In this document: positions 1 through 64,000 of the stretch, piece by piece
How positions within the stretch are numbered: the first letter of the stretch is position 1
Layout of the letters: each line of letters starts with the position of its first letter
Made by a program: the position numbers and the translations under genes
Assembly: GCF_016653465.1 (NCBI RefSeq)
Contig: NZ_NHSQ01000107.1
Span: forward strand, 1 to 64,000
Reading direction: 5' to 3'
Length of the DNA stretch: 64,000 nt
DNA from: Thiocystis minor
GTDB lineage: Bacteria > Pseudomonadota > Gammaproteobacteria > Chromatiales > Chromatiaceae
Notes under the pieces: model-generated
Seen by the model: only the letters and a program-made list of their open reading frames with translations
Database searches by the model: none
Told to the model about the DNA's origin: nothing

Positions 1-445
1 AATTAAATCAGCTCGAAGGCGAATAAAACGTGACGCAGGCGGCATTCGCCGCGGCCCTGAAAACGGGGAATGAAAAGCGTGATGCGCATCGCGAAAGCGA
101 GCGGGGAAACGGGCAAACGCGAACGGCCAGGGACCGTGGAGAGGCGTGCGAACAGGGGGAGAGCGGGCGCGGCGGCGGCGCCGGGGGAGACGGAACGCGG
201 GTCAAGACCGCGGGCGACGCGGGAATGAGAACGCAACGGCCATCGGAAAATTAAAGGATGAAATCCAATTTCACGCCCCCAGAATACTTTGCTCTTGAAA
301 AGGCTCTCCCGAGCGAAGCCGAAGTGCTTAAGACGAACAGCGAAGCGGTGACGTCTTTCCCAGAACGTGCCTTAAAGCCCGCACCGCCAATGACTAGGTT
401 GGCGGCAACCGAACGATTGGCGGAGAGAACGCTGGTTCAGAATCC
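1..445. other. Leader region before the antiporter operon, no confident gene
   Basis: I find no convincing gene here. Short open frames exist on both strands, but they are Arg/Ala/Pro-rich translations of GC-rich DNA with no recognisable domain. Positions about 298-376 resemble, in opposite orientation, the intergenic sequence at 41234-41316, so this is a copy of a dispersed repeat. The promoter of the antiporter operon should lie here, but I cannot pick out a clear -35/-10 pair. Confidence 0.5.
298..376 (+). repeat. Dispersed intergenic repeat, copy 1
   Basis: About 80 bases beginning AAGGCTCTCC and ending in TCTTTCCC...CCTTAAA match, imperfectly, the reverse complement of 41234-41316. Shared blocks include GAGCGAAGCCGAAG and a GACGAAC block. 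Both copies are intergenic. The inner part can pair GGCTCTCC.GAGC-type arms, as in many small palindromic bacterial repeats. Function unknown. Confidence 0.55.
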
Positions 446-958
446 ATGTATCAACGACTGACGCTTGCAAATCCCCTGCGAATCGGCAGCCGGTTCGCGC
501 TGTTCGCCGGTCTCTGGATGGTGCTGGTCGGATGGGATCCGGCCTCCTGGATCATCGGGTTGCCGGCGGCGATCCTCGCGACCTGGGCCTCGCTCCGGTT
601 GTCGACGCTGTCGCTGCAAACCCTCGATTTCCGCCAGTTTCTACTGTTCGTTCCCTATTTCGTGGTTGGATCGTTGCGTGGCGGGGCCGATGTCGCGGCT
701 CGCGTGCTCCGGCCGCGCATGCGCATCGATCCTGGGGTTCAATACTACCGGACCGGACTGGCAAGCCCGGCATCGCGGGTGCTGTTTCTCAATGGCATCA
801 GTCTGCTGCCGGGCACGTTGAGCGCGGATCTGCATCAAGGTCTGATCAGTGTCCATGCGCTCGATGCGTCGCAGGATCTGGCGCCTGAACTGGCCGCGCT
901 GGAACGACGGGTCGCGGCGCTGTTTGGCGAGACATTGCCAGGGGATGCCGATGACTGA
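446..958 (+). CDS. mrpE: Mrp/Mnh-type Na+/H+ antiporter subunit E
   Basis: A 170-residue MnhE-family protein, close to the usual length of about 160. Two N-terminal membrane segments (about residues 12-32 and 35-55) and a further hydrophobic stretch near 65-80 precede a soluble C-terminal half. The MnhE-like sequence LLPGTLSADL sits near residue 117, followed by the ISVHALD region. It is the first gene of a nine-gene run of overlapping reading frames encoding a multisubunit cation/proton antiporter in the inner membrane. MrpE is a small accessory subunit needed for complex assembly in known Mrp systems. The start codon is ATG; the ribosome site is weak. The stop overlaps mrpF by 8 bases. Confidence 0.86.
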   Translation: MYQRLTLANPLRIGSRFALFAGLWMVLVGWDPASWIIGLPAAILATWASLRLSTLSLQTLDFRQFLLFVPYFVVGSLRGGADVAARVLRPRMRIDPGVQYYRTGLASPASRVLFLNGISLLPGTLSADLHQGLISVHALDASQDLAPELAALERRVAALFGETLPGDADD

Positions 959-1214
959 GGTATTCATGGCCGCGGCCCTGGTCCTGCTGCTCGCGATGGC
1001 GGCCGGTTTGGTGCGCGTCATTGTCGGCCCCTCCGCCGCCGATCGCATGATGGGCGCGCAACTGCTCGGGACCATGGGGATCGGCGTGCTGCTGCTACTG
1101 GCATTCGCCTTCGAACGCGATGCCTTGACGGATGTCGCATTGATCTTCGGATTGCTGGCATCCGTTGCCGCGGTCGCCTTGACCCGCAGGCGTATCGGGC
1201 AGGATCAGGACTGA
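951..1214 (+). CDS. mrpF: Mrp/Mnh-type antiporter subunit F
   Basis: An 87-residue MrpF/PhaF-family protein with three predicted membrane helices: N-terminal FMAAALVLLLAMAAG, a middle TMGIGVLLLLAFA, and a C-terminal VALIFGLLASVAAVAL. The conserved family segment RVIVGPSAADRM sits between helices 1 and 2. I chose the ATG at 951, inside the end of mrpE, because it gives the normal family length; an upstream in-frame start would add residues encoded within mrpE. Overlapping ends suggest translational coupling. Homologous to the MbhB subunit of membrane-bound hydrogenases. Confidence 0.87.
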   Translation: MTEVFMAAALVLLLAMAAGLVRVIVGPSAADRMMGAQLLGTMGIGVLLLLAFAFERDALTDVALIFGLLASVAAVALTRRRIGQDQD

Positions 1215-1242
1215 ATTCGTTCCCCGAACAGGATATCCCGCC

Positions 1243-1563
1243 ATGGACCACTTGCTCATGTTCAGTCCGCTTCAGTGGATGTCAGTCTCGCTGATTCTGC
1301 TCGGTGTCTTTTTCTTTATCGCCGGTACCGTCGGTCTACTGCGGCTCCCCGATCTCTTCAGTCGACTCCATGCCCTGACCAAGGCGGACAACCTCGGGCT
1401 TGGTCTGGTTATCCTGGGCCTGCTGCCCTGGGCGCCGGATGTCTTCCAGGCGCTGAAACTGCTGTTGATCTGGCTGCTGGTGCTCATGGCCGGCGCGACC
1501 GGCGCCCATCTGATCGCCAAGCGCGCCCTGCGCGGCGATGGCGAGGATCTCCATTCGTCATGA
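1243..1563 (+). CDS. mrpG: Mrp/Mnh-type antiporter subunit G
   Basis: A 106-residue PhaG/MnhG family protein. It has the family pattern of a first helix (VSLILLGVFFFIAGTVGLL), the conserved RLPDLFSRLHALTKADNLG loop at about residues 35-53, and two more helices. This loop is the most recognisable signature of MrpG. It follows mrpF after 28 bases and its stop overlaps the next gene in an ATGA. The subunit is part of the membrane arm of Mrp antiporters and corresponds to MbhC of membrane-bound hydrogenase. Confidence 0.9.
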   Translation: MDHLLMFSPLQWMSVSLILLGVFFFIAGTVGLLRLPDLFSRLHALTKADNLGLGLVILGLLPWAPDVFQALKLLLIWLLVLMAGATGAHLIAKRALRGDGEDLHSS

Positions 1564-1844
1564 CGGTGCTTCTGCTGCTGTTCGATCTGGTGCTCGTGAG
1601 CACCCTGCTGGTACTGGCCATCGCCGCGCTCACCAGCCCGGAGCCGCGCCGGGCCGTGATGTTTTTCATCGCCTTCGGACTCTGGCTCGCCCTGGTCTGG
1701 GCGCGCCTCGGGGCACCCGATGTCGCCTTGGCCGAGGCGGCGATCGGTGCCGGACTCGGCGGCGCGCTGATGCTGGCAGCGGCCCGGCGGGCCGCGCGCC
1801 GGCAGCGGGAGGGCAAGGTCGATCGGGATGGTGAAGCGACATGA
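1560..1844 (+). CDS. MbhD-like (DUF4040) antiporter subunit
   Basis: A 94-residue membrane protein with three helices. The central region LARLGAPDVALAEAAIGAG is the signature of the DUF4040/MbhD family, which corresponds to the C-terminal part of canonical MrpA. Here that part is a separate small gene, as in membrane-bound hydrogenase and MBX operons, not fused to a large MrpA. The start ATG lies inside the mrpG stop (ATGA, 1560-1563), and its own stop overlaps the next gene in the same way, so synthesis is probably coupled. A charged C-terminal tail (RRQREGKVDRDGE) is probably cytoplasmic. Confidence 0.82.
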   Translation: MTVLLLLFDLVLVSTLLVLAIAALTSPEPRRAVMFFIAFGLWLALVWARLGAPDVALAEAAIGAGLGGALMLAAARRAARRQREGKVDRDGEAT

Positions 1845-2521
1845 ACCGCCCCGCGAAGCTGATGATCGGACTCCTGCTGTGTCTGTTCGCCCTAGTGCTC
1901 CTCTGGGTGTTTCACGCCGCCCTGATGCAGTCGCCGGGCGCCCGGCTGGCGGATCTCGCCATGGACTCGCTGCCGCTCAGCGGGGTCAAGAATCCGGTGA
2001 CTGCGGTGCTCTTGAGCTACCGCGCCTACGACACCCTGCTGGAACTGGCGGTGCTGCTTGCGGCGCTGCTGGGCATCTGGTCGCTGGGCGCGGCGACGCC
2101 CGGCTTCCAGCCGGCCGGCGCGGCATTGGCCGCGATGGTGAGCTGGGTCGTTCCCCTGCTGATCCTGACCGGCGGTTATCTGCTCTGGGTCGGCGGCTAT
2201 GCCCCCGGCGGCGCCTTTCAGGCGGGCGCCCTGCTGGGCTCCGCGGGGGTGCTCTTGCGGCTCGCCGGCGACGAACGCGCCGGCCTGCCATCGGAACGCG
2301 CGCAGCGCCGACTCGTCGTGGCGGGCATCGCCGTGTTCGCGCTGGTCGGGCTGGGGACCATGGTCGCCGGGATCGGCTTTCTGACCTATCCGCCAGGGTG
2401 GTCGAAATGGCTGATCCTGCTCATCGAGACCGCCGCGACGGTCTCCATCGGCGTGACACTGGCCGCGGCCTATGCCGGCGGCAAACCAAGGTCGCGCGCG
2501 TCGGATGGCGCGACGCCATGA
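1841..2521 (+). CDS. mrpB: MrpB/MnhB-type antiporter subunit with an MbhE-like N-terminal region
   Basis: A 226-residue membrane protein. The N-terminal 80 residues, with the sequence NPVTAVLLSYRAYDTLLE, resemble MbhE. From about residue 100 the protein has the MnhB/MbhF core of helices with the conserved GGYAPGGAFQAGA segment near residues 122-134. The gene therefore looks like a fusion of two subunits that are separate in membrane-bound hydrogenase clusters. ATGA overlaps at both ends tie it to its neighbours. It belongs to the inner-membrane arm that couples cation export to proton entry. Confidence 0.84.
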   Translation: MNRPAKLMIGLLLCLFALVLLWVFHAALMQSPGARLADLAMDSLPLSGVKNPVTAVLLSYRAYDTLLELAVLLAALLGIWSLGAATPGFQPAGAALAAMVSWVVPLLILTGGYLLWVGGYAPGGAFQAGALLGSAGVLLRLAGDERAGLPSERAQRRLVVAGIAVFALVGLGTMVAGIGFLTYPPGWSKWLILLIETAATVSIGVTLAAAYAGGKPRSRASDGATP

Positions 2522-2799
2522 CCGCGCATCTGCTCTACGGCGGTGCTGGCATCCTGCTCTTCGTCCTGGGGGTCTGGTCCTTTCTCGTGCATGAGGCACT
2601 GCTGCGCAAGGTCATTGCGCTAAATGTCATGGGCAGCGGCGTCTTTCATCTGCTGATCGCCATCGCCGAACGTGGCAGCCTGCCGCCAGATCCGGTACCG
2701 CATGCCCTGGTCCTGACCGGCATCGTGGTGGCCGTCAGCGCGACCGCGCTGGCGCTGGCGATGGGGCGCCGCCTGGAAGACGAAGACGATGCTCGATAG
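2518..2799 (+). CDS. mrpC: MrpC/NuoK-like antiporter subunit
   Basis: A 93-residue protein with three helices, the size and layout of MrpC, MbhG and NuoK. The family segment LRKVIALNVMGSGVFHLLIA links helices 1 and 2, and helix 3 reads VLTGIVVAVSATALALA. The ATG lies within the mrpB stop (ATGA, 2518-2521). The frame runs into the start of the next gene by 11 bases. NuoK-type subunits carry acidic residues in the proton path; only one clear candidate (the glutamate in the HEALLRK loop, which precedes the second helix) is seen here. Confidence 0.85.
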   Translation: MTAHLLYGGAGILLFVLGVWSFLVHEALLRKVIALNVMGSGVFHLLIAIAERGSLPPDPVPHALVLTGIVVAVSATALALAMGRRLEDEDDAR

Positions 2800-4231
2800 T
2801 CTCGCGCTCGCGGTCACGGTCCCCCTGCTGGCCGCCCTGTTGGTGACGGCCCTGCCGGGTCGCGTCCAGACGCTCGGAGTCATCGGGGCCATCGCGACCG
2901 CGCTCGTGTCGCTGCAGGTCACGGTGCAGGTCTGGCAGCACGGCAGTCTGCGCTCCGATCCGGGCGGATGGGGCGCGCCGCTGGGTCTGGCATTAGAGGC
3001 CGACGGACTCTCGGCCGCGCTGCTGGCGATGGCGGCCCTGGTCGCACTGGCGATCAGCATCTACGCCACCGGCTACTTTCGCGAGGGCGAGCGGCGTCTG
3101 CATTTCTGGCCACTGTGGTTCCTGCTGTGGTCAGCCCTGAACGCCCTGCTGCTGGCCGCGGATCTCTTCAACCTCTATGTCACGCTGGAATTATTGGGAC
3201 TGACGGCCGTCGCGCTCGGCGCGCTGACCGGTCAGCGGGAGGCGGTGGCCGCCAATCTGCGCTATCTGCTGGTGGGTCTGCTCGGCTCCATGACCTATCT
3301 GCTCGGCGTGGTCCTGCTCTATGCCGCTTATGGCACGCTCGACATCGCCCTGACCGGCGCGGCCATCCGTCCCGGCCCCGTCGCCAGCGCCGCGCTGGTG
3401 CTGATGACCGGCGGACTGGCATTGAAGGCGGCGATCTTCCCGCTGCATTTCTGGTTGCCGCCCGCCCATGCCAACGCGCCGGCACCGGTCAGCGCGGTGC
3501 TGTCGGCCCTGGTGGTCAAGGCAGCCTTTTATCTCATCCTGAGACTCTGGCTGGATGTCTTCGGCACGATCGTGACGCCGGCCGCGGCGGGTCTGCTCGG
3601 GCTGCTTGGCGCCGCAGCGGTGATCTGGGGCTCCTGGCGCGCCTTGCGCGCCGAACGACTCAAACTGCTCGCGGCCTATTCGACCCTGGCCCAGATCGGC
3701 TATCTCTGTCTCTTCTTTCCCCTGTTGCAGGCAACGCCCGAGGGTCCGGCGCGCGATGATCTGCTCGCGGCCCTGGTGTTGATGGCGATCAGTCATGGCT
3801 TTGCCAAGGCGGGTCTGTTCCTGGCCGCCGGGCTGGTGCAGCACAGCGCGGGACATGACCGGATCGACGAACTCGGCGGCACCGCGCAGCATCTGCCCGC
3901 GGCCACCTTCAGCATCGCGCTGGCCGGGACCGCCCTGATCGGCTTGCCGCCGAGCGGCAGCTTCATCGGCAAATGGATCCTGATGACCGGCGCCATCGAG
4001 ACCGGACAATGGTGGTGGATCCTGGTGATCCTGATCGGCACCCTGCTGGCGGCGGCCTATATGTTCCGGGTACTCAGCCGCGCCTTCAATGAGGCGCCGA
4101 CACCACGCCGCTTCGTCACCCAGGCGAGCACGGAAGTGCCGGCCCTGCTGCTGGCGCTGACCTCCGCTGTCGTGCTCGGTCTGGGCGCGCAACTGCTCTG
4201 GCGACTCATGGGTTTCGGAGTGGTCGCATGA
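2789..4231 (+). CDS. mrpD: Large proton-translocating antiporter subunit, MrpD/NuoN-like
   Basis: A 480-residue polytopic protein of the complex I antiporter-like family, about 14 helices. The features of the proton channel are visible: a membrane glutamate in LYVTLELLGL (near residue 134), a lysine in GGLALKAAIFPLHFWLP (near 213), and a lysine in SALVVKAAFYLIL. The pattern LPPAHANAPAPVSAVLS is the family hallmark. A later GLPPSGSFIGKWI marks the C-terminal channel half. Start ATG overlaps mrpC by 11 bases. In Mrp complexes MrpD and MrpA do the ion transport; this protein occupies the MrpD/MbhH place. Confidence 0.86.
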   Translation: MLDSLALAVTVPLLAALLVTALPGRVQTLGVIGAIATALVSLQVTVQVWQHGSLRSDPGGWGAPLGLALEADGLSAALLAMAALVALAISIYATGYFREGERRLHFWPLWFLLWSALNALLLAADLFNLYVTLELLGLTAVALGALTGQREAVAANLRYLLVGLLGSMTYLLGVVLLYAAYGTLDIALTGAAIRPGPVASAALVLMTGGLALKAAIFPLHFWLPPAHANAPAPVSAVLSALVVKAAFYLILRLWLDVFGTIVTPAAAGLLGLLGAAAVIWGSWRALRAERLKLLAAYSTLAQIGYLCLFFPLLQATPEGPARDDLLAALVLMAISHGFAKAGLFLAAGLVQHSAGHDRIDELGGTAQHLPAATFSIALAGTALIGLPPSGSFIGKWILMTGAIETGQWWWILVILIGTLLAAAYMFRVLSRAFNEAPTPRRFVTQASTEVPALLLALTSAVVLGLGAQLLWRLMGFGVVA

Positions 4232-5727
4232 ACTTCGATACGCTACTGCCGGTCGGTATCGTCCTCACGTCACTCCTGGCGGGCGGCTTCATCTTCCTGG
4301 TCAAGGAAGAAAGCCATGTGCTGCGGGGCGTGCTCAACCTGAGCGGGGCCATCGTCAAACTGCTGCTGGTGGGGGTCATGATCTGGGGCGTCTATCATGG
4401 CCATGTCTACGAGGCCCGCTGGATGCTGGCACCCGGACTGGAACTGGTGCTGCACGCCGACGCGCTCTCGGTGCTCTTCGTGACCCTGTCGAGCGTGCTC
4501 TGGCTGGTCACGACCATTTACGCCATCGGGTATCTGGAGGAATCACCCAACCGCAGCCGCTTCTTCGGCTTTTTCAGTCTCTGCGTCTCGGCCACGGTGG
4601 GGATCGCCCTGGCCGGGAATCTGCTGAGCTTCGTCATCTTCTATGAACTGCTGACGCTGGCGACCTATCCGCTGGTGGCCCATCGCGGAACCGCGGAGGC
4701 CACGCGCGGGGCCAAGATCTATCTGGCCTATACCATGGGCGGCGGGGTGCTGCTGCTGACCGGGGCCATCTGGCTGCAAGTGCTGACGGGGCCGGTGGAT
4801 TTCGTCCAGGGGGGCGTGCTGTCGGGATCGGCGCCCGCGCTCGAAGGTCAGTTGATCGCCATCTTCGTTCTGCTGCTCGCCGGTCTTGGGGTCAAGTCGG
4901 CGCTGATCCCCCTGCATGGCTGGCTGCCGCAATCCATGGTCGCGCCGGCACCGGTGAGCGCGCTGCTGCACGCCGTGGCCGTGGTCAAGGCGGGTGCGTT
5001 CGGCATCCTGCGGGTGGTCTACGATGTCTATGGCGTCGCCTATGCGAGTTCGCTCGGGCTCTTGACCCTGCTCGGCATCCTCGCCTCGATGACCATCCTT
5101 TACGGGTCCATCAAGGCGCTCTCGCAGGACGGGCTCAAGAAGCGGTTGGCCTACTCGACCGTGAGTCAGGTGTCCTATATCGCGCTCGGGGCCTCGATTC
5201 TTGGCCCCATCGCCACGGTTGGCGGCATGGTGCATCTGGTGCATCAGGGGATCATGAAGATCACGCTCTTCTTTTGCGCCGGCAACTATGCCGAGACGCT
5301 CGGCATCCATCATGTCAGCCAGATGGACGGCGTCGGCCGGCGCATGCCCTGGACGACCCTGGCCTTCAGCGTGGGCGCGCTGGGGATGATCGGCATCCCG
5401 CCGATCGCCGGTTTCGTGACCAAATGGTATCTGGGCCTGGGCGCGGTCGAGGCCAACGCGCACTGGGTGCTGCTGATCCTGGCGGCGAGCAGTCTGCTCA
5501 ATGCCGGCTATTTCCTGCCGATCCTCTATCGTGCCTGGTTCCGGCCGCCCCCGGAGGTCTGGCCTGCCGAGCACATTCACGCCGGCCGCTTTGAGACCAT
5601 CGGTGCGCTCCTCTGGCCGCCCGTGATCACCGCAGCCTTCTGCTTGATCGCGGGACTCTTTGCCGCGGCGCCCTTCAGTCCGCTCGAATGGGTCGAGTTG
5701 ATCGCGCGCCGGGAGCACGGCCTGTGA
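4228..5727 (+). CDS. Second large antiporter subunit, NuoM/MrpD-like
   Basis: A 499-residue member of the same antiporter family, with about 14 helices. A membrane glutamate is in VIFYELLTLATYPLV (near residue 137), and lysines are in LLAGLGVKSALIPLHGWLP and HAVAVVKAGAFGILR. The segment YSTVSQVSYIALG marks the broken-helix region and IGIPPIAGFVTKW the C-terminal half. Start ATG overlaps the previous stop (ATGA, 4228-4231). A second full-length antiporter subunit directly after MrpD suggests a complex with more than one transport channel, as in complex I. The transported ion cannot be told from sequence. Confidence 0.85.
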   Translation: MNFDTLLPVGIVLTSLLAGGFIFLVKEESHVLRGVLNLSGAIVKLLLVGVMIWGVYHGHVYEARWMLAPGLELVLHADALSVLFVTLSSVLWLVTTIYAIGYLEESPNRSRFFGFFSLCVSATVGIALAGNLLSFVIFYELLTLATYPLVAHRGTAEATRGAKIYLAYTMGGGVLLLTGAIWLQVLTGPVDFVQGGVLSGSAPALEGQLIAIFVLLLAGLGVKSALIPLHGWLPQSMVAPAPVSALLHAVAVVKAGAFGILRVVYDVYGVAYASSLGLLTLLGILASMTILYGSIKALSQDGLKKRLAYSTVSQVSYIALGASILGPIATVGGMVHLVHQGIMKITLFFCAGNYAETLGIHHVSQMDGVGRRMPWTTLAFSVGALGMIGIPPIAGFVTKWYLGLGAVEANAHWVLLILAASSLLNAGYFLPILYRAWFRPPPEVWPAEHIHAGRFETIGALLWPPVITAAFCLIAGLFAAAPFSPLEWVELIARREHGL

Positions 5728-8099
5728 ACCCCTGGCTGCTGCTTCTGGTCTGGGTGTGGCCGCTGGCGCTGGCGGCGCTGGTGGGCGCGCGGACGCTGTC
5801 CGGGATCTCGCGGCGACCCTTGGACGCAATCGCCGCGCCGCTCTGGTGGCTACCCGCCATCGGCGCACTGCCGGGACTGGCCGCCGCGCTGCTGGTCCCG
5901 CTGGACAGCCGGCTGGAACTGCCCTGGCTGTTTCTCGGCACCACCCTGGGGCTCGATGCCACCGGCCGCGTCTATCTGCTCTTCACCGCCATCCTCTGGC
6001 TGGCGGCGGGCGTCTATGCCGCCTTCAGTCTACGCGGGCAGGCGCACGGCGGGCGGTTCGGCACCTTTTTCCTGCTGGCGATGTCCGGCAATCTCTGGCT
6101 CATCGTGGGCCAGGATCTGCTGAGTTTCTATGCCGGCTTTGCCATGATGGGACTCGCGTCCTATGGTCTGGTCATTCACAACGGCGACCCTGGCGCCTTG
6201 CGCGCCGGCAAGGTCTATCTGGTCATGGCCCTGTTCGGCGAGGTGACCCTCTTTGCCGCGCTGGTCATGATCGCGAGTCACGCGGGCACCCTCGTGCCGA
6301 CCGCCGCGCAACTGGTCGGCCTCGATGGCCTGGCGATCGGGTTCCTGCTGGTCGGACTGGGCGTCAAGGCGGGGATGGTCCCGCTGCATCTCTGGCTGCC
6401 GCTCGCGCACCCGGCCGCGCCGATTGCCGCGAGCGCCGTGCTCAGCGGCACCATGATCAAAGTCGCCATCCTGGGCTGGCTGCGCTTCCTGCCGGTCGGC
6501 GCGGTGGCGCTCGCCGATTGGGGCGCATGGCTGAGCGCGGCCGGTCTGCTGACCCTGTTCTTCGCTCTGCCGATCGGCATGACGCAGTCGGATCCGAAGG
6601 TCATCCTGGCCTATTCGAGTATCAGTAAGATGGGTCTGCTGATGCTGCTGCTGGGTTTGATCCTGAGCGACCCGGCATTGGCCCCGGTTGGCGTTGTCGC
6701 CATCACCCTCTATGCGGCGCATCATGCACTGGTCAAGGGCGGTCTATTTCTCGGCGTGGGGTTGCGCAAGTCCGCCGCGATCGCGCAACCGCTGGTGCTT
6801 GGCGGACTGGTCATCCTCGCGCTGTCACTCGCCGGAGCGCCGCTGACCAGTGGCGCCGTGACCAAGTATGGCATCAAGCCGCTGCTCGATGCCGCCAACT
6901 GGACATGGCTGGCGGCGGCGGTCGCCCTGTCCGCGGTCGCAACCACCCTGTTGATGACGCGCTTCCTCTGGGTCAGTGTCCGCACCGAACCGCATCCGCA
7001 GCCGGGCTATGCCTGGCCCAGCGCCGCCTGGGCGGTGCTGATCACGCTGGTTCTGCTCTTTCCCTTCCTGCTGGGCAACCCGGCGGCCTGGCTCACCAAT
7101 GCGGCAACCCTTGGGGCCGGGATCGGCATCGCCGTCGTCATCGGCGCACTGGTACTGCGCTATCCGGTCGGATTCAAGCGACTGGTCGGTCGGATTCCCC
7201 CCGGCGATCTGCTGGTGCTGGCCGCACCGCTGCTGCGCGTCCTGGTGTGGCTCGGGCGGATGCTCTGGCGTCCCTGGCACCGGCTCTATGGCAGGCTAGA
7301 GGGCGCTGCGATCGATGTCTACAGTCTGATTTTCGACCAGCCGGTGGGCGACGCCGAGCAGCGTCTGCGCGAGTGGCCGGTGGCGGGCACGCTCTGGTTG
7401 GGGCTGACGGCGATGCTCTTCCTGTTCGTGATCACGGGGACACCCGGTCCATCGGGAACCGTCAGCCCACCGAGTCTGGCGGCGGAAACGGCCGCTCAAA
7501 CCGAGTCCGCGGCGCCAGTCGATCCGCTTGTCATGCCGGGTGAGTCGAGCGCCGACAGTGCGGAGCAACCGGACTCAGCGCCCGCGCGAGAAACGGACGG
7601 CGCGGACATGGCGTCCGCGACCGATGCCAGCGAGGTCGAACGCATGGGCGCGGTGAGTGACGGCGGCGAATCCCTCGACAGGCCCGATGCGGCCGTGACC
7701 AAGTTAGATCCAGCGCGCTCCGGCGACATCCCGCTAAGCGACGCGGATGCCGGAGAGTCGGGCAGGATAGCCGCCGTGGCCCCGCTCTGCGATCCGGCGG
7801 TTCCCTTCGTCTTTGCCAGTCACACCAACCCCGCCGATGCCATCGCCCTGGATCGCTGCATCAAAGACACCGAGACCGGAGCACTGAGTCTGCTGGAGTC
7901 GCCGCCGCTCACCAATCGGCTGGTCCAACTGGTGCAGCGGAATCTCAAATGGCTGGGCTTCGACCCAGGCCCCATCGATGGCATGATTGGCCCCAACACC
8001 CGCCGCGCCATTCGCGCCTTCCAGCAGGCCGAAGGCATGCGACCGACAGGAGGGATCGGCTTCGAGCTGCTCGAACGCCTTAAACCGCGTCCGGACTGA
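5724..8099 (+). CDS. NuoL-like antiporter subunit fused to a peptidoglycan-binding domain
   Basis: A 791-residue protein. The first 560 residues or so are an antiporter-like subunit with the sequences LGVKAGMVPLHLWLPLAHPA and SGTMIKVAILGWLRF, whose lysines match channel residues. After the last helix (about 575-595) comes a 130-residue Ser/Ala/Asp-rich linker. The C-terminal 65 residues form a PG_binding_1-type domain, with the core GFDPGPIDGMIGPNTRRAIR and then FQQAEGMRPTG. This would place the C-terminus in the periplasm on the cell wall. I chose the GTG at 5724 because it overlaps the previous TGA; a longer frame exists upstream. I know of no characterised antiporter with this fusion. Confidence 0.84.
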   Translation: MNPWLLLLVWVWPLALAALVGARTLSGISRRPLDAIAAPLWWLPAIGALPGLAAALLVPLDSRLELPWLFLGTTLGLDATGRVYLLFTAILWLAAGVYAAFSLRGQAHGGRFGTFFLLAMSGNLWLIVGQDLLSFYAGFAMMGLASYGLVIHNGDPGALRAGKVYLVMALFGEVTLFAALVMIASHAGTLVPTAAQLVGLDGLAIGFLLVGLGVKAGMVPLHLWLPLAHPAAPIAASAVLSGTMIKVAILGWLRFLPVGAVALADWGAWLSAAGLLTLFFALPIGMTQSDPKVILAYSSISKMGLLMLLLGLILSDPALAPVGVVAITLYAAHHALVKGGLFLGVGLRKSAAIAQPLVLGGLVILALSLAGAPLTSGAVTKYGIKPLLDAANWTWLAAAVALSAVATTLLMTRFLWVSVRTEPHPQPGYAWPSAAWAVLITLVLLFPFLLGNPAAWLTNAATLGAGIGIAVVIGALVLRYPVGFKRLVGRIPPGDLLVLAAPLLRVLVWLGRMLWRPWHRLYGRLEGAAIDVYSLIFDQPVGDAEQRLREWPVAGTLWLGLTAMLFLFVITGTPGPSGTVSPPSLAAETAAQTESAAPVDPLVMPGESSADSAEQPDSAPARETDGADMASATDASEVERMGAVSDGGESLDRPDAAVTKLDPARSGDIPLSDADAGESGRIAAVAPLCDPAVPFVFASHTNPADAIALDRCIKDTETGALSLLESPPLTNRLVQLVQRNLKWLGFDPGPIDGMIGPNTRRAIRAFQQAEGMRPTGGIGFELLERLKPRPD

Positions 8100-8113
8100 A
8101 CCGCGCATCATAC

Positions 8114-8137
8114 AAGGGGCGAATTCATTCGCCCCTT
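8114..8137. terminator. Perfect inverted repeat between convergent genes, probable bidirectional terminator
   Basis: AAGGGGCGAAT and ATTCGCCCCTT form an 11-base perfect stem with a two-base TC centre. It lies just after the antiporter operon and spans the stop codon of the convergent PIN gene. No run of T follows on either side, so a terminator role is inferred from position and symmetry only. Confidence 0.5.
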
Positions 8138-8511
8138 GGCGCTGCGCGCCGGAGATATTTGTTGAGCTTGTCGTCGAAGGTGAAAACCGATTCGCTTTCC
8201 ACGAGGTGATAGGCCAAAAGCAAGGCATCCACGAAATCAAGTCCGCTTTCGCTGTAGCATTCCAGCCCTTTCAAGAACACCGCCGGCTTCTCCATGCTGA
8301 CCTGGGTTTCATCCAGCAAGCTCCCGAGTTGACGCTGAATTTCCTTTCGCTCGACCGCATAGACCTTCTGCAACACGTACACCACTTCGCAGGCGACCTC
8401 CATGGGCAAGGTTGCTGACTGCCGCTCGATCATCTCCGCCGCCTTGGCGGAGAGATCCGCGTGGTCGTCCAGCAGATAACGCAGTACCACATTGGCATCA
8501 ACGAGGCTCAT
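8125..8511 (-). CDS. PIN-domain toxin of a type II toxin-antitoxin pair
   Basis: A 128-residue PIN-domain protein, a putative metal-dependent RNase. Acidic residues expected for the active site are visible: Asp in MSLVDANVVLRYLL (residue 5), Glu in MEVACEVVYVLQ (near 42), Asp in GLDFVDALLLAY (near 94-97) and a final Asp in VFTFDDKLNKYL. The family start motif favours the ATG at 8511; a longer frame would add 15 basic residues. Its start overlaps the end of the antitoxin gene by 14 bases, the usual antitoxin-first order. Target RNA unknown. Confidence 0.8.
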   Translation of the reverse strand: MSLVDANVVLRYLLDDHADLSAKAAEMIERQSATLPMEVACEVVYVLQKVYAVERKEIQRQLGSLLDETQVSMEKPAVFLKGLECYSESGLDFVDALLLAYHLVESESVFTFDDKLNKYLRRAAPRGE

Positions 8512-8740
8512 GTTTTTCGCTCGCTGCCTCTTGCCAGGCGTCTTGCTCTTGGGCAATCAGGTCAGGCTTGGCATAGTGCTTCAGGCAGCCACGCAAGCTT
8601 CTTTGGGTCGCGACCTGTTGCGAGCCTTCTTGCGACGCGCCCAGCACGATGATTTCCACCGCTTGGCCCCAGAACTGCTCGGGCAACCGGAGATGGACCT
8701 CGCCATTCTCCACGGTTTGAATAGTGCGCATGGCTTCCAT
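8498..8740 (-). CDS. Antitoxin partner of the PIN toxin
   Basis: An 80-residue protein. The N-terminal half, starting near MRTIQTVENGEVHLRLPEQF, looks like the short beta-rich DNA-binding region found in antitoxins of VapB/DUF2281 type. The C-terminal half is a charged helix (LIAQEQDAWQEAASEKHE) that probably wraps the toxin. It lies directly upstream of, and overlaps, the PIN gene. Such antitoxins usually repress their own operon. The ATG at 8740 or the one three codons later (8731) could be the true start. The role comes from gene order and size more than from a strong family signature. Confidence 0.68.
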   Translation of the reverse strand: MEAMRTIQTVENGEVHLRLPEQFWGQAVEIIVLGASQEGSQQVATQRSLRGCLKHYAKPDLIAQEQDAWQEAASEKHEPR

Positions 8741-9060
8741 CGCTTACACCTCTCATTACCCTTAATTCAGTATCAATCATCAAACGCTGACATAGGCGGC
8801 GCGGACCTGCCCGCCCTGCTCGTACTCGACGAGATGCTGCCGATCCGCCAATAGGTTTGCACCTGAATGGTATCGACACGGCGTCATTGATCATGCTCGG
8901 CGATACAGAGAGTTGGCTTGACGGACGTCAGTCCTTGGCTAGACACCTGTAGAGTATCCCAAATTCACGATAGTCTCATGCACGGATACGCGCCTTGGCG
9001 CGGTCGCTGTGAAGTGGTCTGGCCACATGACGCCTGCTGTTACCCGATGCGGAAAGCGGT
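8741..9060. other. Gene-free stretch between the toxin-antitoxin pair and cbbR
   Basis: I see no gene in these 320 bases. The promoter of the toxin-antitoxin pair should lie at its left end. Base composition is lower in GC than the neighbours and the sequence is not repeated elsewhere in the window as far as I can see. Confidence 0.5.
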
Positions 9061-10053
9061 TTAAATAACGGACCCTCCGCCGTTCTCGCGCCGACGCGAC
9101 AGCCGGCTATAAGTCTTATCCAACTGTTTGCGCAACTGGGCGCTTTCTTCGTCGAGAAAGGTCAGAAAGGCGTTGGCGACAACCGAGAGTTCCTTGCCCT
9201 TGGCATAGGCGACAGACCATTGGCGCTCCAGCGGAAACCCCTGGACATCAAGGATCGTCAACTGCGAGTGCGCGGTTTCCTGGATCAGGGTGTGGAGCGA
9301 GAGAATGGAGATTCCGAGCTGGCCATAGATCGCATGCTTGATGGCCTCGTTGCTGCCGAGTTCCATGCGCACCCGCGGTCTGAGTCCGGCCTCATTGAAG
9401 GTCTTTAGGACATAGTCGCGGATGCCGGAGCCCGGCTCGCGCATGATGAAATATTCCTCCGCCAGGCGTTCCAGGGGGATCTGTCGTTCCCGCGCGAGCG
9501 GATGGTCGCGATTGGCGATGACATAGAGCGGATTCGGTGCGAATGGTCTGGTGACCAGGTCGATGTCGCGATCTGGGTTCTGGCCCAGAATATAGAGATC
9601 GTCCTTGTTGCCGATCAGCCGCTCGATGACACTGTCCCGATTGGTAACCTTGAGCGAGACATCGACGCCGGCGTAACGCTGGCAGAAGCGTCCGAGCACC
9701 TCTGGGGCGAAATACTTGGCGGTGGTGATGACGCACAACCGCAGATAGCCCTGTTTCAGACCCTTGATGTCCGCGACCTTCATCTCGAAGCGGTCGAGAA
9801 CGCCAAAGACGTCCTTGACCGCGGTTTCCAGTTCGCGGCCGGTATCCGTGAGATGCACCTGGCGGCCAATCTGCTCGAACAGTGGTAGGCCGATGACGTC
9901 GGTCAGCCGTTTGATCTGGGTCGAGACCGTGGGTTGTGTCAGATACAGCTCGTCAGCCGCCTTCGTGAAGCTCTTGAGGCGCGCGATGGCCTCGAAGACC
10001 TGGAGCTGACGAAGGCTGACATGACGGGTGAGATTCATCATTCGGTCAAACAT
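9061..10053 (-). CDS. cbbR: CbbR, LysR-type regulator of the RuBisCO/carboxysome operon
   Basis: A 330-residue LysR-family regulator. The N-terminal winged helix-turn-helix reads LRQLQVFEAIARLKSFTKAA and then LTQPTVSTQIKRL. The effector-binding half starts near residue 95. Sequence style and position at the end of the cbb/cso operon point to CbbR, which activates Calvin-cycle operons in response to metabolites such as NADPH or RuBP. I chose the ATG at 10053 because GTGAG sits upstream at suitable distance; ATG 10041 is possible. Unusually for CbbR, it is downstream and co-directional with its likely target, not divergent from cbbL. Confidence 0.85.
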   Translation of the reverse strand: MFDRMMNLTRHVSLRQLQVFEAIARLKSFTKAADELYLTQPTVSTQIKRLTDVIGLPLFEQIGRQVHLTDTGRELETAVKDVFGVLDRFEMKVADIKGLKQGYLRLCVITTAKYFAPEVLGRFCQRYAGVDVSLKVTNRDSVIERLIGNKDDLYILGQNPDRDIDLVTRPFAPNPLYVIANRDHPLARERQIPLERLAEEYFIMREPGSGIRDYVLKTFNEAGLRPRVRMELGSNEAIKHAIYGQLGISILSLHTLIQETAHSQLTILDVQGFPLERQWSVAYAKGKELSVVANAFLTFLDEESAQLRKQLDKTYSRLSRRRENGGGSVI

Positions 10054-10087
10054 CGTTGGCTCACAGAGGTCGCGATCATAGCAAACC

Positions 10088-10282
10088 TCAGTCCGGCCAG
10101 ACCCGCTGCCCGGACTGATAACCTTGATCATAGGGCACGAATGCCGCCGGCTTGGGCGCCGGTCGACGCTTGGTCGGGCGTTTCGGACTGCTCTGAGTGA
10201 GTGCCGGCCGGGTCTCCGCCGTCGCGGGCGGCGGCGCGGCGGACTGGGCAGGCGCTGTCGGCTGCTCGGTTTCGGTATTCAT
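10088..10282 (-). CDS. Small Pro/Ala-rich protein at the end of the carboxysome operon
   Basis: A 64-residue open frame with a good ribosome site (GAGGAAA) before its ATG, 22 bases after acRAF and 34 bases before cbbR on the same strand. The first 45 residues are Pro/Ala/Thr-rich and then basic (SSPKRPTKRRPAPKP). The end, FVPYDQGYQSGQRVWPD, is aromatic and Gly-rich and looks like a short linear motif. No family recognised. Its position suggests a carboxysome-associated accessory peptide, but that is inference. It could also be chance, since GC-rich DNA gives such frames. Confidence 0.5.
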   Translation of the reverse strand: MNTETEQPTAPAQSAAPPPATAETRPALTQSSPKRPTKRRPAPKPAAFVPYDQGYQSGQRVWPD

Positions 10283-10304
10283 GCGGGTTTCCTCGTCTCT
10301 GCGC

Positions 10305-10586
10305 TTAGGGCTGGCCCGGTGTTGGGCGCGCGCTCATCAGTTCTTCGATCCGCTCGGCAAGCGCAAGGCGTTCGGGGGCGATGTCGGCGGCATCCTGCTC
10401 GGCATGGATGGAGATGTTCGCATAGGTCCGCCCGAAGCTGATGTCGGGGTAATAGCCTCCCGGCTCGCAGATCACGGCCACCGCGTCTAAAAAATCCCGC
10501 GTCTGTTCGTAGTCGTCGAACTCCAGTCGGCGTTCAAGACGTGGCGGGCGCTCGCGTCGTTTCCAGCCTTGCTGAGTGGCAGTCAT
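10305..10586 (-). CDS. acRAF, pterin carbinolamine dehydratase-like RuBisCO assembly factor
   Basis: A 93-residue member of the PCD-like family known as acRAF, which is conserved in alpha-carboxysome operons and helps form IA RuBisCO assemble. The sequences LERRLEFDDYEQTRDFLDAV and CEPGGYYPDISFGRTYANIS cover the family core; the true dehydratase motif with its paired histidines is not intact, as expected for acRAF. ATG overlaps the stop of the upstream ferritin-like gene (ATGA, 10583-10586). Cytosolic. Confidence 0.83.
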   Translation of the reverse strand: MTATQQGWKRRERPPRLERRLEFDDYEQTRDFLDAVAVICEPGGYYPDISFGRTYANISIHAEQDAADIAPERLALAERIEELMSARPTPGQP

Positions 10587-11029
10587 CCGTTTATCGCTCC
10601 GGTGCGCAGTTGTTCGATCCAGGCTTCGAGTTCGCGGACGTGCCCGAACTCCTCGTCATGCAGGGTGCCGAAGAGCGCCCGGTTTTCCATGTCATTGATC
10701 AGGGCGCAGTAGTCAGCGGCCTCGCGATAGAGCGTCACCGCACGCCGTTCCAGTTCCAGATCGGCAGCGAGCAGATCGATGAGCGAGGGACCGGCCCTGA
10801 CCGGCGTGATCTGAGACGCGTTCGGCATGGCGCCCAAGCGTAGCATCCGCGCCGTCAGGCGTTCCGCATGCTCCTGTTCCTCCAGCGCTTCCTTGCGAAA
10901 ATGGTCGGCGACCTCCGCCAGTCCCCACAAATGGGCGAGCCCGGCGTGGGTGAGATACTGTTGAACGGCGCTGAACTCGTGGCTCAGGGCGCGGCCCAGA
11001 TAGCCCAGCACTCTCGGGTTTGCCATCAT
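10583..11029 (-). CDS. Bacterioferritin-like protein of the carboxysome operon
   Basis: A 148-residue four-helix ferritin-like protein. Di-iron ligand candidates are visible: Glu in LSHEFSAVQQYLTHAG, Glu and His in EALEEQEHAERL, Glu in ADLELERRAVTLYREA, and Glu with His in LHDEEFGHVRELE. Bacterioferritin-like genes are common in proteobacterial alpha-carboxysome operons, with no settled role; iron storage or redox protection has been suggested. It lies between csoS1 and acRAF and overlaps acRAF by four bases. It is slightly shorter than typical Bfr (about 158). Confidence 0.83.
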   Translation of the reverse strand: MMANPRVLGYLGRALSHEFSAVQQYLTHAGLAHLWGLAEVADHFRKEALEEQEHAERLTARMLRLGAMPNASQITPVRAGPSLIDLLAADLELERRAVTLYREAADYCALINDMENRALFGTLHDEEFGHVRELEAWIEQLRTGAING

Positions 11030-11118
11030 GTTTCTTGACCCTTGGTTCCAGGCGCGGAGAGACCATGGCGGTCGCTGTGGCGACGCATCGTCTCAACCGC
11101 GCGAGCCTGCACCATCCG

Positions 11119-11442
11119 TCAGGACCGACCGTGTCCGCCGTCCGTGTCGCCGGGCTTCTCCGGCAGGACCGGCTCCACCTCGCGGTGCGGGCGGGCGATG
11201 ATGTGGGCGGCGACCAAGCCGTCGCCCACTCGTTCGCAGGCGTCGGCGCCGGCCCGCACGGCGGCGTTGACCGCGCCGGTCTCGCCGCGTACCAGCACCG
11301 TGACGTAGCCGCCGCCCACGAATTCACGTCCGATCAGCCGCACTTCGGCGGCCTTGGTCATGGCATCCGCTGCCTCGATGGCGGGCACCAGGCCGCGCGT
11401 CTCAATCATTCCTAATGCGATTCCGTAGCTGTCAGAGGCCAT
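11119..11442 (-). CDS. csoS1: CsoS1 major carboxysome shell protein, second tandem copy
   Basis: A 107-residue single-BMC-domain protein that forms the hexagonal tiles of the alpha-carboxysome shell. The sequence [20 protein letters not shown] and the [18 protein letters not shown] pore region are typical. It is almost identical to the next csoS1 (11516-11830) over the first 95 residues, differing near the N-terminus and at Ile/Val in VRLIGRE, but has its own tail (LPEKPGDTDGGHGRS). The ATG at 11442 follows a GGAG site; the open frame upstream is not used. Two csoS1 paralogues in tandem are usual for these operons. Confidence 0.92.
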   Translation of the reverse strand: MASDSYGIALGMIETRGLVPAIEAADAMTKAAEVRLIGREFVGGGYVTVLVRGETGAVNAAVRAGADACERVGDGLVAAHIIARPHREVEPVLPEKPGDTDGGHGRS

Positions 11443-11515
11443 GGTGAAATACTCCGAGTGTCGATCTGAAAACAATGTCGATTGCGTTCTTTGCGGTTCA
11501 TCTGTGCTTGTTAAG

Positions 11516-11830
11516 TCAACCTGCCTGCTTGTCGCCGAGGCCGCCGAGCGGCAGAATCGGCTCCACCTCGCGGTGCGGGCGGGCGATGATGTGGGCGGCG
11601 ACCAGACCGTCGCCCACTCGCTCGCAGGCATCGGCGCCGGCCCGCACGGCGGCGTTGACCGCGCCGGTCTCGCCGCGCACCAGGACCGTGACGTAGCCGC
11701 CGCCCACGAACTCGCGTCCCACCAGACGCACTTCGGCGGCTTTGGTCATGGCGTCGGCCGCTTCGATGGCGGGCACCAGGCCGCGGGTCTCGATCATCCC
11801 CAGGGCAATTCCGTAATGTTCGTCGGCCAT
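11516..11830 (-). CDS. csoS1: CsoS1 major carboxysome shell protein, first tandem copy
   Basis: A 104-residue single-BMC-domain shell protein. The BMC fold sequences [20 protein letters not shown] and [20 protein letters not shown] are intact. The tail after [12 protein letters not shown] is the main difference from its neighbour. It lies 124 bases downstream of csoS4B. Near identity of the two copies at DNA level suggests gene conversion or recent duplication. I cannot decide which is CsoS1A, B or C. Confidence 0.93.
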
Positions 11831-11954
11831 TTCATGTACTCCTCTGTTTCAAAAAAGCAGGTTGTGTTTAAAACCAGGTTGCGTATTAAACGCGGATTAT
11901 TTTGCCAATCATCAGGTTAGGGGGGCGCGCCATGTCTAGCTGCGCCGCGATGTC

Positions 11955-12233
11955 TCAGCCCCGAGTCGGTGCCGCGGTGCCCTCTCCTTGATCAATGATC
12001 CAGTGATCGATGATTCCTCCAATGCTCAGGTCGGTGAGCACCGCTTTGCCGACCGCCAGCCGCGCCGCCGAACCACTGATGGTGAACACCCAGTTCCCGG
12101 GCCGGCTGCCGACCGTGTCGACCGCCACCGCCCGCCCGCCCTTGGCGTCTCGCAGAACCCGCAAGGAGACGGATTGGAGCCCCGCAACTCGGCGCGTGCA
12201 GACCAGCGCGTCTTCGACCTGCATGATGTCCAC
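11955..12233 (-). CDS. csoS4B: CsoS4B carboxysome vertex protein
   Basis: A 92-residue BMC-P (EutN/CcmL-like) pentamer protein that caps shell vertices. The family sequences RPGNWVFTISGSAARLAVG and LTDLSIGGIIDHWI are clear. The first codon is GTG at 12233; this gives the usual start (M-D-I-M-Q-V), one spacer codon after csoS4A ends. ATG at 12224 is a weaker alternative. The tail extends about 10 residues beyond HWI, slightly longer than usual. It is translated from the same message as csoS4A, two bases downstream. Confidence 0.91.
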   Translation of the reverse strand: MDIMQVEDALVCTRRVAGLQSVSLRVLRDAKGGRAVAVDTVGSRPGNWVFTISGSAARLAVGKAVLTDLSIGGIIDHWIIDQGEGTAAPTRG

Positions 12234-12235
12234 AC

Positions 12236-12481
12236 TCAGTTCTCCTTCCAGTGGTCGATGATGCCGACAATGGTTAGATCGCTCGGATAATCCTTATGGC
12301 CGGCGGCCTCGCGAGCCGCTGAACTGCCCACGCAGATGACCCAGTCGCCCGGCGTGCAGCCGACCGCGTCGACCGCCACCACCCGGCTGCTACCGTCTCT
12401 CACGACCTGCAGATGGCGGTGCTCCAGCCCCGGAATGCGGTTGGTCGCCACCAGTGGTTTTTCCACCTGACAGATCTTCAT
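12236..12481 (-). CDS. csoS4A: CsoS4A carboxysome vertex protein
   Basis: An 81-residue BMC-P pentamer protein. It has the signature VDAVGCTPGDWVICVGSSAA followed by YPSDLTIVGIIDHW. Its ATG lies within the stop of csoSCA (ATGA, 12478-12481), so the two are probably coupled. CsoS4A and CsoS4B close the twelve vertices of the alpha-carboxysome; loss makes shells leaky in known systems. Start chosen at M-K-I-C-Q-V, the conserved beginning. Confidence 0.93.
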   Translation of the reverse strand: MKICQVEKPLVATNRIPGLEHRHLQVVRDGSSRVVAVDAVGCTPGDWVICVGSSAAREAAGHKDYPSDLTIVGIIDHWKEN

Positions 12482-14034
12482 GCCGCTTTCTCCAGTGCCG
12501 TGAGCGAGCCGCCGACCGGCTCCGCCGGCGCGGCGCGGCTGCTGTCGCGCACCGTCCAAAAGGTCTGGATCAACCCGCGCTCGGCCAGGTCCGGATAGCG
12601 CTGGCCGATGGCCTCGGCGATACGCGCGCAGCGCTGGATCGCCCGTTCGCGCGCCCCCGGCACCTGTCCCGAATAGTCGAAGCGCAGCACGATGGGGATC
12701 GGCAGACCATGGGCGACGTTGAGACGCCGAAAGATCTTGATCCCAACGTCCAGGTTCGGCGCGCCTTCCTCCAGGGTGCGCATGAAGGCGAAATAGGTCA
12801 GGTTCCGAAGCTGGATCTCTTCGAAATCGCTGCCCACGCCGATGAAGCGTTCCTCATGTCCGATATCCGCATAGTGTCCGCCCTCGTAATGCCGCACATA
12901 GTCGATCTGCGCGATGTTGTTCTCGATCAGCCGCGCCATCAGGCGCTGCATCCCCGGCTCGGGCGGTCGGCCGCCATCGCGCGGTGCCGCGATCCGCTCG
13001 CGGATCAGGTTGCGCGCCGATGCCGCATCCAGCCGGGCGGTGGCGCCGTAGAGTTCGCCCGCGTCGATGAAACGATCCAGATCGGCATCCCCGGTCGCGC
13101 CGGGAAGGTGGATCCGCACCCGATCGGTGTCCGTATCGATGCCGAGCAGCAGCACCTCGATCGACGCCCCGCAGCAGTAACTGTTCTCCACTGCTTCGCG
13201 GAAGGCCCGCAACTGTTCCAGGCCGGCCATCGCGGCGCGACGGGTGTCACTGCCATGCGCCGCGCATCCGTGGTGCGTCGGGTCGCGGCTGCTGTAGTGA
13301 TAGCTCACGACCTTGAGATAACGTGTCGGAGCGTCCGCAAGGTTTGGCACGCCCTCGCGGAAGCGGCTGAGTTCCACGCTGGCCCAACGCTCGACCGCTT
13401 CCTCGACATCGAAGAGCGTCCCGGCGTAGGACTTGCGACGCACGGCGCCCATCGGCAGGCGCAGCACATAACTGATGGCGTGCGCCAGACGCCCGTCCGC
13501 GCAGGGCGTCACATTCATGGCATGAAACCCGCAATCGAGCAGGAACGCCTGAAAGGCCTCGGACCGGTCGCGAGTCGCCAGCGGATCCTGCCCGACGTAG
13601 TCGCCGCTCATGATGCGCAGGGTCTCGAAGGTGGCATGCGCGAAGAGTTGGCGCATATCCAGATCATTGACCCAGGCATCCTCAAGCACCGTGCCTGGAA
13701 GCTCGAATCCAAGCTGCCGCCGGGATTCCTCTTGCGCCCAGGTCACAAAATCCGCCTCGTGCTGGCGGGCCGCCAGCGATTTGAGTGTCGGCACGATCCG
13801 CGCGAAGGCGCCCTTCACTCGCTGTTCATAGGCGCGCAACCGTTCGTTGTCCGCCCGCGGCGTGAGCGGATGTCCCGCGCTGGCGCCGAATCCCACGGCA
13901 ACCGGGGCGCCGACCAGATCATCCACCGGCGTTCGGGTGCCGGCGGCCTCGGTTGAGGCGACTATCCGGCCGGCCGGCGTGCCGCTCCATAGCGGGGTGC
14001 GGGTGCGTCGGCGCGGTTGGGGTCTGATTCTCAT
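12478..14034 (-). CDS. csoSCA: CsoSCA carboxysomal carbonic anhydrase
   Basis: A 518-residue epsilon/beta-like carbonic anhydrase inside the alpha-carboxysome that turns bicarbonate to CO2 for RuBisCO. Zinc-site residues are visible: Cys178 with the Asp180-Arg182 pair in TPCADGRLAH, His246 in VVSYHYSS, and Cys257 in HHGCAAHGS. The first 60 residues are Arg/Pro-rich and disordered, as in other CsoSCA, where this part binds RuBisCO. The C-terminal half (from about 375) is the catalytically dead repeat of the fold. A GGAG site precedes the ATG. It starts 208 bases after csoS2 ends. Confidence 0.95.
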   Translation of the reverse strand: MRIRPQPRRRTRTPLWSGTPAGRIVASTEAAGTRTPVDDLVGAPVAVGFGASAGHPLTPRADNERLRAYEQRVKGAFARIVPTLKSLAARQHEADFVTWAQEESRRQLGFELPGTVLEDAWVNDLDMRQLFAHATFETLRIMSGDYVGQDPLATRDRSEAFQAFLLDCGFHAMNVTPCADGRLAHAISYVLRLPMGAVRRKSYAGTLFDVEEAVERWASVELSRFREGVPNLADAPTRYLKVVSYHYSSRDPTHHGCAAHGSDTRRAAMAGLEQLRAFREAVENSYCCGASIEVLLLGIDTDTDRVRIHLPGATGDADLDRFIDAGELYGATARLDAASARNLIRERIAAPRDGGRPPEPGMQRLMARLIENNIAQIDYVRHYEGGHYADIGHEERFIGVGSDFEEIQLRNLTYFAFMRTLEEGAPNLDVGIKIFRRLNVAHGLPIPIVLRFDYSGQVPGARERAIQRCARIAEAIGQRYPDLAERGLIQTFWTVRDSSRAAPAEPVGGSLTALEKAA

Positions 14035-14231
14035 CTCAGGTACTCCATGATTCCGGTCGCGGCCGTCAACGCACAGTCATCAGCCCACGGCGATCCACAA
14101 GCTGTTCCGCACAGCCCCCGATGGGGTGCTGGCTCGGCCCCGACCGGACGGCGGTCGCCGCCGAAGGTCGTGCCCGCTTGGCAACAGCCCCCGGAACTGG
14201 TTTGCCGATGACTGGCGTTGAACGTCTCCAT
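14031..14231 (-). CDS. Possible small Cys-rich protein between csoS2 and csoSCA
   Basis: A 66-residue frame fills most of the 208-base gap between csoS2 and csoSCA. Its TGA overlaps the csoSCA ATG (ATGA), and a G-rich stretch stands before its own ATG. Five cysteines occur, in SSGGCCQAG, GLCGTACGS and DDCAL. No family recognised. The exact fit into the gap and the stop-start overlap are what support it; lack of homology and GC-rich context argue for caution. It may instead be only a translated leader that couples csoSCA to csoS2. Confidence 0.4.
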   Translation of the reverse strand: METFNASHRQTSSGGCCQAGTTFGGDRRPVGAEPAPHRGLCGTACGSPWADDCALTAATGIMEYLR

Positions 14232-14242
14232 CGTGCCGCCCC

Positions 14243-16525
14243 CTAGCCCCGCGCGCCGCCGGACAGCGTCACCAGCGCACCGCGTTCGGTGCTGCCGCTG
14301 CTGCCGCTGACCCGGATCTCGGGCACCTGACGCTCTTGCGCCTCGCGAAAGGTACGCGCGCCGGCAAATGGCCCCATCGGCGCGCCCCGTCGGGTCGGAT
14401 TGCGCCCGACCGCGGATTTCCCCTCGGTCCCGGTGACCCGCTCGTTGCGCCCCCAGTCGTTCCCGGTGATCCGCGTGCCACCTTCCCGGCCTTCACCGGT
14501 GATGCGTGGGCGCGCGTCCGCCACTGGCCCAGCAGGCTCGCGTGGCGTGGGCGGTGCGAGCGGCACGGGATTGATGCTGACCCCGCGCGGTTGGGCACGA
14601 CCGGGGCGGCGCTGCCGAAAGTCCTCGGTCCCCGTCACGACGCCGCTGGCCATGTTGAAAGGGCCGGTCACGCGGTCCTGCGGCTGGTCGTAACGGATGC
14701 CGGTGATCATCCGACTGGCCGGTTCCGACTGGGCCGCCTGAGCCGGTGACTCGACGCTGAAGGCACCCCAGTTGCCGCCGCTCAGCGGTTGCGGAAAATC
14801 CGCGCTCCCCGGCGTCGCCTCGACACCCTGGCCGCAGGTCGAAAAGAACTGGTCCTCCCCGATGTAGGGTGTGCCAGTGACCTCCTGGCAGACGCCCTTG
14901 GCGGCACCCGTCATACCCCCATCGATTCCGGGCTGAATGCCGGTGAGTCCAGCGCCCGGCGTACCGCGCGGGGATGGTGTGCGCTGGGCCATGGCCTGTA
15001 GCGTCTCGGGCGCGCAGTGCGACCGGAACTGCTCCTGTCCCAGATAGGCGGTTCCGGTGACGATCTCGCAGGTTCCAGGCTCGTTGCCGGTGACCTGACG
15101 CGAGCGCCCGACCAGACTGCCGGTGACCTGCTGACCGTGCCAGGTGGCATCGGCACCCACCTTCTTGATGCCCTGCGGTTCCGGTTCGGACCCGCTCCGG
15201 CAGTAGCCCTGATAGTGCTCGAAGCCCAGGTACTCGTTGCCGGTCACGCGCTGACAGCTTCCCGGCTCGTTGCCGGTCATGCGCTCGCTGCGTCCGATCA
15301 TGGAGCCGGTCACCGAACCCCCGCCATAGGTCTGGGTCGACCGCACCTTGGGTGGCGCGCCTTCCGGGCCGGGGGAGGTATAGGGGGTGCCGGTCAGGGT
15401 GCGGCCCGCCCCCGTCTCGTCGCCCGTCACCCTGGGACTACGACCCACCTGGGCGCCGGTGACGGTCTGTCCTCGGTCGGTCATGATCGCCTCCTTGATG
15501 CGGTTCGGCGCGGGCATTGATTCGACTCCGCAGAACTCCTGGAAAAGTTCCGCGCCCATGTACTCGGTCCCCGTCACCTGACGGCAGCTGCCCGGTTCGT
15601 CGCCGGTCGTGCGCGCGCTGCGTCCGACCCGCGTGCCCGTGACCGTCTGACCCAGGGCGGTCGCGCTCACGCCGACCTTGGGCGGTCCCTCGGCGGGGCG
15701 GGGCGAGGCTGAGTGGCGTATCCGTCCACTCGGACGCGGACCGACGTCACCGCATTTGCCGTGCTCGCAGCGTTCCTCGCGCACCCGCCGTGCGATGTCG
15801 CGCGAGCTGACACCCGCGTTCCTGAGCAACGCCGTGGTCGCGGCGCTGCGCGACCGGCCGCTGACCGAGTCCGCGCCGGCCTTGCCGCGGTCGGACGTGG
15901 CCGCGCGGCGCGCCATCGACAGCATGCGACCGCGCGGCGGCTTTGGCGCCTTGCTGGCGGCGCTCCGGGAGCGGGTGGGACGCGCGCGGTTCTTGCCCGT
16001 GTCCTCGCTGACCCGCGGTTTAACCTCGACCTGCTCGGCAGACCGCCGGGCCCGGCGCGCGGCCACGTCCGGCCGCGTTTCCGCTTGTGGTGCGGGCCTG
16101 ATCCGCGCGGTACTCGACGCGATCGCACGCCGGCGCGCGATCGCGGCATCGCGTCCCACCAAACCCTGTGTACTGGAACGCAGGGTCTCGGTCGGTGAGG
16201 TCCGAGTCAGGTGCCGCCGCCCATGGGTGATCTGCTCGCGCCGTTTGATCGAGCGCTGACGACCGTCGGCCACCTTGGGTGGCTGGCGCTTGCGCCTGGG
16301 CTCGTTCCGAACGGGTTCGATCTGAATCGAGCGCGGTGCCGGGCTCAATTCCTGGGGGGTCAGGGTGTGACCTGGTGTCTCGCGTGTAGCCGCCGGATCG
16401 CGGGCCGCCCGTGCGGGCGGCTCCGGGCTTGGCAGGCATGCCTTGCCGCCGGCGGCCATGGCGCGGCGTTTGGCGATGGACGCATCGCGCCCAGTCAGCC
16501 GTCGTTCGCTTCCAGCCTTGTCCAT
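14243..16525 (-). CDS. csoS2: CsoS2 carboxysome scaffold protein
   Basis: A 760-residue intrinsically disordered scaffold. Four N-terminal repeats that bind RuBisCO are visible: RDASIAKRRAMA, RDAAIARRRAIA, RGRMLSMARRAA and SSRDIARRVREERC. About four to five middle repeats follow (residues about 290-560) with the pattern VTGxxxGRSxxVTGxExGxCxxVTGTxYxG and paired cysteines. The C-terminal region carries ITGN/VTGTE elements and ends in the conserved shell-anchoring peptide ending LSGGARG. GAGAGG precedes the ATG. In Halothiobacillus a programmed frameshift gives short and long forms; I could not identify a slippery site with confidence here. Confidence 0.95.
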   Translation of the reverse strand: MDKAGSERRLTGRDASIAKRRAMAAGGKACLPSPEPPARAARDPAATRETPGHTLTPQELSPAPRSIQIEPVRNEPRRKRQPPKVADGRQRSIKRREQITHGRRHLTRTSPTETLRSSTQGLVGRDAAIARRRAIASSTARIRPAPQAETRPDVAARRARRSAEQVEVKPRVSEDTGKNRARPTRSRSAASKAPKPPRGRMLSMARRAATSDRGKAGADSVSGRSRSAATTALLRNAGVSSRDIARRVREERCEHGKCGDVGPRPSGRIRHSASPRPAEGPPKVGVSATALGQTVTGTRVGRSARTTGDEPGSCRQVTGTEYMGAELFQEFCGVESMPAPNRIKEAIMTDRGQTVTGAQVGRSPRVTGDETGAGRTLTGTPYTSPGPEGAPPKVRSTQTYGGGSVTGSMIGRSERMTGNEPGSCQRVTGNEYLGFEHYQGYCRSGSEPEPQGIKKVGADATWHGQQVTGSLVGRSRQVTGNEPGTCEIVTGTAYLGQEQFRSHCAPETLQAMAQRTPSPRGTPGAGLTGIQPGIDGGMTGAAKGVCQEVTGTPYIGEDQFFSTCGQGVEATPGSADFPQPLSGGNWGAFSVESPAQAAQSEPASRMITGIRYDQPQDRVTGPFNMASGVVTGTEDFRQRRPGRAQPRGVSINPVPLAPPTPREPAGPVADARPRITGEGREGGTRITGNDWGRNERVTGTEGKSAVGRNPTRRGAPMGPFAGARTFREAQERQVPEIRVSGSSGSTERGALVTLSGGARG

Positions 16526-16552
16526 GATTGCCTCTCTTTAAACCGCTGCAAC

Positions 16553-16894
16553 TCAGAGCGCCCGGTACACCAGGAAGGAATGTCCCTTGCTCTGGGCGTA
16601 GTTGTCATAGCCCACCAGGCGGACATGGTGGTCAGGGTAGGCGCGTCGGCAGGCCTCGATCTCGGCCAGGATGACGTTGGGATCCTGCTCGCCGAAGAAG
16701 GGCAGCTTCCACATCGGCCAGTAATAATCGAACGCGGTGCTCGGATGTTCGTGCTCAAGCGAGGCGTTCCAGCCGTTGTCCAGGATGTAGAGGATCTGCT
16801 CCAGGATCTCCTCCCGGTTGAGCGGAGGCAGGTAGGAAAAGGTCTCGTAGCGGCCGATGGTGGCGTGATCGCCAATGCTGCTTGCAATGCTCAT
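16553..16894 (-). CDS. cbbS: RuBisCO small subunit, form IA
   Basis: A 113-residue small subunit of form I RuBisCO, of the expected length for carboxysomal form IA. The sequences [30 protein letters not shown] and [20 protein letters not shown] are typical. It assembles as L8S8 with CbbL and is packaged by the CsoS2 N-terminal repeats. It follows cbbL by 58 bases and precedes csoS2 by 27 bases. Its C-terminal half is the reference for spotting the small-subunit-like protein at 20629-20946. Confidence 0.97.
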
Positions 16895-16952
16895 TTGCGT
16901 GCTCTCTCAAGTCGTTCGTTAAGGAGTCCGGGGATGCCCGAGGCGTCTCGTG

Positions 16953-18368
16953 TCAGCCGACGTCCAGCTTGTCCACCACATCGAACTCGAACTTGATTTC
17001 TTTCCAGGTTTCCATCGCCGAGGCGAGTTCCGGACTGTGGCGCGCGGCTTCGGTGAGGATCTCGCGGGCATTCTTCTCGATCTCGACACCCTCGTTGCGC
17101 GCCTTGACGCAAGCCTCGGTCGCGACCCGGTTGGCCGCCGCGCCCGCCGCGTTGCCCCAGGGATGACCTTGAGTCCCGCCGCCGAACTGGAGCACCGAGT
17201 CGTCGCCGAAGATGGTCACCAGCGCCGGGATGTGCCACACATGGATACCGCCGGAGGCCACCGCCATCACGCCCGGCATGCCGCCCCAGTCCTGATCGAA
17301 GAAGAGTCCGCGTGCGCGGTCTTCCGGGATGAAGGACTCACGGATGGCGTCCACGAAGCCCAGGGTCGACTGACGGTCGCCTTCGAGCTTGCCCACCACG
17401 GTCCCGGTATGCAGATGGTCGCCGCCCGAGAGACGCAGACACTTGGCCAGCACCCGGAAGTGGATGCCGTGCTTGGGATGCCGGTCGATGACCGCGTGCA
17501 TGGCGCGGTGAATATGCAGCAGCATGCCGTTGTCGCGGCACCAGTTGGCCAGACTGGTATTGGCCGTGAAGCCACCGGTCAGGAAGTCGTGCATGATGAT
17601 GGGCGCGCCGCACGCCTTGGCGAACTCGGCCCGCTTGAACATCTCCTCGCAGGTCGGCGCGGTCACGTTCAGATAGTGTCCCTTGCGCTCGCCGGTCTCG
17701 CGCTGGGCCTTACTGACGGCCTCCGACACGAACTCGAAGCGGTTCTGCCAGCGCATGAAGGGCTGGGAGTTGACGTTCTCGTCGTCCTTGGTGAAATCCA
17801 GACCGCCGCGCAGCATCTCGTAGACGGCACGGCCATAATTCTTGGCGGACAGACCCAGTTTGGGCTTGACCGTGGCGCCCAGGAAGGGTCGGCCATATTT
17901 GTCCATGCGGTCGCGTTCGACCTGGATACCGCTGGGCGGGCCGCCGCAGGTCTTGACGTAGTGCAGCGGGAAGCGGATGTCTTCCAGGCGCAGATGGCGC
18001 ACCGCCTTGAAGCCGAAGACGTTCCCGACCAGCGAGGTCAGCACGTTCACGATCGAGCCTTCCTCGAACAGATCGATGGGATAGGCGATGAAGGCGTAGA
18101 AACTCTCCTTGTCGCCGGGCACATCCTCGATGCGATAGGCGCGACCCTTGTAATAATCCAGGTCGGTGAGCAGGTCGGACCAGACATTGGTCCAGGTTCC
18201 GGTCGAGGACTCCGCCGCCACGGCGGCCGCGGCCTCCTCACGCGGAACATTGGCTTGCGCCGTGATCTTGAAACAGGCCAGCAGATCGGAATCCAATGGC
18301 ACATAGTCCGGGGTCCAATAGGTCAGGGCATAGTCTTTCACGCCCGCGTCGTACGTTTTGATGCTCAT
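16953..18368 (-). CDS. cbbL: RuBisCO large subunit, form IA carboxysomal
   Basis: A 471-residue large subunit that fixes CO2 onto ribulose 1,5-bisphosphate. The activation-site motif [17 protein letters not shown] carries the lysine that is carbamylated and the Mg ligands Asp/Glu. [11 protein letters not shown] holds the other catalytic lysine; loop 6 ([10 protein letters not shown]) and [11 protein letters not shown] are intact. First gene of the carboxysome operon, reading leftwards into cbbS. A GGAG site precedes the ATG. The sequence style is carboxysomal form IAc. Transcription is expected to depend on CbbR. Confidence 0.98.
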
Positions 18369-18384
18369 GATTTACTCCGTTCAA

Positions 18385-18480
18385 TGGGTGCGGCCTGAAT
18401 TGAAGCGAAAGATAAATATGTCGAGCAGCGAGATCCAATCAATATAAGGAATATGTTTCATCGACGATTGTCGATGATTG
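18385..18480 (-). promoter_or_regulatory. Promoter/operator region of the carboxysome operon
   Basis: Reading on the minus strand, the AT-rich stretch TTATATTGATTGG, then about 18 bases, then TATTTA could be a sigma70-type pair. Just upstream, CATCGAC-AATC-GTCGATG is a perfect 7-base inverted repeat at 18459-18476, embedded in a TCA...TGA context like LysR-type T-N-A sites. This is the obvious candidate for CbbR binding, but the match is by eye. Confidence 0.4.
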
Positions 18481-18522
18481 ATGCGTGGGAGGTGACGAGC
18501 GGGCGAGGCATGGCGATCAGAG

Positions 18523-18697
18523 CAGTCAGCCGCCAGCGATCAGCTTCCAGCCATTGTGTTGCGGAGGTTTGCGCTTCTTGCGTCACCCGGCGGGTGAGCC
18601 TCGGCAGACCTCGCTCAGTCGCCAAGTCGCTGATTCCCAAAAGCTGGCGACTGGAGGCTGGAGGCTGGAGGCTGGAGGCTGACCGCTCTTTTTGATG
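18523..18697. repeat. Short element with heptamer inverted ends, copy A
   Basis: About 175 bases starting CAGTCAGCCGCCAGCG and ending in four tandem GGAGGCT heptamers then GACCGCTC. The two ends are inverted repeats of each other (GAGC.GTCAGCC type). It is related along its length to 20462-20628 in the same orientation. It has no coding capacity, so it resembles a non-autonomous miniature element. It lies between the cbbL promoter and the end of the Nudix gene. Confidence 0.65.
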
Positions 18698-18710
18698 AAA
18701 GCGACGAGGG

Positions 18711-19277
18711 TCAGGCGACGTTGGCGGGATTGCGCAGCCGGCGGGTCTTCTCGACCATCCGATGGGTAGACAGATTGTTGTTGAAGCGCGAGACCTGGGT
18801 CAGCGGCACCCAGAGGATCTCATGGGATTCGTCGTTGCCGGGAATCTCCAGGTCGTCGTCCATCTCCACCAGGAAGCGGATATCGACGTGTTCGTGCCGC
18901 GGGCCGCGTTCGCTGACTGGAATGACGTGGATATCCACATCAAACACCGCGCTGTTCACGAGTCGCACATGCGAGGGATCCAGGCCGGTCTCCTCCGACG
19001 TCTCGCGCAGTGCCACCCGCAGGATGTCCGCGTCGCCGTCGGCATGGCCGCCAGGCTGAAACCACTGGTCGTGTTTGCGGTGGTGCAGCAGCAGGATCCG
19101 CTCCCGATCCGGGCTGACGACCCAGGCCGAGCCGGTGACATGACCGGGCCAGAGGTCACAATCGAAGCAGTTCTCGTGGCGCTCGATGAAGTCCAGCGCA
19201 CGGTTCACATGGGCCGCCTCCTCCATGAACGGAGTTCGGTGGCGGTGCAGCAGGCTCAACAAATCGCGGCGATGCAT
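18711..19277 (-). CDS. Nudix hydrolase in the carboxysome cluster
   Basis: A 188-residue Nudix protein. The Nudix box reads GGHADGDADILRVALRETSEETGL at residues about 106-129; the canonical first Glu is Asp here, a variation seen in the subfamily with the GGHxDGD start. The remaining REXXEEXGX part, which binds metal, is intact. Substrate cannot be told; ADP-ribose-like or nucleotide diphosphates are possible. The ATG at 19277 gives the family start; a longer frame would run into a repeat. It lies between csoS1D and cbbL on the same strand. Confidence 0.82.
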   Translation of the reverse strand: MHRRDLLSLLHRHRTPFMEEAAHVNRALDFIERHENCFDCDLWPGHVTGSAWVVSPDRERILLLHHRKHDQWFQPGGHADGDADILRVALRETSEETGLDPSHVRLVNSAVFDVDIHVIPVSERGPRHEHVDIRFLVEMDDDLEIPGNDESHEILWVPLTQVSRFNNNLSTHRMVEKTRRLRNPANVA

Positions 19278-19526
19278 GGGCTGTTGGTCGGTGATGATTG
19301 GGATGAGGGTAGTACAGCGGCGCTTCAGTTTTGGCAACCTCGTGCTTCGCTGCTCAAGTTCCGAGACCGAAGCCTCCTCGTTGTCGTTGTCGTAATCGAA
19401 TATTCGCCATATCGAGACCGCGATCACGACAACGACAACGACCTGAGACGGTTACGATGAATGTCTTAACTGAAGATGGCGCCGGACGCAGGCAAATCAA
19501 AGCCGATGCACTCAGGCCGCCAGGCA
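19278..19526. other. Intergenic stretch containing a repeat hairpin
   Basis: No gene seen. The middle (19344-19451) is one copy of the hexamer-hairpin repeat described separately. The stretch lies between the stop of csoS1D (19527) and the start of the Nudix gene (19277), so the two genes may not share a transcript. Confidence 0.5.
19344..19451. repeat. Hexamer-hairpin repeat, copy 1
   Basis: The sequence begins GCTTCGCTGCTCAA, carries two TTGTCG hexamers, a central TAATCGAATATTCGCCAT, then an arm of CGACAACGACAACGAC, and ends GAGACGG. It matches 60686-60805 closely, except that the other copy has six TTGTCG units. Arms pair into a hairpin. The variable hexamer number makes it a minisatellite-like element. 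Confidence 0.75.
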
Positions 19527-20141
19527 TCAGACGCCGGACAGGCTCTCGACGGCGGCAACGGCGGCCGCTGCGGCCTCGTTCACATCGCCCTCGGTGCCCG
19601 AGAGCGTGAGCCGCCCGAAGGCGCCGACGGCGCGCACGTCGATGATGGTGATATTCGCGGCCTTCTCGGCCTGATTGGCGGCATAGATGACATAGCCCGC
19701 CGGCTCGGTTTCCAGGATGAACATGCTCTGACCGGGCAGGATCATGGAGCCGCGGCGGCTCTGGCGATTGATCAGGACCGTGTGGTCCGGCGTGATGGCG
19801 CGAATGATCTCCTTCCAGGCGACCTGGCACTTCTGGCGGTCCTCCACGCGGGCGTTCATGTGCGACAGCAGGATGCGGCCCGCTTCCAGCACATTGCTCT
19901 GGTCGCGCTGATGGATCACCATCGACCCGAAATTGCGCTCGACCACCTGCTGCGCCAGATGCACGCGCGCCGCTTTCAGCGCCGTGTCCGTGAGGCGGTG
20001 CACCGCCATGCCGGGGGCGACTTCCACCCAGAGGCAGGCATCGCCCGGAATCGGCAGGAAGCCCTGGGAGACCGTGGCCATGTACTCGGCCAGTTGCGGC
20101 TGAAGCGAGTCAATGAAGACGTAAGTCCTGAGTTTGATCAT
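19527..20141 (-). CDS. csoS1D: CsoS1D tandem-BMC carboxysome shell protein
   Basis: A 204-residue protein with two BMC domains that forms pseudohexameric trimers with a large gated pore. The N-terminal domain covers about 1-100 ([20 protein letters not shown] at the start), and the second domain covers about 105-204 with [20 protein letters not shown] and then [20 protein letters not shown]. It lacks the longer N-terminal extension of the cyanobacterial form. The ATG at 20141 was chosen over a longer frame with non-BMC residues. It is upstream of cbbL here, on the same strand, not downstream of the cso operon as in some relatives. Confidence 0.88.
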
Positions 20142-20628
20142 AAAGTGACAGCGCCGAGACGGGTGGCTCCGCGGTGCGGGCGGAGGACGGGGATGACCAA
20201 GCGATTGTACAGGGAGGAAATCGCGGTTGTCGCAAGCTGGCTTCCCGATTCCGAGACCACCGTCCAGGATCCCTCCCGGACGGACACGGCCTGGCGGCGC
20301 TGTGCCTGTCATCAACTGGTCAAGATTCGACCGGCATGCGCGGATGTCAGCGATGGCGGGGCGAGCAGGCTACTCTACAGAGGTTATCCACAGATCTGAT
20401 CACAGAAATTGTGCATATTTCAACCGCCTCGGCAGCGTGACTTCGTTGATCCCAAAGAGCACAGTCAGCCGTCAGCGACCAGCCTCCAGCCTCCAGCCGT
20501 TGTTTTGCAAAGGTTTTCGCTGATCGAAGCCTTCCCCCGCTGTGCGGATCCCAGCAAGCGAGGCACGATGGCCAAGTGTTTGATTCAAAAAGCTGGCCGC
20601 TGAAGGCTGGAAGCTGACAGCTCTTTCA
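20142..20628. other. Intergenic stretch before csoS1D, with element copy B
   Basis: No convincing gene in 487 bases. The right part holds the short element at 20462-20628. The left part includes TTATCCACAG at about 20384-20393, which resembles half of a DnaA-box-like sequence, but a single site is not meaningful. The csoS1D promoter should lie here. Confidence 0.5.
20462..20628. repeat. Short element with heptamer inverted ends, copy B
   Basis: About 167 bases starting CAGTCAGCCGTCAGCG and ending AAGCTGACAGCTCTTTC. Ends are inverted repeats built of heptamers (CCAGCCT / GGCTGAA). It aligns in direct orientation with 18523-18697. Its right edge touches the stop codon of the small-subunit-like gene, so it may carry that gene's terminator. 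Confidence 0.65.
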
Positions 20629-20946
20629 TTAATGCGGGCGGTGCACGGTCACGGAGAGCTTACTGTGCCAACCGACATTCTCGACATTGAGACGGATGTG
20701 ATGATCGGCATGCGCGCGTCGGCAGCTTTCGATCGAGTCGTAGACCGCGTCCAGGTTACCGTTGTAGCAACTGGGTTGTTCCCAGAGCCTCCAGGCACTA
20801 AATCTGGGCGCGATCGCGGCGGCGTGCTCGATACAGATGAAACATCCCTGATGGAGACACTGGCCGAGTTGCATGAGGATCCGCTCTTCCGCCGGAAAGG
20901 GGCGGTTGGCGAGCGTCCGTTTCGTGGTCTGAGCTAAAGCCTGCAT
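20629..20946 (-). CDS. Stand-alone RuBisCO small-subunit-like (SSUL) protein
   Basis: A 105-residue protein with clear likeness to the cbbS product of this same window. Here SIESCRRAHADHHIRL matches [16 protein letters not shown] of CbbS, EERILMQLGQCLHQG matches [15 protein letters not shown], and the end HSKLSVTVHRP matches the final CbbS strand. It lacks the N-terminal arm of CbbS and its long loop, which is the layout of the SSUL modules in cyanobacterial CcmM and RuBisCO activase. GTGAGG precedes the ATG. It lies between bicA and csoS1D, so a role in binding or organising RuBisCO is likely but inferred. Confidence 0.8.
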   Translation of the reverse strand: MQALAQTTKRTLANRPFPAEERILMQLGQCLHQGCFICIEHAAAIAPRFSAWRLWEQPSCYNGNLDAVYDSIESCRRAHADHHIRLNVENVGWHSKLSVTVHRPH

Positions 20947-21166
20947 TTGGTTGCCTCACGGGTTTGGTGATTAGGGCCAGGAAGCCAGATCGAATCGAGC
21001 GCAACTGCTCGTGGGCTCCCGTCGTCGAGGCCAGAATAGTTCTTGAGCCTTTAACTGGGAAATTGGGATTGACCGCAGGCGGCATCGATCAGGGTCGATA
21101 GGGGGAGATCGGCGGCATGACGCTCGCGGAGTTCCCCGCCGAATCACGGGACGATGGCGAGGCCAA

Positions 21167-22852
21167 TCAGGCCTCCGCAACGTGCGCCACGAGAGAATCA
21201 CGCCCGTCGTCTCTCAACAGGGCTTCCGCCTGATCGAGCGCCTCCTGCTTGGTCGCGACCAACCGCCCGGCGGGGAGCGCGGCCGTGATCCCGAGCCGCT
21301 CCAGCCGCTTGAGAACATCCCCCTCCGCGCCCGCGATCCACACCTCCCGGCCGGCGGCGAGGTCTTCCAGGATGATCTTTTCCAGCGCCAGCGAGGACGA
21401 GACGCCCAAAACCGGCACATCCGTAAAGTCCATGATCAGCACCGCGTGGTCTGCCAGGACCGCATGCTGGCGCGAGATCGCCTTGGCGAGCCCGAAGATG
21501 AGCGGCCCGCCCAGCGAAAACAGCAGAATCCGTCCGTTGGAACGCTCCAATACCGACTGCTCGTCGAGCGTCAGGCCATCCGCCGTACCAGGTTCCCGAA
21601 TCGCCCGCACCGCTTGACTCTGGAGCTTGCAGAGACGATCGATGGTGAGGACGTTGGCCACGAAGACCCCGAGTGCCACGGCCCAGATGAGATCCACGAA
21701 GACCGTGAGTCCGATCACCCCGTACATGATCATGGCGGCACGCAGCGAGACCCGATGCGCCCGCTTGAGGAACGACCAGTCGACGATATCCAGACCGACC
21801 TTGAGCGCGATGCCCGCCAGGACCGCGAGCGGGATCTGGGCCGTGAGACCGGCCGCCCAGAGCACCACGACCAGCAGGATCGATGCACGCACCAGCCCCG
21901 ACAGCGCGCTGCGCGCGCCCGATTGAATATTGACCACGGTCCCCATGGTGGCGCCAGCGCCCGGAATCCCGCCGAAGAGTCCCGAGGCGATGTTGCCGAT
22001 ACCTTGCCCGACCAGCTCCTTGTTGGAGTCGATCTCCTTGCGCGTGAGGCTCTCCGCGATCACCGCGGTGAGCAGGGCGTCGATGCTGCCCACCACCGCA
22101 AGGACCAGAGCCTCGGTCACCATGAGACGCCACTGATCCAGGCTGAAAACCGGAATCTGCAGCGAAGGCAGGCCGGCGGCAATCTCTCCGATACGCCGGA
22201 TCTCCAGGTGGCTGAAGAAGAAAATAGATACCAGGGTTCCCAGGATCAGGGCGAGCAACTGAGGCGGAAAATAGTGTTTGAGACGGCTCGGAAAAAACAG
22301 GATCAGCGCCATGGTCATGACCGCGAGTCCCACCTCGGCCGGGGCGATCGCGGCGAGCAACTCGGGCAGGGATTGGAGCGTGCCCAAGACCCCACCGGGC
22401 GGGGTGGCATGCCCGAGGAAGGGGCCGATCTGGAGGATCACGAGGATGAGACCGATACCGGTCATGAAGCCCGAGATGACCGTATAGGGCATGAGCGTCA
22501 CGTATTTTCCCAGTTTCAGCGCGCCGAGCAGAATCTGGAAGACGCCCGCCAGCATGACGACGGTGAAGGCCATCGCCATGCCATTCTCAGGGTTCGCCGC
22601 GATCAGGTGTGCGATGATGGCCGTCATCACCACCGTCATGGGACCGGTGGGCTCGGAGATCAGGGTTGGCGTTCCGCCGAACAGGGCGGCGAACAGACCG
22701 ACCAGCACGGCCCCGTAGAGACCGGCCGCGGGCCCCGCGCCGGAGGCGACACCGAAGGCCAGGGCCATCGGCAGGGCGACGACGGCGGCGGTCACGCCGC
22801 CGAAGACGTCGCCTCGCAGATTGTCGAAGCGGATTTCGTTGAGTATGCGCAT
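21167..22852 (-). CDS. bicA: BicA-type SulP sodium-dependent bicarbonate transporter
   Basis: About 561 residues, SulP family: 14 membrane segments (to about 420) and a C-terminal STAS domain (about 440-545). It is close to cyanobacterial BicA over long stretches, such as TLISEPTGPMTVV, NSKELVGQGIGN-like DSNKELVGQGIGNIASGLFG, and AGATMGTVVNIQSGARSALS. The Asp and Thr of the IDALLT segment (Asp near residue 257), which help bind Na+/HCO3- in BicA, are present. It imports bicarbonate at the inner membrane to feed the carboxysome. The start ATG at 22852 fits an AAGGG site better than ATG 22858. Confidence 0.88.
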   Translation of the reverse strand: MRILNEIRFDNLRGDVFGGVTAAVVALPMALAFGVASGAGPAAGLYGAVLVGLFAALFGGTPTLISEPTGPMTVVMTAIIAHLIAANPENGMAMAFTVVMLAGVFQILLGALKLGKYVTLMPYTVISGFMTGIGLILVILQIGPFLGHATPPGGVLGTLQSLPELLAAIAPAEVGLAVMTMALILFFPSRLKHYFPPQLLALILGTLVSIFFFSHLEIRRIGEIAAGLPSLQIPVFSLDQWRLMVTEALVLAVVGSIDALLTAVIAESLTRKEIDSNKELVGQGIGNIASGLFGGIPGAGATMGTVVNIQSGARSALSGLVRASILLVVVLWAAGLTAQIPLAVLAGIALKVGLDIVDWSFLKRAHRVSLRAAMIMYGVIGLTVFVDLIWAVALGVFVANVLTIDRLCKLQSQAVRAIREPGTADGLTLDEQSVLERSNGRILLFSLGGPLIFGLAKAISRQHAVLADHAVLIMDFTDVPVLGVSSSLALEKIILEDLAAGREVWIAGAEGDVLKRLERLGITAALPAGRLVATKQEALDQAEALLRDDGRDSLVAHVAEA

Positions 22853-22927
22853 GGCCATGGCCCTTTTGGCGAATTGACGACGCCTTATTTAAGGGACTCC
22901 AGTCCATCGATACAAAATGATATTTAT

Positions 22928-22944
22928 GATCGATTCAATCGATC
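22928..22944. promoter_or_regulatory. Perfect palindrome upstream of bicA
   Basis: GATCGAT-TCA-ATCGATC, a 7-base perfect inverted repeat about 70 bases upstream of the bicA start. Position and symmetry suit a regulator site for bicA, possibly CbbR or another LysR-type protein. No independent support. Confidence 0.35.
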
Positions 22945-23074
22945 AGAGTCGATGGATGGGACTTCGAGCGGGCAGCGCTGCGAGCGGCATTGACCCGAGC
23001 CCGGCGCCAATGGCAGGGTGTGTGGAACGATGGCCCGCTCAAACATCCAGCACCCTCGTCGCGACCTACGTCAG

Positions 23075-23093
23075 CCCAGGGCAACGCCCTGGG
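23075..23093. terminator. GC-rich hairpin downstream of the displaced radA end
   Basis: CCCAGGGC-AAC-GCCCTGGG forms a perfect 8-base stem with a 3-base loop. It lies 107 bases beyond the stop of the displaced radA fragment, on the side where radA transcription would end. No T run is seen, so a terminator function is only likely by place. Confidence 0.35.
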
Positions 23094-23199
23094 ATGGGAT
23101 CACATTCCCCATCCATTTCACGCCATGAAGGGGTGATTCAAACCAGGATTCTGGAAACCTTGACCAAGCCTTCGCCCGCCATCCTTCACTTCACCCGCT

Positions 23200-24020
<821 letters not shown>

Positions 24021-24101
24021 GTGATGGATTGTTCCTGATCAAGAAGGTACCTTTCCGCGTCGCTTGTACGGATCAATCAGTGCATCCAAAAGGAACGTGC
24101 C

Positions 24102-27100
24102 ATGAAAGGCTTCAATGTCTCCATCCTGAACGAGATCGCCAACAACCTGCGGGAGCGGTACGAGTACGACAACGGCTTTCCCATTCTCAAGGAATTGATT
24201 CAGAACGCGGATGACGCAGTCGCCAGCGCCCTGGTCTTCGGTCGGCACGCGGGTTTTGCGGACGCCGGTCATCCCCTGCTGATCGGGGCGGGGCTGTGGG
24301 TGTGGAACGATGGCCCGCTCAAACCGGGCGACCTGGATAATCTGGCCTCGTTCGGCATCAACAGCAAAGCCGGTGACGCCACGACCATCGGCAAGTTCGG
24401 CCTCGGCATGAAGAGCGTCTTCCATCTGTGCGAGGCGTTTTTCTATCTGGCCTGGGACGGCGAAATCCTGAATCGCGACAGTCTGTCGCCCTGGACGCTG
24501 GAGTTTCACCCGGATTGGGATGTCGTCGATGCCGCCGACTGGCAACGACTGCAAGATCTGGCGCAGCAGATTGCCACCGGTCGCGCGAGCGGCGAGCGCC
24601 ACTGGTTTCTGCTCTGGCTGCCGCTGCGCCGTCAAGCCCATCTGCAAAACGAGCGAGGCGCCACGGGCGCCATCATGCAACGCTTTCCGGGCGATCCGCC
24701 ACATCCCGATCTGGACTTTCTGGAACAGGGCGATCTGCCGTTACAGTGCGCCGACATCCTGCCCCTGTTGCGGCATCTGGAACGGATCGAATACTGCCAG
24801 CAGACACCGACGCAACCGACGTTTACGGTCGTGCTCGACGCGGGTGACCGTCTGGCGCATGACCAGCCAGCCGGCAAGACCGGCGAGACACAGGGCCGCG
24901 TCACTGTGTCGCCTGACCGTGCCTTGACCTTTACGGGTTTCCAGCAGCAGCGGACAGATTCTGAATTCGGTCAACTCAAGGAGCATAGAATCTGGCCGCG
25001 CAGCTTTTATCGGGATGAATCATGCCACGAACGACCCACCGAGGATAAAGCTCGCCCCGAAGCCGCCGTGTTATTCGCCCGAGCAACGGACGACAGCCGG
25101 TTCAGTCTGCGCTGGGCGGTCTTTCTGCCGCTCTACAAGGGCGAGGAACAGAGTCGCATCGATGGCGGTTGGCATTACCGCATCACGTTGCATGGTCAAT
25201 TCTTCGTGGATTCAGGCCGACGCGGCGTTCATGGCTTCGATTCGCTGCACAAAACTCCGCCCCCGATTGACGCGGAGCTTGATGACGCCACCCTGCGCCT
25301 TGCCTGGAATGCGCATCTGGCGCAACAGGTGCTGGCGCCGCTGGTATTGCCCGCGCTGGCGCGGTTTGTCCAAGCCGAACCACTCGACGATGCCGCTTGC
25401 CGACACCTGACCGCCGCGCTGCAAGCCACGCAGTTTTTTCAGCGTTTCCAGAAATTCCTTTGTAAAAACGAAGCCTGGTGCCGGATTCTGAGGCCGGATG
25501 GTCCGGCATGGGAGTTGGTCAGTGGAGCGGATCGAGCGCATCTGCGGCCATTTCCTGCGCCGTCAAAAGCCGATCCTCAATGGCCCTGGCAGGTCTTTCC
25601 CCGGTTGTCGGGTCACCGCTGGCTGCTGTTCGATCAAGCCGCTCCCGCTTTGCTCGACCAGACCCGGCAATGGCTGGCACCTGAACTGGAACAACTGCTC
25701 GCCGAGGTCCCCGGGATTTTTTCCGATGGCCCCCGGATGGAGTATCTGGCCGAGTTTCTGGAGTCCAGCGCACGGCCGTTTCTGAACATGGAGTCGTTGC
25801 AACGGCGTCTGGTCGAACTGTTACGCGCTGGTTTCATAGCCGCTGATGCATCAGTCAGAACGACGCCAGAATTGGCCGATAAAGTGCGTCGGCTAATCGC
25901 TCTCCTTGAGCCTCGGCACCGCCTCGATCTCACGACGGAATTGCCAGAAACCACTTGGCACGCCCTTTGGTTCATCGGCGCGCCCATTCTCTTGGTACCG
26001 AAGCTCGTCTCCAAGAAAGGATCGGCACGATCACTCGACTCTGGGGTTGCTGTCCCCACGGATGACACCCTTCGGGAATGGTTGAGCGTCATCGATCAGC
26101 ATTTATCGGACTTTCCTGATCAGACCCAGGATAAGTTGCTCGGCGCATCAAAAATCTTATTGAAAACGCTAGATCCTTCACGTCGCGGACAATTCTTTCA
26201 GAAGAATCTGACACTTCGGGTCATCGCCATGCGGGATGCTCGCACCAAGCGCACTCGTCCGGCGTCACCCGTCGAGATCTTCAAGATTCACGATGCGGGA
26301 TGTCTTTTTGGCTTGTTGATGGATTCCGCAACCGCACAACTGGGACTCACGCCCTTGCTGGCCGCTGTCCTACCGGAACATTCGATTGGGTTGGTGGACG
26401 CCGAGACCTATAAGGAGCTTTTCCCAGGGAAGCCAGTGCCCGCCAAGGCGAATGATGCCCAGGCTTGCCTGATGGCCATCGCACGGGATCAAACCGGGCG
26501 CCTGGGCGGCATCCCGGAACGCCGCGCCCTGCTGGAGAAGGCGAGCGATCCCGGAACGGATACCAGTGCCCGGCGCGGATTGCGCTATTTGCTACACGGT
26601 AACGCCAGTCATCGCCACGATGATCAGGCGACGCTCTGGATTCCCGGACAAAAGCAGCACCCTGCATGGCCGAAGCTATGGCGAGACCTCCATGGAGAAG
26701 ATCAATGGAACGTCCTCGACAGGGATCTCGTGGGCTGTCTTCCAAGTAGTCGCTGGCCCCATCTTGGTATCGAGGAAATCGAAGCCGATAACCTGATTCG
26801 GAAGTTACAGCCATCCAATCAAGGCATTCGCAATATCGCTGCCTTCGATCCCGAGGATTGCGAGGAAATTCTCTCCAAAATTCACGATCAAGATCTCTGG
26901 CAACGTCTGCCGCTGCATACCACGGTCGGAGACAACAGCAAGCCTGTTTCGGTCTGTAGCAAGCGCGTCTATCTCGCACCAAAGGATTTCGACCCAAGCG
27001 ATCCGCTCATCCGCGAGGCAACGCTGATCCGCCGCAGCGACCATCCGTCGGTCGCCGACAAGCAGCGGAAATGGCTCAGGCCGCTCGATGACCGCGCCCG

Positions 27101-30100
27101 CCTCGACCTTGCACTCGGCACGACAGAACCGTCACGGCACTGGCGGACGATCATGGATGCGCTGGCCAACCTGCAATCGGGCACGAATTCCGATCCCGAT
27201 CTCTTGGATCGCTTGCGCGAGCGCCCCTGGTTGCCGACTCGTCACGGCTGGCCGGTGAAGCCGCAGGATGTCATCGAACTGGCGGGCGGTTTAGACGATG
27301 AGGTTCGGCGGCTGGTGACTGAACATCGGCAAGCGACCAAGGAAAGCTGCTTTGCGACGTCAGCCGACCTGGATAGGAGCTTGGCCGATCATCCCGCGTG
27401 GGATTGGTTGCGCGAGAACACCTTTTCTACCGGAGAAGCGGGGCTTGATCGACTGGCTCGGCTGCTCAAAGACGTGCCGGACTACCGCATTGGCAACTGG
27501 TCAGCGCAACCGAAGCCTGACGCGCTGACGCTACTCGCCCGCTGCGATCTGCTCCCCGGTTGGCGGCTGCTGCAACAGGCGGCACGCGATCCGTTCGATC
27601 TGGCAACGGCCTGGCGACACCTCCACGACGGACTTGCTCAGCCGCTCGCGCCAGAATGCCTCTTGAAGGTGCTGAAATGGATCACTGCCGAAACGACCGA
27701 TTGGGAGGCGCGCAAGACGGTTTGCGATGCCTATTTGCGCCAGTTGACGCAAACTCCCGACGGCTTCGGCGCCCACCTCGCCGATCTGCGTTTCGCCTCC
27801 CGCGCTCGGGAATGGCGATCACCGGCTGAATTGTGCGCGGGTGCGCCGGGAATTGATGCGAATTGGCTGCTGGATGATCGTCAGTCGCAGATCCTGGATG
27901 GTGTGATTCATCGGGCGGATCGCCGCCCAGCAAAAACAGCCAACGATGCCTCAATTCCAGTCGCAAGCGCAGGCTTTGTTCAGGCTAGACAGGCTGCTTT
28001 AGAAAATCTACGCAACTATTTTCAGCGCTGGGAAGGCGGTTTGGTGCCAACATCTATGATTGGCGTCATCCTCGCTCTACTTGGCCCGAATGTCAGAGCG
28101 TTGGCGGAAAACTATCTCGATCGGCGTAGCTTCGATCCCTGGCTGCTGGCGCAACTGCCTGACCCAAGGGGCGAGGCGATGCGCGGGTCTACAGAGACGA
28201 AGAAATACGTCAAAGGGCTGATTGATCGGATCGAACCGGCCATCGGGATGACACAGGGTGATCGGATCGACGCACCCAATCTCCTCGGTCGCCCCATTTC
28301 GGTACCGCTGGAGCAGGATTTTCAAACATTACTGGCCGGGTTGCGTTGGGAAGGTGCCAACGGCGCATTCTTGACATTGCGGCAAATCGAACCGAACAAG
28401 TATCCGCAAGACCGCCTCAGCAGGCTCCTACAAGCGACTGCCGAAGAGCTTTACTCCCGCTTCTGCAATCAGCCCAATATTGATTTTAGTGGCCTATGGA
28501 AAGAACTCGACCGCAGCGATCAGCTTGAGATCGGCGCCGCCAAGAATCTGATTCGGGAGTCTTTGCCTTTTTATCTGCGGCAACTGTCTCTTGATGATTC
28601 CTCATTAAAGAAAAAGCTAAATCAGTGGGATACACAAAGAAGCCGGGTTGAGGAAGCCAAAGACAGCGGTCTTGATGTCGCCAAACAAAAGGCACTACTG
28701 GAGCAATCACTCGCAGAGTTGGCAGACTGTCTGGTGCAGAATGCGGGCATCCAGCAGTCCGTCCTTGCCGGCGTCAAGGATAAACTCAATCGGCTTGCAT
28801 ACGACACAAGCAGCATCCCCTTCGAGATCTTCCAGAACGCCGACGATGCCGCCGTGGAACTGGGACAGATGGAAGCGCATACCCTGAAGGGTTGCGACAT
28901 TCCCGCCGGGTCACGACGGATGGTCGTGGAGGCCGATCCGCACAGCATCCGCTTTCTCCATTGGGGACGCCTCATCAATGCACGCGGGCCGGTGGGGTTT
29001 GACGGCGAGGAGCGCGGCTATGGGCGTGACCTCGAAAAGATGCTCATCCTGTCCGTCTCCGATAAGCAAGCGAACCAGGCGGTCACCGGCGAACATGGTC
29101 TGGGCTTCAAGAGCGTCCTGCTTGCCTGCAACCGACCTCGAATCCTCAGTGGCGGTTTGGCGGTCGAAGTGGTGGCGGGGCTGTTGCCCGAACCCTGGAC
29201 AGAGACGGAAGCGGCCCGCGACTGCCTGTCACGCTATGCAGAAGGCGCGTCGCAACGGGGCACCACCCTGATCGAATTACCCAGCGTTTCGCCGGATCCG
29301 CGGATTCTGCTGGAGCGATTCACTCCGCTCGCCGGATTGCTCTGCGTCTTTGGCCGGGCGATTCGGACGATTGCCATCCATCAGGCGCCGGTCACGGCGA
29401 CGGGACAATCGACCAAGGCGCTTCAAACGGCTGTCGATCCGCAACGTTTTTGCTGGGAGCCGAAGACGATTTGCTCAAAGGTGGAATGCGGCAGGCTCGA
29501 CCTCAAGGTCGAGCGGGGAGCAGAGACACGGGCATTGTGTGTGCGCACCGACAGCGGCGCTCTCCTCATCGCCTTAGAACCAAACGGCTTTCGTCGACTA
29601 CCAAGCGAGGTTCCGTCGATCTGGGTGACGGCGCCAACGCGGGAGAAAGGCGCGCTCGGCTTTGCCGTCAACGGGCGGTTCGATTTGAATGTCGGTCGCG
29701 TTCAACTCACCAGCAAGGACGAAAATCTGACTCTTGCACGACAGATCGGCAGCGAGGCGGGCGAGGCCCTGGGCGAATTGTTCCAGCGCAGCCGGGACGA
29801 CTGGAGCGAAGTGCGCCAATCATTAGGAGTGACGGCGGACGTGAGCCTTCACGATTTCTGGCATGGCATCTGGGTTGGTCTGACCAAGGGCTGCGGCAGG
29901 CGATCCCCAGCGGAAACGGAAGCGGATGCGGTAACGATCGGACGGGAGGTGGCATTTGCGCTGTTGAAGCGCCTTTGCGATTGCCCGCAGGCGGTTCCCA
30001 ATGGTCTGACTGATCCCTTTCAGTCGCTGATTTCGGTTCAGGATGCTCGTTATGAATTGGCGGACATCCTCAGCCCATCCAAGGTGATCGATGTTTTAGC

Positions 30101-31649
30101 CGGTTGGGGCCGCTTCACGGCGAAATACCCCGCAACCGCGCTGGTCGCACCGGACATCGGCGCGATCCTCAATGAAATCAAAGTCCCGAGACTGAGCCCG
30201 CTATCGCTTTCCGGACTAATTGGCTTGCTCGATCAGCAACAGGTTCAGCCGGAGGACGCACGGGTCTTGGGACAGATCCTGCGTTTGAGCAAAGAGAATG
30301 CAGCCTGGAAACAGGACGATGTCAAGGAACGCATCAAGGAATTGCAATTCCTCACCCAAGCGGATCGCTGGACAAAAGCGGAAATCTTACTCGTCGATCA
30401 CGGCAAGACAGCCGATCACCCCGAGGAATCGCTACGTCATCGCATCGCCCCGCTCAATCATCGTTTACACGCCGATTACAGCGCGTCAACGGACGACCAG
30501 ACGCCCGCGCTCGATTTCTTCAGGTATTGCCGCGAACACATGAAGGCTCAGGCGGAGACGCTGGAGAAGTGGATACTCGCCGCCAAAGATGACGCTGAAC
30601 GGTTGGCTGCGCTAGTTTATCTGGCGAATGGAGAACTTGGCGAAAAGGTTGCCGAACGGGTACGAGGAAAGGATTGGCTTCAGAACATGAATCCGGCGCT
30701 GATGGCACAACTGACCTCGGAGCAGCGGGACAGACTTCAGCGCCGCCTGATCTCACAAACCCAGATTGCATCAGTTTGGTATGGCAGTACCGATGATGAA
30801 ATCGAGAGCACCCCGCACATTGATCTGGGCGATGCTCTCAAGGCGATTCATCGGTGGTGGCAGGAAGAAAGGACTCACCTTGCTCCCGATTATCGCAAAC
30901 GCTTGTATCCTGACGGCGCATTGAATCTTGCCAAAGATCCCGAAACAGGACGTTATGACCGCTCATCCTGGCTGATCCTATTCGCGCTTGGATCCTTCCA
31001 AAGCATGGGGAAGACCCGCGAGGAGCATCATCGAGAATTTATCCGACTGTGCCAGAATTCGACTTCAGATGGGAAAAGTTGGTGGGAAATCTTCTCTGAT
31101 TTGGATCCAAAGCAACATCCAGAACGCTGGATGGATGTGATCGAGAGCTATGCAGAAAATCAGATCCAGGATGAGAAATGGACCCAGTGGATTGCACAAT
31201 TCCCCAAGCTCTACAAATTCCGGCGCTGGATGGACGATTACGTGGAACTCTTCCTGTCCATCGAACGTTTCAAGGAACCCTTTGCCCTTGATAGTCTGCT
31301 GACTCCAAAAGCGAATTCGCATTTTGGAGGCGGCGGTATCGAACCATCGGCACTAAACCGAACCCTGCGGGTTGGCGGTCCACTGGTCATCCGCGAACTG
31401 CTCCACTACGGCATCATCAAAAATCCGATGGCAATTCCTCACGCCTACGCGCCGATTGAACGGATACAACGCTTTCTCGGTCAGTTCGACGGTGTTCAGA
31501 TCGACACCTCAAAAGACATCCACGACTGTCTGATAAAAAATCTCGACGAGGGTCAGGAAACCTTCAACGGCGACTACGACATCCCGTTGCGGATCGTAGC
31601 GGCAGATGAGGGGTTGCAATGGCAATTATTCCAGGGTCAAGTCACATGA
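24102..31649 (+). CDS. Giant tandem Hsp90/sacsin-like ATPase (2515 residues)
   Basis: Two GHKL (Bergerat-fold) ATPase domains of sacsin type. The first is N-terminal: N-box ELIQNADDA (31-39), WNDGPL (68-73), GKFGLGMKS (97-105). The second lies near 1560-1700: EIFQNADDAA (about 1574-1583), HWGRLIN, GEHGLGFKS (about 1663-1671). The Asn and Asp that bind Mg-ATP are present in both. A charged helical stretch (about 1500-1545) precedes the second domain. The remaining 1500 or more residues have no family I recognise. First gene of a coupled operon with a Phd/PIN pair and a helicase. Such large proteins occur in prokaryotic defence islands; the function here is inferred. Confidence 0.85.
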   Translation: MKGFNVSILNEIANNLRERYEYDNGFPILKELIQNADDAVASALVFGRHAGFADAGHPLLIGAGLWVWNDGPLKPGDLDNLASFGINSKAGDATTIGKFGLGMKSVFHLCEAFFYLAWDGEILNRDSLSPWTLEFHPDWDVVDAADWQRLQDLAQQIATGRASGERHWFLLWLPLRRQAHLQNERGATGAIMQRFPGDPPHPDLDFLEQGDLPLQCADILPLLRHLERIEYCQQTPTQPTFTVVLDAGDRLAHDQPAGKTGETQGRVTVSPDRALTFTGFQQQRTDSEFGQLKEHRIWPRSFYRDESCHERPTEDKARPEAAVLFARATDDSRFSLRWAVFLPLYKGEEQSRIDGGWHYRITLHGQFFVDSGRRGVHGFDSLHKTPPPIDAELDDATLRLAWNAHLAQQVLAPLVLPALARFVQAEPLDDAACRHLTAALQATQFFQRFQKFLCKNEAWCRILRPDGPAWELVSGADRAHLRPFPAPSKADPQWPWQVFPRLSGHRWLLFDQAAPALLDQTRQWLAPELEQLLAEVPGIFSDGPRMEYLAEFLESSARPFLNMESLQRRLVELLRAGFIAADASVRTTPELADKVRRLIALLEPRHRLDLTTELPETTWHALWFIGAPILLVPKLVSKKGSARSLDSGVAVPTDDTLREWLSVIDQHLSDFPDQTQDKLLGASKILLKTLDPSRRGQFFQKNLTLRVIAMRDARTKRTRPASPVEIFKIHDAGCLFGLLMDSATAQLGLTPLLAAVLPEHSIGLVDAETYKELFPGKPVPAKANDAQACLMAIARDQTGRLGGIPERRALLEKASDPGTDTSARRGLRYLLHGNASHRHDDQATLWIPGQKQHPAWPKLWRDLHGEDQWNVLDRDLVGCLPSSRWPHLGIEEIEADNLIRKLQPSNQGIRNIAAFDPEDCEEILSKIHDQDLWQRLPLHTTVGDNSKPVSVCSKRVYLAPKDFDPSDPLIREATLIRRSDHPSVADKQRKWLRPLDDRARLDLALGTTEPSRHWRTIMDALANLQSGTNSDPDLLDRLRERPWLPTRHGWPVKPQDVIELAGGLDDEVRRLVTEHRQATKESCFATSADLDRSLADHPAWDWLRENTFSTGEAGLDRLARLLKDVPDYRIGNWSAQPKPDALTLLARCDLLPGWRLLQQAARDPFDLATAWRHLHDGLAQPLAPECLLKVLKWITAETTDWEARKTVCDAYLRQLTQTPDGFGAHLADLRFASRAREWRSPAELCAGAPGIDANWLLDDRQSQILDGVIHRADRRPAKTANDASIPVASAGFVQARQAALENLRNYFQRWEGGLVPTSMIGVILALLGPNVRALAENYLDRRSFDPWLLAQLPDPRGEAMRGSTETKKYVKGLIDRIEPAIGMTQGDRIDAPNLLGRPISVPLEQDFQTLLAGLRWEGANGAFLTLRQIEPNKYPQDRLSRLLQATAEELYSRFCNQPNIDFSGLWKELDRSDQLEIGAAKNLIRESLPFYLRQLSLDDSSLKKKLNQWDTQRSRVEEAKDSGLDVAKQKALLEQSLAELADCLVQNAGIQQSVLAGVKDKLNRLAYDTSSIPFEIFQNADDAAVELGQMEAHTLKGCDIPAGSRRMVVEADPHSIRFLHWGRLINARGPVGFDGEERGYGRDLEKMLILSVSDKQANQAVTGEHGLGFKSVLLACNRPRILSGGLAVEVVAGLLPEPWTETEAARDCLSRYAEGASQRGTTLIELPSVSPDPRILLERFTPLAGLLCVFGRAIRTIAIHQAPVTATGQSTKALQTAVDPQRFCWEPKTICSKVECGRLDLKVERGAETRALCVRTDSGALLIALEPNGFRRLPSEVPSIWVTAPTREKGALGFAVNGRFDLNVGRVQLTSKDENLTLARQIGSEAGEALGELFQRSRDDWSEVRQSLGVTADVSLHDFWHGIWVGLTKGCGRRSPAETEADAVTIGREVAFALLKRLCDCPQAVPNGLTDPFQSLISVQDARYELADILSPSKVIDVLAGWGRFTAKYPATALVAPDIGAILNEIKVPRLSPLSLSGLIGLLDQQQVQPEDARVLGQILRLSKENAAWKQDDVKERIKELQFLTQADRWTKAEILLVDHGKTADHPEESLRHRIAPLNHRLHADYSASTDDQTPALDFFRYCREHMKAQAETLEKWILAAKDDAERLAALVYLANGELGEKVAERVRGKDWLQNMNPALMAQLTSEQRDRLQRRLISQTQIASVWYGSTDDEIESTPHIDLGDALKAIHRWWQEERTHLAPDYRKRLYPDGALNLAKDPETGRYDRSSWLILFALGSFQSMGKTREEHHREFIRLCQNSTSDGKSWWEIFSDLDPKQHPERWMDVIESYAENQIQDEKWTQWIAQFPKLYKFRRWMDDYVELFLSIERFKEPFALDSLLTPKANSHFGGGGIEPSALNRTLRVGGPLVIRELLHYGIIKNPMAIPHAYAPIERIQRFLGQFDGVQIDTSKDIHDCLIKNLDEGQETFNGDYDIPLRIVAADEGLQWQLFQGQVT

Positions 31650-31882
31650 AAACCACCACGCTTGCCTATGCTGAATCTCATCTGGCGTCGCTTGTCAGTG
31701 CCGTCGAGTCGGGCGAAGAGATCCTCATTACCCGTCAGGGGCGTCCTATCGCACGCATCGTGCCGGAAGTCGAACGCGCCGGCAGCCCCTCTGTTTGGTC
31801 CGACCTGCATCGCTGGGTAACATCCGGCCCGCCCTTATCCGGCCCGACCGTCGCCGAACTGCGCGAACAGGATTTGCTTTGA
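31646..31882 (+). CDS. Phd/YefM-type antitoxin inside the conflict operon
   Basis: A 78-residue Phd-type antitoxin. The N-terminal part has the family layout: a short strand (KTTTLAYAESHLASLVSAVE), then GEEILITRQGRPIARIVPE, which binds DNA as a dimer. The C-terminal tail (about 50-78) would neutralise the toxin. Its ATG overlaps the stop of the giant ATPase gene (ATGA, 31646-31649), and its stop overlaps the toxin start (31879-31882). It is therefore translated as part of the operon rather than as a free-standing module. Confidence 0.86.
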   Translation: MKTTTLAYAESHLASLVSAVESGEEILITRQGRPIARIVPEVERAGSPSVWSDLHRWVTSGPPLSGPTVAELREQDLL

Positions 31883-32301
31883 TCTATCTCGACACCTCGA
31901 TTCTGGGCGCAATCTTCTTTCGCGAGCCAAACGCCGCCACGGTGCTTGACCATGTCAAGACGGCGAGTGCCTCCGGGCTCGCCATCTCGGCCTGGACGCT
32001 CACCGAGATGGCCAGCGTCGGGGCGATCAAGGAACGCACGGGCGCCATCGACCACCCGACCCGGCGGCAGGCGCTGGCCAAATTCGGTCGCTTCGTGTCA
32101 TCGAGTTTGCTCGTGACGGAAATCGAACCGACTGATTTTCGCGTCGCGGCCACGATGATCGCGGGACCGGGAGCCTTGCGGGCCGGCGATGCCCTGCATC
32201 TCGCGGTCGCGCGCCGTCTTGACACCGATCTGGCGACGCTGGATCGACGCTTGGCCAAGGCCGCCCCGCTGTACGGTATCGACCTGATGCCCTTCGATTG
32301 A
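31879..32301 (+). CDS. PIN-domain toxin inside the conflict operon
   Basis: A 140-residue VapC-like PIN protein, a likely RNase. Acidic site residues: Asp in IYLDTSILGAIFF (residue 4), Glu in WTLTEMASVGAI (near 44), Asp in LRAGDALHLAVARR (near 100) and Asp in TDLATLDRRLAKA (near 119). The start is TTG at 31879, overlapping the antitoxin TGA (TTGA); no ATG or GTG is better placed. It is followed after 25 bases by the helicase gene. In this setting it may act as the effector of a larger sensing system, not only as a stability module. Confidence 0.85.
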   Translation: MIYLDTSILGAIFFREPNAATVLDHVKTASASGLAISAWTLTEMASVGAIKERTGAIDHPTRRQALAKFGRFVSSSLLVTEIEPTDFRVAATMIAGPGALRAGDALHLAVARRLDTDLATLDRRLAKAAPLYGIDLMPFD

Positions 32302-32326
32302 GCGTGGCAATGCGCTCGGAGTCCCC

Positions 32327-34990
32327 ATGTTCGAAAAAGACCAACAGGTCCGGCATCCGGGTTTCGGCACCGGCAGTGTCATCCTCGATCAGGGCGGGAC
32401 GGTTATCGTCCGCTTCGGCGATCGGATCGAGTCCTGCGAGGCGGCGATTCTTACGCGCCGGATGGCGCTCGCCGACGCCGTGCGGCTGGGCCATTGGTCG
32501 CCGGCGCTGGAGGTGACGCTCAAGACGCAGGCGGCGGCGATCCGGTCGCTCAACGATGCCTGGGGGGTGTTCTCGCGCTCACGGATCGATCTGCTGCCGC
32601 ATCAGCTTTGGGTTTGTCATCGCGCCTTGCAACAGTGGCCGATCCGGCTCTTGATCGCCGATGACGTGGGTTTGGGCAAGACCATCGAGGCTGGGCTGAT
32701 CCTCTGGCCCCTGCTCTCCAGCGGCAAGGTCCGGCGACTGCTGATCCTCACCCCGGCGGCCTTGGTGGAACAGTGGCAGGAACGGCTGCGTACCCTGTTC
32801 GATATCCGTCTGTCCATGTACCGGCCAGACGTGGACACCCCCAAGGCTGATTTCTGGAGCACTCACCATCAGGTGGTCGCCTCGCTGCCAACCCTGCGGG
32901 CCGACCGCAAGGGGCGTCACGAACGGCTGCTGGACGCCCCGCGCTGGGACATGCTGATCGTCGACGAGGCCCATCACCTCAATGCCGACGAGGACACCGG
33001 CAAGACCCTGGGCTATCGGTTCGTGGAACGGCTGGTCACCGAGGAGCGCGTGGACTCCTGCCTGTTTTTCACGGGGACGCCCCATCGCGGCAAACCCTAT
33101 GGCTTCTGGTCCCTGATGGGCCTGCTACAACCGGACGTGTTTAGCCCCCAGCGCCCGGAGTCGGAGCAATTGCCATTGTTGCGCCCGGTGCTGATCCGCA
33201 ATTTCAAACAGAAGGTGACGGATATGGCGGGCAGGCGCCTCTTCCAACCCGTGACCAATCATCCGGAAACCTATGCCTATCGCGAGGCGGAAGCGGACTT
33301 CTACCAGCTTCTGACCCGCTTCATCATGGCCGGTCACGCCTATGCGTCCGGGTTGGACCAAAGCGGGCGTCGCCAGGTGACCCTGGTGCTGATCGCGATG
33401 CAGAAGATCGCCTCCAGTTCAGTGGCCGCCATTCGTTCGGCCCTGCGCCGGCGTCTCGCCAACCTGGAACGACAAGTGGCGCAATTTCGGGAAGAACAGG
33501 CGCTGCTCGAACGTCAGGACGATGACGCGGATGCCGAGGTCTTCGATGCGTTCTTGCGTTGGGAGAACGAGGCGAGGTTTCAGCTCATGGCCGACGAACT
33601 GCCGCACCTGCGCGCACTGATCGAGGCGGCCGAGCCGATCACGGAGGAAAGCAAGATTGTGCGGATTGGGGAACTGATCGAGCGTCGTTTTGGCGAGCGG
33701 TCGGTCCTGCTCTTCACCGAATACAAGGCCACTCAGGCACTCGTGGTCTCGACCCTGATGGCGCGCTTCGGTCAGGATGCGGTGGGCTTTATCAATGGCG
33801 ATGACCGTCTCGTCGGGGTGCGTCTGCCGTCCGGCCAGGAGACCCAGTTGACCGGAAACCGCGAGACCACCGCGGACGCTTTCAATCAGGGGCGGATTCG
33901 CTTCCTGGTCTCGACCGAGGCCGGCGGCGAAGGCATCGATCTCCAGGCGCGCTGTCATACCCTGATCCATGTCGATCTGCCGTGGAACCCGATGCGTCTG
34001 CATCAACGGGTCGGACGGCTCAATCGCTATGGTCAGACCCAGCCGGTGGAGGTCGTCACCCTGCGCAACCCAAGCACGGTGGAAGCGCGGATCTGGGGCA
34101 AGCTCGAACAAAAACTCAGGCACATCATGGATGCGCTGGGGCATGCCATGGACGAGCCGGAGGATCTGATGCAGATGGTGCTCGGCATGGCAGGGCCAGG
34201 CTTCTTCAACGATCTGTTTAGCGAGGGACAGGGCGTACGACCCGAGCGGCTGGACGACTGGTTCGACGCCAAAACGCGGAGCCTCGGCGGGCGGGCGGCG
34301 ATCTCCACCGTGCTGGACCTCGTCGGGCATTGTCAGAGCTTCGACCTATCCCAACTCGCCGATGTGCCGCGCAAGGATTTGCCCGATCTGATGCCCTTTT
34401 TCCACGGCATGCTGGTCTGCAACCGTCGCCGACCGGAGCGTGACGATGGTGTCTTCAGCTTCAAGACCCCGGAGGTCTGGCTCACCTCGCCCGGTATCCG
34501 CACGCGCTACGAGGGGCTGATCTTTCATCGTCATCCGCAAGACAACGAGGAGGCGAAGCGGATCCTGGGGGTGGGACACCAAGTCTTCGATCAGGCGCTG
34601 GCTCAGGCGGATGACTGGGAGGCGTCGCTGGCCTTGGTGAACGGGCTGCCCGAACCATTGGCGGTGTTCCGCTTCATGGATGCGGTCACGAGCCAAAGCG
34701 GGCAGGTGCGTCAGGTGATTGCTGGCGTCACGGTCGATGCCGCCGGTGAGTTGGTGCTCATCCGTGACGAGGAGGTGTTGGAAATCCTCAATCGATGCCG
34801 GGTCGCGCACCGAGAGCTGGGGCCAGACGCCTGCGAACGATCCCCGGAGGCGCTATCCCTTTGGCTGGACACTGCACGGCGACATGCCATGACGGCCATC
34901 GACAGTCTGCGACTGCCCTTCCGTCAACCATTGATGGCCGACTTGACCTTATGCTGGCCCGAGAAGATGGGGGACATGAGTATCCGGTGA
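32327..34990 (+). CDS. RapA/SNF2-type superfamily 2 helicase of the conflict operon
   Basis: An 887-residue SF2 ATPase. Motif I is ADDVGLGKTIEAG (111-123), motif II DEAH (213-216), motif III TGTPH (249-253), and motif VI HQRVGRLNRYGQ (about 559-570). This combination is typical of RapA/HepA-like and DrmD-like SNF2 enzymes, which move along duplex DNA or displace proteins. The first 45 residues (HPGFGTGSVILDQGGTVIVR) resemble a small SH3/Tudor-like beta domain as in RapA. The C-terminal 250 residues have no clear family. SNF2 helicases are frequent in anti-phage systems such as DISARM, but the partner genes here differ. Confidence 0.86.
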   Translation: MFEKDQQVRHPGFGTGSVILDQGGTVIVRFGDRIESCEAAILTRRMALADAVRLGHWSPALEVTLKTQAAAIRSLNDAWGVFSRSRIDLLPHQLWVCHRALQQWPIRLLIADDVGLGKTIEAGLILWPLLSSGKVRRLLILTPAALVEQWQERLRTLFDIRLSMYRPDVDTPKADFWSTHHQVVASLPTLRADRKGRHERLLDAPRWDMLIVDEAHHLNADEDTGKTLGYRFVERLVTEERVDSCLFFTGTPHRGKPYGFWSLMGLLQPDVFSPQRPESEQLPLLRPVLIRNFKQKVTDMAGRRLFQPVTNHPETYAYREAEADFYQLLTRFIMAGHAYASGLDQSGRRQVTLVLIAMQKIASSSVAAIRSALRRRLANLERQVAQFREEQALLERQDDDADAEVFDAFLRWENEARFQLMADELPHLRALIEAAEPITEESKIVRIGELIERRFGERSVLLFTEYKATQALVVSTLMARFGQDAVGFINGDDRLVGVRLPSGQETQLTGNRETTADAFNQGRIRFLVSTEAGGEGIDLQARCHTLIHVDLPWNPMRLHQRVGRLNRYGQTQPVEVVTLRNPSTVEARIWGKLEQKLRHIMDALGHAMDEPEDLMQMVLGMAGPGFFNDLFSEGQGVRPERLDDWFDAKTRSLGGRAAISTVLDLVGHCQSFDLSQLADVPRKDLPDLMPFFHGMLVCNRRRPERDDGVFSFKTPEVWLTSPGIRTRYEGLIFHRHPQDNEEAKRILGVGHQVFDQALAQADDWEASLALVNGLPEPLAVFRFMDAVTSQSGQVRQVIAGVTVDAAGELVLIRDEEVLEILNRCRVAHRELGPDACERSPEALSLWLDTARRHAMTAIDSLRLPFRQPLMADLTLCWPEKMGDMSIR

Positions 34991-35045
34991 CGGCGGATCG
35001 CGCGCTTTGGGAGTCAGACCGTCCGTGTCGGGTGTCAGTCACTCA

Positions 35046-36399
<1,354 letters not shown>

Positions 36400-36410
<11 letters not shown>

Positions 36411-36870
36411 CGGGGGGTTCGCTGGCGGGCGGCGTCAGCTCCTCCTCGATAAGCCATTTCAGGTTGCTCATCATCCGGTCCCCGGTGTTCTGGGCGGCTT
36501 GTTGCACCATCTGTTCAAAGGGTCGCAGGGTGGGCGCGATCTCAAGCTCCAGGACGAAGGACACCTGGGTCCGGGTCTCGATAGGCTCGAACCGATAGTC
36601 GATCCGATAGGTGTCGGTGATCCCCTCCAGGGTCAGTTGACGGCCCGGCTCGAAGACGCTCACGCGAAACTGACTGTCGCTCCATCGATCATGGTCGAAG
36701 CGCACCTGCCGCCCGATCCAGCCAACCTGAAAAGGGCCATCGGTCAGCGCCTCCAGGTCGCGCACCTCGGGCGACCAGCGTGGATAGTTCAGGACGAAAT
36801 TCTCGGCCACGAACCTGAATACCTCTTCCAGCGGGCACTCGATCAGTGCCTCCGATGCGGTCTTGATCAT
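36400..36870 (-). CDS. SRPBCC (START-like) family protein
   Basis: A 156-residue protein with the SRPBCC/polyketide cyclase-like layout: an N-terminal strand and helix (IKTASEALIECPLEEVFRFV), central strands (FRVSVFEPGRQLTLEGI, YRIDYRFEPIETRTQVSFVL) and a long C-terminal helix (EQMVQQAAQNTGDRM...). Such proteins bind hydrophobic ligands. Its stop lies 11 bases inside radA and its start is a few bases after a J-domain gene, so it is the middle of an operon. Substrate unknown. Confidence 0.75.
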
Positions 36871-36876
36871 GCGTGT

Positions 36877-37626
36877 TCACTCCCCAAGCAATGTACGTTT
36901 CGCGGCGTTGATCTGGGCGGCCAGATAGTCGGAGCCGCCACGGTCCGGATGCAGCCGCTGCATCAGTCGACGGTGCGCGGCGCGAATGGCCTCGGCGTTC
37001 GCGTTCGCGTCGACCCCCAGGATCGAGCGGGCCTCGGCGTCGCTCAACCGGCCACTGCTCGGCGGTGCCTGACCAGCTTGAGCGTGGTTCGACACCCGGT
37101 CGCGCCAGTCGTCGCCATGCTCGCGGTCCAGATAGGACTCCAGCACGGCGGCGGACTGGGCGTCGCTGTCGCGATACAGTTCCAGCATTCGCAGCAGATC
37201 GTCAAGGTCGAGTTCACCCAGTTGACGACCCTTGAAGGGGCCATCGAGCACGCTGCCATCGAGCGCCCCGGTGGCGTGATCAAGACGCATGGATAGATAG
37301 CGGGTGCGAATCGCCGATGCCTGTTGACCGGCGTGCGCGGCCCCCGCCAGTCCGCCGAGACCGAGCGCGCGGATGAGTTGCTGGAGCGCCGGCGCCAGAC
37401 GCAGCAGATGCGCGACCCGCAGGACGATCGGAATCAAGGCGCCCAGGGCGGCGAACAGCGGATTCAGGCGTCCGGTCAGCACTGCCAGCAGCACCAGCCC
37501 GATGACGCCCCAGAGCGCGACCTTGCGCAGAACCCGGCTGACCTGTTCCGGCGGTGTCACGCGAAACCAGTGGAGAAACCAGAGCACGGCCAGGACGATG
37601 CCGATCAGAATCAGTAAACGGCCCAT
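36877..37626 (-). CDS. Membrane-anchored J-domain protein
   Basis: A 249-residue protein. Three hydrophobic segments occupy about 3-95 (LLILIGIVLAVLWFLHW; LWGVIGLVLLAVL; then an Ala/Leu-rich one). A soluble middle follows. The C-terminal 60 residues form a J domain with RRLMQRLHPDRGGSDYLAAQ; the His-Pro-Asp motif that stimulates Hsp70 ATPase is intact. This layout (membrane segments first, J domain last) resembles DjlA/Tim14-like co-chaperones. It probably recruits DnaK to the inner membrane. Its partner genes are a VWA protein upstream and SRPBCC-radA downstream. Confidence 0.84.
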   Translation of the reverse strand: MGRLLILIGIVLAVLWFLHWFRVTPPEQVSRVLRKVALWGVIGLVLLAVLTGRLNPLFAALGALIPIVLRVAHLLRLAPALQQLIRALGLGGLAGAAHAGQQASAIRTRYLSMRLDHATGALDGSVLDGPFKGRQLGELDLDDLLRMLELYRDSDAQSAAVLESYLDREHGDDWRDRVSNHAQAGQAPPSSGRLSDAEARSILGVDANANAEAIRAAHRRLMQRLHPDRGGSDYLAAQINAAKRTLLGE

Positions 37627-37633
37627 GCGGCTT

Positions 37634-38353
37634 TCAACCTCCTTTCCGAGCGATTTGATGGGTCAGTTGCAGAACGGCCCCTCCCCGCGTTTTTCCGTAG
37701 CGTTCGAGCGCCTTGCGCCCGCCAGCGGCATAGACGGCCACCGCGCTCAACAGATCGCGTAGCAGATGCGGGCTGTTGGCGTCGAACGGACACCAGGCGC
37801 CGCCGCTCAGTCGGGCGATGTCGCGCAGACAGGGCTCCGCCGTCGGATCGCGTCCTTCCTGGAAGACGAAGACCGGCACCCCGAGCAACCCGAGTTGTCC
37901 GGCCAGATCGGCCAGCCGCTCTCGGTTCTCTTCCATGCAATCGCCGACGAACACCAGCGCGTTCACCTTACCCTTCGCGGCCTCGTCGATGGCGTGTTCG
38001 AGCACCCGGCCGATCTGGGTCAACCCGGCCGCGCAGAACACCCGATTCATGCGTGTCAGCAGGGCATCGGAATCCCGGTACCAGTCGGATGACTCGAATT
38101 CCTGGAAACCGCGATAGAAGCAGAGCTGAATCTCCAGTCCGCCGAGATTCTGGGTCTCCAGAAACATATTCGACTGGATGTGGGTCGCCTGATCCCAGGT
38201 CGGCTCCCGGCTGGCCGTGGCGTCGAGCGCGAAGATCAGACGCCCGCGCGCGCCGCTCGGACCAGCGCGCGGCGTCTCCGCGACCCGGCGCAGAAAGTCG
38301 CTCACCGCGCCTTCAGTGGATGACGTGTCCAGATCTTTTCGCGGAGCGGCCAT
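37634..38353 (-). CDS. VWA-domain protein
   Basis: A 239-residue von Willebrand A-like protein. The MIDAS-like start is RLIFALDATASREPTW (residues about 42-57), where DxTxS replaces the usual DxSxS. Later elements include ALVFVGDCMEENRERLADLA and the strand VPVFVFQEG. Proteins of this type act as Mg-dependent protein-binding modules. I chose the ATG at 38353, with GAGG upstream; the frame extends further but into unrelated low-complexity residues. It is 7 bases upstream of the J-domain gene, so the two probably work together. No known system recognised. Confidence 0.78.
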   Translation of the reverse strand: MAAPRKDLDTSSTEGAVSDFLRRVAETPRAGPSGARGRLIFALDATASREPTWDQATHIQSNMFLETQNLGGLEIQLCFYRGFQEFESSDWYRDSDALLTRMNRVFCAAGLTQIGRVLEHAIDEAAKGKVNALVFVGDCMEENRERLADLAGQLGLLGVPVFVFQEGRDPTAEPCLRDIARLSGGAWCPFDANSPHLLRDLLSAVAVYAAGGRKALERYGKTRGGAVLQLTHQIARKGG

Positions 38354-38459
38354 GGCAACCTCGTCTGTACTCAGCGTGTCTTTTGCGCCAAACCCGCAAC
38401 CCGTTGGGGCGCCTCGGGGATCAGCGACGACGTGGCGCGAACGCCTTCGCGATCCTGAA

Positions 38460-41147
38460 TCAAGCCAGCTTCTCGGCGATCTGCTGAAACACGGATCGCC
38501 CCGCCTCATCCTCGGCGACGGCCAATAGAAACAGGCAACGCCCGTCGCTGGAGGTTTCCCATTGATGCCCGACTTGGTTTTTTTCGCGCGAATCGTCGTT
38601 GGTTTTGTAGGGCTCGCCCTTGTATTCGACCTTAAAAATGCGCCCATCCGTCAGTTCGGCCACGAAATCGGGGTAAAAATAATCGGTCGCGGTCGGTAGC
38701 CAGAATGAAAACCGTTCCTGGCGTTCGATGTTCCGTACCCAATGCCTGACCCTGGGATGCGCGTCGATCGCCTGCGCGCAGAGAAACTCTTCGCCCGGCT
38801 TGCCGGCGGCGGTGGTTTCGCGCAGATCATGGATCAAAGGATAGAAGTGCTTGCTGAACTCGTAGCGGCCCTGATAACACAATCGGGCCGGATACTGACC
38901 TGGCTGAAACTGAAAACTGTACTGGGCCAGGTCTTCGAGCGATGGCGTCGCCATGTCAAACAGCCGCTGCTGAAAGCCCTTTGAGATGGCGATCCGCCGC
39001 AACCGTTCAATCTCGCTGGCGATGGCCCGCGCTAACTGGAAGCGCGCGCGCACCAGCGCCGTCAGCGTGAAACCCCGCTCATGGATCAGATGCGCCAGCA
39101 ACTTGAGCAGATAACGCTGCAATTGCCGTTGCGACAAAAACGGCTGGCGCAACTCCCGGTCCAGTTCCACCAGCAACCCCGTCTCGGTGACATGGCTGGC
39201 GACCTCGTTCAACTGCAACTGCTGGGCATCGACGTGACGATAGCTAACCCGCTGTCCGTTGACATCGATCTCGAACGAATGGATCGTCTCGGCGAGCGAA
39301 AAACCCGCGAGCTGCACCGGCTGGTCCAGCAAGTCCCAGTCCCCGAGATCGGCCAGCGTTTCCTTCTCGACGACTTCGAGACGGTCATCCAGCCGTAGGC
39401 AAAGCTGGGGAATCGGCGCGAAGCTCAAACCGAACTGGACCGGCGCGCGCAGCGCCTGACGCAGGGCGCGGTGCGCGTCGAATTGCTCCTTGACCGCTGC
39501 CCGCGCCTGCTCGGGAAGCGCGTTGCCGATGAACGCCTCGGCCTGTGCCAGCGTGTCGGCATCGACATCGCCCTTGAGCAGCAGCGTCGCGCCCTGGGTG
39601 GTGGCCCGGACCTGCACCGACGCCCGGAGCGCGGCGGGCCAGTGTTGCGTATCGGGCACCGCCGGCACCTCGATCTGGCACTCCGGGATCAGCGGCGCGA
39701 TGGTCCCGTGCCCCGCGCTACCCGCCCCGCCAACCAGCGGCAGGGATTGCTGCGGGACGATCAGCGCCGCCGTTTCCAGCCGCTCGAAGCCCATGTTCTG
39801 CACCATGCGATCCTTGAGCGTGGAGGCGGCCTGCGCGAAATTCTCCGCGACGATATGGGCGTAGGCCCGATTCAGGGTCTCCTGCTGGCGCGTTCTGGCA
39901 TAGGGCATCCGCAGCACCCGCCCCAGCAACTGCTCGACATCCTTGGCCGAATGGACCGATTGCAGCGAAGCCAGCACATAGGCGAACGAACAATCCCAGC
40001 CTTCCTTCAAGGCTTCGACGGTGATGACCACGCGCACCGGACAGGCGCGATCGAACAGATCGATCCCGTCCAATTCCTTCTGTGATCCCGTCGCGATCGC
40101 GATCTGGCGTTCCGGGATGTTCTCCTGCTCGATCAGGTGCTGGCGCACGACCTCGACGGTCGCCTCGTTGCCTTTCGGCGCCGCCTGCACCAGCAGGATC
40201 GGACGGATGTAATCGGTTTCCTTCTGGGCCGCCAGTTCCAGCCGGTCACGGGTAAGCACCGCATCGCGCAGACAGGCGCGCCAGCCGTCGGGGTGCTCGG
40301 CCAGCACGATCGGCAGCTTGATCATCTGCTCGGTCTTCAACTCCTGGGCCGACACATGGTAGAGCACATTGTTTCCGGCCACCGGCGTGGCCGTCAGCTC
40401 GATCACGCAGCTTGGGTTGAGCCGCCCCAGCGTCTTGAAAAAGCGGTCGGTGCGGTTGTTGTGCGCCTCGTCGACGATCACCAGCGGCTGTTGCAGATGC
40501 AGCCAGTTCGCCACCGAATGTTTGACCCGGCCCAGATCGGCCACCGTCAGGAAGGGTTGCGTTTGCAGATCCGCCTCGGTCACGCGCTCCAGATCGTCGG
40601 ATACGTTGGCGGGTAGGTTGTCGAAATGCGGCGCCAGTTCCTCGAAGAAGGAATAGACCGTGCGCTGCGCCGTGTTCGTCACGTTGAACGACTGAATGGT
40701 CGCCACCACCAGGATACAGTTCTTGCCCACATCGTGCGGGCCGATGGTTTGCAGGCTGTCGAGATCGCACACCCGCATCCGATCCCCGAAATAGCCCGCC
40801 AGGGCCTGCCGGTAGGGATGACGCGCATTGGTCAGCGCCGCCAGGGTTTGCGAGCGGATCGTGTCCGATGGCGTCAGCCAGAGCGCCACCGGCGCATCGC
40901 TATCGCGGAACGTCTTGCCCGCCAGCGCCACAGCATGCGCCGCCAGCACCGTTTTTCCGCCCCCCGTGGGAATGCGCAGACAGACGCATGGCGCGGTGTC
41001 GAAGATCGGATGATACCGCTCGTCGTCGCGCTGCTGTCCGGCCAGCATCGCGTGAAAGGCATCCGCTATCGGCATGGAGCGGCAGGCTTGAAGGAACTGG
41101 ACCAGCGCGTCCAGTGCGTTCCGTTGGTAGATTTTGAGTTCAAACAT
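38460..41147 (-). CDS. Type III-like restriction enzyme helicase/nuclease subunit (Res)
   Basis: An 895-residue SF2 helicase-nuclease. Walker A IPTGGGKTVLAA (59-70), motif II VDEAHNNRT (about 218-226), motif III LTATPVAG. Near the C-terminus, YFYPDFVAELTDGRIFKVEY and the following lysine make a PD-(D/E)XK-type nuclease (about 825-850). It belongs to the DEAD/DEAH Res family. In type III systems Res translocates and cuts when two unmethylated sites lie head to head. The ATG at 41147 is preferred to the longer frame. The methylase gene lies upstream on the same strand, across a 215-base gap with a repeat. Confidence 0.86.
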   Translation of the reverse strand: MFELKIYQRNALDALVQFLQACRSMPIADAFHAMLAGQQRDDERYHPIFDTAPCVCLRIPTGGGKTVLAAHAVALAGKTFRDSDAPVALWLTPSDTIRSQTLAALTNARHPYRQALAGYFGDRMRVCDLDSLQTIGPHDVGKNCILVVATIQSFNVTNTAQRTVYSFFEELAPHFDNLPANVSDDLERVTEADLQTQPFLTVADLGRVKHSVANWLHLQQPLVIVDEAHNNRTDRFFKTLGRLNPSCVIELTATPVAGNNVLYHVSAQELKTEQMIKLPIVLAEHPDGWRACLRDAVLTRDRLELAAQKETDYIRPILLVQAAPKGNEATVEVVRQHLIEQENIPERQIAIATGSQKELDGIDLFDRACPVRVVITVEALKEGWDCSFAYVLASLQSVHSAKDVEQLLGRVLRMPYARTRQQETLNRAYAHIVAENFAQAASTLKDRMVQNMGFERLETAALIVPQQSLPLVGGAGSAGHGTIAPLIPECQIEVPAVPDTQHWPAALRASVQVRATTQGATLLLKGDVDADTLAQAEAFIGNALPEQARAAVKEQFDAHRALRQALRAPVQFGLSFAPIPQLCLRLDDRLEVVEKETLADLGDWDLLDQPVQLAGFSLAETIHSFEIDVNGQRVSYRHVDAQQLQLNEVASHVTETGLLVELDRELRQPFLSQRQLQRYLLKLLAHLIHERGFTLTALVRARFQLARAIASEIERLRRIAISKGFQQRLFDMATPSLEDLAQYSFQFQPGQYPARLCYQGRYEFSKHFYPLIHDLRETTAAGKPGEEFLCAQAIDAHPRVRHWVRNIERQERFSFWLPTATDYFYPDFVAELTDGRIFKVEYKGEPYKTNDDSREKNQVGHQWETSSDGRCLFLLAVAEDEAGRSVFQQIAEKLA

Positions 41148-41362
41148 AGCTCTTAAACCGCGTCTCGCATGACATGCATTGTTCGTGTATCGATCCGGCT
41201 TCGCGCCAATCGACAAGCGTCGCAGCAGACGCGGTTTAAGGTGATCTCCGGGAAAGACTTGACCGATTTTCCGTTCGTCCTGAGCCCTTCGGCTTCGCTC
41301 AGGAGAGCCTTGTCGAAGGATGAGCGGAAAATCCTACATCGCTGAAATTTTAGGGAAATCAC
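41148..41362. other. Gap between mod and res, holding a dispersed repeat
   Basis: No gene. The middle (41234-41316) is a copy of the dispersed repeat also seen near position 300. The gap is unusual for mod-res pairs, which often overlap or abut, and may mean res has its own promoter. Confidence 0.5.
41234..41316 (-). repeat. Dispersed intergenic repeat, copy 2
   Basis: Reverse complement resembles 298-376. The block CCTGAGCCCTTCGGCTTCGC with neighbouring CTCAGGAG can fold on itself. It belongs to a class of small palindromic repeats common between bacterial genes. Confidence 0.55.
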
Positions 41363-42880
41363 CTAACGCATCTTCACATCGTAAGGAATCTGCTTGAACG
41401 CAATGTTCTCGGCAGCCAGACGGACCGCGCCCACGCGGGAGGTTTCGCCATAGATGACGCGCGGTCCGGCATGGAGCGATAACGACGTCAGCAGATCGAG
41501 GACGGCGTGCGTCAACACATTGCCGCCCGCTGGCCGACGATCCCCCAGGATGCCGTTATAGAGCAGGTAATAGGCGGTGCCGTTGTGGATGCCCAACAGC
41601 GGATGGTCGAACGTCCGTTGACCCGGCTCGCCGGTCTCGAAATGCCAGATGTAGGCCGCCAGCGTCGCGAAGCGCACGGCGGGATGGATGTGACCCCGCG
41701 CATCGAAGGCCACCTCGCCCAGCGTGCAGAAGCGGAAGCCGCCGCCGCCCGTCCAGCCCACGGCGTCGCTGACCCCGCCCTGCTCGCCGTCGATGACTTT
41801 TTGCAGGCGCGGAAGGCAGTGGGTGCGGGCGTGCTCGCCCATTTCGATGCCGATCCAACGGCGGTTCATTTTGTGGGCGACGGCGGCGGTGGTGCCGGAG
41901 CCGAGGAAGGAGTCTAGGACGATGTCGTTGGGGACAGTTGATATTTCGAGGATTCTATAAATTAACTTCTCTGGCTTAGGCGTTTGAAATACTTCATTGG
42001 CATCGGAGAATAACGATTTTAAATCTATACTGGCTTCTTTATTGCTCCCGAAGTTTTCATGATTCCACCATGTGTTTGGTGTAAGTCCAGATGTCATTTC
42101 ATGAAGGAACTTCTTTAGCATAGGTCGTCCTGTTTTGCTAAGGCCGAAAGTAATCCGGCCATCCTCAAGCCATGATTTATATTGGGTTTCGTTGCATCGC
42201 CAATAACGCCCCTTGGGTGGAGAAAAGGTTTTCCCTGTTGGCCCTATGATTAAGAATTGACCCGCCGAATAAAATTTTCCGGCAGATAAATTTTCCGCTT
42301 TCCAAGGTCCTCGTTGATCATTGTCGGGATTTTTAAACTTGGCAACCTGCTCGTCTGTCCTTGATATTTTTCCAAAGTACGCGCTATTGAAGTTTTTTGT
42401 GTATATAAGGATGTGATCGTGAGTGTCTGATATGTATTGCGCAGTTTGATTTGATGTATATGCTTTCTGCCAAACGACGTTTGCAATGAAATTCTTCCGC
42501 CCAAACACCTCATCCATCAACACTTTCAAATAGTGCGCCTCGCGGTCATCGATCGACACCCAAAGACTCCCATCCTCGGCCAGCAAATCGCGCAGCAGCA
42601 CCAGCCGGGGATACATCATCGACAGCCACTGGCTATGTTCGAGCTTATCGTCGTAGTGCTCGAAGGCGCTTTGCGTGTTGTAAGGCGGATCGATGAAGAT
42701 GCACTTCACCCGCCCGGCGTAGAACGGAATTAGCGCCTTGAGCGCCAGCAAATTATCGCCCTGGATCAGCAGATTATCCCCGTCCGCACCGTGGATGGAT
42801 TCCGGTGTGAGCAGGTGATAAGGCACCTCTCGAATGGCTTCCTTGGCCTGATGTTTATTGACCCAATCGAGAAATGGCAT
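41363..42880 (-). CDS. Type III-like DNA adenine/cytosine-N4 methyltransferase (Mod)
   Basis: A 505-residue amino-methyltransferase of the beta arrangement: catalytic DPPY at residues 64-67 (FIDPPYNTQSAF) comes before the AdoMet-binding FLGSGTT (about 324-330). Residues about 130-317 between them are the target recognition region. DNA for that region (41930-42490) is strikingly AT-rich compared with both ends, which suggests a swapped recognition domain. It methylates the site that protects DNA from the Res partner (38460-41147). A divergent AAA-ATPase/nuclease gene starts about 180 bases to the right. Confidence 0.88.
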   Translation of the reverse strand: MPFLDWVNKHQAKEAIREVPYHLLTPESIHGADGDNLLIQGDNLLALKALIPFYAGRVKCIFIDPPYNTQSAFEHYDDKLEHSQWLSMMYPRLVLLRDLLAEDGSLWVSIDDREAHYLKVLMDEVFGRKNFIANVVWQKAYTSNQTAQYISDTHDHILIYTKNFNSAYFGKISRTDEQVAKFKNPDNDQRGPWKAENLSAGKFYSAGQFLIIGPTGKTFSPPKGRYWRCNETQYKSWLEDGRITFGLSKTGRPMLKKFLHEMTSGLTPNTWWNHENFGSNKEASIDLKSLFSDANEVFQTPKPEKLIYRILEISTVPNDIVLDSFLGSGTTAAVAHKMNRRWIGIEMGEHARTHCLPRLQKVIDGEQGGVSDAVGWTGGGGFRFCTLGEVAFDARGHIHPAVRFATLAAYIWHFETGEPGQRTFDHPLLGIHNGTAYYLLYNGILGDRRPAGGNVLTHAVLDLLTSLSLHAGPRVIYGETSRVGAVRLAAENIAFKQIPYDVKMR

Positions 42881-43056
42881 CTGCTCGTTTTCCTGGTGGC
42901 GACAGGCCCAAGTCTACCGTACTTGGCGGTACCAGCCTTGTTCGTCGTTTTAGCCACCGTCGCTCGGTCCGCGCAGCGGACCATCGGCCAATCGATTCAG
43001 GACGGAACGACGATCGACGCCGCTGTACCATACTGATGACAACCAACTGCCAACCG

Positions 43057-44610
43057 ATGACCGCCATGCACCGCCGCAAACTTCCGATCGGGATCCAGAA
43101 CTTCCGCGAGATTCGCGAGGAGGACCATTACTATGTCGACAAAACCGGCTTTATCCGGCAACTGATCGACGAAGGAAAATACTATTTCCTCTCGCGTCCG
43201 CGCCGCTTCGGCAAATCGTTGTTGCTCGACACCCTCGGCGAACTCTTCGCCGGCAACGAGGCGCTGTTTCGCGGGTTGTCGATCCATCCGCAGTGGGATT
43301 GGAGCATCGCGTATCCGGTCATCCGGCTGAGTTTTGGCGGCGGGGTGCTGCATGATTCGGTCACCCTGGAGCGCAAGATCGGCGAACAACTGCGCATCAA
43401 TCAGGCGGCGCTTGGCGTGACCTGCACCGAAACCGGCGCGTCCGGATATTTTGGCGAGCTGATCCGGCTCGCCCACGCCGCCACCGGCCAGCGGGTGGTG
43501 ATCCTGATCGACGAATACGACAAACCGATCCTCGACAATCTCACCACGCCGAACATCGCCCGCGAGCTGCGCGACGGCCTGCGCAATCTCTATTCGGTCA
43601 TCAAGGATCAAGACGCGCACATCCGCTTCGCCTTCATCACCGGCGTAAGCAAATTCAGCAAGGTCAGCATCTTTTCCGGGCTGAATAACCTCAACGACAT
43701 CACCGTGGATGCCGACTATTCGGCGCTCTGCGGCTACACCCAGACCGATGTCGAAACCGTCTTCGCGCCCGAACTCGACGGACTGGACCGCGACGAGATC
43801 CGCCGCTGGTACAACGGCTATAACTGGCTCGGCACGGCGGTCTACAACCCCTTCGATCTGCTGCTGCTGTTTCGTAAACGTGAGTTCCAACCCTTCTGGT
43901 TCGAGACCGGTACCCCGACCTTTCTAGTCGATCTGCTCACCGAACGCGGCTGTTTCACGCCCGAACTGGCCGAACTCCACGCCTCCGAAGCCTTGCTCTC
44001 GACCTTCGACGTCGACCATCTGGCGACCGAGGCGCTGTTGTGGCAGACCGGCTATCTCACCTTCGCCGGTTCGCGGCGCATCGGCGCGCGGCGCGAATAT
44101 CGCCTGGGCTATCCGAATCTGGAAGTCACCAGCGCGCTCAACGACGCCCTGCTCAAGGGGTTGATGGGCGATCCGTCGCAGGCCGAGCGCGCCGTGAGCC
44201 GGCTCTACGATGTGCTGATCAGCGGCGACTTCGCGGCCCTGCGCGCGCATCTGGAGAGCCTGTTCGCCGCCATTCCGCACCAGTGGCACGACGGTCACCC
44301 GATCGCCCGCTACGAAGGCTTCTACGCCAGCGTCTTCTACAGCCATCTGGCCGCACTGGGACTGGATCTGACGCCGGAAGACGCGAGCAACCGGGGGCGG
44401 GTGGATCTGACGCTCAAGTTCAATGCGCAAGTCTGGCTGTTCGAGTTCAAAGTGGTCGAACTGGCGCCCGAGGGACAGGCGTTGCAGCAGATCAAGGAGC
44501 GTGGCTATGCCGACAAACATCGCGCGCTGGGTCAGCCAATCCATCTGATCGGCATCGAATTCAGTCGCGAGCGGCGCACCCTCGTCGGGTTTGAGGTGGA
44601 GACGTTATGA
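43057..44610 (+). CDS. AAA-ATPase-like protein with PD-(D/E)XK nuclease domain
   Basis: About 517 residues, AAA-ATPase_like (PF09820) then PD-(D/E)XK (PF08011) family. The start region PIGIQNFREIREEDHYYVDK is characteristic; the P-loop is SRPRRFGKSLLLD (46-58); Walker B is VVILIDEYDKPI. The C-terminal nuclease-like site is GRVDLTLKFNAQVWLFEFKV with Asp449 and Glu-Phe-Lys about 463-465. Function is unknown; these proteins are common in genomes with many mobile or defence genes. The start is uncertain: ATG 43057 or 43066 both precede the conserved part and no good ribosome site is seen. Confidence 0.84.
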   Translation: MTAMHRRKLPIGIQNFREIREEDHYYVDKTGFIRQLIDEGKYYFLSRPRRFGKSLLLDTLGELFAGNEALFRGLSIHPQWDWSIAYPVIRLSFGGGVLHDSVTLERKIGEQLRINQAALGVTCTETGASGYFGELIRLAHAATGQRVVILIDEYDKPILDNLTTPNIARELRDGLRNLYSVIKDQDAHIRFAFITGVSKFSKVSIFSGLNNLNDITVDADYSALCGYTQTDVETVFAPELDGLDRDEIRRWYNGYNWLGTAVYNPFDLLLLFRKREFQPFWFETGTPTFLVDLLTERGCFTPELAELHASEALLSTFDVDHLATEALLWQTGYLTFAGSRRIGARREYRLGYPNLEVTSALNDALLKGLMGDPSQAERAVSRLYDVLISGDFAALRAHLESLFAAIPHQWHDGHPIARYEGFYASVFYSHLAALGLDLTPEDASNRGRVDLTLKFNAQVWLFEFKVVELAPEGQALQQIKERGYADKHRALGQPIHLIGIEFSRERRTLVGFEVETL

Positions 44611-44747
44611 CCTTGCTGCCATGCGGGCGAGTGTAACGCGACTCAGACCGCCATCACCATTGCACCATAAGCCGCCAAGGTCGCATCGCGCGACAGCAGG
44701 TGCAGTGGTTGCGTACTCCAGCGCTTCACGTTCCGCCATCCCGGCGA

Positions 44748-46700
44748 TCAGGCGCGGGCACCGGAGTCGCACCCGCCGCCATCCGCCCCCACGCCAAAAA
44801 ACGCGCGCACATCCTCGATATGCCGCGTGCGCGCCATCGCCGGCAGACTGTCGAGAAAGGTATAGCCATAAGACCGCGACAGCAGACGCGGGTCGCAGAC
44901 CACCAGCACACCGCGATCCTCGCTGCCGCGGATCAGACGCCCGGCGCCCTGCTTGAGCGCGATCACGGCCTGCGGTAACTGATAATCGCGGAAGGGATTG
45001 CCGCCGCGCTGACGCAGCGTGTCGATGCGCGCGGCCAGCACCGGATCGCCCGGCGAGGCGAACGGCAGACGGTCGATCAGCACGCAGGAGAGCGCCTCGC
45101 CGCGCACGTCGACGCCCTCCCAGAAACTGGAGGTGCCGAGCAGGACCGCGTTGCCGAGTTCGCGAAAGCGTTCCAGCAGTTCGGCGCGCGGTGCGCTGCC
45201 CTGGATCAGCAGCGGATAGTCGATCCGGCCCTCCAGCCCGGCGGCCAGTTCGCGCAGCGCGCGATGACTGGTGAAGAGCAGAAAGGCGCGGCCGCGACTG
45301 TAGCCGATGACCTCGCAAGCCAGTTCGAGCACCTGCCGGTTATAGTCGGGATCGGACGGCGGCGGCAGACCGCGCGGGACGAACCAGAGTGCTTGATTGG
45401 GGTAGTCGAAGGGGCTTTCCCAGCGTTCGGTCTGGGCTTTCTCGATGCCGAGCTGGCGGGCGAAATGCTCGAAGCCGTGGCCGACCGCAAGGGTGGCGGA
45501 AGTGAAGATCCAGGCGGTGCGCTCGTGGCCGATCTGCTCGCGAAAGACATCGGCGACCTCCAGCGGGGTCTGATGCAGCCGGAAACCGCGCCCCAGGGTC
45601 TCGAACCAGCGCACCGCGTCCTCGGGCTCGCTGGCCACGAGGGTGTGCAGACGCTCCCGCTGATCCGCGGCGCGCGCCAAGCAGGCGTCCAGCCCCTTGC
45701 CCCGGCCCGACATCGCCTTGAGCACCTCGGCCAATGAAGACAGGCGGCGTTCGAGCGTTTCCAGCGCCCGCTGAAAGCCCGGATCGCCGACGAATTCGCG
45801 CCAGGGACCGCGGCGATCCGCATCGCCCAACCCGAGCCGCGCATCCTGCACCGCGCGGCGTAGTTTACCGGCGCGTTCGGGGAGTTCTGGGACATCGCCC
45901 GCCTCGCGGCGCGCTTCAAGTTCGGTATCGCGCGCCAGGTCCAACAGTTGACGGCTACTGAGCGAAATACCGAAGAAGTTCGACGCGGTGTCGGGAAGCT
46001 GGTGCGCCTCGTCGATTACGAAGCAGTCGGCGCCCGGTAGAATCTCGCCGAACCCCTCGTCCTTGAGCGCCAGATCGGCGCACAGCAGATGATGATTGAC
46101 GACCACTACATCGGCCGCCTGGGCCTCGCGGCGGGCGGCGACCAGATGGCAGCCCTGCCAGTCCGGGCAGTCCTGACCGAGACAGTTGTCGCTGGTCGAG
46201 GTGACCTCGGGCCAGATCGGGGCATCCTCGGGGAGCGGCAGCTCGGCGATGTCGCCGCGCCGGGTGGACGTGGACCAGTCGCGCACCTGCTGGAGATGGT
46301 GACGCAGTTCGGGCGAGAGGTGGCCGGGGTCATCCAGCAGCAGTTGGAGCCGATGACGGCAGAGATAATTGGCGCGGCCTTTCAGCAGCGCGCTCGACAC
46401 CGGCAGACCGAGCGCCTTTCGGATCAATGGCAGATCGCGATGAAACAACTGGTCCTGAAGATTGCGCGTGCCGGTGGAGATCAGCACCTTGCGTCGGGAC
46501 AGCAACGCCGGGGCCAGATACGCGAAGGTCTTGCCGGTGCCGGTGCCGGCCTCGCAGATCAGGACGCCGCCTGCGTCCATGATGGCGGCGATCCGCTCGG
46601 CCATCGCCTGCTGCTGCGCCCGGTAGCGGAAGCCGGGCACCCGTTCGGCGAGCACCCCGGCGGGGCCGAAAATCGGTGACAGATCAGACACGGGGCGCAA
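44748..46700 (-). CDS. DinG/YoaA-family ATP-dependent DNA helicase
   Basis: About 650 residues, XPD-like 5'-3' helicase with an iron-sulfur cluster. Walker A EAGTGTGKTFAY (50-61); cysteines in GRANYLCRH and NCLGQDCPDWQGC (about 113-187) are the likely cluster ligands; motif II is IDEAHQL (near 230); late motifs SSFWEGVDVRGE and QGAGRLIRGSEDRG. It unwinds forked DNA and R-loops in replication repair. YoaA is the nearest E. coli match in size. The start is unsettled: TTG 46700 or GTG 46691. The next gene upstream is a TPR lipoprotein. Confidence 0.88.
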   Translation of the reverse strand: MRPVSDLSPIFGPAGVLAERVPGFRYRAQQQAMAERIAAIMDAGGVLICEAGTGTGKTFAYLAPALLSRRKVLISTGTRNLQDQLFHRDLPLIRKALGLPVSSALLKGRANYLCRHRLQLLLDDPGHLSPELRHHLQQVRDWSTSTRRGDIAELPLPEDAPIWPEVTSTSDNCLGQDCPDWQGCHLVAARREAQAADVVVVNHHLLCADLALKDEGFGEILPGADCFVIDEAHQLPDTASNFFGISLSSRQLLDLARDTELEARREAGDVPELPERAGKLRRAVQDARLGLGDADRRGPWREFVGDPGFQRALETLERRLSSLAEVLKAMSGRGKGLDACLARAADQRERLHTLVASEPEDAVRWFETLGRGFRLHQTPLEVADVFREQIGHERTAWIFTSATLAVGHGFEHFARQLGIEKAQTERWESPFDYPNQALWFVPRGLPPPSDPDYNRQVLELACEVIGYSRGRAFLLFTSHRALRELAAGLEGRIDYPLLIQGSAPRAELLERFRELGNAVLLGTSSFWEGVDVRGEALSCVLIDRLPFASPGDPVLAARIDTLRQRGGNPFRDYQLPQAVIALKQGAGRLIRGSEDRGVLVVCDPRLLSRSYGYTFLDSLPAMARTRHIEDVRAFFGVGADGGGCDSGARA

Positions 46701-46730
46701 ACATCGGGGGCCAAGCCGTCGCGGAGCCGC

Positions 46731-47723
46731 TCAATCCACGCCCGCGCGGCGGTCCGCCTCGGCGGCACCCGAGGTATCGCCGGCGCGGCGCTTGGATTCG
46801 GCGATGATGCGCCAGTTATCCTTCTTGACGACGGCGTTCGCGCCAGCCAGATCGTTGGAACGCGCCGCGAGATTCCCCGCCTGACCGCCCTGCCCCTGCT
46901 CCATGCGCACCCTCGCAAGACGATTCCAGAGATAGGCTTCGCGCGGGGCGATCCGCAGCGAGCGCTCCAGCGAGGCGGCGGCGCCGGCGTAGTCGCCGGA
47001 CTGACGCTGCTGTTCCGCCTGACTGGCCAGTGCTTGCGCGGCCGGCGGCAGACTCGGCGCGGCGATGGGCGGAGCCGCAGGCGCGGGCGGAGCCGCAGGC
47101 GCGGGCGGAGCCGCCTTGACCGTCGGTTGCTCCGGCGCTGCTGGGGCGACTCTCGGCGGCGCGGGCTCAGCCTTCGCGACTGTCGGCGCGGGCGTCGGCC
47201 TGGGCGCGGGCGTGGCCTTCGCCACGGTCGGCGCGGGGGCTGGCGTCGCTGGCGGAGTCGGAATGGGTTTTCTGGGTGCGGACGGCGCGGCTTCGGGTGG
47301 TTTTGGCGCGGTTCGCGCAACCGATGGGGTCGCCGGTTTGGCTGGCGTGGCGGGTTTGACCGGTGCGGGCTTCGCGTCTGGCGTCGGCGTTGGCGTACCC
47401 TGGACCGTCCTGGGTGCGGCGGGCTTGACGGGCGCAGGTTCAGAGGCTGGCGGCGGCGGCGCCGGCTCGGGCTCGGGTGGCGCGCTGGGATCCCGATAGG
47501 CGTACAGCGTGGTTTTAGCTTTGGCCGGCGCGGCGGGTTTTGGTGTCGGTGCGGTCTTGCGGATGGTCTCGGGCGCGGGTGCGGCAACCGGTTCTTCTGC
47601 CGGCAAACGCGGCGCCACCTGAACCACCGGCGCGGGAGGTCCCTCGCGTGGTTCCATGGCGCAGGCGGTCAAGCCAACCACGGCCATCAGAATCGTCGGC
47701 AGTCTGGTCGATATGTCCATCAT
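46731..47723 (-). CDS. Pro/Ala-rich lipoprotein with TPR-like C-terminus
   Basis: About 330 residues. The N-terminus is a lipoprotein signal with lipobox LTAC (ILMAVVGLTACA), so it should be anchored in a membrane facing the periplasm. About 210 residues of Pro/Ala/Lys repeats follow, a likely spacer across the cell wall. The last 100 residues have TPR character: SGDYAGAAASLERSLRIAPR, then WNRLARVRMEQGQ. The function is unknown; a role in envelope biogenesis is suggested by the neighbouring PBP1b gene (48005-50434). The start at ATG 47723 gives the best signal peptide; a longer start at 47750 is possible. Confidence 0.78.
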   Translation of the reverse strand: MMDISTRLPTILMAVVGLTACAMEPREGPPAPVVQVAPRLPAEEPVAAPAPETIRKTAPTPKPAAPAKAKTTLYAYRDPSAPPEPEPAPPPPASEPAPVKPAAPRTVQGTPTPTPDAKPAPVKPATPAKPATPSVARTAPKPPEAAPSAPRKPIPTPPATPAPAPTVAKATPAPRPTPAPTVAKAEPAPPRVAPAAPEQPTVKAAPPAPAAPPAPAAPPIAAPSLPPAAQALASQAEQQRQSGDYAGAAASLERSLRIAPREAYLWNRLARVRMEQGQGGQAGNLAARSNDLAGANAVVKKDNWRIIAESKRRAGDTSGAAEADRRAGVD

Positions 47724-48004
47724 GGTTCTTGATCGCAAAGTGAATGTCATGTTGCCTTAAGGAAACTCCCGGCAAATAACATGCCGGACGGGGCATGCGC
47801 CCTGTCAGGACGTTTCAACCAAGTTCGCGGGAATGACGAATTCCCAATATTCAGAAAACGTTGCGACGGATCGCTCTTGCTTTCGTTGTCGTTCTTACTT
47901 TCGTTGTCGTTGTCGTTGTCGTTGTCGAATCGAATAACGACAACGACAACGATCATCGCGGATGCCCCGTTCCAAACCGCATCGTCTACCGCCCTGGACG
48001 CGGC
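47724..48004. other. Gap between mrcB and the lipoprotein gene, with a hexamer hairpin
   Basis: No gene seen. The right part holds the large GTTGTC hairpin (47914-47951), which could end mrcB transcription. The remainder shows nothing I recognise. Confidence 0.5.
47884..47951. repeat. Hexamer-hairpin repeat, copy 2
   Basis: Tandem GTTGTC units lead to a 14-base perfect stem: CGTTGTCGTTGTCG at 47914-47927, loop AATCGAATAA, CGACAACGACAACG at 47938-47951. Loop sequence ATCGAATA and arms are shared with the copies near 19.4 and 60.7 kb, but the flanks differ. Confidence 0.75.
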
Positions 48005-50434
48005 TTAATTGTAAAAATCGCTCATGAACAGGTTTTCGCCGCCCGCCGGCTGCCGCGGTTTCGGTGTTGGCGTGGGGGGCGGCGACTCGCGCTCGGCGAC
48101 CGGCTCCTCGATGGTTTGAGCGGCCGTCTTCGTGCCAGCGCCACCCGCCTGACCGGATCGCTTAGCGCCGGCGTTCCCGCCGCCGCCGCTGCCGCAGCGG
48201 GATGCACTGTCACCGATGTAGGGCACATTCGAGCGCCCGCAGGCATTCGCAATCACGACGCCATCGGGCGGAAACTCGGACAGCGGCTCATTGGGCAGCG
48301 CCAGCATGAAATCGCCCCACACCCGCAGCGCGCCGGTGCCGCCAGCGAGCCCCATGGGCTGGTAGTCGTCGCGGCCGACCCAGACCACGGCGACCTTGTC
48401 GCCCGAGAAGCCGGCGAACCAACTGTCGCGCATGTCGTCGGTGGTGCCGGTCTTGCCCGCCATGGTCATGCCTTCCGGCAATTTTTCCCCCAGCCAGCGG
48501 GCGGTCCCATGGGTCACCACCCGCTGCATGGCCCAGGTCGTGAGATAGGCGGCCTTGGGGTCGACGACCGCCTCGACGGCCAGTGGATAGCGGTTCAGCG
48601 GCCGCCCTTGGGCATCCACCACCTCGCGAATCGCCCGCAGCGGCGCGCGATAGCCGCTCGCCGCGATGGTTTGATACATCTGCGCCACTTCGAGCGGCGA
48701 CATGGAGACCGATCCCAGCAGCAGCGAGGGCACGACCCGGATCTTGCGCTGGACTCCGAGCTGATAGAGCGTCTCGGCGACCTTTTTCACACCGACACTG
48801 AGCCCAAGATTCACCGTCGCCAGATTCAGCGAACGGGCCAGCGCGTCGGAGAGTTGTACCGAGCCATTGACCCGACGGTCGTAGTTTTTCGGCTCCCAGC
48901 GTTTGTTGCCGTCGGGCAGGCTGACCGGGGTATCCTGGATGCTGGTGGTCAAAGTGAAACGCTGAGGTTGCGACAAAGCGGTCAAATAGACCGCCGGCTT
49001 GACCAGCGAGCCGATCGAGCGGACGGTATCCAGCGCCCGATTGAAGCCCGCGTAGCCCGGCTTGCGGCCCCCGGCCACGGCCAGCACCTCGCCCTGATCC
49101 ACCGAGGTCACCACCGCCGCGGTCTCCAGGGTTCCGGATTTCATGCCGCGGGATTTTTCCAGCGCGGCCAATTGGACGGGAAGCGAACGCTCGACCGTCG
49201 ACTGCACCAGCGGATCCAGGGTCGTGAAGATATTCAAACCTTCCGAGCGCAGATCCTCGTCGCGATAATCGCGTTGCAGTTGGCGCCTGACCAGCGAGAT
49301 GAAATCGGGATACTCGCCGACCGGACGCCCGCCGCCTTCCGCCAGCCCCAGGGGGGCCTGCTTGGCCTGCGCGGCGTCCTCAGCCACGATCACGCCATCG
49401 CGGACCATGAGATCCAGCACCAGATCGCGGCGCGTTTTGGCGGCTTGCGGATGACGTCGCGGATCCAGGCTGGAGGGCGCCTGAACCAGGCCGATCAGCA
49501 GCGCGGTTTCCGGGATCCCAATCTCGCTCAGCGATTTGTTGAAGAAAAAGGTACTCGCGAGCGCGAATCCGTGAATCGCGCGGCTGCCATCCTGACCGAG
49601 ATAAATCTCGTTGGCGTAGGCTTCCAGGATTTCTTCCTTGCTGTAGCGACGCTCCAGCAGGAGCGCCATATAGGCTTCCTTGAGCTTGCGCTCGAAGGTG
49701 CGGTCGGCGTTCAGATAGAAGTTCTTGACCAACTGTTGGGTCAGGGTGCTGGCGCCCTCGACCACCGAACCGGCCTGCAGGTTGCTGTAGGCGGCGCGCA
49801 GGATGCCCTTGGGATCGACGCCGAAGTGACGATCGAAATTGCGATCTTCGACCGCCATCAGGGTCTTGACCAGAAGTGGGGGGAGATCCTTGCCGCGCAC
49901 CAGCAAGCGATCCTCGTTATGCGTCGGATAAATGCTGGCGATCAGCATGGCATCGAGCCGGACCAGCGCCGGATCGGGGCCGCCAGCGGCATCCTTCAGG
50001 CCCGCGACCCGCTGGTCGGCAAGCTGGATATCGAGTTGTCGCCCCGGCTCCTGGCCATCCCAAAAGCGGAAAGGTCGGGTATGCACTCGAAAGTGCTCGC
50101 CCTCGCGACGATAGGTGCCCGGATTGGAAGGTTCGGCGGCCTGGCGATAATTGAGACGATCCAGTTCGGCCTGGAACTGTTCCGGATTCAGCGGGCGACC
50201 GGCATAGAGTTCGAGTGGGCGCGCGAAGACGCGCGCCGGCAGCGCCCAGCGCTGGCCCTCGAATTTACCCCGGACCACGCGGTCGAGGTGGACGCCATAG
50301 AGCAGACCGGCCACACCGATCCCCGCCGCGAGCAGGAACGTCCAGAACAACAGAACTCGGCCGAGACGAAAACGCTTGCGGGGAGATGGGCGCTTGCTCG
50401 CACGGGAAGCGGATTGACGACTTGCTGGGGCCAC
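48005..50434 (-). CDS. mrcB: Penicillin-binding protein 1B, bifunctional transglycosylase/transpeptidase
   Basis: An 809-residue class A PBP. A basic N-terminal tail and one membrane anchor (about 25-47) are followed by the UB2H-like region, the GT51 domain with VEDRNFDRHFGVD (about 195-207) and EGASTLTQQLVKNF (about 226-239), and a transpeptidase with the serine of SIGSLVKPAVY (S-L-V-K, about 475), SLN, and KTG in MAGKTGTTDDMR (about 660). It polymerises and crosslinks peptidoglycan. The first codon is GTG, which gives a sensible basic N-terminus; an ATG in another frame upstream is not used. The end is followed by a Pro-rich tail. Confidence 0.94.
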   Translation of the reverse strand: MAPASRQSASRASKRPSPRKRFRLGRVLLFWTFLLAAGIGVAGLLYGVHLDRVVRGKFEGQRWALPARVFARPLELYAGRPLNPEQFQAELDRLNYRQAAEPSNPGTYRREGEHFRVHTRPFRFWDGQEPGRQLDIQLADQRVAGLKDAAGGPDPALVRLDAMLIASIYPTHNEDRLLVRGKDLPPLLVKTLMAVEDRNFDRHFGVDPKGILRAAYSNLQAGSVVEGASTLTQQLVKNFYLNADRTFERKLKEAYMALLLERRYSKEEILEAYANEIYLGQDGSRAIHGFALASTFFFNKSLSEIGIPETALLIGLVQAPSSLDPRRHPQAAKTRRDLVLDLMVRDGVIVAEDAAQAKQAPLGLAEGGGRPVGEYPDFISLVRRQLQRDYRDEDLRSEGLNIFTTLDPLVQSTVERSLPVQLAALEKSRGMKSGTLETAAVVTSVDQGEVLAVAGGRKPGYAGFNRALDTVRSIGSLVKPAVYLTALSQPQRFTLTTSIQDTPVSLPDGNKRWEPKNYDRRVNGSVQLSDALARSLNLATVNLGLSVGVKKVAETLYQLGVQRKIRVVPSLLLGSVSMSPLEVAQMYQTIAASGYRAPLRAIREVVDAQGRPLNRYPLAVEAVVDPKAAYLTTWAMQRVVTHGTARWLGEKLPEGMTMAGKTGTTDDMRDSWFAGFSGDKVAVVWVGRDDYQPMGLAGGTGALRVWGDFMLALPNEPLSEFPPDGVVIANACGRSNVPYIGDSASRCGSGGGGNAGAKRSGQAGGAGTKTAAQTIEEPVAERESPPPTPTPKPRQPAGGENLFMSDFYN

Positions 50435-50652
50435 GGGTCAACACCATCCGCGCACGGGCGGGCGGCAGGGTTTGACAGGCGGCGAATGAGGGCTGGGATT
50501 TGAATACATCGGGAAGGTAGTCGGTCTTTTATCGGCGTTTCAGTTGCTTATCCTCCCATTTGCAGCCTTCCGATACAACCTTTCGCGGTGGCGGAATGGG
50601 ATTGGGCCGATCATCCAAGCGATATGCCGCAGTGTTCCAGCACGCAGCCTGC

Positions 50653-51027
50653 TTAAACATCTTCGATAAATTCCAATGCGTTGCCGTCTGGATCGCGACA
50701 AAAAAGCGCGCGCCGTCCCGAGCGGCTCAGAGTGTAGGGAAGTCCCTCGGCATCGAGACGCGCGATCAGCTCGTTCAGCGACGACACCAACAGCGCCGCA
50801 TGCCGATCGCGGCCGCCATGGGCGGGACGGCCATCGACCGGGTCCGGATTCGGCAGTTCCAACAGATGAATCTGTCGCGCCCCGACCCCGAGCCAGGCGC
50901 CTGGGAAGGGCAGCGCTGGCCGCTCCGGGAGAATCCTCAGACCCAGTACACCTTGATAGAAGCTTAGCGCTTTGGCGGTATCGGAAACAATCAGACTGAC
51001 ATGGTGGATGTCTCGCACGAGCGACAT
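50653..51027 (-). CDS. VOC (glyoxalase/bleomycin-resistance-like) family protein
   Basis: A 124-residue two-repeat VOC-fold protein. The start DIHHVSLIVSDTAKALSFYQ and the end RDPDGNALEFIED are typical; His (residue 8 or 9), a His in the HAALLV strand and Glu in ALEFIE are possible metal ligands. The substrate is unknown. AAGGAG lies just before the ATG, a strong ribosome site that settles the start. It is divergent from dapC, with a shared 113-base gap. Confidence 0.84.
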   Translation of the reverse strand: MSLVRDIHHVSLIVSDTAKALSFYQGVLGLRILPERPALPFPGAWLGVGARQIHLLELPNPDPVDGRPAHGGRDRHAALLVSSLNELIARLDAEGLPYTLSRSGRRALFCRDPDGNALEFIEDV

Positions 51028-51140
51028 GAGGTTCTCCTTGGCATGGAGCCGGCTAGAGCCTTGCACTATACTGGCTTTTCACATTCGAGCGGCACCGCTA
51101 AACCATGCGGTGACGGCACAAGATAGGCCATGCACTTCAG

Positions 51141-52370
51141 ATGAACCCGGACCTGGGACGCCTCCAACCCTACCCTTTCGAAAAGCTCGCCGCGCTCAAG
51201 CAGGGGCTCCAGCCACCCCGTGGGCAGGAGCCGATCGCCCTGCAGATTGGCGAGCCCAAGCACCCGACGCCATCCCTGATCACCGACGCACTGATCGCGC
51301 ATCTCCACCAACTGTCCGTCTACCCGACGACCCGTGGAACGCCCGAACTACGCGAGGCGATTGCCCGCTGGCTGACCGCCCGCTTCCAGCTCACCGACGG
51401 CGACGCCAACCGCCTGGGCATCGACCCGGAGCGTCAGATCCTGCCGGTGAATGGTACCCGCGAGGCGCTGTTCGCCGTTGCCCAGGCGGTCGTCGACCGC
51501 TCCCTCGCGCCGCTGGTGCTGATGCCGAATCCCTTTTATCAGATCTACGAGGGCGCGGCACTGCTCGCCGGAGCGGAACCCCGTTATCTGGCCTGCCGGG
51601 CGGACCACGGCTTCGTTCCCGATTTCGACGCCGTGGACGAGGCGACCTGGCAGCGCTGTCATCTCCTCTATCTCTGCTCGCCGGGCAATCCCACCGGAGC
51701 CGTCTTCGACCAGTCCACCTTCGTCCGTCTGATCGAACTCGCACACCGCCATGATTTCGTTATTGCCTCGGACGAATGCTATTCCGAACTCTATCTGGAC
51801 GAGAACGCCCCGCCGCTCGGGTTGCTCCAGGTCGCGGCGGCCATGGGCAACGCGAGCTTCAGCCGCTGTCTGGTCTTTCACAGCTTGTCCAAACGCTCCA
51901 ACGCACCCGGACTGCGCTCGGGTTTCGTCGCGGGAGACGCGGAGCTGATCGAGCGCTTTTTCGCCTATCGGACCTATCACGGCTGCGCCATGTCGCTGCC
52001 CATCCAGAGCGCCAGCCGCGCCGCCTGGAGCGACGAGTCGCATGTGCGCGAAAATCGCCGGCTGTATCGCGACAAGTTCGCCGCGGTCATGGAGATTCTA
52101 GGTGACGTTCTGCCCATGGACCGACCCGCCGCCGGATTTTATCTGTGGCCGGCAACGCCGATCCCGGATACCGAATTCGCGCGCAGGCTCTATGCCGAGG
52201 AAAACCTCAGCGTGCTGCCGGGCCGCTTTCTGTCGCGCGAGGTCGCGGGCGAGAACCCCGGAGAGAATCGCGTCCGTCTGGCGCTGGTCCCGCCGCTGGA
52301 CGAATGCGTGGACGCCGCGCGGCGGATCCGGCGCTGTGTCGAGCGAATCCAGCGCGAGCAAGGTGATTGA
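51141..52370 (+). CDS. dapC: Succinyldiaminopimelate transaminase
   Basis: A 409-residue class I/II PLP aminotransferase. PLP lysine lies in HSLSKRSNAPGLRSGF (Lys about 251); CSPGNPTGAVFD, SDECYSELYLDE and a C-terminal Arg are also seen. Family and neighbours (dapD, dapE downstream) point to DapC, which aminates N-succinyl-2-amino-6-ketopimelate in the succinylase route to diaminopimelate and lysine. The first of a co-directional block. A heptamer array follows its stop. Confidence 0.92.
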   Translation: MNPDLGRLQPYPFEKLAALKQGLQPPRGQEPIALQIGEPKHPTPSLITDALIAHLHQLSVYPTTRGTPELREAIARWLTARFQLTDGDANRLGIDPERQILPVNGTREALFAVAQAVVDRSLAPLVLMPNPFYQIYEGAALLAGAEPRYLACRADHGFVPDFDAVDEATWQRCHLLYLCSPGNPTGAVFDQSTFVRLIELAHRHDFVIASDECYSELYLDENAPPLGLLQVAAAMGNASFSRCLVFHSLSKRSNAPGLRSGFVAGDAELIERFFAYRTYHGCAMSLPIQSASRAAWSDESHVRENRRLYRDKFAAVMEILGDVLPMDRPAAGFYLWPATPIPDTEFARRLYAEENLSVLPGRFLSREVAGENPGENRVRLALVPPLDECVDAARRIRRCVERIQREQGD

Positions 52371-52399
52371 GTGAAATCTGAAACGAGCAGCCCGCTTCC

Positions 52400-52437
52400 C
52401 CTGACAACTGACAACTGACAACTGACAACTGACAACT
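52400..52437. repeat. Tandem heptamer array between dapC and the GNAT gene
   Basis: Five tandem TGACAAC units in the short gap after dapC. The same heptamer recurs at 55593-55610 with a related inverted array at 55386-55420. It lies only about 10 bases before the next start codon, so its copy number could affect translation of the next gene. Confidence 0.8.
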
Positions 52438-52447
52438 TTTGACTTCC

Positions 52448-53026
52448 ATGCAAATCCAGATACGTCAGTCCGACAACGCCGAGACGCCAGCCATTTGCGA
52501 TCTGATCAAGGCCGCGTTTGGCGGCGAGCAGGGATCGGAGGTCGCTCAATTGACGCGCGATCTGCTGGCCGACCCGAGCGCGCAACCCCTCCTGTCGCTG
52601 GTTGCCACGGCCCAGCGAACGGAGATCGGCGATCCCCCGCTCGGGCATATCCTCTTTACCCACGCCAAGATCCACACCAGCAGCGCGCCATCCGACCCCA
52701 TCCCGTCCGCCGCGATTCTGGCGCCGCTGGCCGTCCGCCCCGATGTCCAGTCCCAGGGGATCGGCGGTCGGCTGATCGCGAAAGGACTCGCGCGACTGAC
52801 GACAGCGGGCGTGGATCTGGTGTTTGTCCTTGGTCACCCCGGCTACTATTCCAAGCACGGCTTTGTCCCGGCCGGAAACCTCGGGCTTGACGCCCCCTAC
52901 CCCATTCCGCAGGAACACGCCGATGCCTGGATGGTCCAGGCGCTGCGGCCCGAACTCCTTGGGCGTGTGCAGGGGCAAGTGGCGTGTGCCGAGACGCTCG
53001 ACGATCCCCGGCACTGGCGCGAATAA
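52448..53026 (+). CDS. GNAT-family N-acetyltransferase
   Basis: A 192-residue acetyltransferase. Motif A (acetyl-CoA binding) reads LAPLAVRPDVQSQGIGGRLI (about 92-111), with the QSQGIG turn; FVLGHPGYYSKHGFVPAG is typical of the YhbS-like group. It acts in the cytosol on an unknown substrate. It lies between dapC and dapD. I chose the ATG at 52448; an in-frame TTG at 52439 lies inside the end of the heptamer array and is unlikely. Expression may depend on that array because no other ribosome site is clear. Confidence 0.84.
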   Translation: MQIQIRQSDNAETPAICDLIKAAFGGEQGSEVAQLTRDLLADPSAQPLLSLVATAQRTEIGDPPLGHILFTHAKIHTSSAPSDPIPSAAILAPLAVRPDVQSQGIGGRLIAKGLARLTTAGVDLVFVLGHPGYYSKHGFVPAGNLGLDAPYPIPQEHADAWMVQALRPELLGRVQGQVACAETLDDPRHWRE

Positions 53027-53056
53027 ACCTTCACTCTCAACCGATACGGAAAAAAC

Positions 53057-53878
53057 ATGACCGATCAACAGACCATCATCGTCGAAGCCTTCGAGCGCCG
53101 CGCCGAGATCACCCCGCGCAACGTCGAGACCCATGTCCGCGACGCCGTGCAAGACGCCATCGAGCGGCTGGATCGGGGCGACATCCGCGTCGCCGAGAAA
53201 CGCGACGGCGACTGGATGGTCAACGAATGGATCAAGAAGGCGGTACTGCTGTCGTTCCGCATCGAGGACAACTGGTTCATCAAGGGCGGCTTCACCAACT
53301 ATTACGACAAGGTCGCCTCCAAGTACGCCGACACCAACTCGCGCGAGTTCCGCGAGTCCGGCGTGCGCGTGGTGCCGCCGGCGACCGCTCGCAAGGGTTC
53401 CTACATCGCGCCGGGCTGCGTGCTCATGCCCTCCTACGTGAACATCGGCGCCTATGTCGACTCCGGTACCATGGTCGACACCTGGGCCACGGTCGGTTCC
53501 TGCGCCCAGATCGGCAAGAATGTACATCTGTCCGGCGGCGTCGGCATCGGCGGCGTGCTGGAGCCGGTGCAAGCCGCGCCGACCATCATCGAGGACAACT
53601 GTTTCATCGGTGCCCGCTCCGAGGTTGTCGAAGGCGTCATCGTCGGCGAGGGTGCGGTGATTTCGATGGGGGTCTACATCGGTCAAAGCACCAAGATCTA
53701 CAACCGCGAAACGGGCGAAATCCTCTACGGCCGAGTGCCGCCGGGCGCGGTCGTGGTCCCCGGCAATCTGCCGTCCAAGGATGGAACCTACAGCCTCTAC
53801 TGCGCGGTCATCATCAAGCAGGTGGACGCGAAAACCCGGAGCAAGGTGGGCATCAATGAACTGTTACGGGACATCTGA
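53057..53878 (+). CDS. dapD: Tetrahydrodipicolinate N-succinyltransferase
   Basis: A 273-residue left-handed beta-helix acyltransferase, the normal DapD length. Hexapeptide repeats are seen in [20 protein letters not shown] and [18 protein letters not shown]. It transfers succinyl from succinyl-CoA to tetrahydrodipicolinate, the first step of the succinylase route to diaminopimelate, which serves lysine and peptidoglycan. It is followed by yffB and dapE in the usual gammaproteobacterial order. A purine-rich stretch precedes the ATG. Confidence 0.96.
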
Positions 53879-53902
53879 AGGCCGGACGGCGAGCCTCGCG
53901 CC

Positions 53903-55380
<1,478 letters not shown>

Positions 55381-55615
55381 GCGGTTGGCAGTTGGCAGTT
55401 GGCAGTTGGCAGTTGGCAGTGATCAGCATGGCCTCTCGAAGATTTCCACGCCCAGAGCCTTTGCCCATCGAACGAAATGAACCCACAGGCGGATCACCCG
55501 CTGGGGAAGCGGTCCACCGCTCAGTACGCATTGAAAATCCCTGGTGTCTTGGCAAGAACTGCTTTTTCAGGATTACTGATCGGTGACAAGCTGATAACTG
55601 ACAACTGACAACCGA
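55381..55615. repeat. Intergenic element with heptamer inverted ends downstream of dapE
   Basis: Left end: about five GTTGGCA heptamers at 55386-55420, then GTGATCAG. Right end: ACTGACA units and ACCGATCACTG at 55585-55618, which is the inverted counterpart of the left end. The 160 bases inside show no gene. The layout is like the two elements near 18.5 and 20.5 kb. It lies between the convergent dapE and the GGDEF-EAL gene, so it may also end transcription from both. Confidence 0.65.
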
Positions 55616-55627
55616 TCACTGTTCCTT

Positions 55628-58357
55628 TCACAGCCCGGTTTGCAAAACGCCGCCATTGCGACGGACTGCATGCAGCTCTTCCAAGGACAGCGGCTGACTG
55701 AACAGGTATCCCTGAAACGACGGACAGGCGTGCGCCTCCAGGAACCGCCGTTGCGCCTCGGTTTCCACGCCCACGGCGGTGACCTCGAATCCAAGCGCCT
55801 CGCCAAGCGCAATCACGCTTTTCGTAATGGCGGCCGCCTTTGGGTCGCTCAGCAGATACCGCACGAGGGACTGATCGAGCTTCAAGCGATCGAGCGGGAG
55901 GTTTTTCAGCGCGCCCAGCGACGCGCGTTCGCTGCCAAAACAATCCAGCGTCAACCGCACCCCCCGCGCTTTCAGGGCATCCATGCGAGCGACGGTTCCC
56001 TTAGGGTTCTGCAACAGCAGGCTTTCATTCAACTCCAGGTCGAGCAGGCCAGGATCGATGCCAGTGCGTTCCAGAACCGCCAGAATTCGCTCCACGAAAT
56101 TGGCGTCGCGAAATTGCCGATCGCTGATATTGACCGCCAGCGTCAGTCGCGCCCAATCCGGGTGGCGCGACCATGCCTGCAGTTGCGCGCAGGCGGACTC
56201 CAGCACCCAGTCTCCCAACGCCAGGATCAAGCCGGACTCCTCGGCTAACGGAATGAATTCGCTTGGTATTAACATCCCGCGTTCGGGATGCATCCAGCGC
56301 AACAGTGCCTCGGCGCCGAAAAGACGACCGACGCGATCCATCCGCGGCTGAAAACGCAGGACGAATTCGCCATGAGCGATGCCGGCGCTGAGATCGTCCT
56401 TGAGCGCCCGGCGTGCATCGACCGACGCCTGCATGGACGGATCGAAAAAACAGACCCGATTGCGTCCGGATTGTTTGGCCCGGTACATGGCCAGATCGGC
56501 CCGGCTGAGCAGTTCGTCCACGCTCGCCAGGCGCCCCTGAAACAGGATGACGCCAATGCTGGGCGTACTCAGATGGCGGTGCTCGGCCAGTTGGTAAGGC
56601 TCGCCCAGCGCCGCCAGGATCTTGGCGCCAATCTCGGCGGCGACATTCCTGACATCGTCGGCGTCTTCGCCGAGATCCTCCAGCATGACCACGAACTCGT
56701 CGCCGCCCAACCGCGCCACGGTATCCACATCGCGCACGGACCCTTGCAGACGACGCGCGACGTCCTGCAACAGCAGATCGCCGGTGGCATGACCGTAGGT
56801 GTCGTTGAGTTCCTTGAAACGGTCCAGATCGAGAAAGAGCAGCGCGCCAACGTGTTGCGTACGCTCGCTCACGATCATGGCATGCTCCAGACGATCGAGG
56901 AGGAGTCGTCGATTGGGCAGCGCGGTCAGTGCATCGTAGAAAGCAAGGTGCTGGATGGCATCCTCGGCGGCTTTGCGCTCGGTGATATCGTGCAGCGTGG
57001 CCACATAATGAGTGACCTGGCCATCGTCGCCTTTCAAGGCGGTAATGCCGAGCCACTCCGGATAGACCTCGCCATTTTTGCGCCGGTTCCAGATTTCGCC
57101 TTTCCATGAGCCCGTCGCATCAATGCTCGACCACATGGTGGCGTAAAAGTCGCGACCATGGCGCCCGGACTTGAGCAGGCGCGGGGTCTGCCCGATCGCC
57201 TCCTCGCTCGCAAAACCGGTGGTCTTGATAAAGGCCTGATTGACCCGCAGGATCACCTGATTGGCATCGGTGATGAGGATGCCCTCCTGAGCATTGAAGA
57301 CCGTGGCGGCAATCCGCAGTTCGATTTCGGCCTGCTTGCGCTCGGTGACATCGATATGCACGCCGATCATCCGCCGCGGCATTCCCTGAGACGTCTGTTC
57401 GATAACCTGCCCCCGATCCAGGATCCATTTATACCCGCCATTCTGACAGCGAACCCGATGTTCGGTCTCGTAGAATGGCGACTCGCCGTCGATATGGCGC
57501 TTCAGCGCCCCGCCCACTGTCGCTAAATCCTCCGGATGTACACGGCTTTTCCATTCCGCCAGCGTCGAACCGATCTGATCCTCGGCATATCCCAGCATCG
57601 ATTTCCAGCGCGGCGAGTAGAAAACCCGGTCGGTGTCCCGATCCCAATCCTCAATCTCCCAATCCCACAGCCCTTGACCGCTTCCTTCCAAAGCAAAGCG
57701 CCAACGCAGTTCATTGGTCTGGATTTGACGTTTCTGCGACTCGGCCTGCAGACGCAGTCGCACGTTTTCCTCCAGATACGCCTCGATGCGGGCGGCGATC
57801 ACGGCCAGAATCAGCAGGAACAACAGGACGATCAGGCCCATCGTCAAGGCGAGTTCCGCCGGATCCAGCAGAAACCGAACCGACAGCGGCGCAAGCAGGG
57901 GGATGACGAAGAACAGCGTGGCAAGCCGGTCGATGGCCAGCGCCGTAATCGCGGCCGCGCTGATCCCCGCCATGGCGAAGGCGACAAATGCCTCGTACAC
58001 CGGATTCCCGGACTGACACAGAAGGACAGCGCCCACGCCCCAGGTCAGACCGCTCGCCAGGGTTCCAAGACGAAAACGCCACAGCCAATGGACGTCCAGC
58101 GCCCCATTCCGATCTGGCAGACGACGGAACAGGACGACCAGCCCGCCACGCCCGGCCAGCACCAGGATCATCGTCGCCAGCCATGCCAGAAGACCATCCC
58201 GTGGGACCAGATTCCAGTGCAGAACGACCATCATCGCGGCCGTCATGCCCCCCATGGCCAGCAGGAAAGGCGATCCGGCATAGAGAAACCGAATCTTCTC
58301 GGACTGAATATCGCGAGCATGCACGGTGCAGGACCCCTGCCACGAATCGTCCAACAT
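55628..58357 (-). CDS. Membrane PAS-GGDEF-EAL cyclic-di-GMP protein
   Basis: A 909-residue protein. N-terminal membrane region (about 24-200, five to six helices), PAS domains (about 220-340 and 345-470), GGDEF (about 470-640) with an intact RLGGDEFVVM active site, and EAL (about 650-900). Diguanylate cyclase activity is likely. In the EAL domain, the EAL triad, ELNE, LKLDQSLV lysine and AVGVETEAQ glutamate are kept, but the usual DDFG metal pair reads LDCFG; the second Asp is Cys. The phosphodiesterase half may therefore be weak or only bind c-di-GMP. It is a single gene on its strand. Confidence 0.9.
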   Translation of the reverse strand: MLDDSWQGSCTVHARDIQSEKIRFLYAGSPFLLAMGGMTAAMMVVLHWNLVPRDGLLAWLATMILVLAGRGGLVVLFRRLPDRNGALDVHWLWRFRLGTLASGLTWGVGAVLLCQSGNPVYEAFVAFAMAGISAAAITALAIDRLATLFFVIPLLAPLSVRFLLDPAELALTMGLIVLLFLLILAVIAARIEAYLEENVRLRLQAESQKRQIQTNELRWRFALEGSGQGLWDWEIEDWDRDTDRVFYSPRWKSMLGYAEDQIGSTLAEWKSRVHPEDLATVGGALKRHIDGESPFYETEHRVRCQNGGYKWILDRGQVIEQTSQGMPRRMIGVHIDVTERKQAEIELRIAATVFNAQEGILITDANQVILRVNQAFIKTTGFASEEAIGQTPRLLKSGRHGRDFYATMWSSIDATGSWKGEIWNRRKNGEVYPEWLGITALKGDDGQVTHYVATLHDITERKAAEDAIQHLAFYDALTALPNRRLLLDRLEHAMIVSERTQHVGALLFLDLDRFKELNDTYGHATGDLLLQDVARRLQGSVRDVDTVARLGGDEFVVMLEDLGEDADDVRNVAAEIGAKILAALGEPYQLAEHRHLSTPSIGVILFQGRLASVDELLSRADLAMYRAKQSGRNRVCFFDPSMQASVDARRALKDDLSAGIAHGEFVLRFQPRMDRVGRLFGAEALLRWMHPERGMLIPSEFIPLAEESGLILALGDWVLESACAQLQAWSRHPDWARLTLAVNISDRQFRDANFVERILAVLERTGIDPGLLDLELNESLLLQNPKGTVARMDALKARGVRLTLDCFGSERASLGALKNLPLDRLKLDQSLVRYLLSDPKAAAITKSVIALGEALGFEVTAVGVETEAQRRFLEAHACPSFQGYLFSQPLSLEELHAVRRNGGVLQTGL

Positions 58358-58585
58358 CGATGCGCCGATTCTAGGCTTCGGTCGCCGGAAGGGAACGCGA
58401 AAATGCAGAGAATGCGAACAACGTCACATTTATTCGGACACGGTTCTGCTGACTGTAATCAACCGGACGGAGTGGCGACAAAATTTACTAAAGCCAGATT
58501 TTTAATCTTTCAGTGTATAAAAGGAGCGCACCGAAAAATGATCGATACCCCGCGCCCTCAACCAACGGCAACGCGAACTCGATCG
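58358..58585. other. Gap between minE and the GGDEF-EAL gene
   Basis: No gene seen in 228 bases. This is an AT-richer stretch (about 58425-58530) that should hold the promoter for the GGDEF-EAL gene; I cannot assign boxes. Confidence 0.4.
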
Positions 58586-58855
58586 TCAAAGCTCATGACG
58601 ACCCGCATCGGGCAGGATGATGTTGAGTTCCAACACCTCATGCGACTCTTCCTGCTCATAGTTCACGGTGACGGCATCCATATCGACATCGACGTATTTT
58701 CGAATGACGGCCAGGATTTCCCGTTGCAGTTGAGGCAGATAGGAGGGACGACTGCGCGCGGCACGATCATGCGCCACCAGGATCTGCAGCCGCTCCTTGG
58801 CGACATTCGCGGAACCTTTCGATTGGGTGGAGCGGAAGTAGTCGAGCAAGCCCAT
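58586..58855 (-). CDS. minE: Cell division topological specificity factor MinE
   Basis: An 89-residue MinE. The N-terminal membrane-targeting helix is MGLLDYFRSTQ; the MinD-interacting stretch includes KERLQILVAHDRA; the topological domain ends the protein (REILAVIRKYVDVD... LELNIILPD). It stimulates the MinD ATPase and makes the Min system oscillate from pole to pole. It lies 3 bases after minD. Confidence 0.96.
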   Translation of the reverse strand: MGLLDYFRSTQSKGSANVAKERLQILVAHDRAARSRPSYLPQLQREILAVIRKYVDVDMDAVTVNYEQEESHEVLELNIILPDAGRHEL

Positions 58856-58858
58856 GGG

Positions 58859-59668
58859 TTACCCTCTGAATAAGCGGCTCAGGAAGCCTTTCTTCTCCGT
58901 ATGAAGGAACCGGTGCGGCACCTCCTCCCCCAGATAGCGCGCCACCATGTCGCCATAGGCCTGCCCGGCGTCGCTTTCGCGGTCCAGAATCACAGGGCTG
59001 CCGGAATTGGACGCGGTCAGCACCGCCTTGGATTCCGGAATGATACCGAGCAGATTCAAGGAGAGAATTTCCTGAACATCCTCGACACTCAGCATCTCGC
59101 CACTTTCGACCCGAGCGGGGTCGTAGCGGGTCAGGAGCAGGAATTCGCGGATGGGTTCGTCGTTGGTCTCGGCCCGGCGCGACTTGCTCGACAGGATACC
59201 CAGCATGCGATCGGAATCGCGCACCGAGGAGACCTCCGGGTTGGTCACCACCACGGCATCGTCGGCAAAATACATGGCCATGGTGGCGCCATGTTCGATG
59301 CCGGCCGGCGAGTCGCAGACGATGAAATCGTAAATCTGGGACAACTCCTCCAGGATCCGGCCCACCCCTTCCTTCGTTAGCGCGTCCTTATCCCGCGTCT
59401 GGGAGGCCGGTAGGACATAGAGATGATCGCAACGTTTGTCGCGGATCAATGCCTGGTTGAGATTGGCCTCCTGATTGATGACATTGACGAAGTCATAGAC
59501 GACGCGCCGCTCGCACCCCATGATCAGATCCAGGTTGCGCAGGCCGACATCGAAGTCGATGACCACCGTTCGTTTGCCCCGTTGAGCCAGCCCCATCGCC
59601 AGGGCAGCGGCGGTGGTCGTCTTGCCGACCCCGCCCTTGCCCGAGGTGATCACGATAATTCTCGCCAA
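58859..59668 (-). CDS. minD: Septum site-determining ATPase MinD
   Basis: A 269-residue MinD. Deviant Walker A SGKGGVGKTTTAA (about 9-21), Walker B IVCDSPAGIEHGA, and the C-terminal membrane-targeting helix at the end (KGFLSRLFRG). The start is TTG at 59668, because AAGGAGGG stands 7 bases upstream and the protein then begins M-A-R-I-I-V; a longer frame would add 20 non-homologous residues. It recruits MinC and MinE to the membrane. Third in reading order would be minE; minC lies upstream. Confidence 0.95.
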   Translation of the reverse strand: MARIIVITSGKGGVGKTTTAAALAMGLAQRGKRTVVIDFDVGLRNLDLIMGCERRVVYDFVNVINQEANLNQALIRDKRCDHLYVLPASQTRDKDALTKEGVGRILEELSQIYDFIVCDSPAGIEHGATMAMYFADDAVVVTNPEVSSVRDSDRMLGILSSKSRRAETNDEPIREFLLLTRYDPARVESGEMLSVEDVQEILSLNLLGIIPESKAVLTASNSGSPVILDRESDAGQAYGDMVARYLGEEVPHRFLHTEKKGFLSRLFRG

Positions 59669-59791
59669 GGTCACACCCTCCTTAAAGGGATCTGTTCCGT
59701 TGCCCGGTTCTGAAGATGCCGACTGCACGTCGATGTTTGCCGCATTGCGCGCACCCTGCTTTGCGAAAATCCACGCGCGATGGGCATAGGA

Positions 59792-60595
59792 TTAAAGTTT
59801 TTCGATACGCAGGATCTTCTGATCCAGAAAGATCTGGACCGGAAACCCGCGCATTTCCGCTGGAATATTCTCGCTGACCCGGTAATGACCGGCAATCGAA
59901 ACCAACTCCGCTTGCAGATCCTGACAGAAAATGCGCGCATCGAGGTTGCCGTTCATGCCGGCAAGCGCACGGCCACGCAGCGGGCCGTAAACATGGATGT
60001 TGCCATCCGCCATCAGCTCGGCCCCCGAACTCACGGCCGCGATAATGGAAAGATCGCCACCCGAGGCATAGACCCGTTGCCCCGAACGGACCGGACGAGC
60101 CACGACCATGGAACCTGTACTCACCCTTCGCGTCGGCGGCGGTTCGCCCTTCGAGACACCCGAAGACCGTGGCTGCAGCTGCTCCGCCTCAAGCTCGGTT
60201 CCAGCATCGGATTCAAGCGAATTCGCATTGGCGGCGGATTTGCCGGCACGCACATAGGAGTCGCGCAGAATCGCAAGCTCCAGAGCCTCCGCGGCCGCAT
60301 TCTGCTCCTGATTTCCGCCTCGCACACCGAACGGAATCATGCCATATCCGCGCAATAGCCCGACCAGCAGTGGCAGCCCTACCGGCCCGGCGCCAGACGG
60401 AAAATCGCTTAAATCGATCACGACTGGTGTGTTGCGAAAAAAATCCGGCGCCTTTTCGACCTTGGCGCCCAATCTGGCGGCCACCGCTTCGATATCGCTA
60501 TCGAGCAGTCGAATGATGGGCAGCGTGAAACTTGCTGCCTTCAGCTCAAAGCCTTTTGAACCGTCAGCCACATTGTTCGGAAAATTTACTGCCAT
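59792..60595 (-). CDS. minC: Septum site-determining protein MinC
   Basis: A 267-residue MinC. The N-terminal FtsZ-inhibiting domain covers about 1-110 and the C-terminal beta-helix (about 160-265) carries RSGQRVYASGGDLSIIAAVS and ADGNIHVYGPLRGRALAG, the part that binds MinD. A linker of about 50 residues lies between. It blocks FtsZ assembly away from midcell. First gene of the minCDE block here, 123 bases before minD. Confidence 0.95.
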   Translation of the reverse strand: MAVNFPNNVADGSKGFELKAASFTLPIIRLLDSDIEAVAARLGAKVEKAPDFFRNTPVVIDLSDFPSGAGPVGLPLLVGLLRGYGMIPFGVRGGNQEQNAAAEALELAILRDSYVRAGKSAANANSLESDAGTELEAEQLQPRSSGVSKGEPPPTRRVSTGSMVVARPVRSGQRVYASGGDLSIIAAVSSGAELMADGNIHVYGPLRGRALAGMNGNLDARIFCQDLQAELVSIAGHYRVSENIPAEMRGFPVQIFLDQKILRIEKL

Positions 60596-60910
<315 letters not shown>

Positions 60911-61255
60911 TCATCCAGGCGGCCACTGCAACGGGCGCCCGCCCAGGACATGCAGATGCAGGTGAAACACGGTTTGACCCGCGCCTGCGTTGCAATTGAC
61001 CACGGTTCGATAACCGCTCTCGGCGATCCCCTCCCGCGCCGCCAACTTGGCCGCAACGAGGAACAGCTTACCGATCAATGCCGCGTCCTCGGGCTGGACA
61101 TCGTTCAACGTCGGGATCGGCTTGCGCGGAATCACGAGAAGATGCACGGGCGCTTGCGGGCTGATATCCCGAAAGGCGACCACCTCCTCGTCTTCATACA
61201 GAAGATCGGCGGGGATCTCGCCGGAAGCGATCCTGCCAAACAGCGTCTCGGACAT
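60911..61255 (-). CDS. hinT: HIT-family nucleotide-binding hydrolase (HinT-like)
   Basis: A 114-residue HIT protein. Histidine triad VFHLHLHVLGGR near residues 97-108; start SETLFGRIASGEIPADLLYE is typical of HinT. It cleaves phosphoramidates such as AMP-lysine in known HinT. The ATG at 61255 fits the family; the longer frame does not. Lone gene between minC and recR. Confidence 0.92.
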   Translation of the reverse strand: MSETLFGRIASGEIPADLLYEDEEVVAFRDISPQAPVHLLVIPRKPIPTLNDVQPEDAALIGKLFLVAAKLAAREGIAESGYRTVVNCNAGAGQTVFHLHLHVLGGRPLQWPPG

Positions 61256-61360
61256 AAGCCTTGCCCTCCTTCCCGTTGCACCGGTTTGATGCTGGCCAAC
61301 ATGGAAGTCATGAATGGATTGAAGGACCGCGCGCCACACAGACGGCTATCAAATCACTTC

Positions 61361-61390
61361 ATCCTGCTTTTACGAGAATAAAAGCAGGAT
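61361..61390 (-). terminator. Terminator hairpin of the dnaX-ybaB-recR operon
   Basis: ATCCTGCTTTT and AAAAGCAGGAT form an 11-base perfect stem with an 8-base loop, starting one base after the recR stop. On the minus strand only a weak T-rich tail follows; position directly after the last gene supports a terminator. Confidence 0.65.
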
Positions 61391-61391
61391 C

Positions 61392-61988
61392 TTAGAGATC
61401 ACGGCGTCCGGCAAAGGCCAGCGCCAGCGTTCCCCCGTCGACATGCTCCAGTTCGCCGCCCAGCGGTACCCCATGGGCGATGCGGGTGATCTTCACCCCA
61501 TGGCGGGCGGCGAAATCGGCAATGAACTGCGCCGTCGCGCTGCCCTCCACGGTCGGACTGATGGCCAGAATCACCTCGCCGATCGGTTCGTCGCGCAATC
61601 GCGTTTCCAGCAAATCGAGACCCAGTTCATCGGGGCCGATGCCATCGAGCGGCGAGAGCCGCCCCCCGAGCACGAAATAGAGACCGCGGAAATCGGTCGC
61701 CTGATCGATGGCGACGATCTCGGATGGCTGCTCGACCACGCAGAGCAGACCCGCATCGCGCTTCGGGTTGGCGCAGATCCCGCACAGTTCATGCTCGCTC
61801 AGCGTCCGGCAGCGCCGACAGCTCTGGACTCGGGCCATGGCGTCCGCCATGACGCGCGCCAGACGGGCGCCGCCCTCCCGATCACGCTCCAGCAGATGGA
61901 AGGCGATCCGCTGCGCCGATTTCGGCCCGACACCCGGCAGACAGCGCAGGGCCTCGATCAACTGATTCAGCAAGGACCGTTCGGCCAT
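61392..61988 (-). CDS. recR: Recombination mediator RecR
   Basis: A 198-residue RecR, the normal length. N-terminal helix-hairpin-helix ([20 protein letters not shown]), a zinc finger with cysteines in [20 protein letters not shown] (about 57-72), a Toprim domain ([15 protein letters not shown]) and the C-terminal part [20 protein letters not shown]. It helps RecA load at gaps with RecF/RecO. Follows ybaB and dnaX in the standard order. Confidence 0.97.
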
Positions 61989-62004
61989 GGCGGGGATCGA
62001 TCGC

Positions 62005-62328
62005 TCAGAAAGGGAGCTTCATGCCCGGCGGCAGCGGCATCCCGGCGGTCAGCTCAGCCATGTTTTCCTTCACCTTCTCGGTGATGCGCTGAGTGGCCGC
62101 GTTGACCGCCGCCGTGATCAGGTCTTCCAGCATCTCCTTGTCGTCGCCCATAAGCGAGGGATCGATCTCGACCCGCTTGACCTGATGCTGGCCGGTCATG
62201 GTGATCTTGACCATGCCGCCGCCGGCCTCGCCAATGACTTCTTCCTGCGCCAGTCGCACCTGTGCCTGTTGCATTTCTTCCTGCATCTTCTGCGCCTGCT
62301 TGAGCAAGCCACCGAGTCCAGCCTTCAT
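62005..62328 (-). CDS. ybaB: YbaB/EbfC nucleoid-associated protein
   Basis: A 107-residue YbaB. The start [20 protein letters not shown] and core [20 protein letters not shown] are typical. It is a dimeric DNA-binding protein of the nucleoid. It lies between dnaX and recR as in most gammaproteobacteria. The ATG at 62328 is the conserved start; the open frame continues upstream without likeness. Confidence 0.95.
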
Positions 62329-62424
62329 AATGATCGACCTCATGGTGAAAAATTCGAGCACGCGTGCTCTTAGGTGATTTCCTGAAAACAATCGACCCGC
62401 GGAGAGGCGGTTAATGGAATCGCG

Positions 62425-64000
62425 TCAATCCGCTGGCGCGATACTCCCCGGCACCCACTCCGCATCGAGGCGCTCGCGCAACTGCTCGGCCACCGGATCC
62501 GACCGCATGCTGTCCGCCGCCGCGCGCTGGCGCGCGTCGGCCTCGCGCGCCCGACGCTGTGCCAGCGTCTCCTGGCGGGGATGCGCAACCTGGATATCGA
62601 GTTTGACCGCCGCGCCCAACGCCTGCTCCAGGGCCTCGCGCAGCCGCGCCTCGGCGCTTGCAACCCGTAGATTCTCGGCGGCCGGATCCAGTGTCAGCGC
62701 CAACCGCCCCTGCGTCCATTCCAGAAAACCGCAATGATGCGCGAGCTGGCTGGGAATCCCCTTGAGCGGGAGTCGCGCCACCAACTGCTGCCAGTCGGCC
62801 ACGGATTCGAGCCTCGTCGTCTCCATCCGAGGCGCGGCATGCACAGCCGCCGGACCGCCCGGCAAGGCGCTCGGCGATGGATTCGGGACCGACGACACCG
62901 GGACCGAGGTCGCCACCTGCGTTCTGACGGGCGGCAACGCTGGCTCGACAGGCTGGCGCTCCTTGCCCGGAGCGGCACGCTCTCCCACCACCGATCGCGG
63001 CGACCACGCGGATTCGCCCAACCCCGCCGCCGGACGAAAGGCCAGCGCACGCAACAAGACCATCTCGAACCCTGCGCGCGGATCCGGAGCCAGCGGCAAA
63101 TCCCGCTGTCCGGTCAGCGCCACCTGATAGTAGAGCTGAACATCCTCGGCAGAAAGCGCGGCGGCCAGCGCCACCAATCGCGCCTGATCCGGATCGTCTG
63201 CCGCCAGGATTCCCGGCACCTGTTGAATCAGCGCGATCCGATGCAGCAGGACGATCGTTTCGCGCAACAACTCACTGAAGTCCGGCGTCAGCGCGGCGGC
63301 CCGTTCGATGTCGGCGAGCAGACGCGCACCGTCGGCCACGGCCAGCGCATCCAGCAGATCGAGCACCAGGTCGCCGCTGACGGTCCCGAGCATGGCCCGC
63401 ACCTCATCCTCGACGACCCGACCGCCGCCGAACGCGATCGCCTGATCGAGCAGGCTCAAACCGTCGCGCATACTGCCATCGGCGGCACGGGCAAGCAATG
63501 GCAGCGCCGCCGACTCGAATTCGAGACCCTCAGTGCTCAAAACATGGCGCAGACGCTCCGCGATCTCGCCCGGCAGAAGACGACGCAGATTGAATTGCAG
63601 ACAGCGCGAGAGCACCGTGACCGGCACCTTTTGCGGGTCCGTGGTGGCGAGCAGAAACTTGACATGCGGCGGCGGCTCCTCCAGCGTTTTCAACAGCGCG
63701 TTAAAACTGTGGGAGGAAAACATGTGCACCTCGTCGATGAGATACACCTTGAAACGCGCCCGCGCCGGGGCATAGGGAACGTTATCGAGCAACTCGCGGG
63801 TCTGATCGACTTTGGTGCGGGAGGCCGCGTCCACTTCCAACAGATCGACGAATCGCCCGCTATCGATCTCCCGGCAGGCCGAACACACACCGCAGGGCCG
63901 GGAACTGATGCCTTCCTCGCAATTCAGCGCCTTGGACAGGATCCGCGCCAGCGTGGTCTTGCCGACACCCCGCGTCCCGGTGAACAGATAGGCGTGATGG
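62425..64000 (-). CDS. dnaX: DNA polymerase III tau/gamma subunit, 5' end cut off by the window
   Basis: About 525 C-terminal residues of DnaX; the start lies beyond the right edge. At the edge the reading frame encodes the P-loop GTRGVGKTTLAR, then four zinc-finger cysteines (CEEG...CGVCSAC), the clamp-loader sequences VDAASRTKVDQTRELL and LIDEVHMFSSHSFNALLKTL, and the tau C-terminal part (from about 350). It loads the sliding clamp and ties together the replication machine. I see no A6G-type slippery site for the gamma form. First gene of the dnaX-ybaB-recR operon. Confidence 0.96.
   Translation of the reverse strand, partial: HHAYLFTGTRGVGKTTLARILSKALNCEEGISSRPCGVCSACREIDSGRFVDLLEVDAASRTKVDQTRELLDNVPYAPARARFKVYLIDEVHMFSSHSFNALLKTLEEPPPHVKFLLATTDPQKVPVTVLSRCLQFNLRRLLPGEIAERLRHVLSTEGLEFESAALPLLARAADGSMRDGLSLLDQAIAFGGGRVVEDEVRAMLGTVSGDLVLDLLDALAVADGARLLADIERAAALTPDFSELLRETIVLLHRIALIQQVPGILAADDPDQARLVALAAALSAEDVQLYYQVALTGQRDLPLAPDPRAGFEMVLLRALAFRPAAGLGESAWSPRSVVGERAAPGKERQPVEPALPPVRTQVATSVPVSSVPNPSPSALPGGPAAVHAAPRMETTRLESVADWQQLVARLPLKGIPSQLAHHCGFLEWTQGRLALTLDPAAENLRVASAEARLREALEQALGAAVKLDIQVAHPRQETLAQRRAREADARQRAAADSMRSDPVAEQLRERLDAEWVPGSIAPAD

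Follow-up and report, generated by a model that had tools for sequence, protein, structure and literature searches.

In the current view, the disordered protein CsoS2 is the main organiser of RuBisCO in alpha-carboxysomes, whereas beta-carboxysomes use folded small-subunit mimics. The 64,000-nucleotide stretch of Thiocystis minor DNA that was analyzed here ("the window") carries an alpha-carboxysome gene cluster with csoS2 and a canonical cbbS, and in addition a gene for a stand-alone RuBisCO small-subunit-like protein (SSL; Table 1). What may be the purpose of a second protein of this kind in such a cluster? The original prediction had described it as an armless relative of CbbS, encoded between bicA and csoS1D, which might serve as a linker, a capping protein or a regulator.

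Table 1. Features of the carboxysome region in the window, in the order of the minus strand
Feature	Positions	Strand	Remarks
bicA, SulP-family bicarbonate transporter, directly upstream of SSL	21167..22858	-	NCBIfam BicA 863.8 bits, just below cut-off 880; Pfam Sulfate_transp and STAS
Ribosome site upstream of SSL (CCCGTGAGGCAACCAA-ATG)	20947..20966	-	purine-rich
SSL, stand-alone RuBisCO small-subunit-like protein	20629..20946	-	105 aa; start 20946, stop codon 20629-20631
csoS1D, tandem BMC shell protein, downstream of SSL	19527..20141	-	Pfam BMC; NCBIfam CcmP-like 235.8 bits, below cut-off
Nudix hydrolase travelling with csoS1D	18711..19427	-	Pfam NUDIX 53.8 bits; neighbours
cbbL, form IA RuBisCO large subunit	16953..18368	-	
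cbbS, canonical small subunit	16553..16894	-	Pfam RuBisCO_small 132.2 bits
csoS2 scaffold	14243..16525	-	NCBIfam CsoS2 525.7 bits, below cut-off 1100
csoSCA, carboxysomal carbonic anhydrase	12478..14034	-	NCBIfam 627.4 bits
csoS4A, csoS4B and csoS1 shell genes	11119..12559	-	sequence and synteny
Bacterioferritin-like, acRAF-like and LysR (CbbR-like) genes	9061..11029	-	

The predicted position of SSL was confirmed, with gaps of 220 nt to bicA and about 490 nt to the conserved start of csoS1D at about 20141, the reading frame of the latter being extendable to 20315. All genes from bicA through the cso and cbbLS genes to the LysR gene, SSL included, are located on the minus strand. The ribosome site that had been noted upstream of SSL reads GTGAGG-CAACCAA-ATG, with GAGG 7 nt 5' of the ATG, and many orthologues likewise have a purine-rich site of this kind before their start. 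No RNA families were found around the SSL gene, and a promoter scan gave nothing useful for it. Short similar intergenic repeats (CTGGAAGCTGACAGCTCTTTCAT-like, as judged by eye) are present at about 18640-18695 and 20470-20625, where they flank the csoS1D-Nudix pair. Adjoining the carboxysome region, an open reading frame of 2515 aa (24102-31649, plus strand) has a start that resembles sacsin-type/HATPase proteins by eye.

The small-subunit-like nature of the product, as originally proposed, is supported by the profile search. SSL is the third and much weaker match to Pfam RuBisCO_small in the genome (48.9 bits, E 6.6e-13, cut-off 27 bits) after two canonical small subunits, that of the window and another one on contig C116, and it shares about 31% identity with the window's own CbbS over residues 17 to 87. 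An AlphaFold2 prediction, for which 15 sequences of SSL and its relatives served as input, reached a mean pLDDT of 79.6, with values of about 85-93 from residue 31 onward (core about 90) and below 50 for residues 1-14, which are predicted to be disordered. The five models spanned 44.7-79.6, indicating that the depth of the alignment was marginal. In Foldseek, every top PDB match of the model was a RuBisCO small subunit (E about 1e-5, probability 1.00). VIA-align gave Z values of up to 12.6 with small subunits (rmsd about 4 over 92 residues) and a Z of 10.4 with the SSUL domain of the Nostoc RuBisCO activase (6has_A; rmsd 2.9 over 86 residues). Judged from its sequence and from the structure prediction, SSL has the RuBisCO small-subunit fold, and the profile score above the curated cut-off together with this fold places it in PF00101.

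The gene is no peculiarity of the window. A protein search in 194 genomes of the same family returned 27 genomes with E <1e-20, the own genome included, after which come ordinary small subunits with E values from about 1e-10 upward. With an SSL profile, 210 genomes of the order yielded 27 members at 118-160 bits and ordinary small subunits at no more than 50 bits; all 27 SSL genomes belong to the own family, which is Chromatiaceae by organism names. The sample of the class added one SSL genome from another family (G208, 135 bits, other matches at or below 57 bits), where SSL adjoins csoS1D and the Nudix gene. The phylum-wide sample contained only small subunits of up to 63 bits, of the red type where extracted, and no SSL; a scan of viral contigs with the query P0001 found no relative, and the plasmid collection just small-subunit matches of about 32% identity. 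The carriers, purple sulfur bacteria and relatives of these, are Thiocystis, Thiorhodococcus, Allochromatium and metagenome genomes of Chromatiaceae, Chromatiales or Gammaproteobacteria (14 named loci); the named loci come from a collection scan with a subset of alignment A1, the full A1 being too diverse. All products are single domains of about 99-132 aa. In a genome of another family of the class (G229, locus L137:5620-5880, minus strand), a much more diverged small-subunit-like protein adjoins csoS1D, with SbtA/SbtB-like genes nearby as judged by eye. It keeps a Trp that is Cys in SSL, and may be a remote relative of SSL or an independent case.

SSL is under purifying selection, with dN/dS of about 0.04-0.3. 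Between the window's SSL and its nearest relative, dN was 0.035 and dS 0.38, and dN/dS of the core was 0.04-0.30 within the Allochromatium group. In a phylogeny of about 107 columns, the SSLs form one clade, which is placed with red-type sequences at weak support (81). AU tests on these approximately 107 columns rejected neither a grouping with SSUL (p 0.68) nor one with the own cso CbbS (p 0.54). It is nearly certain that SSL represents a real, separate family of small-subunit-fold proteins that is distinct from CbbS.

How this family departs from CbbS was evaluated by comparing 28 SSL with 32 form IA and 29 red-type sequences, using the C. necator numbering for CbbS positions. The absence of the N-terminal arm, predicted from the window alone, holds family-wide: the SF/YLP motif (S9, L11, P12) occurs in 0/28 SSL but, with the same simple pattern, in 21/32 form IA and 28/29 red-type sequences. 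The N-terminal region of SSL is variable and its tail is not conserved. The near-universal residues of CbbS include Y25, E36, W48, L53, P54, F56 and E67 (PMC9164163, Table 2). W48 is kept in all 28 SSL, E36 in 26 and P54 in 18 of them, whereas Y25, L53 and F56 are changed and E67 is kept in 11/28. W31, strongly conserved in the CbbS sequences compared, is Cys in 28/28 SSL (C35), position 26 is likewise invariably Cys (C30, 28/28) and position 59 Gly (G63, 28/28). SSL contains a mean of 5.3 Cys per protein compared to 1.2 in form IA CbbS, and the mean pI is 7.1 compared to 5.3. SSL lacks the arm and the majority of the near-universal residues of a canonical CbbS.

The relationship to SSUL modules, which the original prediction had brought into play, could be upheld in part. 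The fold and the missing arm agree; the two-residue deletion, the spacing of the redox pair and the tethering do not. As counted on the sequences, W52 and C75 of SSL are 23 residues apart, as in CbbS, compared to 21 in SSUL, so that SSL does not have the SSUL-like deletion. The redox cysteines of SSUL are 18 apart (C514-C532 and C639-C657 in Synechocystis, same spacing in the Se7942 module), while C60 and C75 of SSL are 15 apart. An SSUL-type redox pair in SSL was rejected by position: C75 is kept, the partner site is not Cys and the other cysteines are located elsewhere.

To understand the biological meaning of SSL, its gene neighbourhoods were evaluated in 28 loci, comprising the window, 26 relatives and G208. 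Genes of the cso group or cbbL were present within the stretch read in 25/28 loci; the placement beside cso genes is conserved in further Chromatiaceae. The remaining loci are L036, L037 and L048, the last one on a 5.9-kb contig with cbbR only; the copies in L036 and L037 are located away from cso genes and count against the favoured reading outlined below. In 15/28 loci, bicA is upstream of or divergent to SSL. In L036, this position is taken by a gene for SbtA (PF05982, E 9e-90). L050, L052, L054 and L056 have there a gene for an antiporter subunit that resembles NADH dehydrogenase, like those of DAB pumps, and Pfam confirmed DabA itself in L052; several SSL genomes have no adjacent transporter. 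SSL thus travels with three unrelated carbon-uptake systems, BicA, SbtA and DAB-type, which switch between genomes. Since the transporter varies and the carboxysome and RuBisCO genes are the common companions, this points to RuBisCO and not to one transporter. A Nudix hydrolase gene is conserved beside csoS1D in many loci, also in L034, L042, L046, L050, L052-L055 and L127.

Co-occurrence was assessed across the 194 genomes. csoSCA was present in 26/27 genomes with SSL compared to 49/167 without it (Fisher p 1.5e-11, ignoring shared ancestry), and the sole csoSCA-negative SSL genome is an assembly of 88% completeness. Again ignoring shared ancestry, csoS1D (p 1.5e-4) and BicA (p 7e-5) were less strongly associated with SSL. 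About two-thirds of the csoSCA-positive genomes of the family do not possess SSL, which indicates that SSL is dispensable for alpha-carboxysomes in general.

One genome allows the carboxysome and SSL to be considered separately. G165, which falls into one genus group with A. vinosum, is a single-contig (complete) genome. BMC and pentamer families gave no match in this genome, csoSCA and csoS2 are interrupted, csoSCA is truncated, and cbbLS remain. Judged from these sequences, G165 appears to have lost its carboxysome (loci L139, G165:C1:2503000-2522900, and L037). Nevertheless, bicA and an intact SSL gene are kept about 2 Mb away from the broken cso genes, with dN/dS of 0.18-0.30 against relatives. 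Because SSL was retained in the absence of any shell genes, its retention seems not to need the shell. This suggests independence from the shell on the basis of one genome, in which the loss may be recent.

The tentatively favoured reading, held with less than even confidence, is that SSL is a single-domain RuBisCO-binding modulator, a cap, of the CO2-concentrating gene set, and possibly tuned by redox. As an accessory protein of the Chromatiaceae carboxysome or CO2-concentrating gene set, SSL would still recognise the surface of CbbL8S8 (or CbbL8), a binding event that is suggested by its fold and gene company. It would be a monovalent ligand beside CbbS or transiently in its place. With a single domain, SSL would cap or modulate RuBisCO but not cross-link it, and could influence the assembly state, the docking of CsoS2 or CsoSCA, or the activity. 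SSUL modules bind RuBisCO where two CbbL subunits and CbbS form a groove, and they are under redox control (PMC8580825); by analogy, the extra cysteines may make the binding of SSL redox-dependent. Expression at low CO2 would be expected from the gene company. The loss of many residues conserved in CbbS counts against this reading, and so do the retention of SSL in G165, which has no shell genes, and its absence from about two-thirds of the csoSCA-positive genomes of the family.

The data do not decisively separate a cap from an alternative small subunit, an SSUL-like adaptor or a regulator of uptake; the cap or modulator is preferred, if with some reserve. One alternative is a subunit that replaces CbbS in some L8S8 hexadecamers and tunes catalysis. 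In its favour, SSL shares the fold and the W52-C75 spacing of CbbS and is encoded beside cbbL in many genomes. Against it, SF/YLP is missing in all 28 sequences, a Cys takes the place of W31, conservation of Y25, L53 and F56 is lost and 11/28 sequences retain E67, which leaves this reading unlikely, albeit the foremost of the alternatives named here. Next comes a regulator of inorganic-carbon uptake: independently of RuBisCO, the fold would have been co-opted for binding BicA, SbtA or DAB proteins, or for sensing the carbon or redox state. SSL directly adjoins bicA in 15/28 loci, a further 5 have SbtA or a DAB-type pump next to it, the bicA-SSL pair persists in G165 without shell genes, and SSL has about 5 Cys compared to about 1 in CbbS. 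However, several genomes have no adjacent transporter, and BicA, SbtA and DAB are unrelated to each other, so that one conserved interface of SSL is unlikely and the regulator is rather improbable.

Similarly improbable, and placed after the regulator, is an SSUL-like adaptor, which would occupy the groove formed by the CbbL subunits and CbbS and connect RuBisCO with CsoS1D, the shell, the Nudix protein or a partner of the N-terminal tail. The armless fold, the structural similarity to the activase SSUL (Z 10.4) and the disordered tail would fit such an adaptor; the single module without repeat or fused domain, the unconserved tail, the absence of the SSUL-type deletion and redox-pair spacing, and the presence of CsoS2 do not. 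The CcmM-like linker role that had been considered at the outset is unlikely for the same reasons: one domain, no repeat, no fused partner and a CsoS2 scaffold still present locally. Finally, a decaying, functionless duplicate of cbbS would account for the low identity with CbbS (about 31%), but SSL is intact in 28 genomes, its dN/dS is about 0.04-0.3 and its invariant residues differ from those of CbbS. A degenerate cbbS was rejected on the grounds of the conserved family and the purifying selection, and such decay is very improbable.

The gene had been noticed before. A second small-subunit gene beside rbcL, with a role yet to be determined, was mentioned for Allochromatium vinosum DSM 180 (PMC3368242). 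This gene is almost certainly SSL, which adjoins cbbL in genome G124. The genome paper devotes one sentence to the extra gene and contains no family, fold or distribution, and no further description of SSL was found in the open-licence literature searched. A. vinosum is a cultured species with a genetic system on record (reference 46 in PMC3368242).

Compared to CbbS/RbcS (PF00101), SSL has the same fold, core length, W52/W55, E40, C75-R and DHHIRL segment. In contrast to them, it has no SF/YLP and no LP(F/M)F motif, a changed GYDN-type segment, C35 in place of a Trp, an added C30, often C38 and C60, and a fixed G63; it forms a separate clade, and the same cluster also encodes a canonical cbbS. 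SSL might represent a third class of small-subunit-fold proteins besides S subunits and tethered SSUL modules. It would be a free ligand of RuBisCO, rich in cysteine, in bacteria with alpha-carboxysomes; it would switch the packing or the activity of RuBisCO according to redox or carbon state, and its gene would accompany whichever inorganic-carbon pump is in use. This wider view is possible but rather doubtful. Were a conserved mimic of the small subunit part of alpha-carboxysome loci, such proteins would have arisen or persisted in both types of carboxysome, and a compact handle on form IA RuBisCO, consisting of one domain, would become available. With the SSUL modules of CcmM and the cyanobacterial RuBisCO activase, SSL shares the small-subunit fold without the N-terminal arm and the location in a CO2-concentrating gene set. 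The SSUL modules belong to beta-carboxysomes and are tethered, some as repeated units and some through fusion with a gamma-CA-like or AAA+ domain, whereas SSL consists of a single domain, with neither repeats nor a fused partner.
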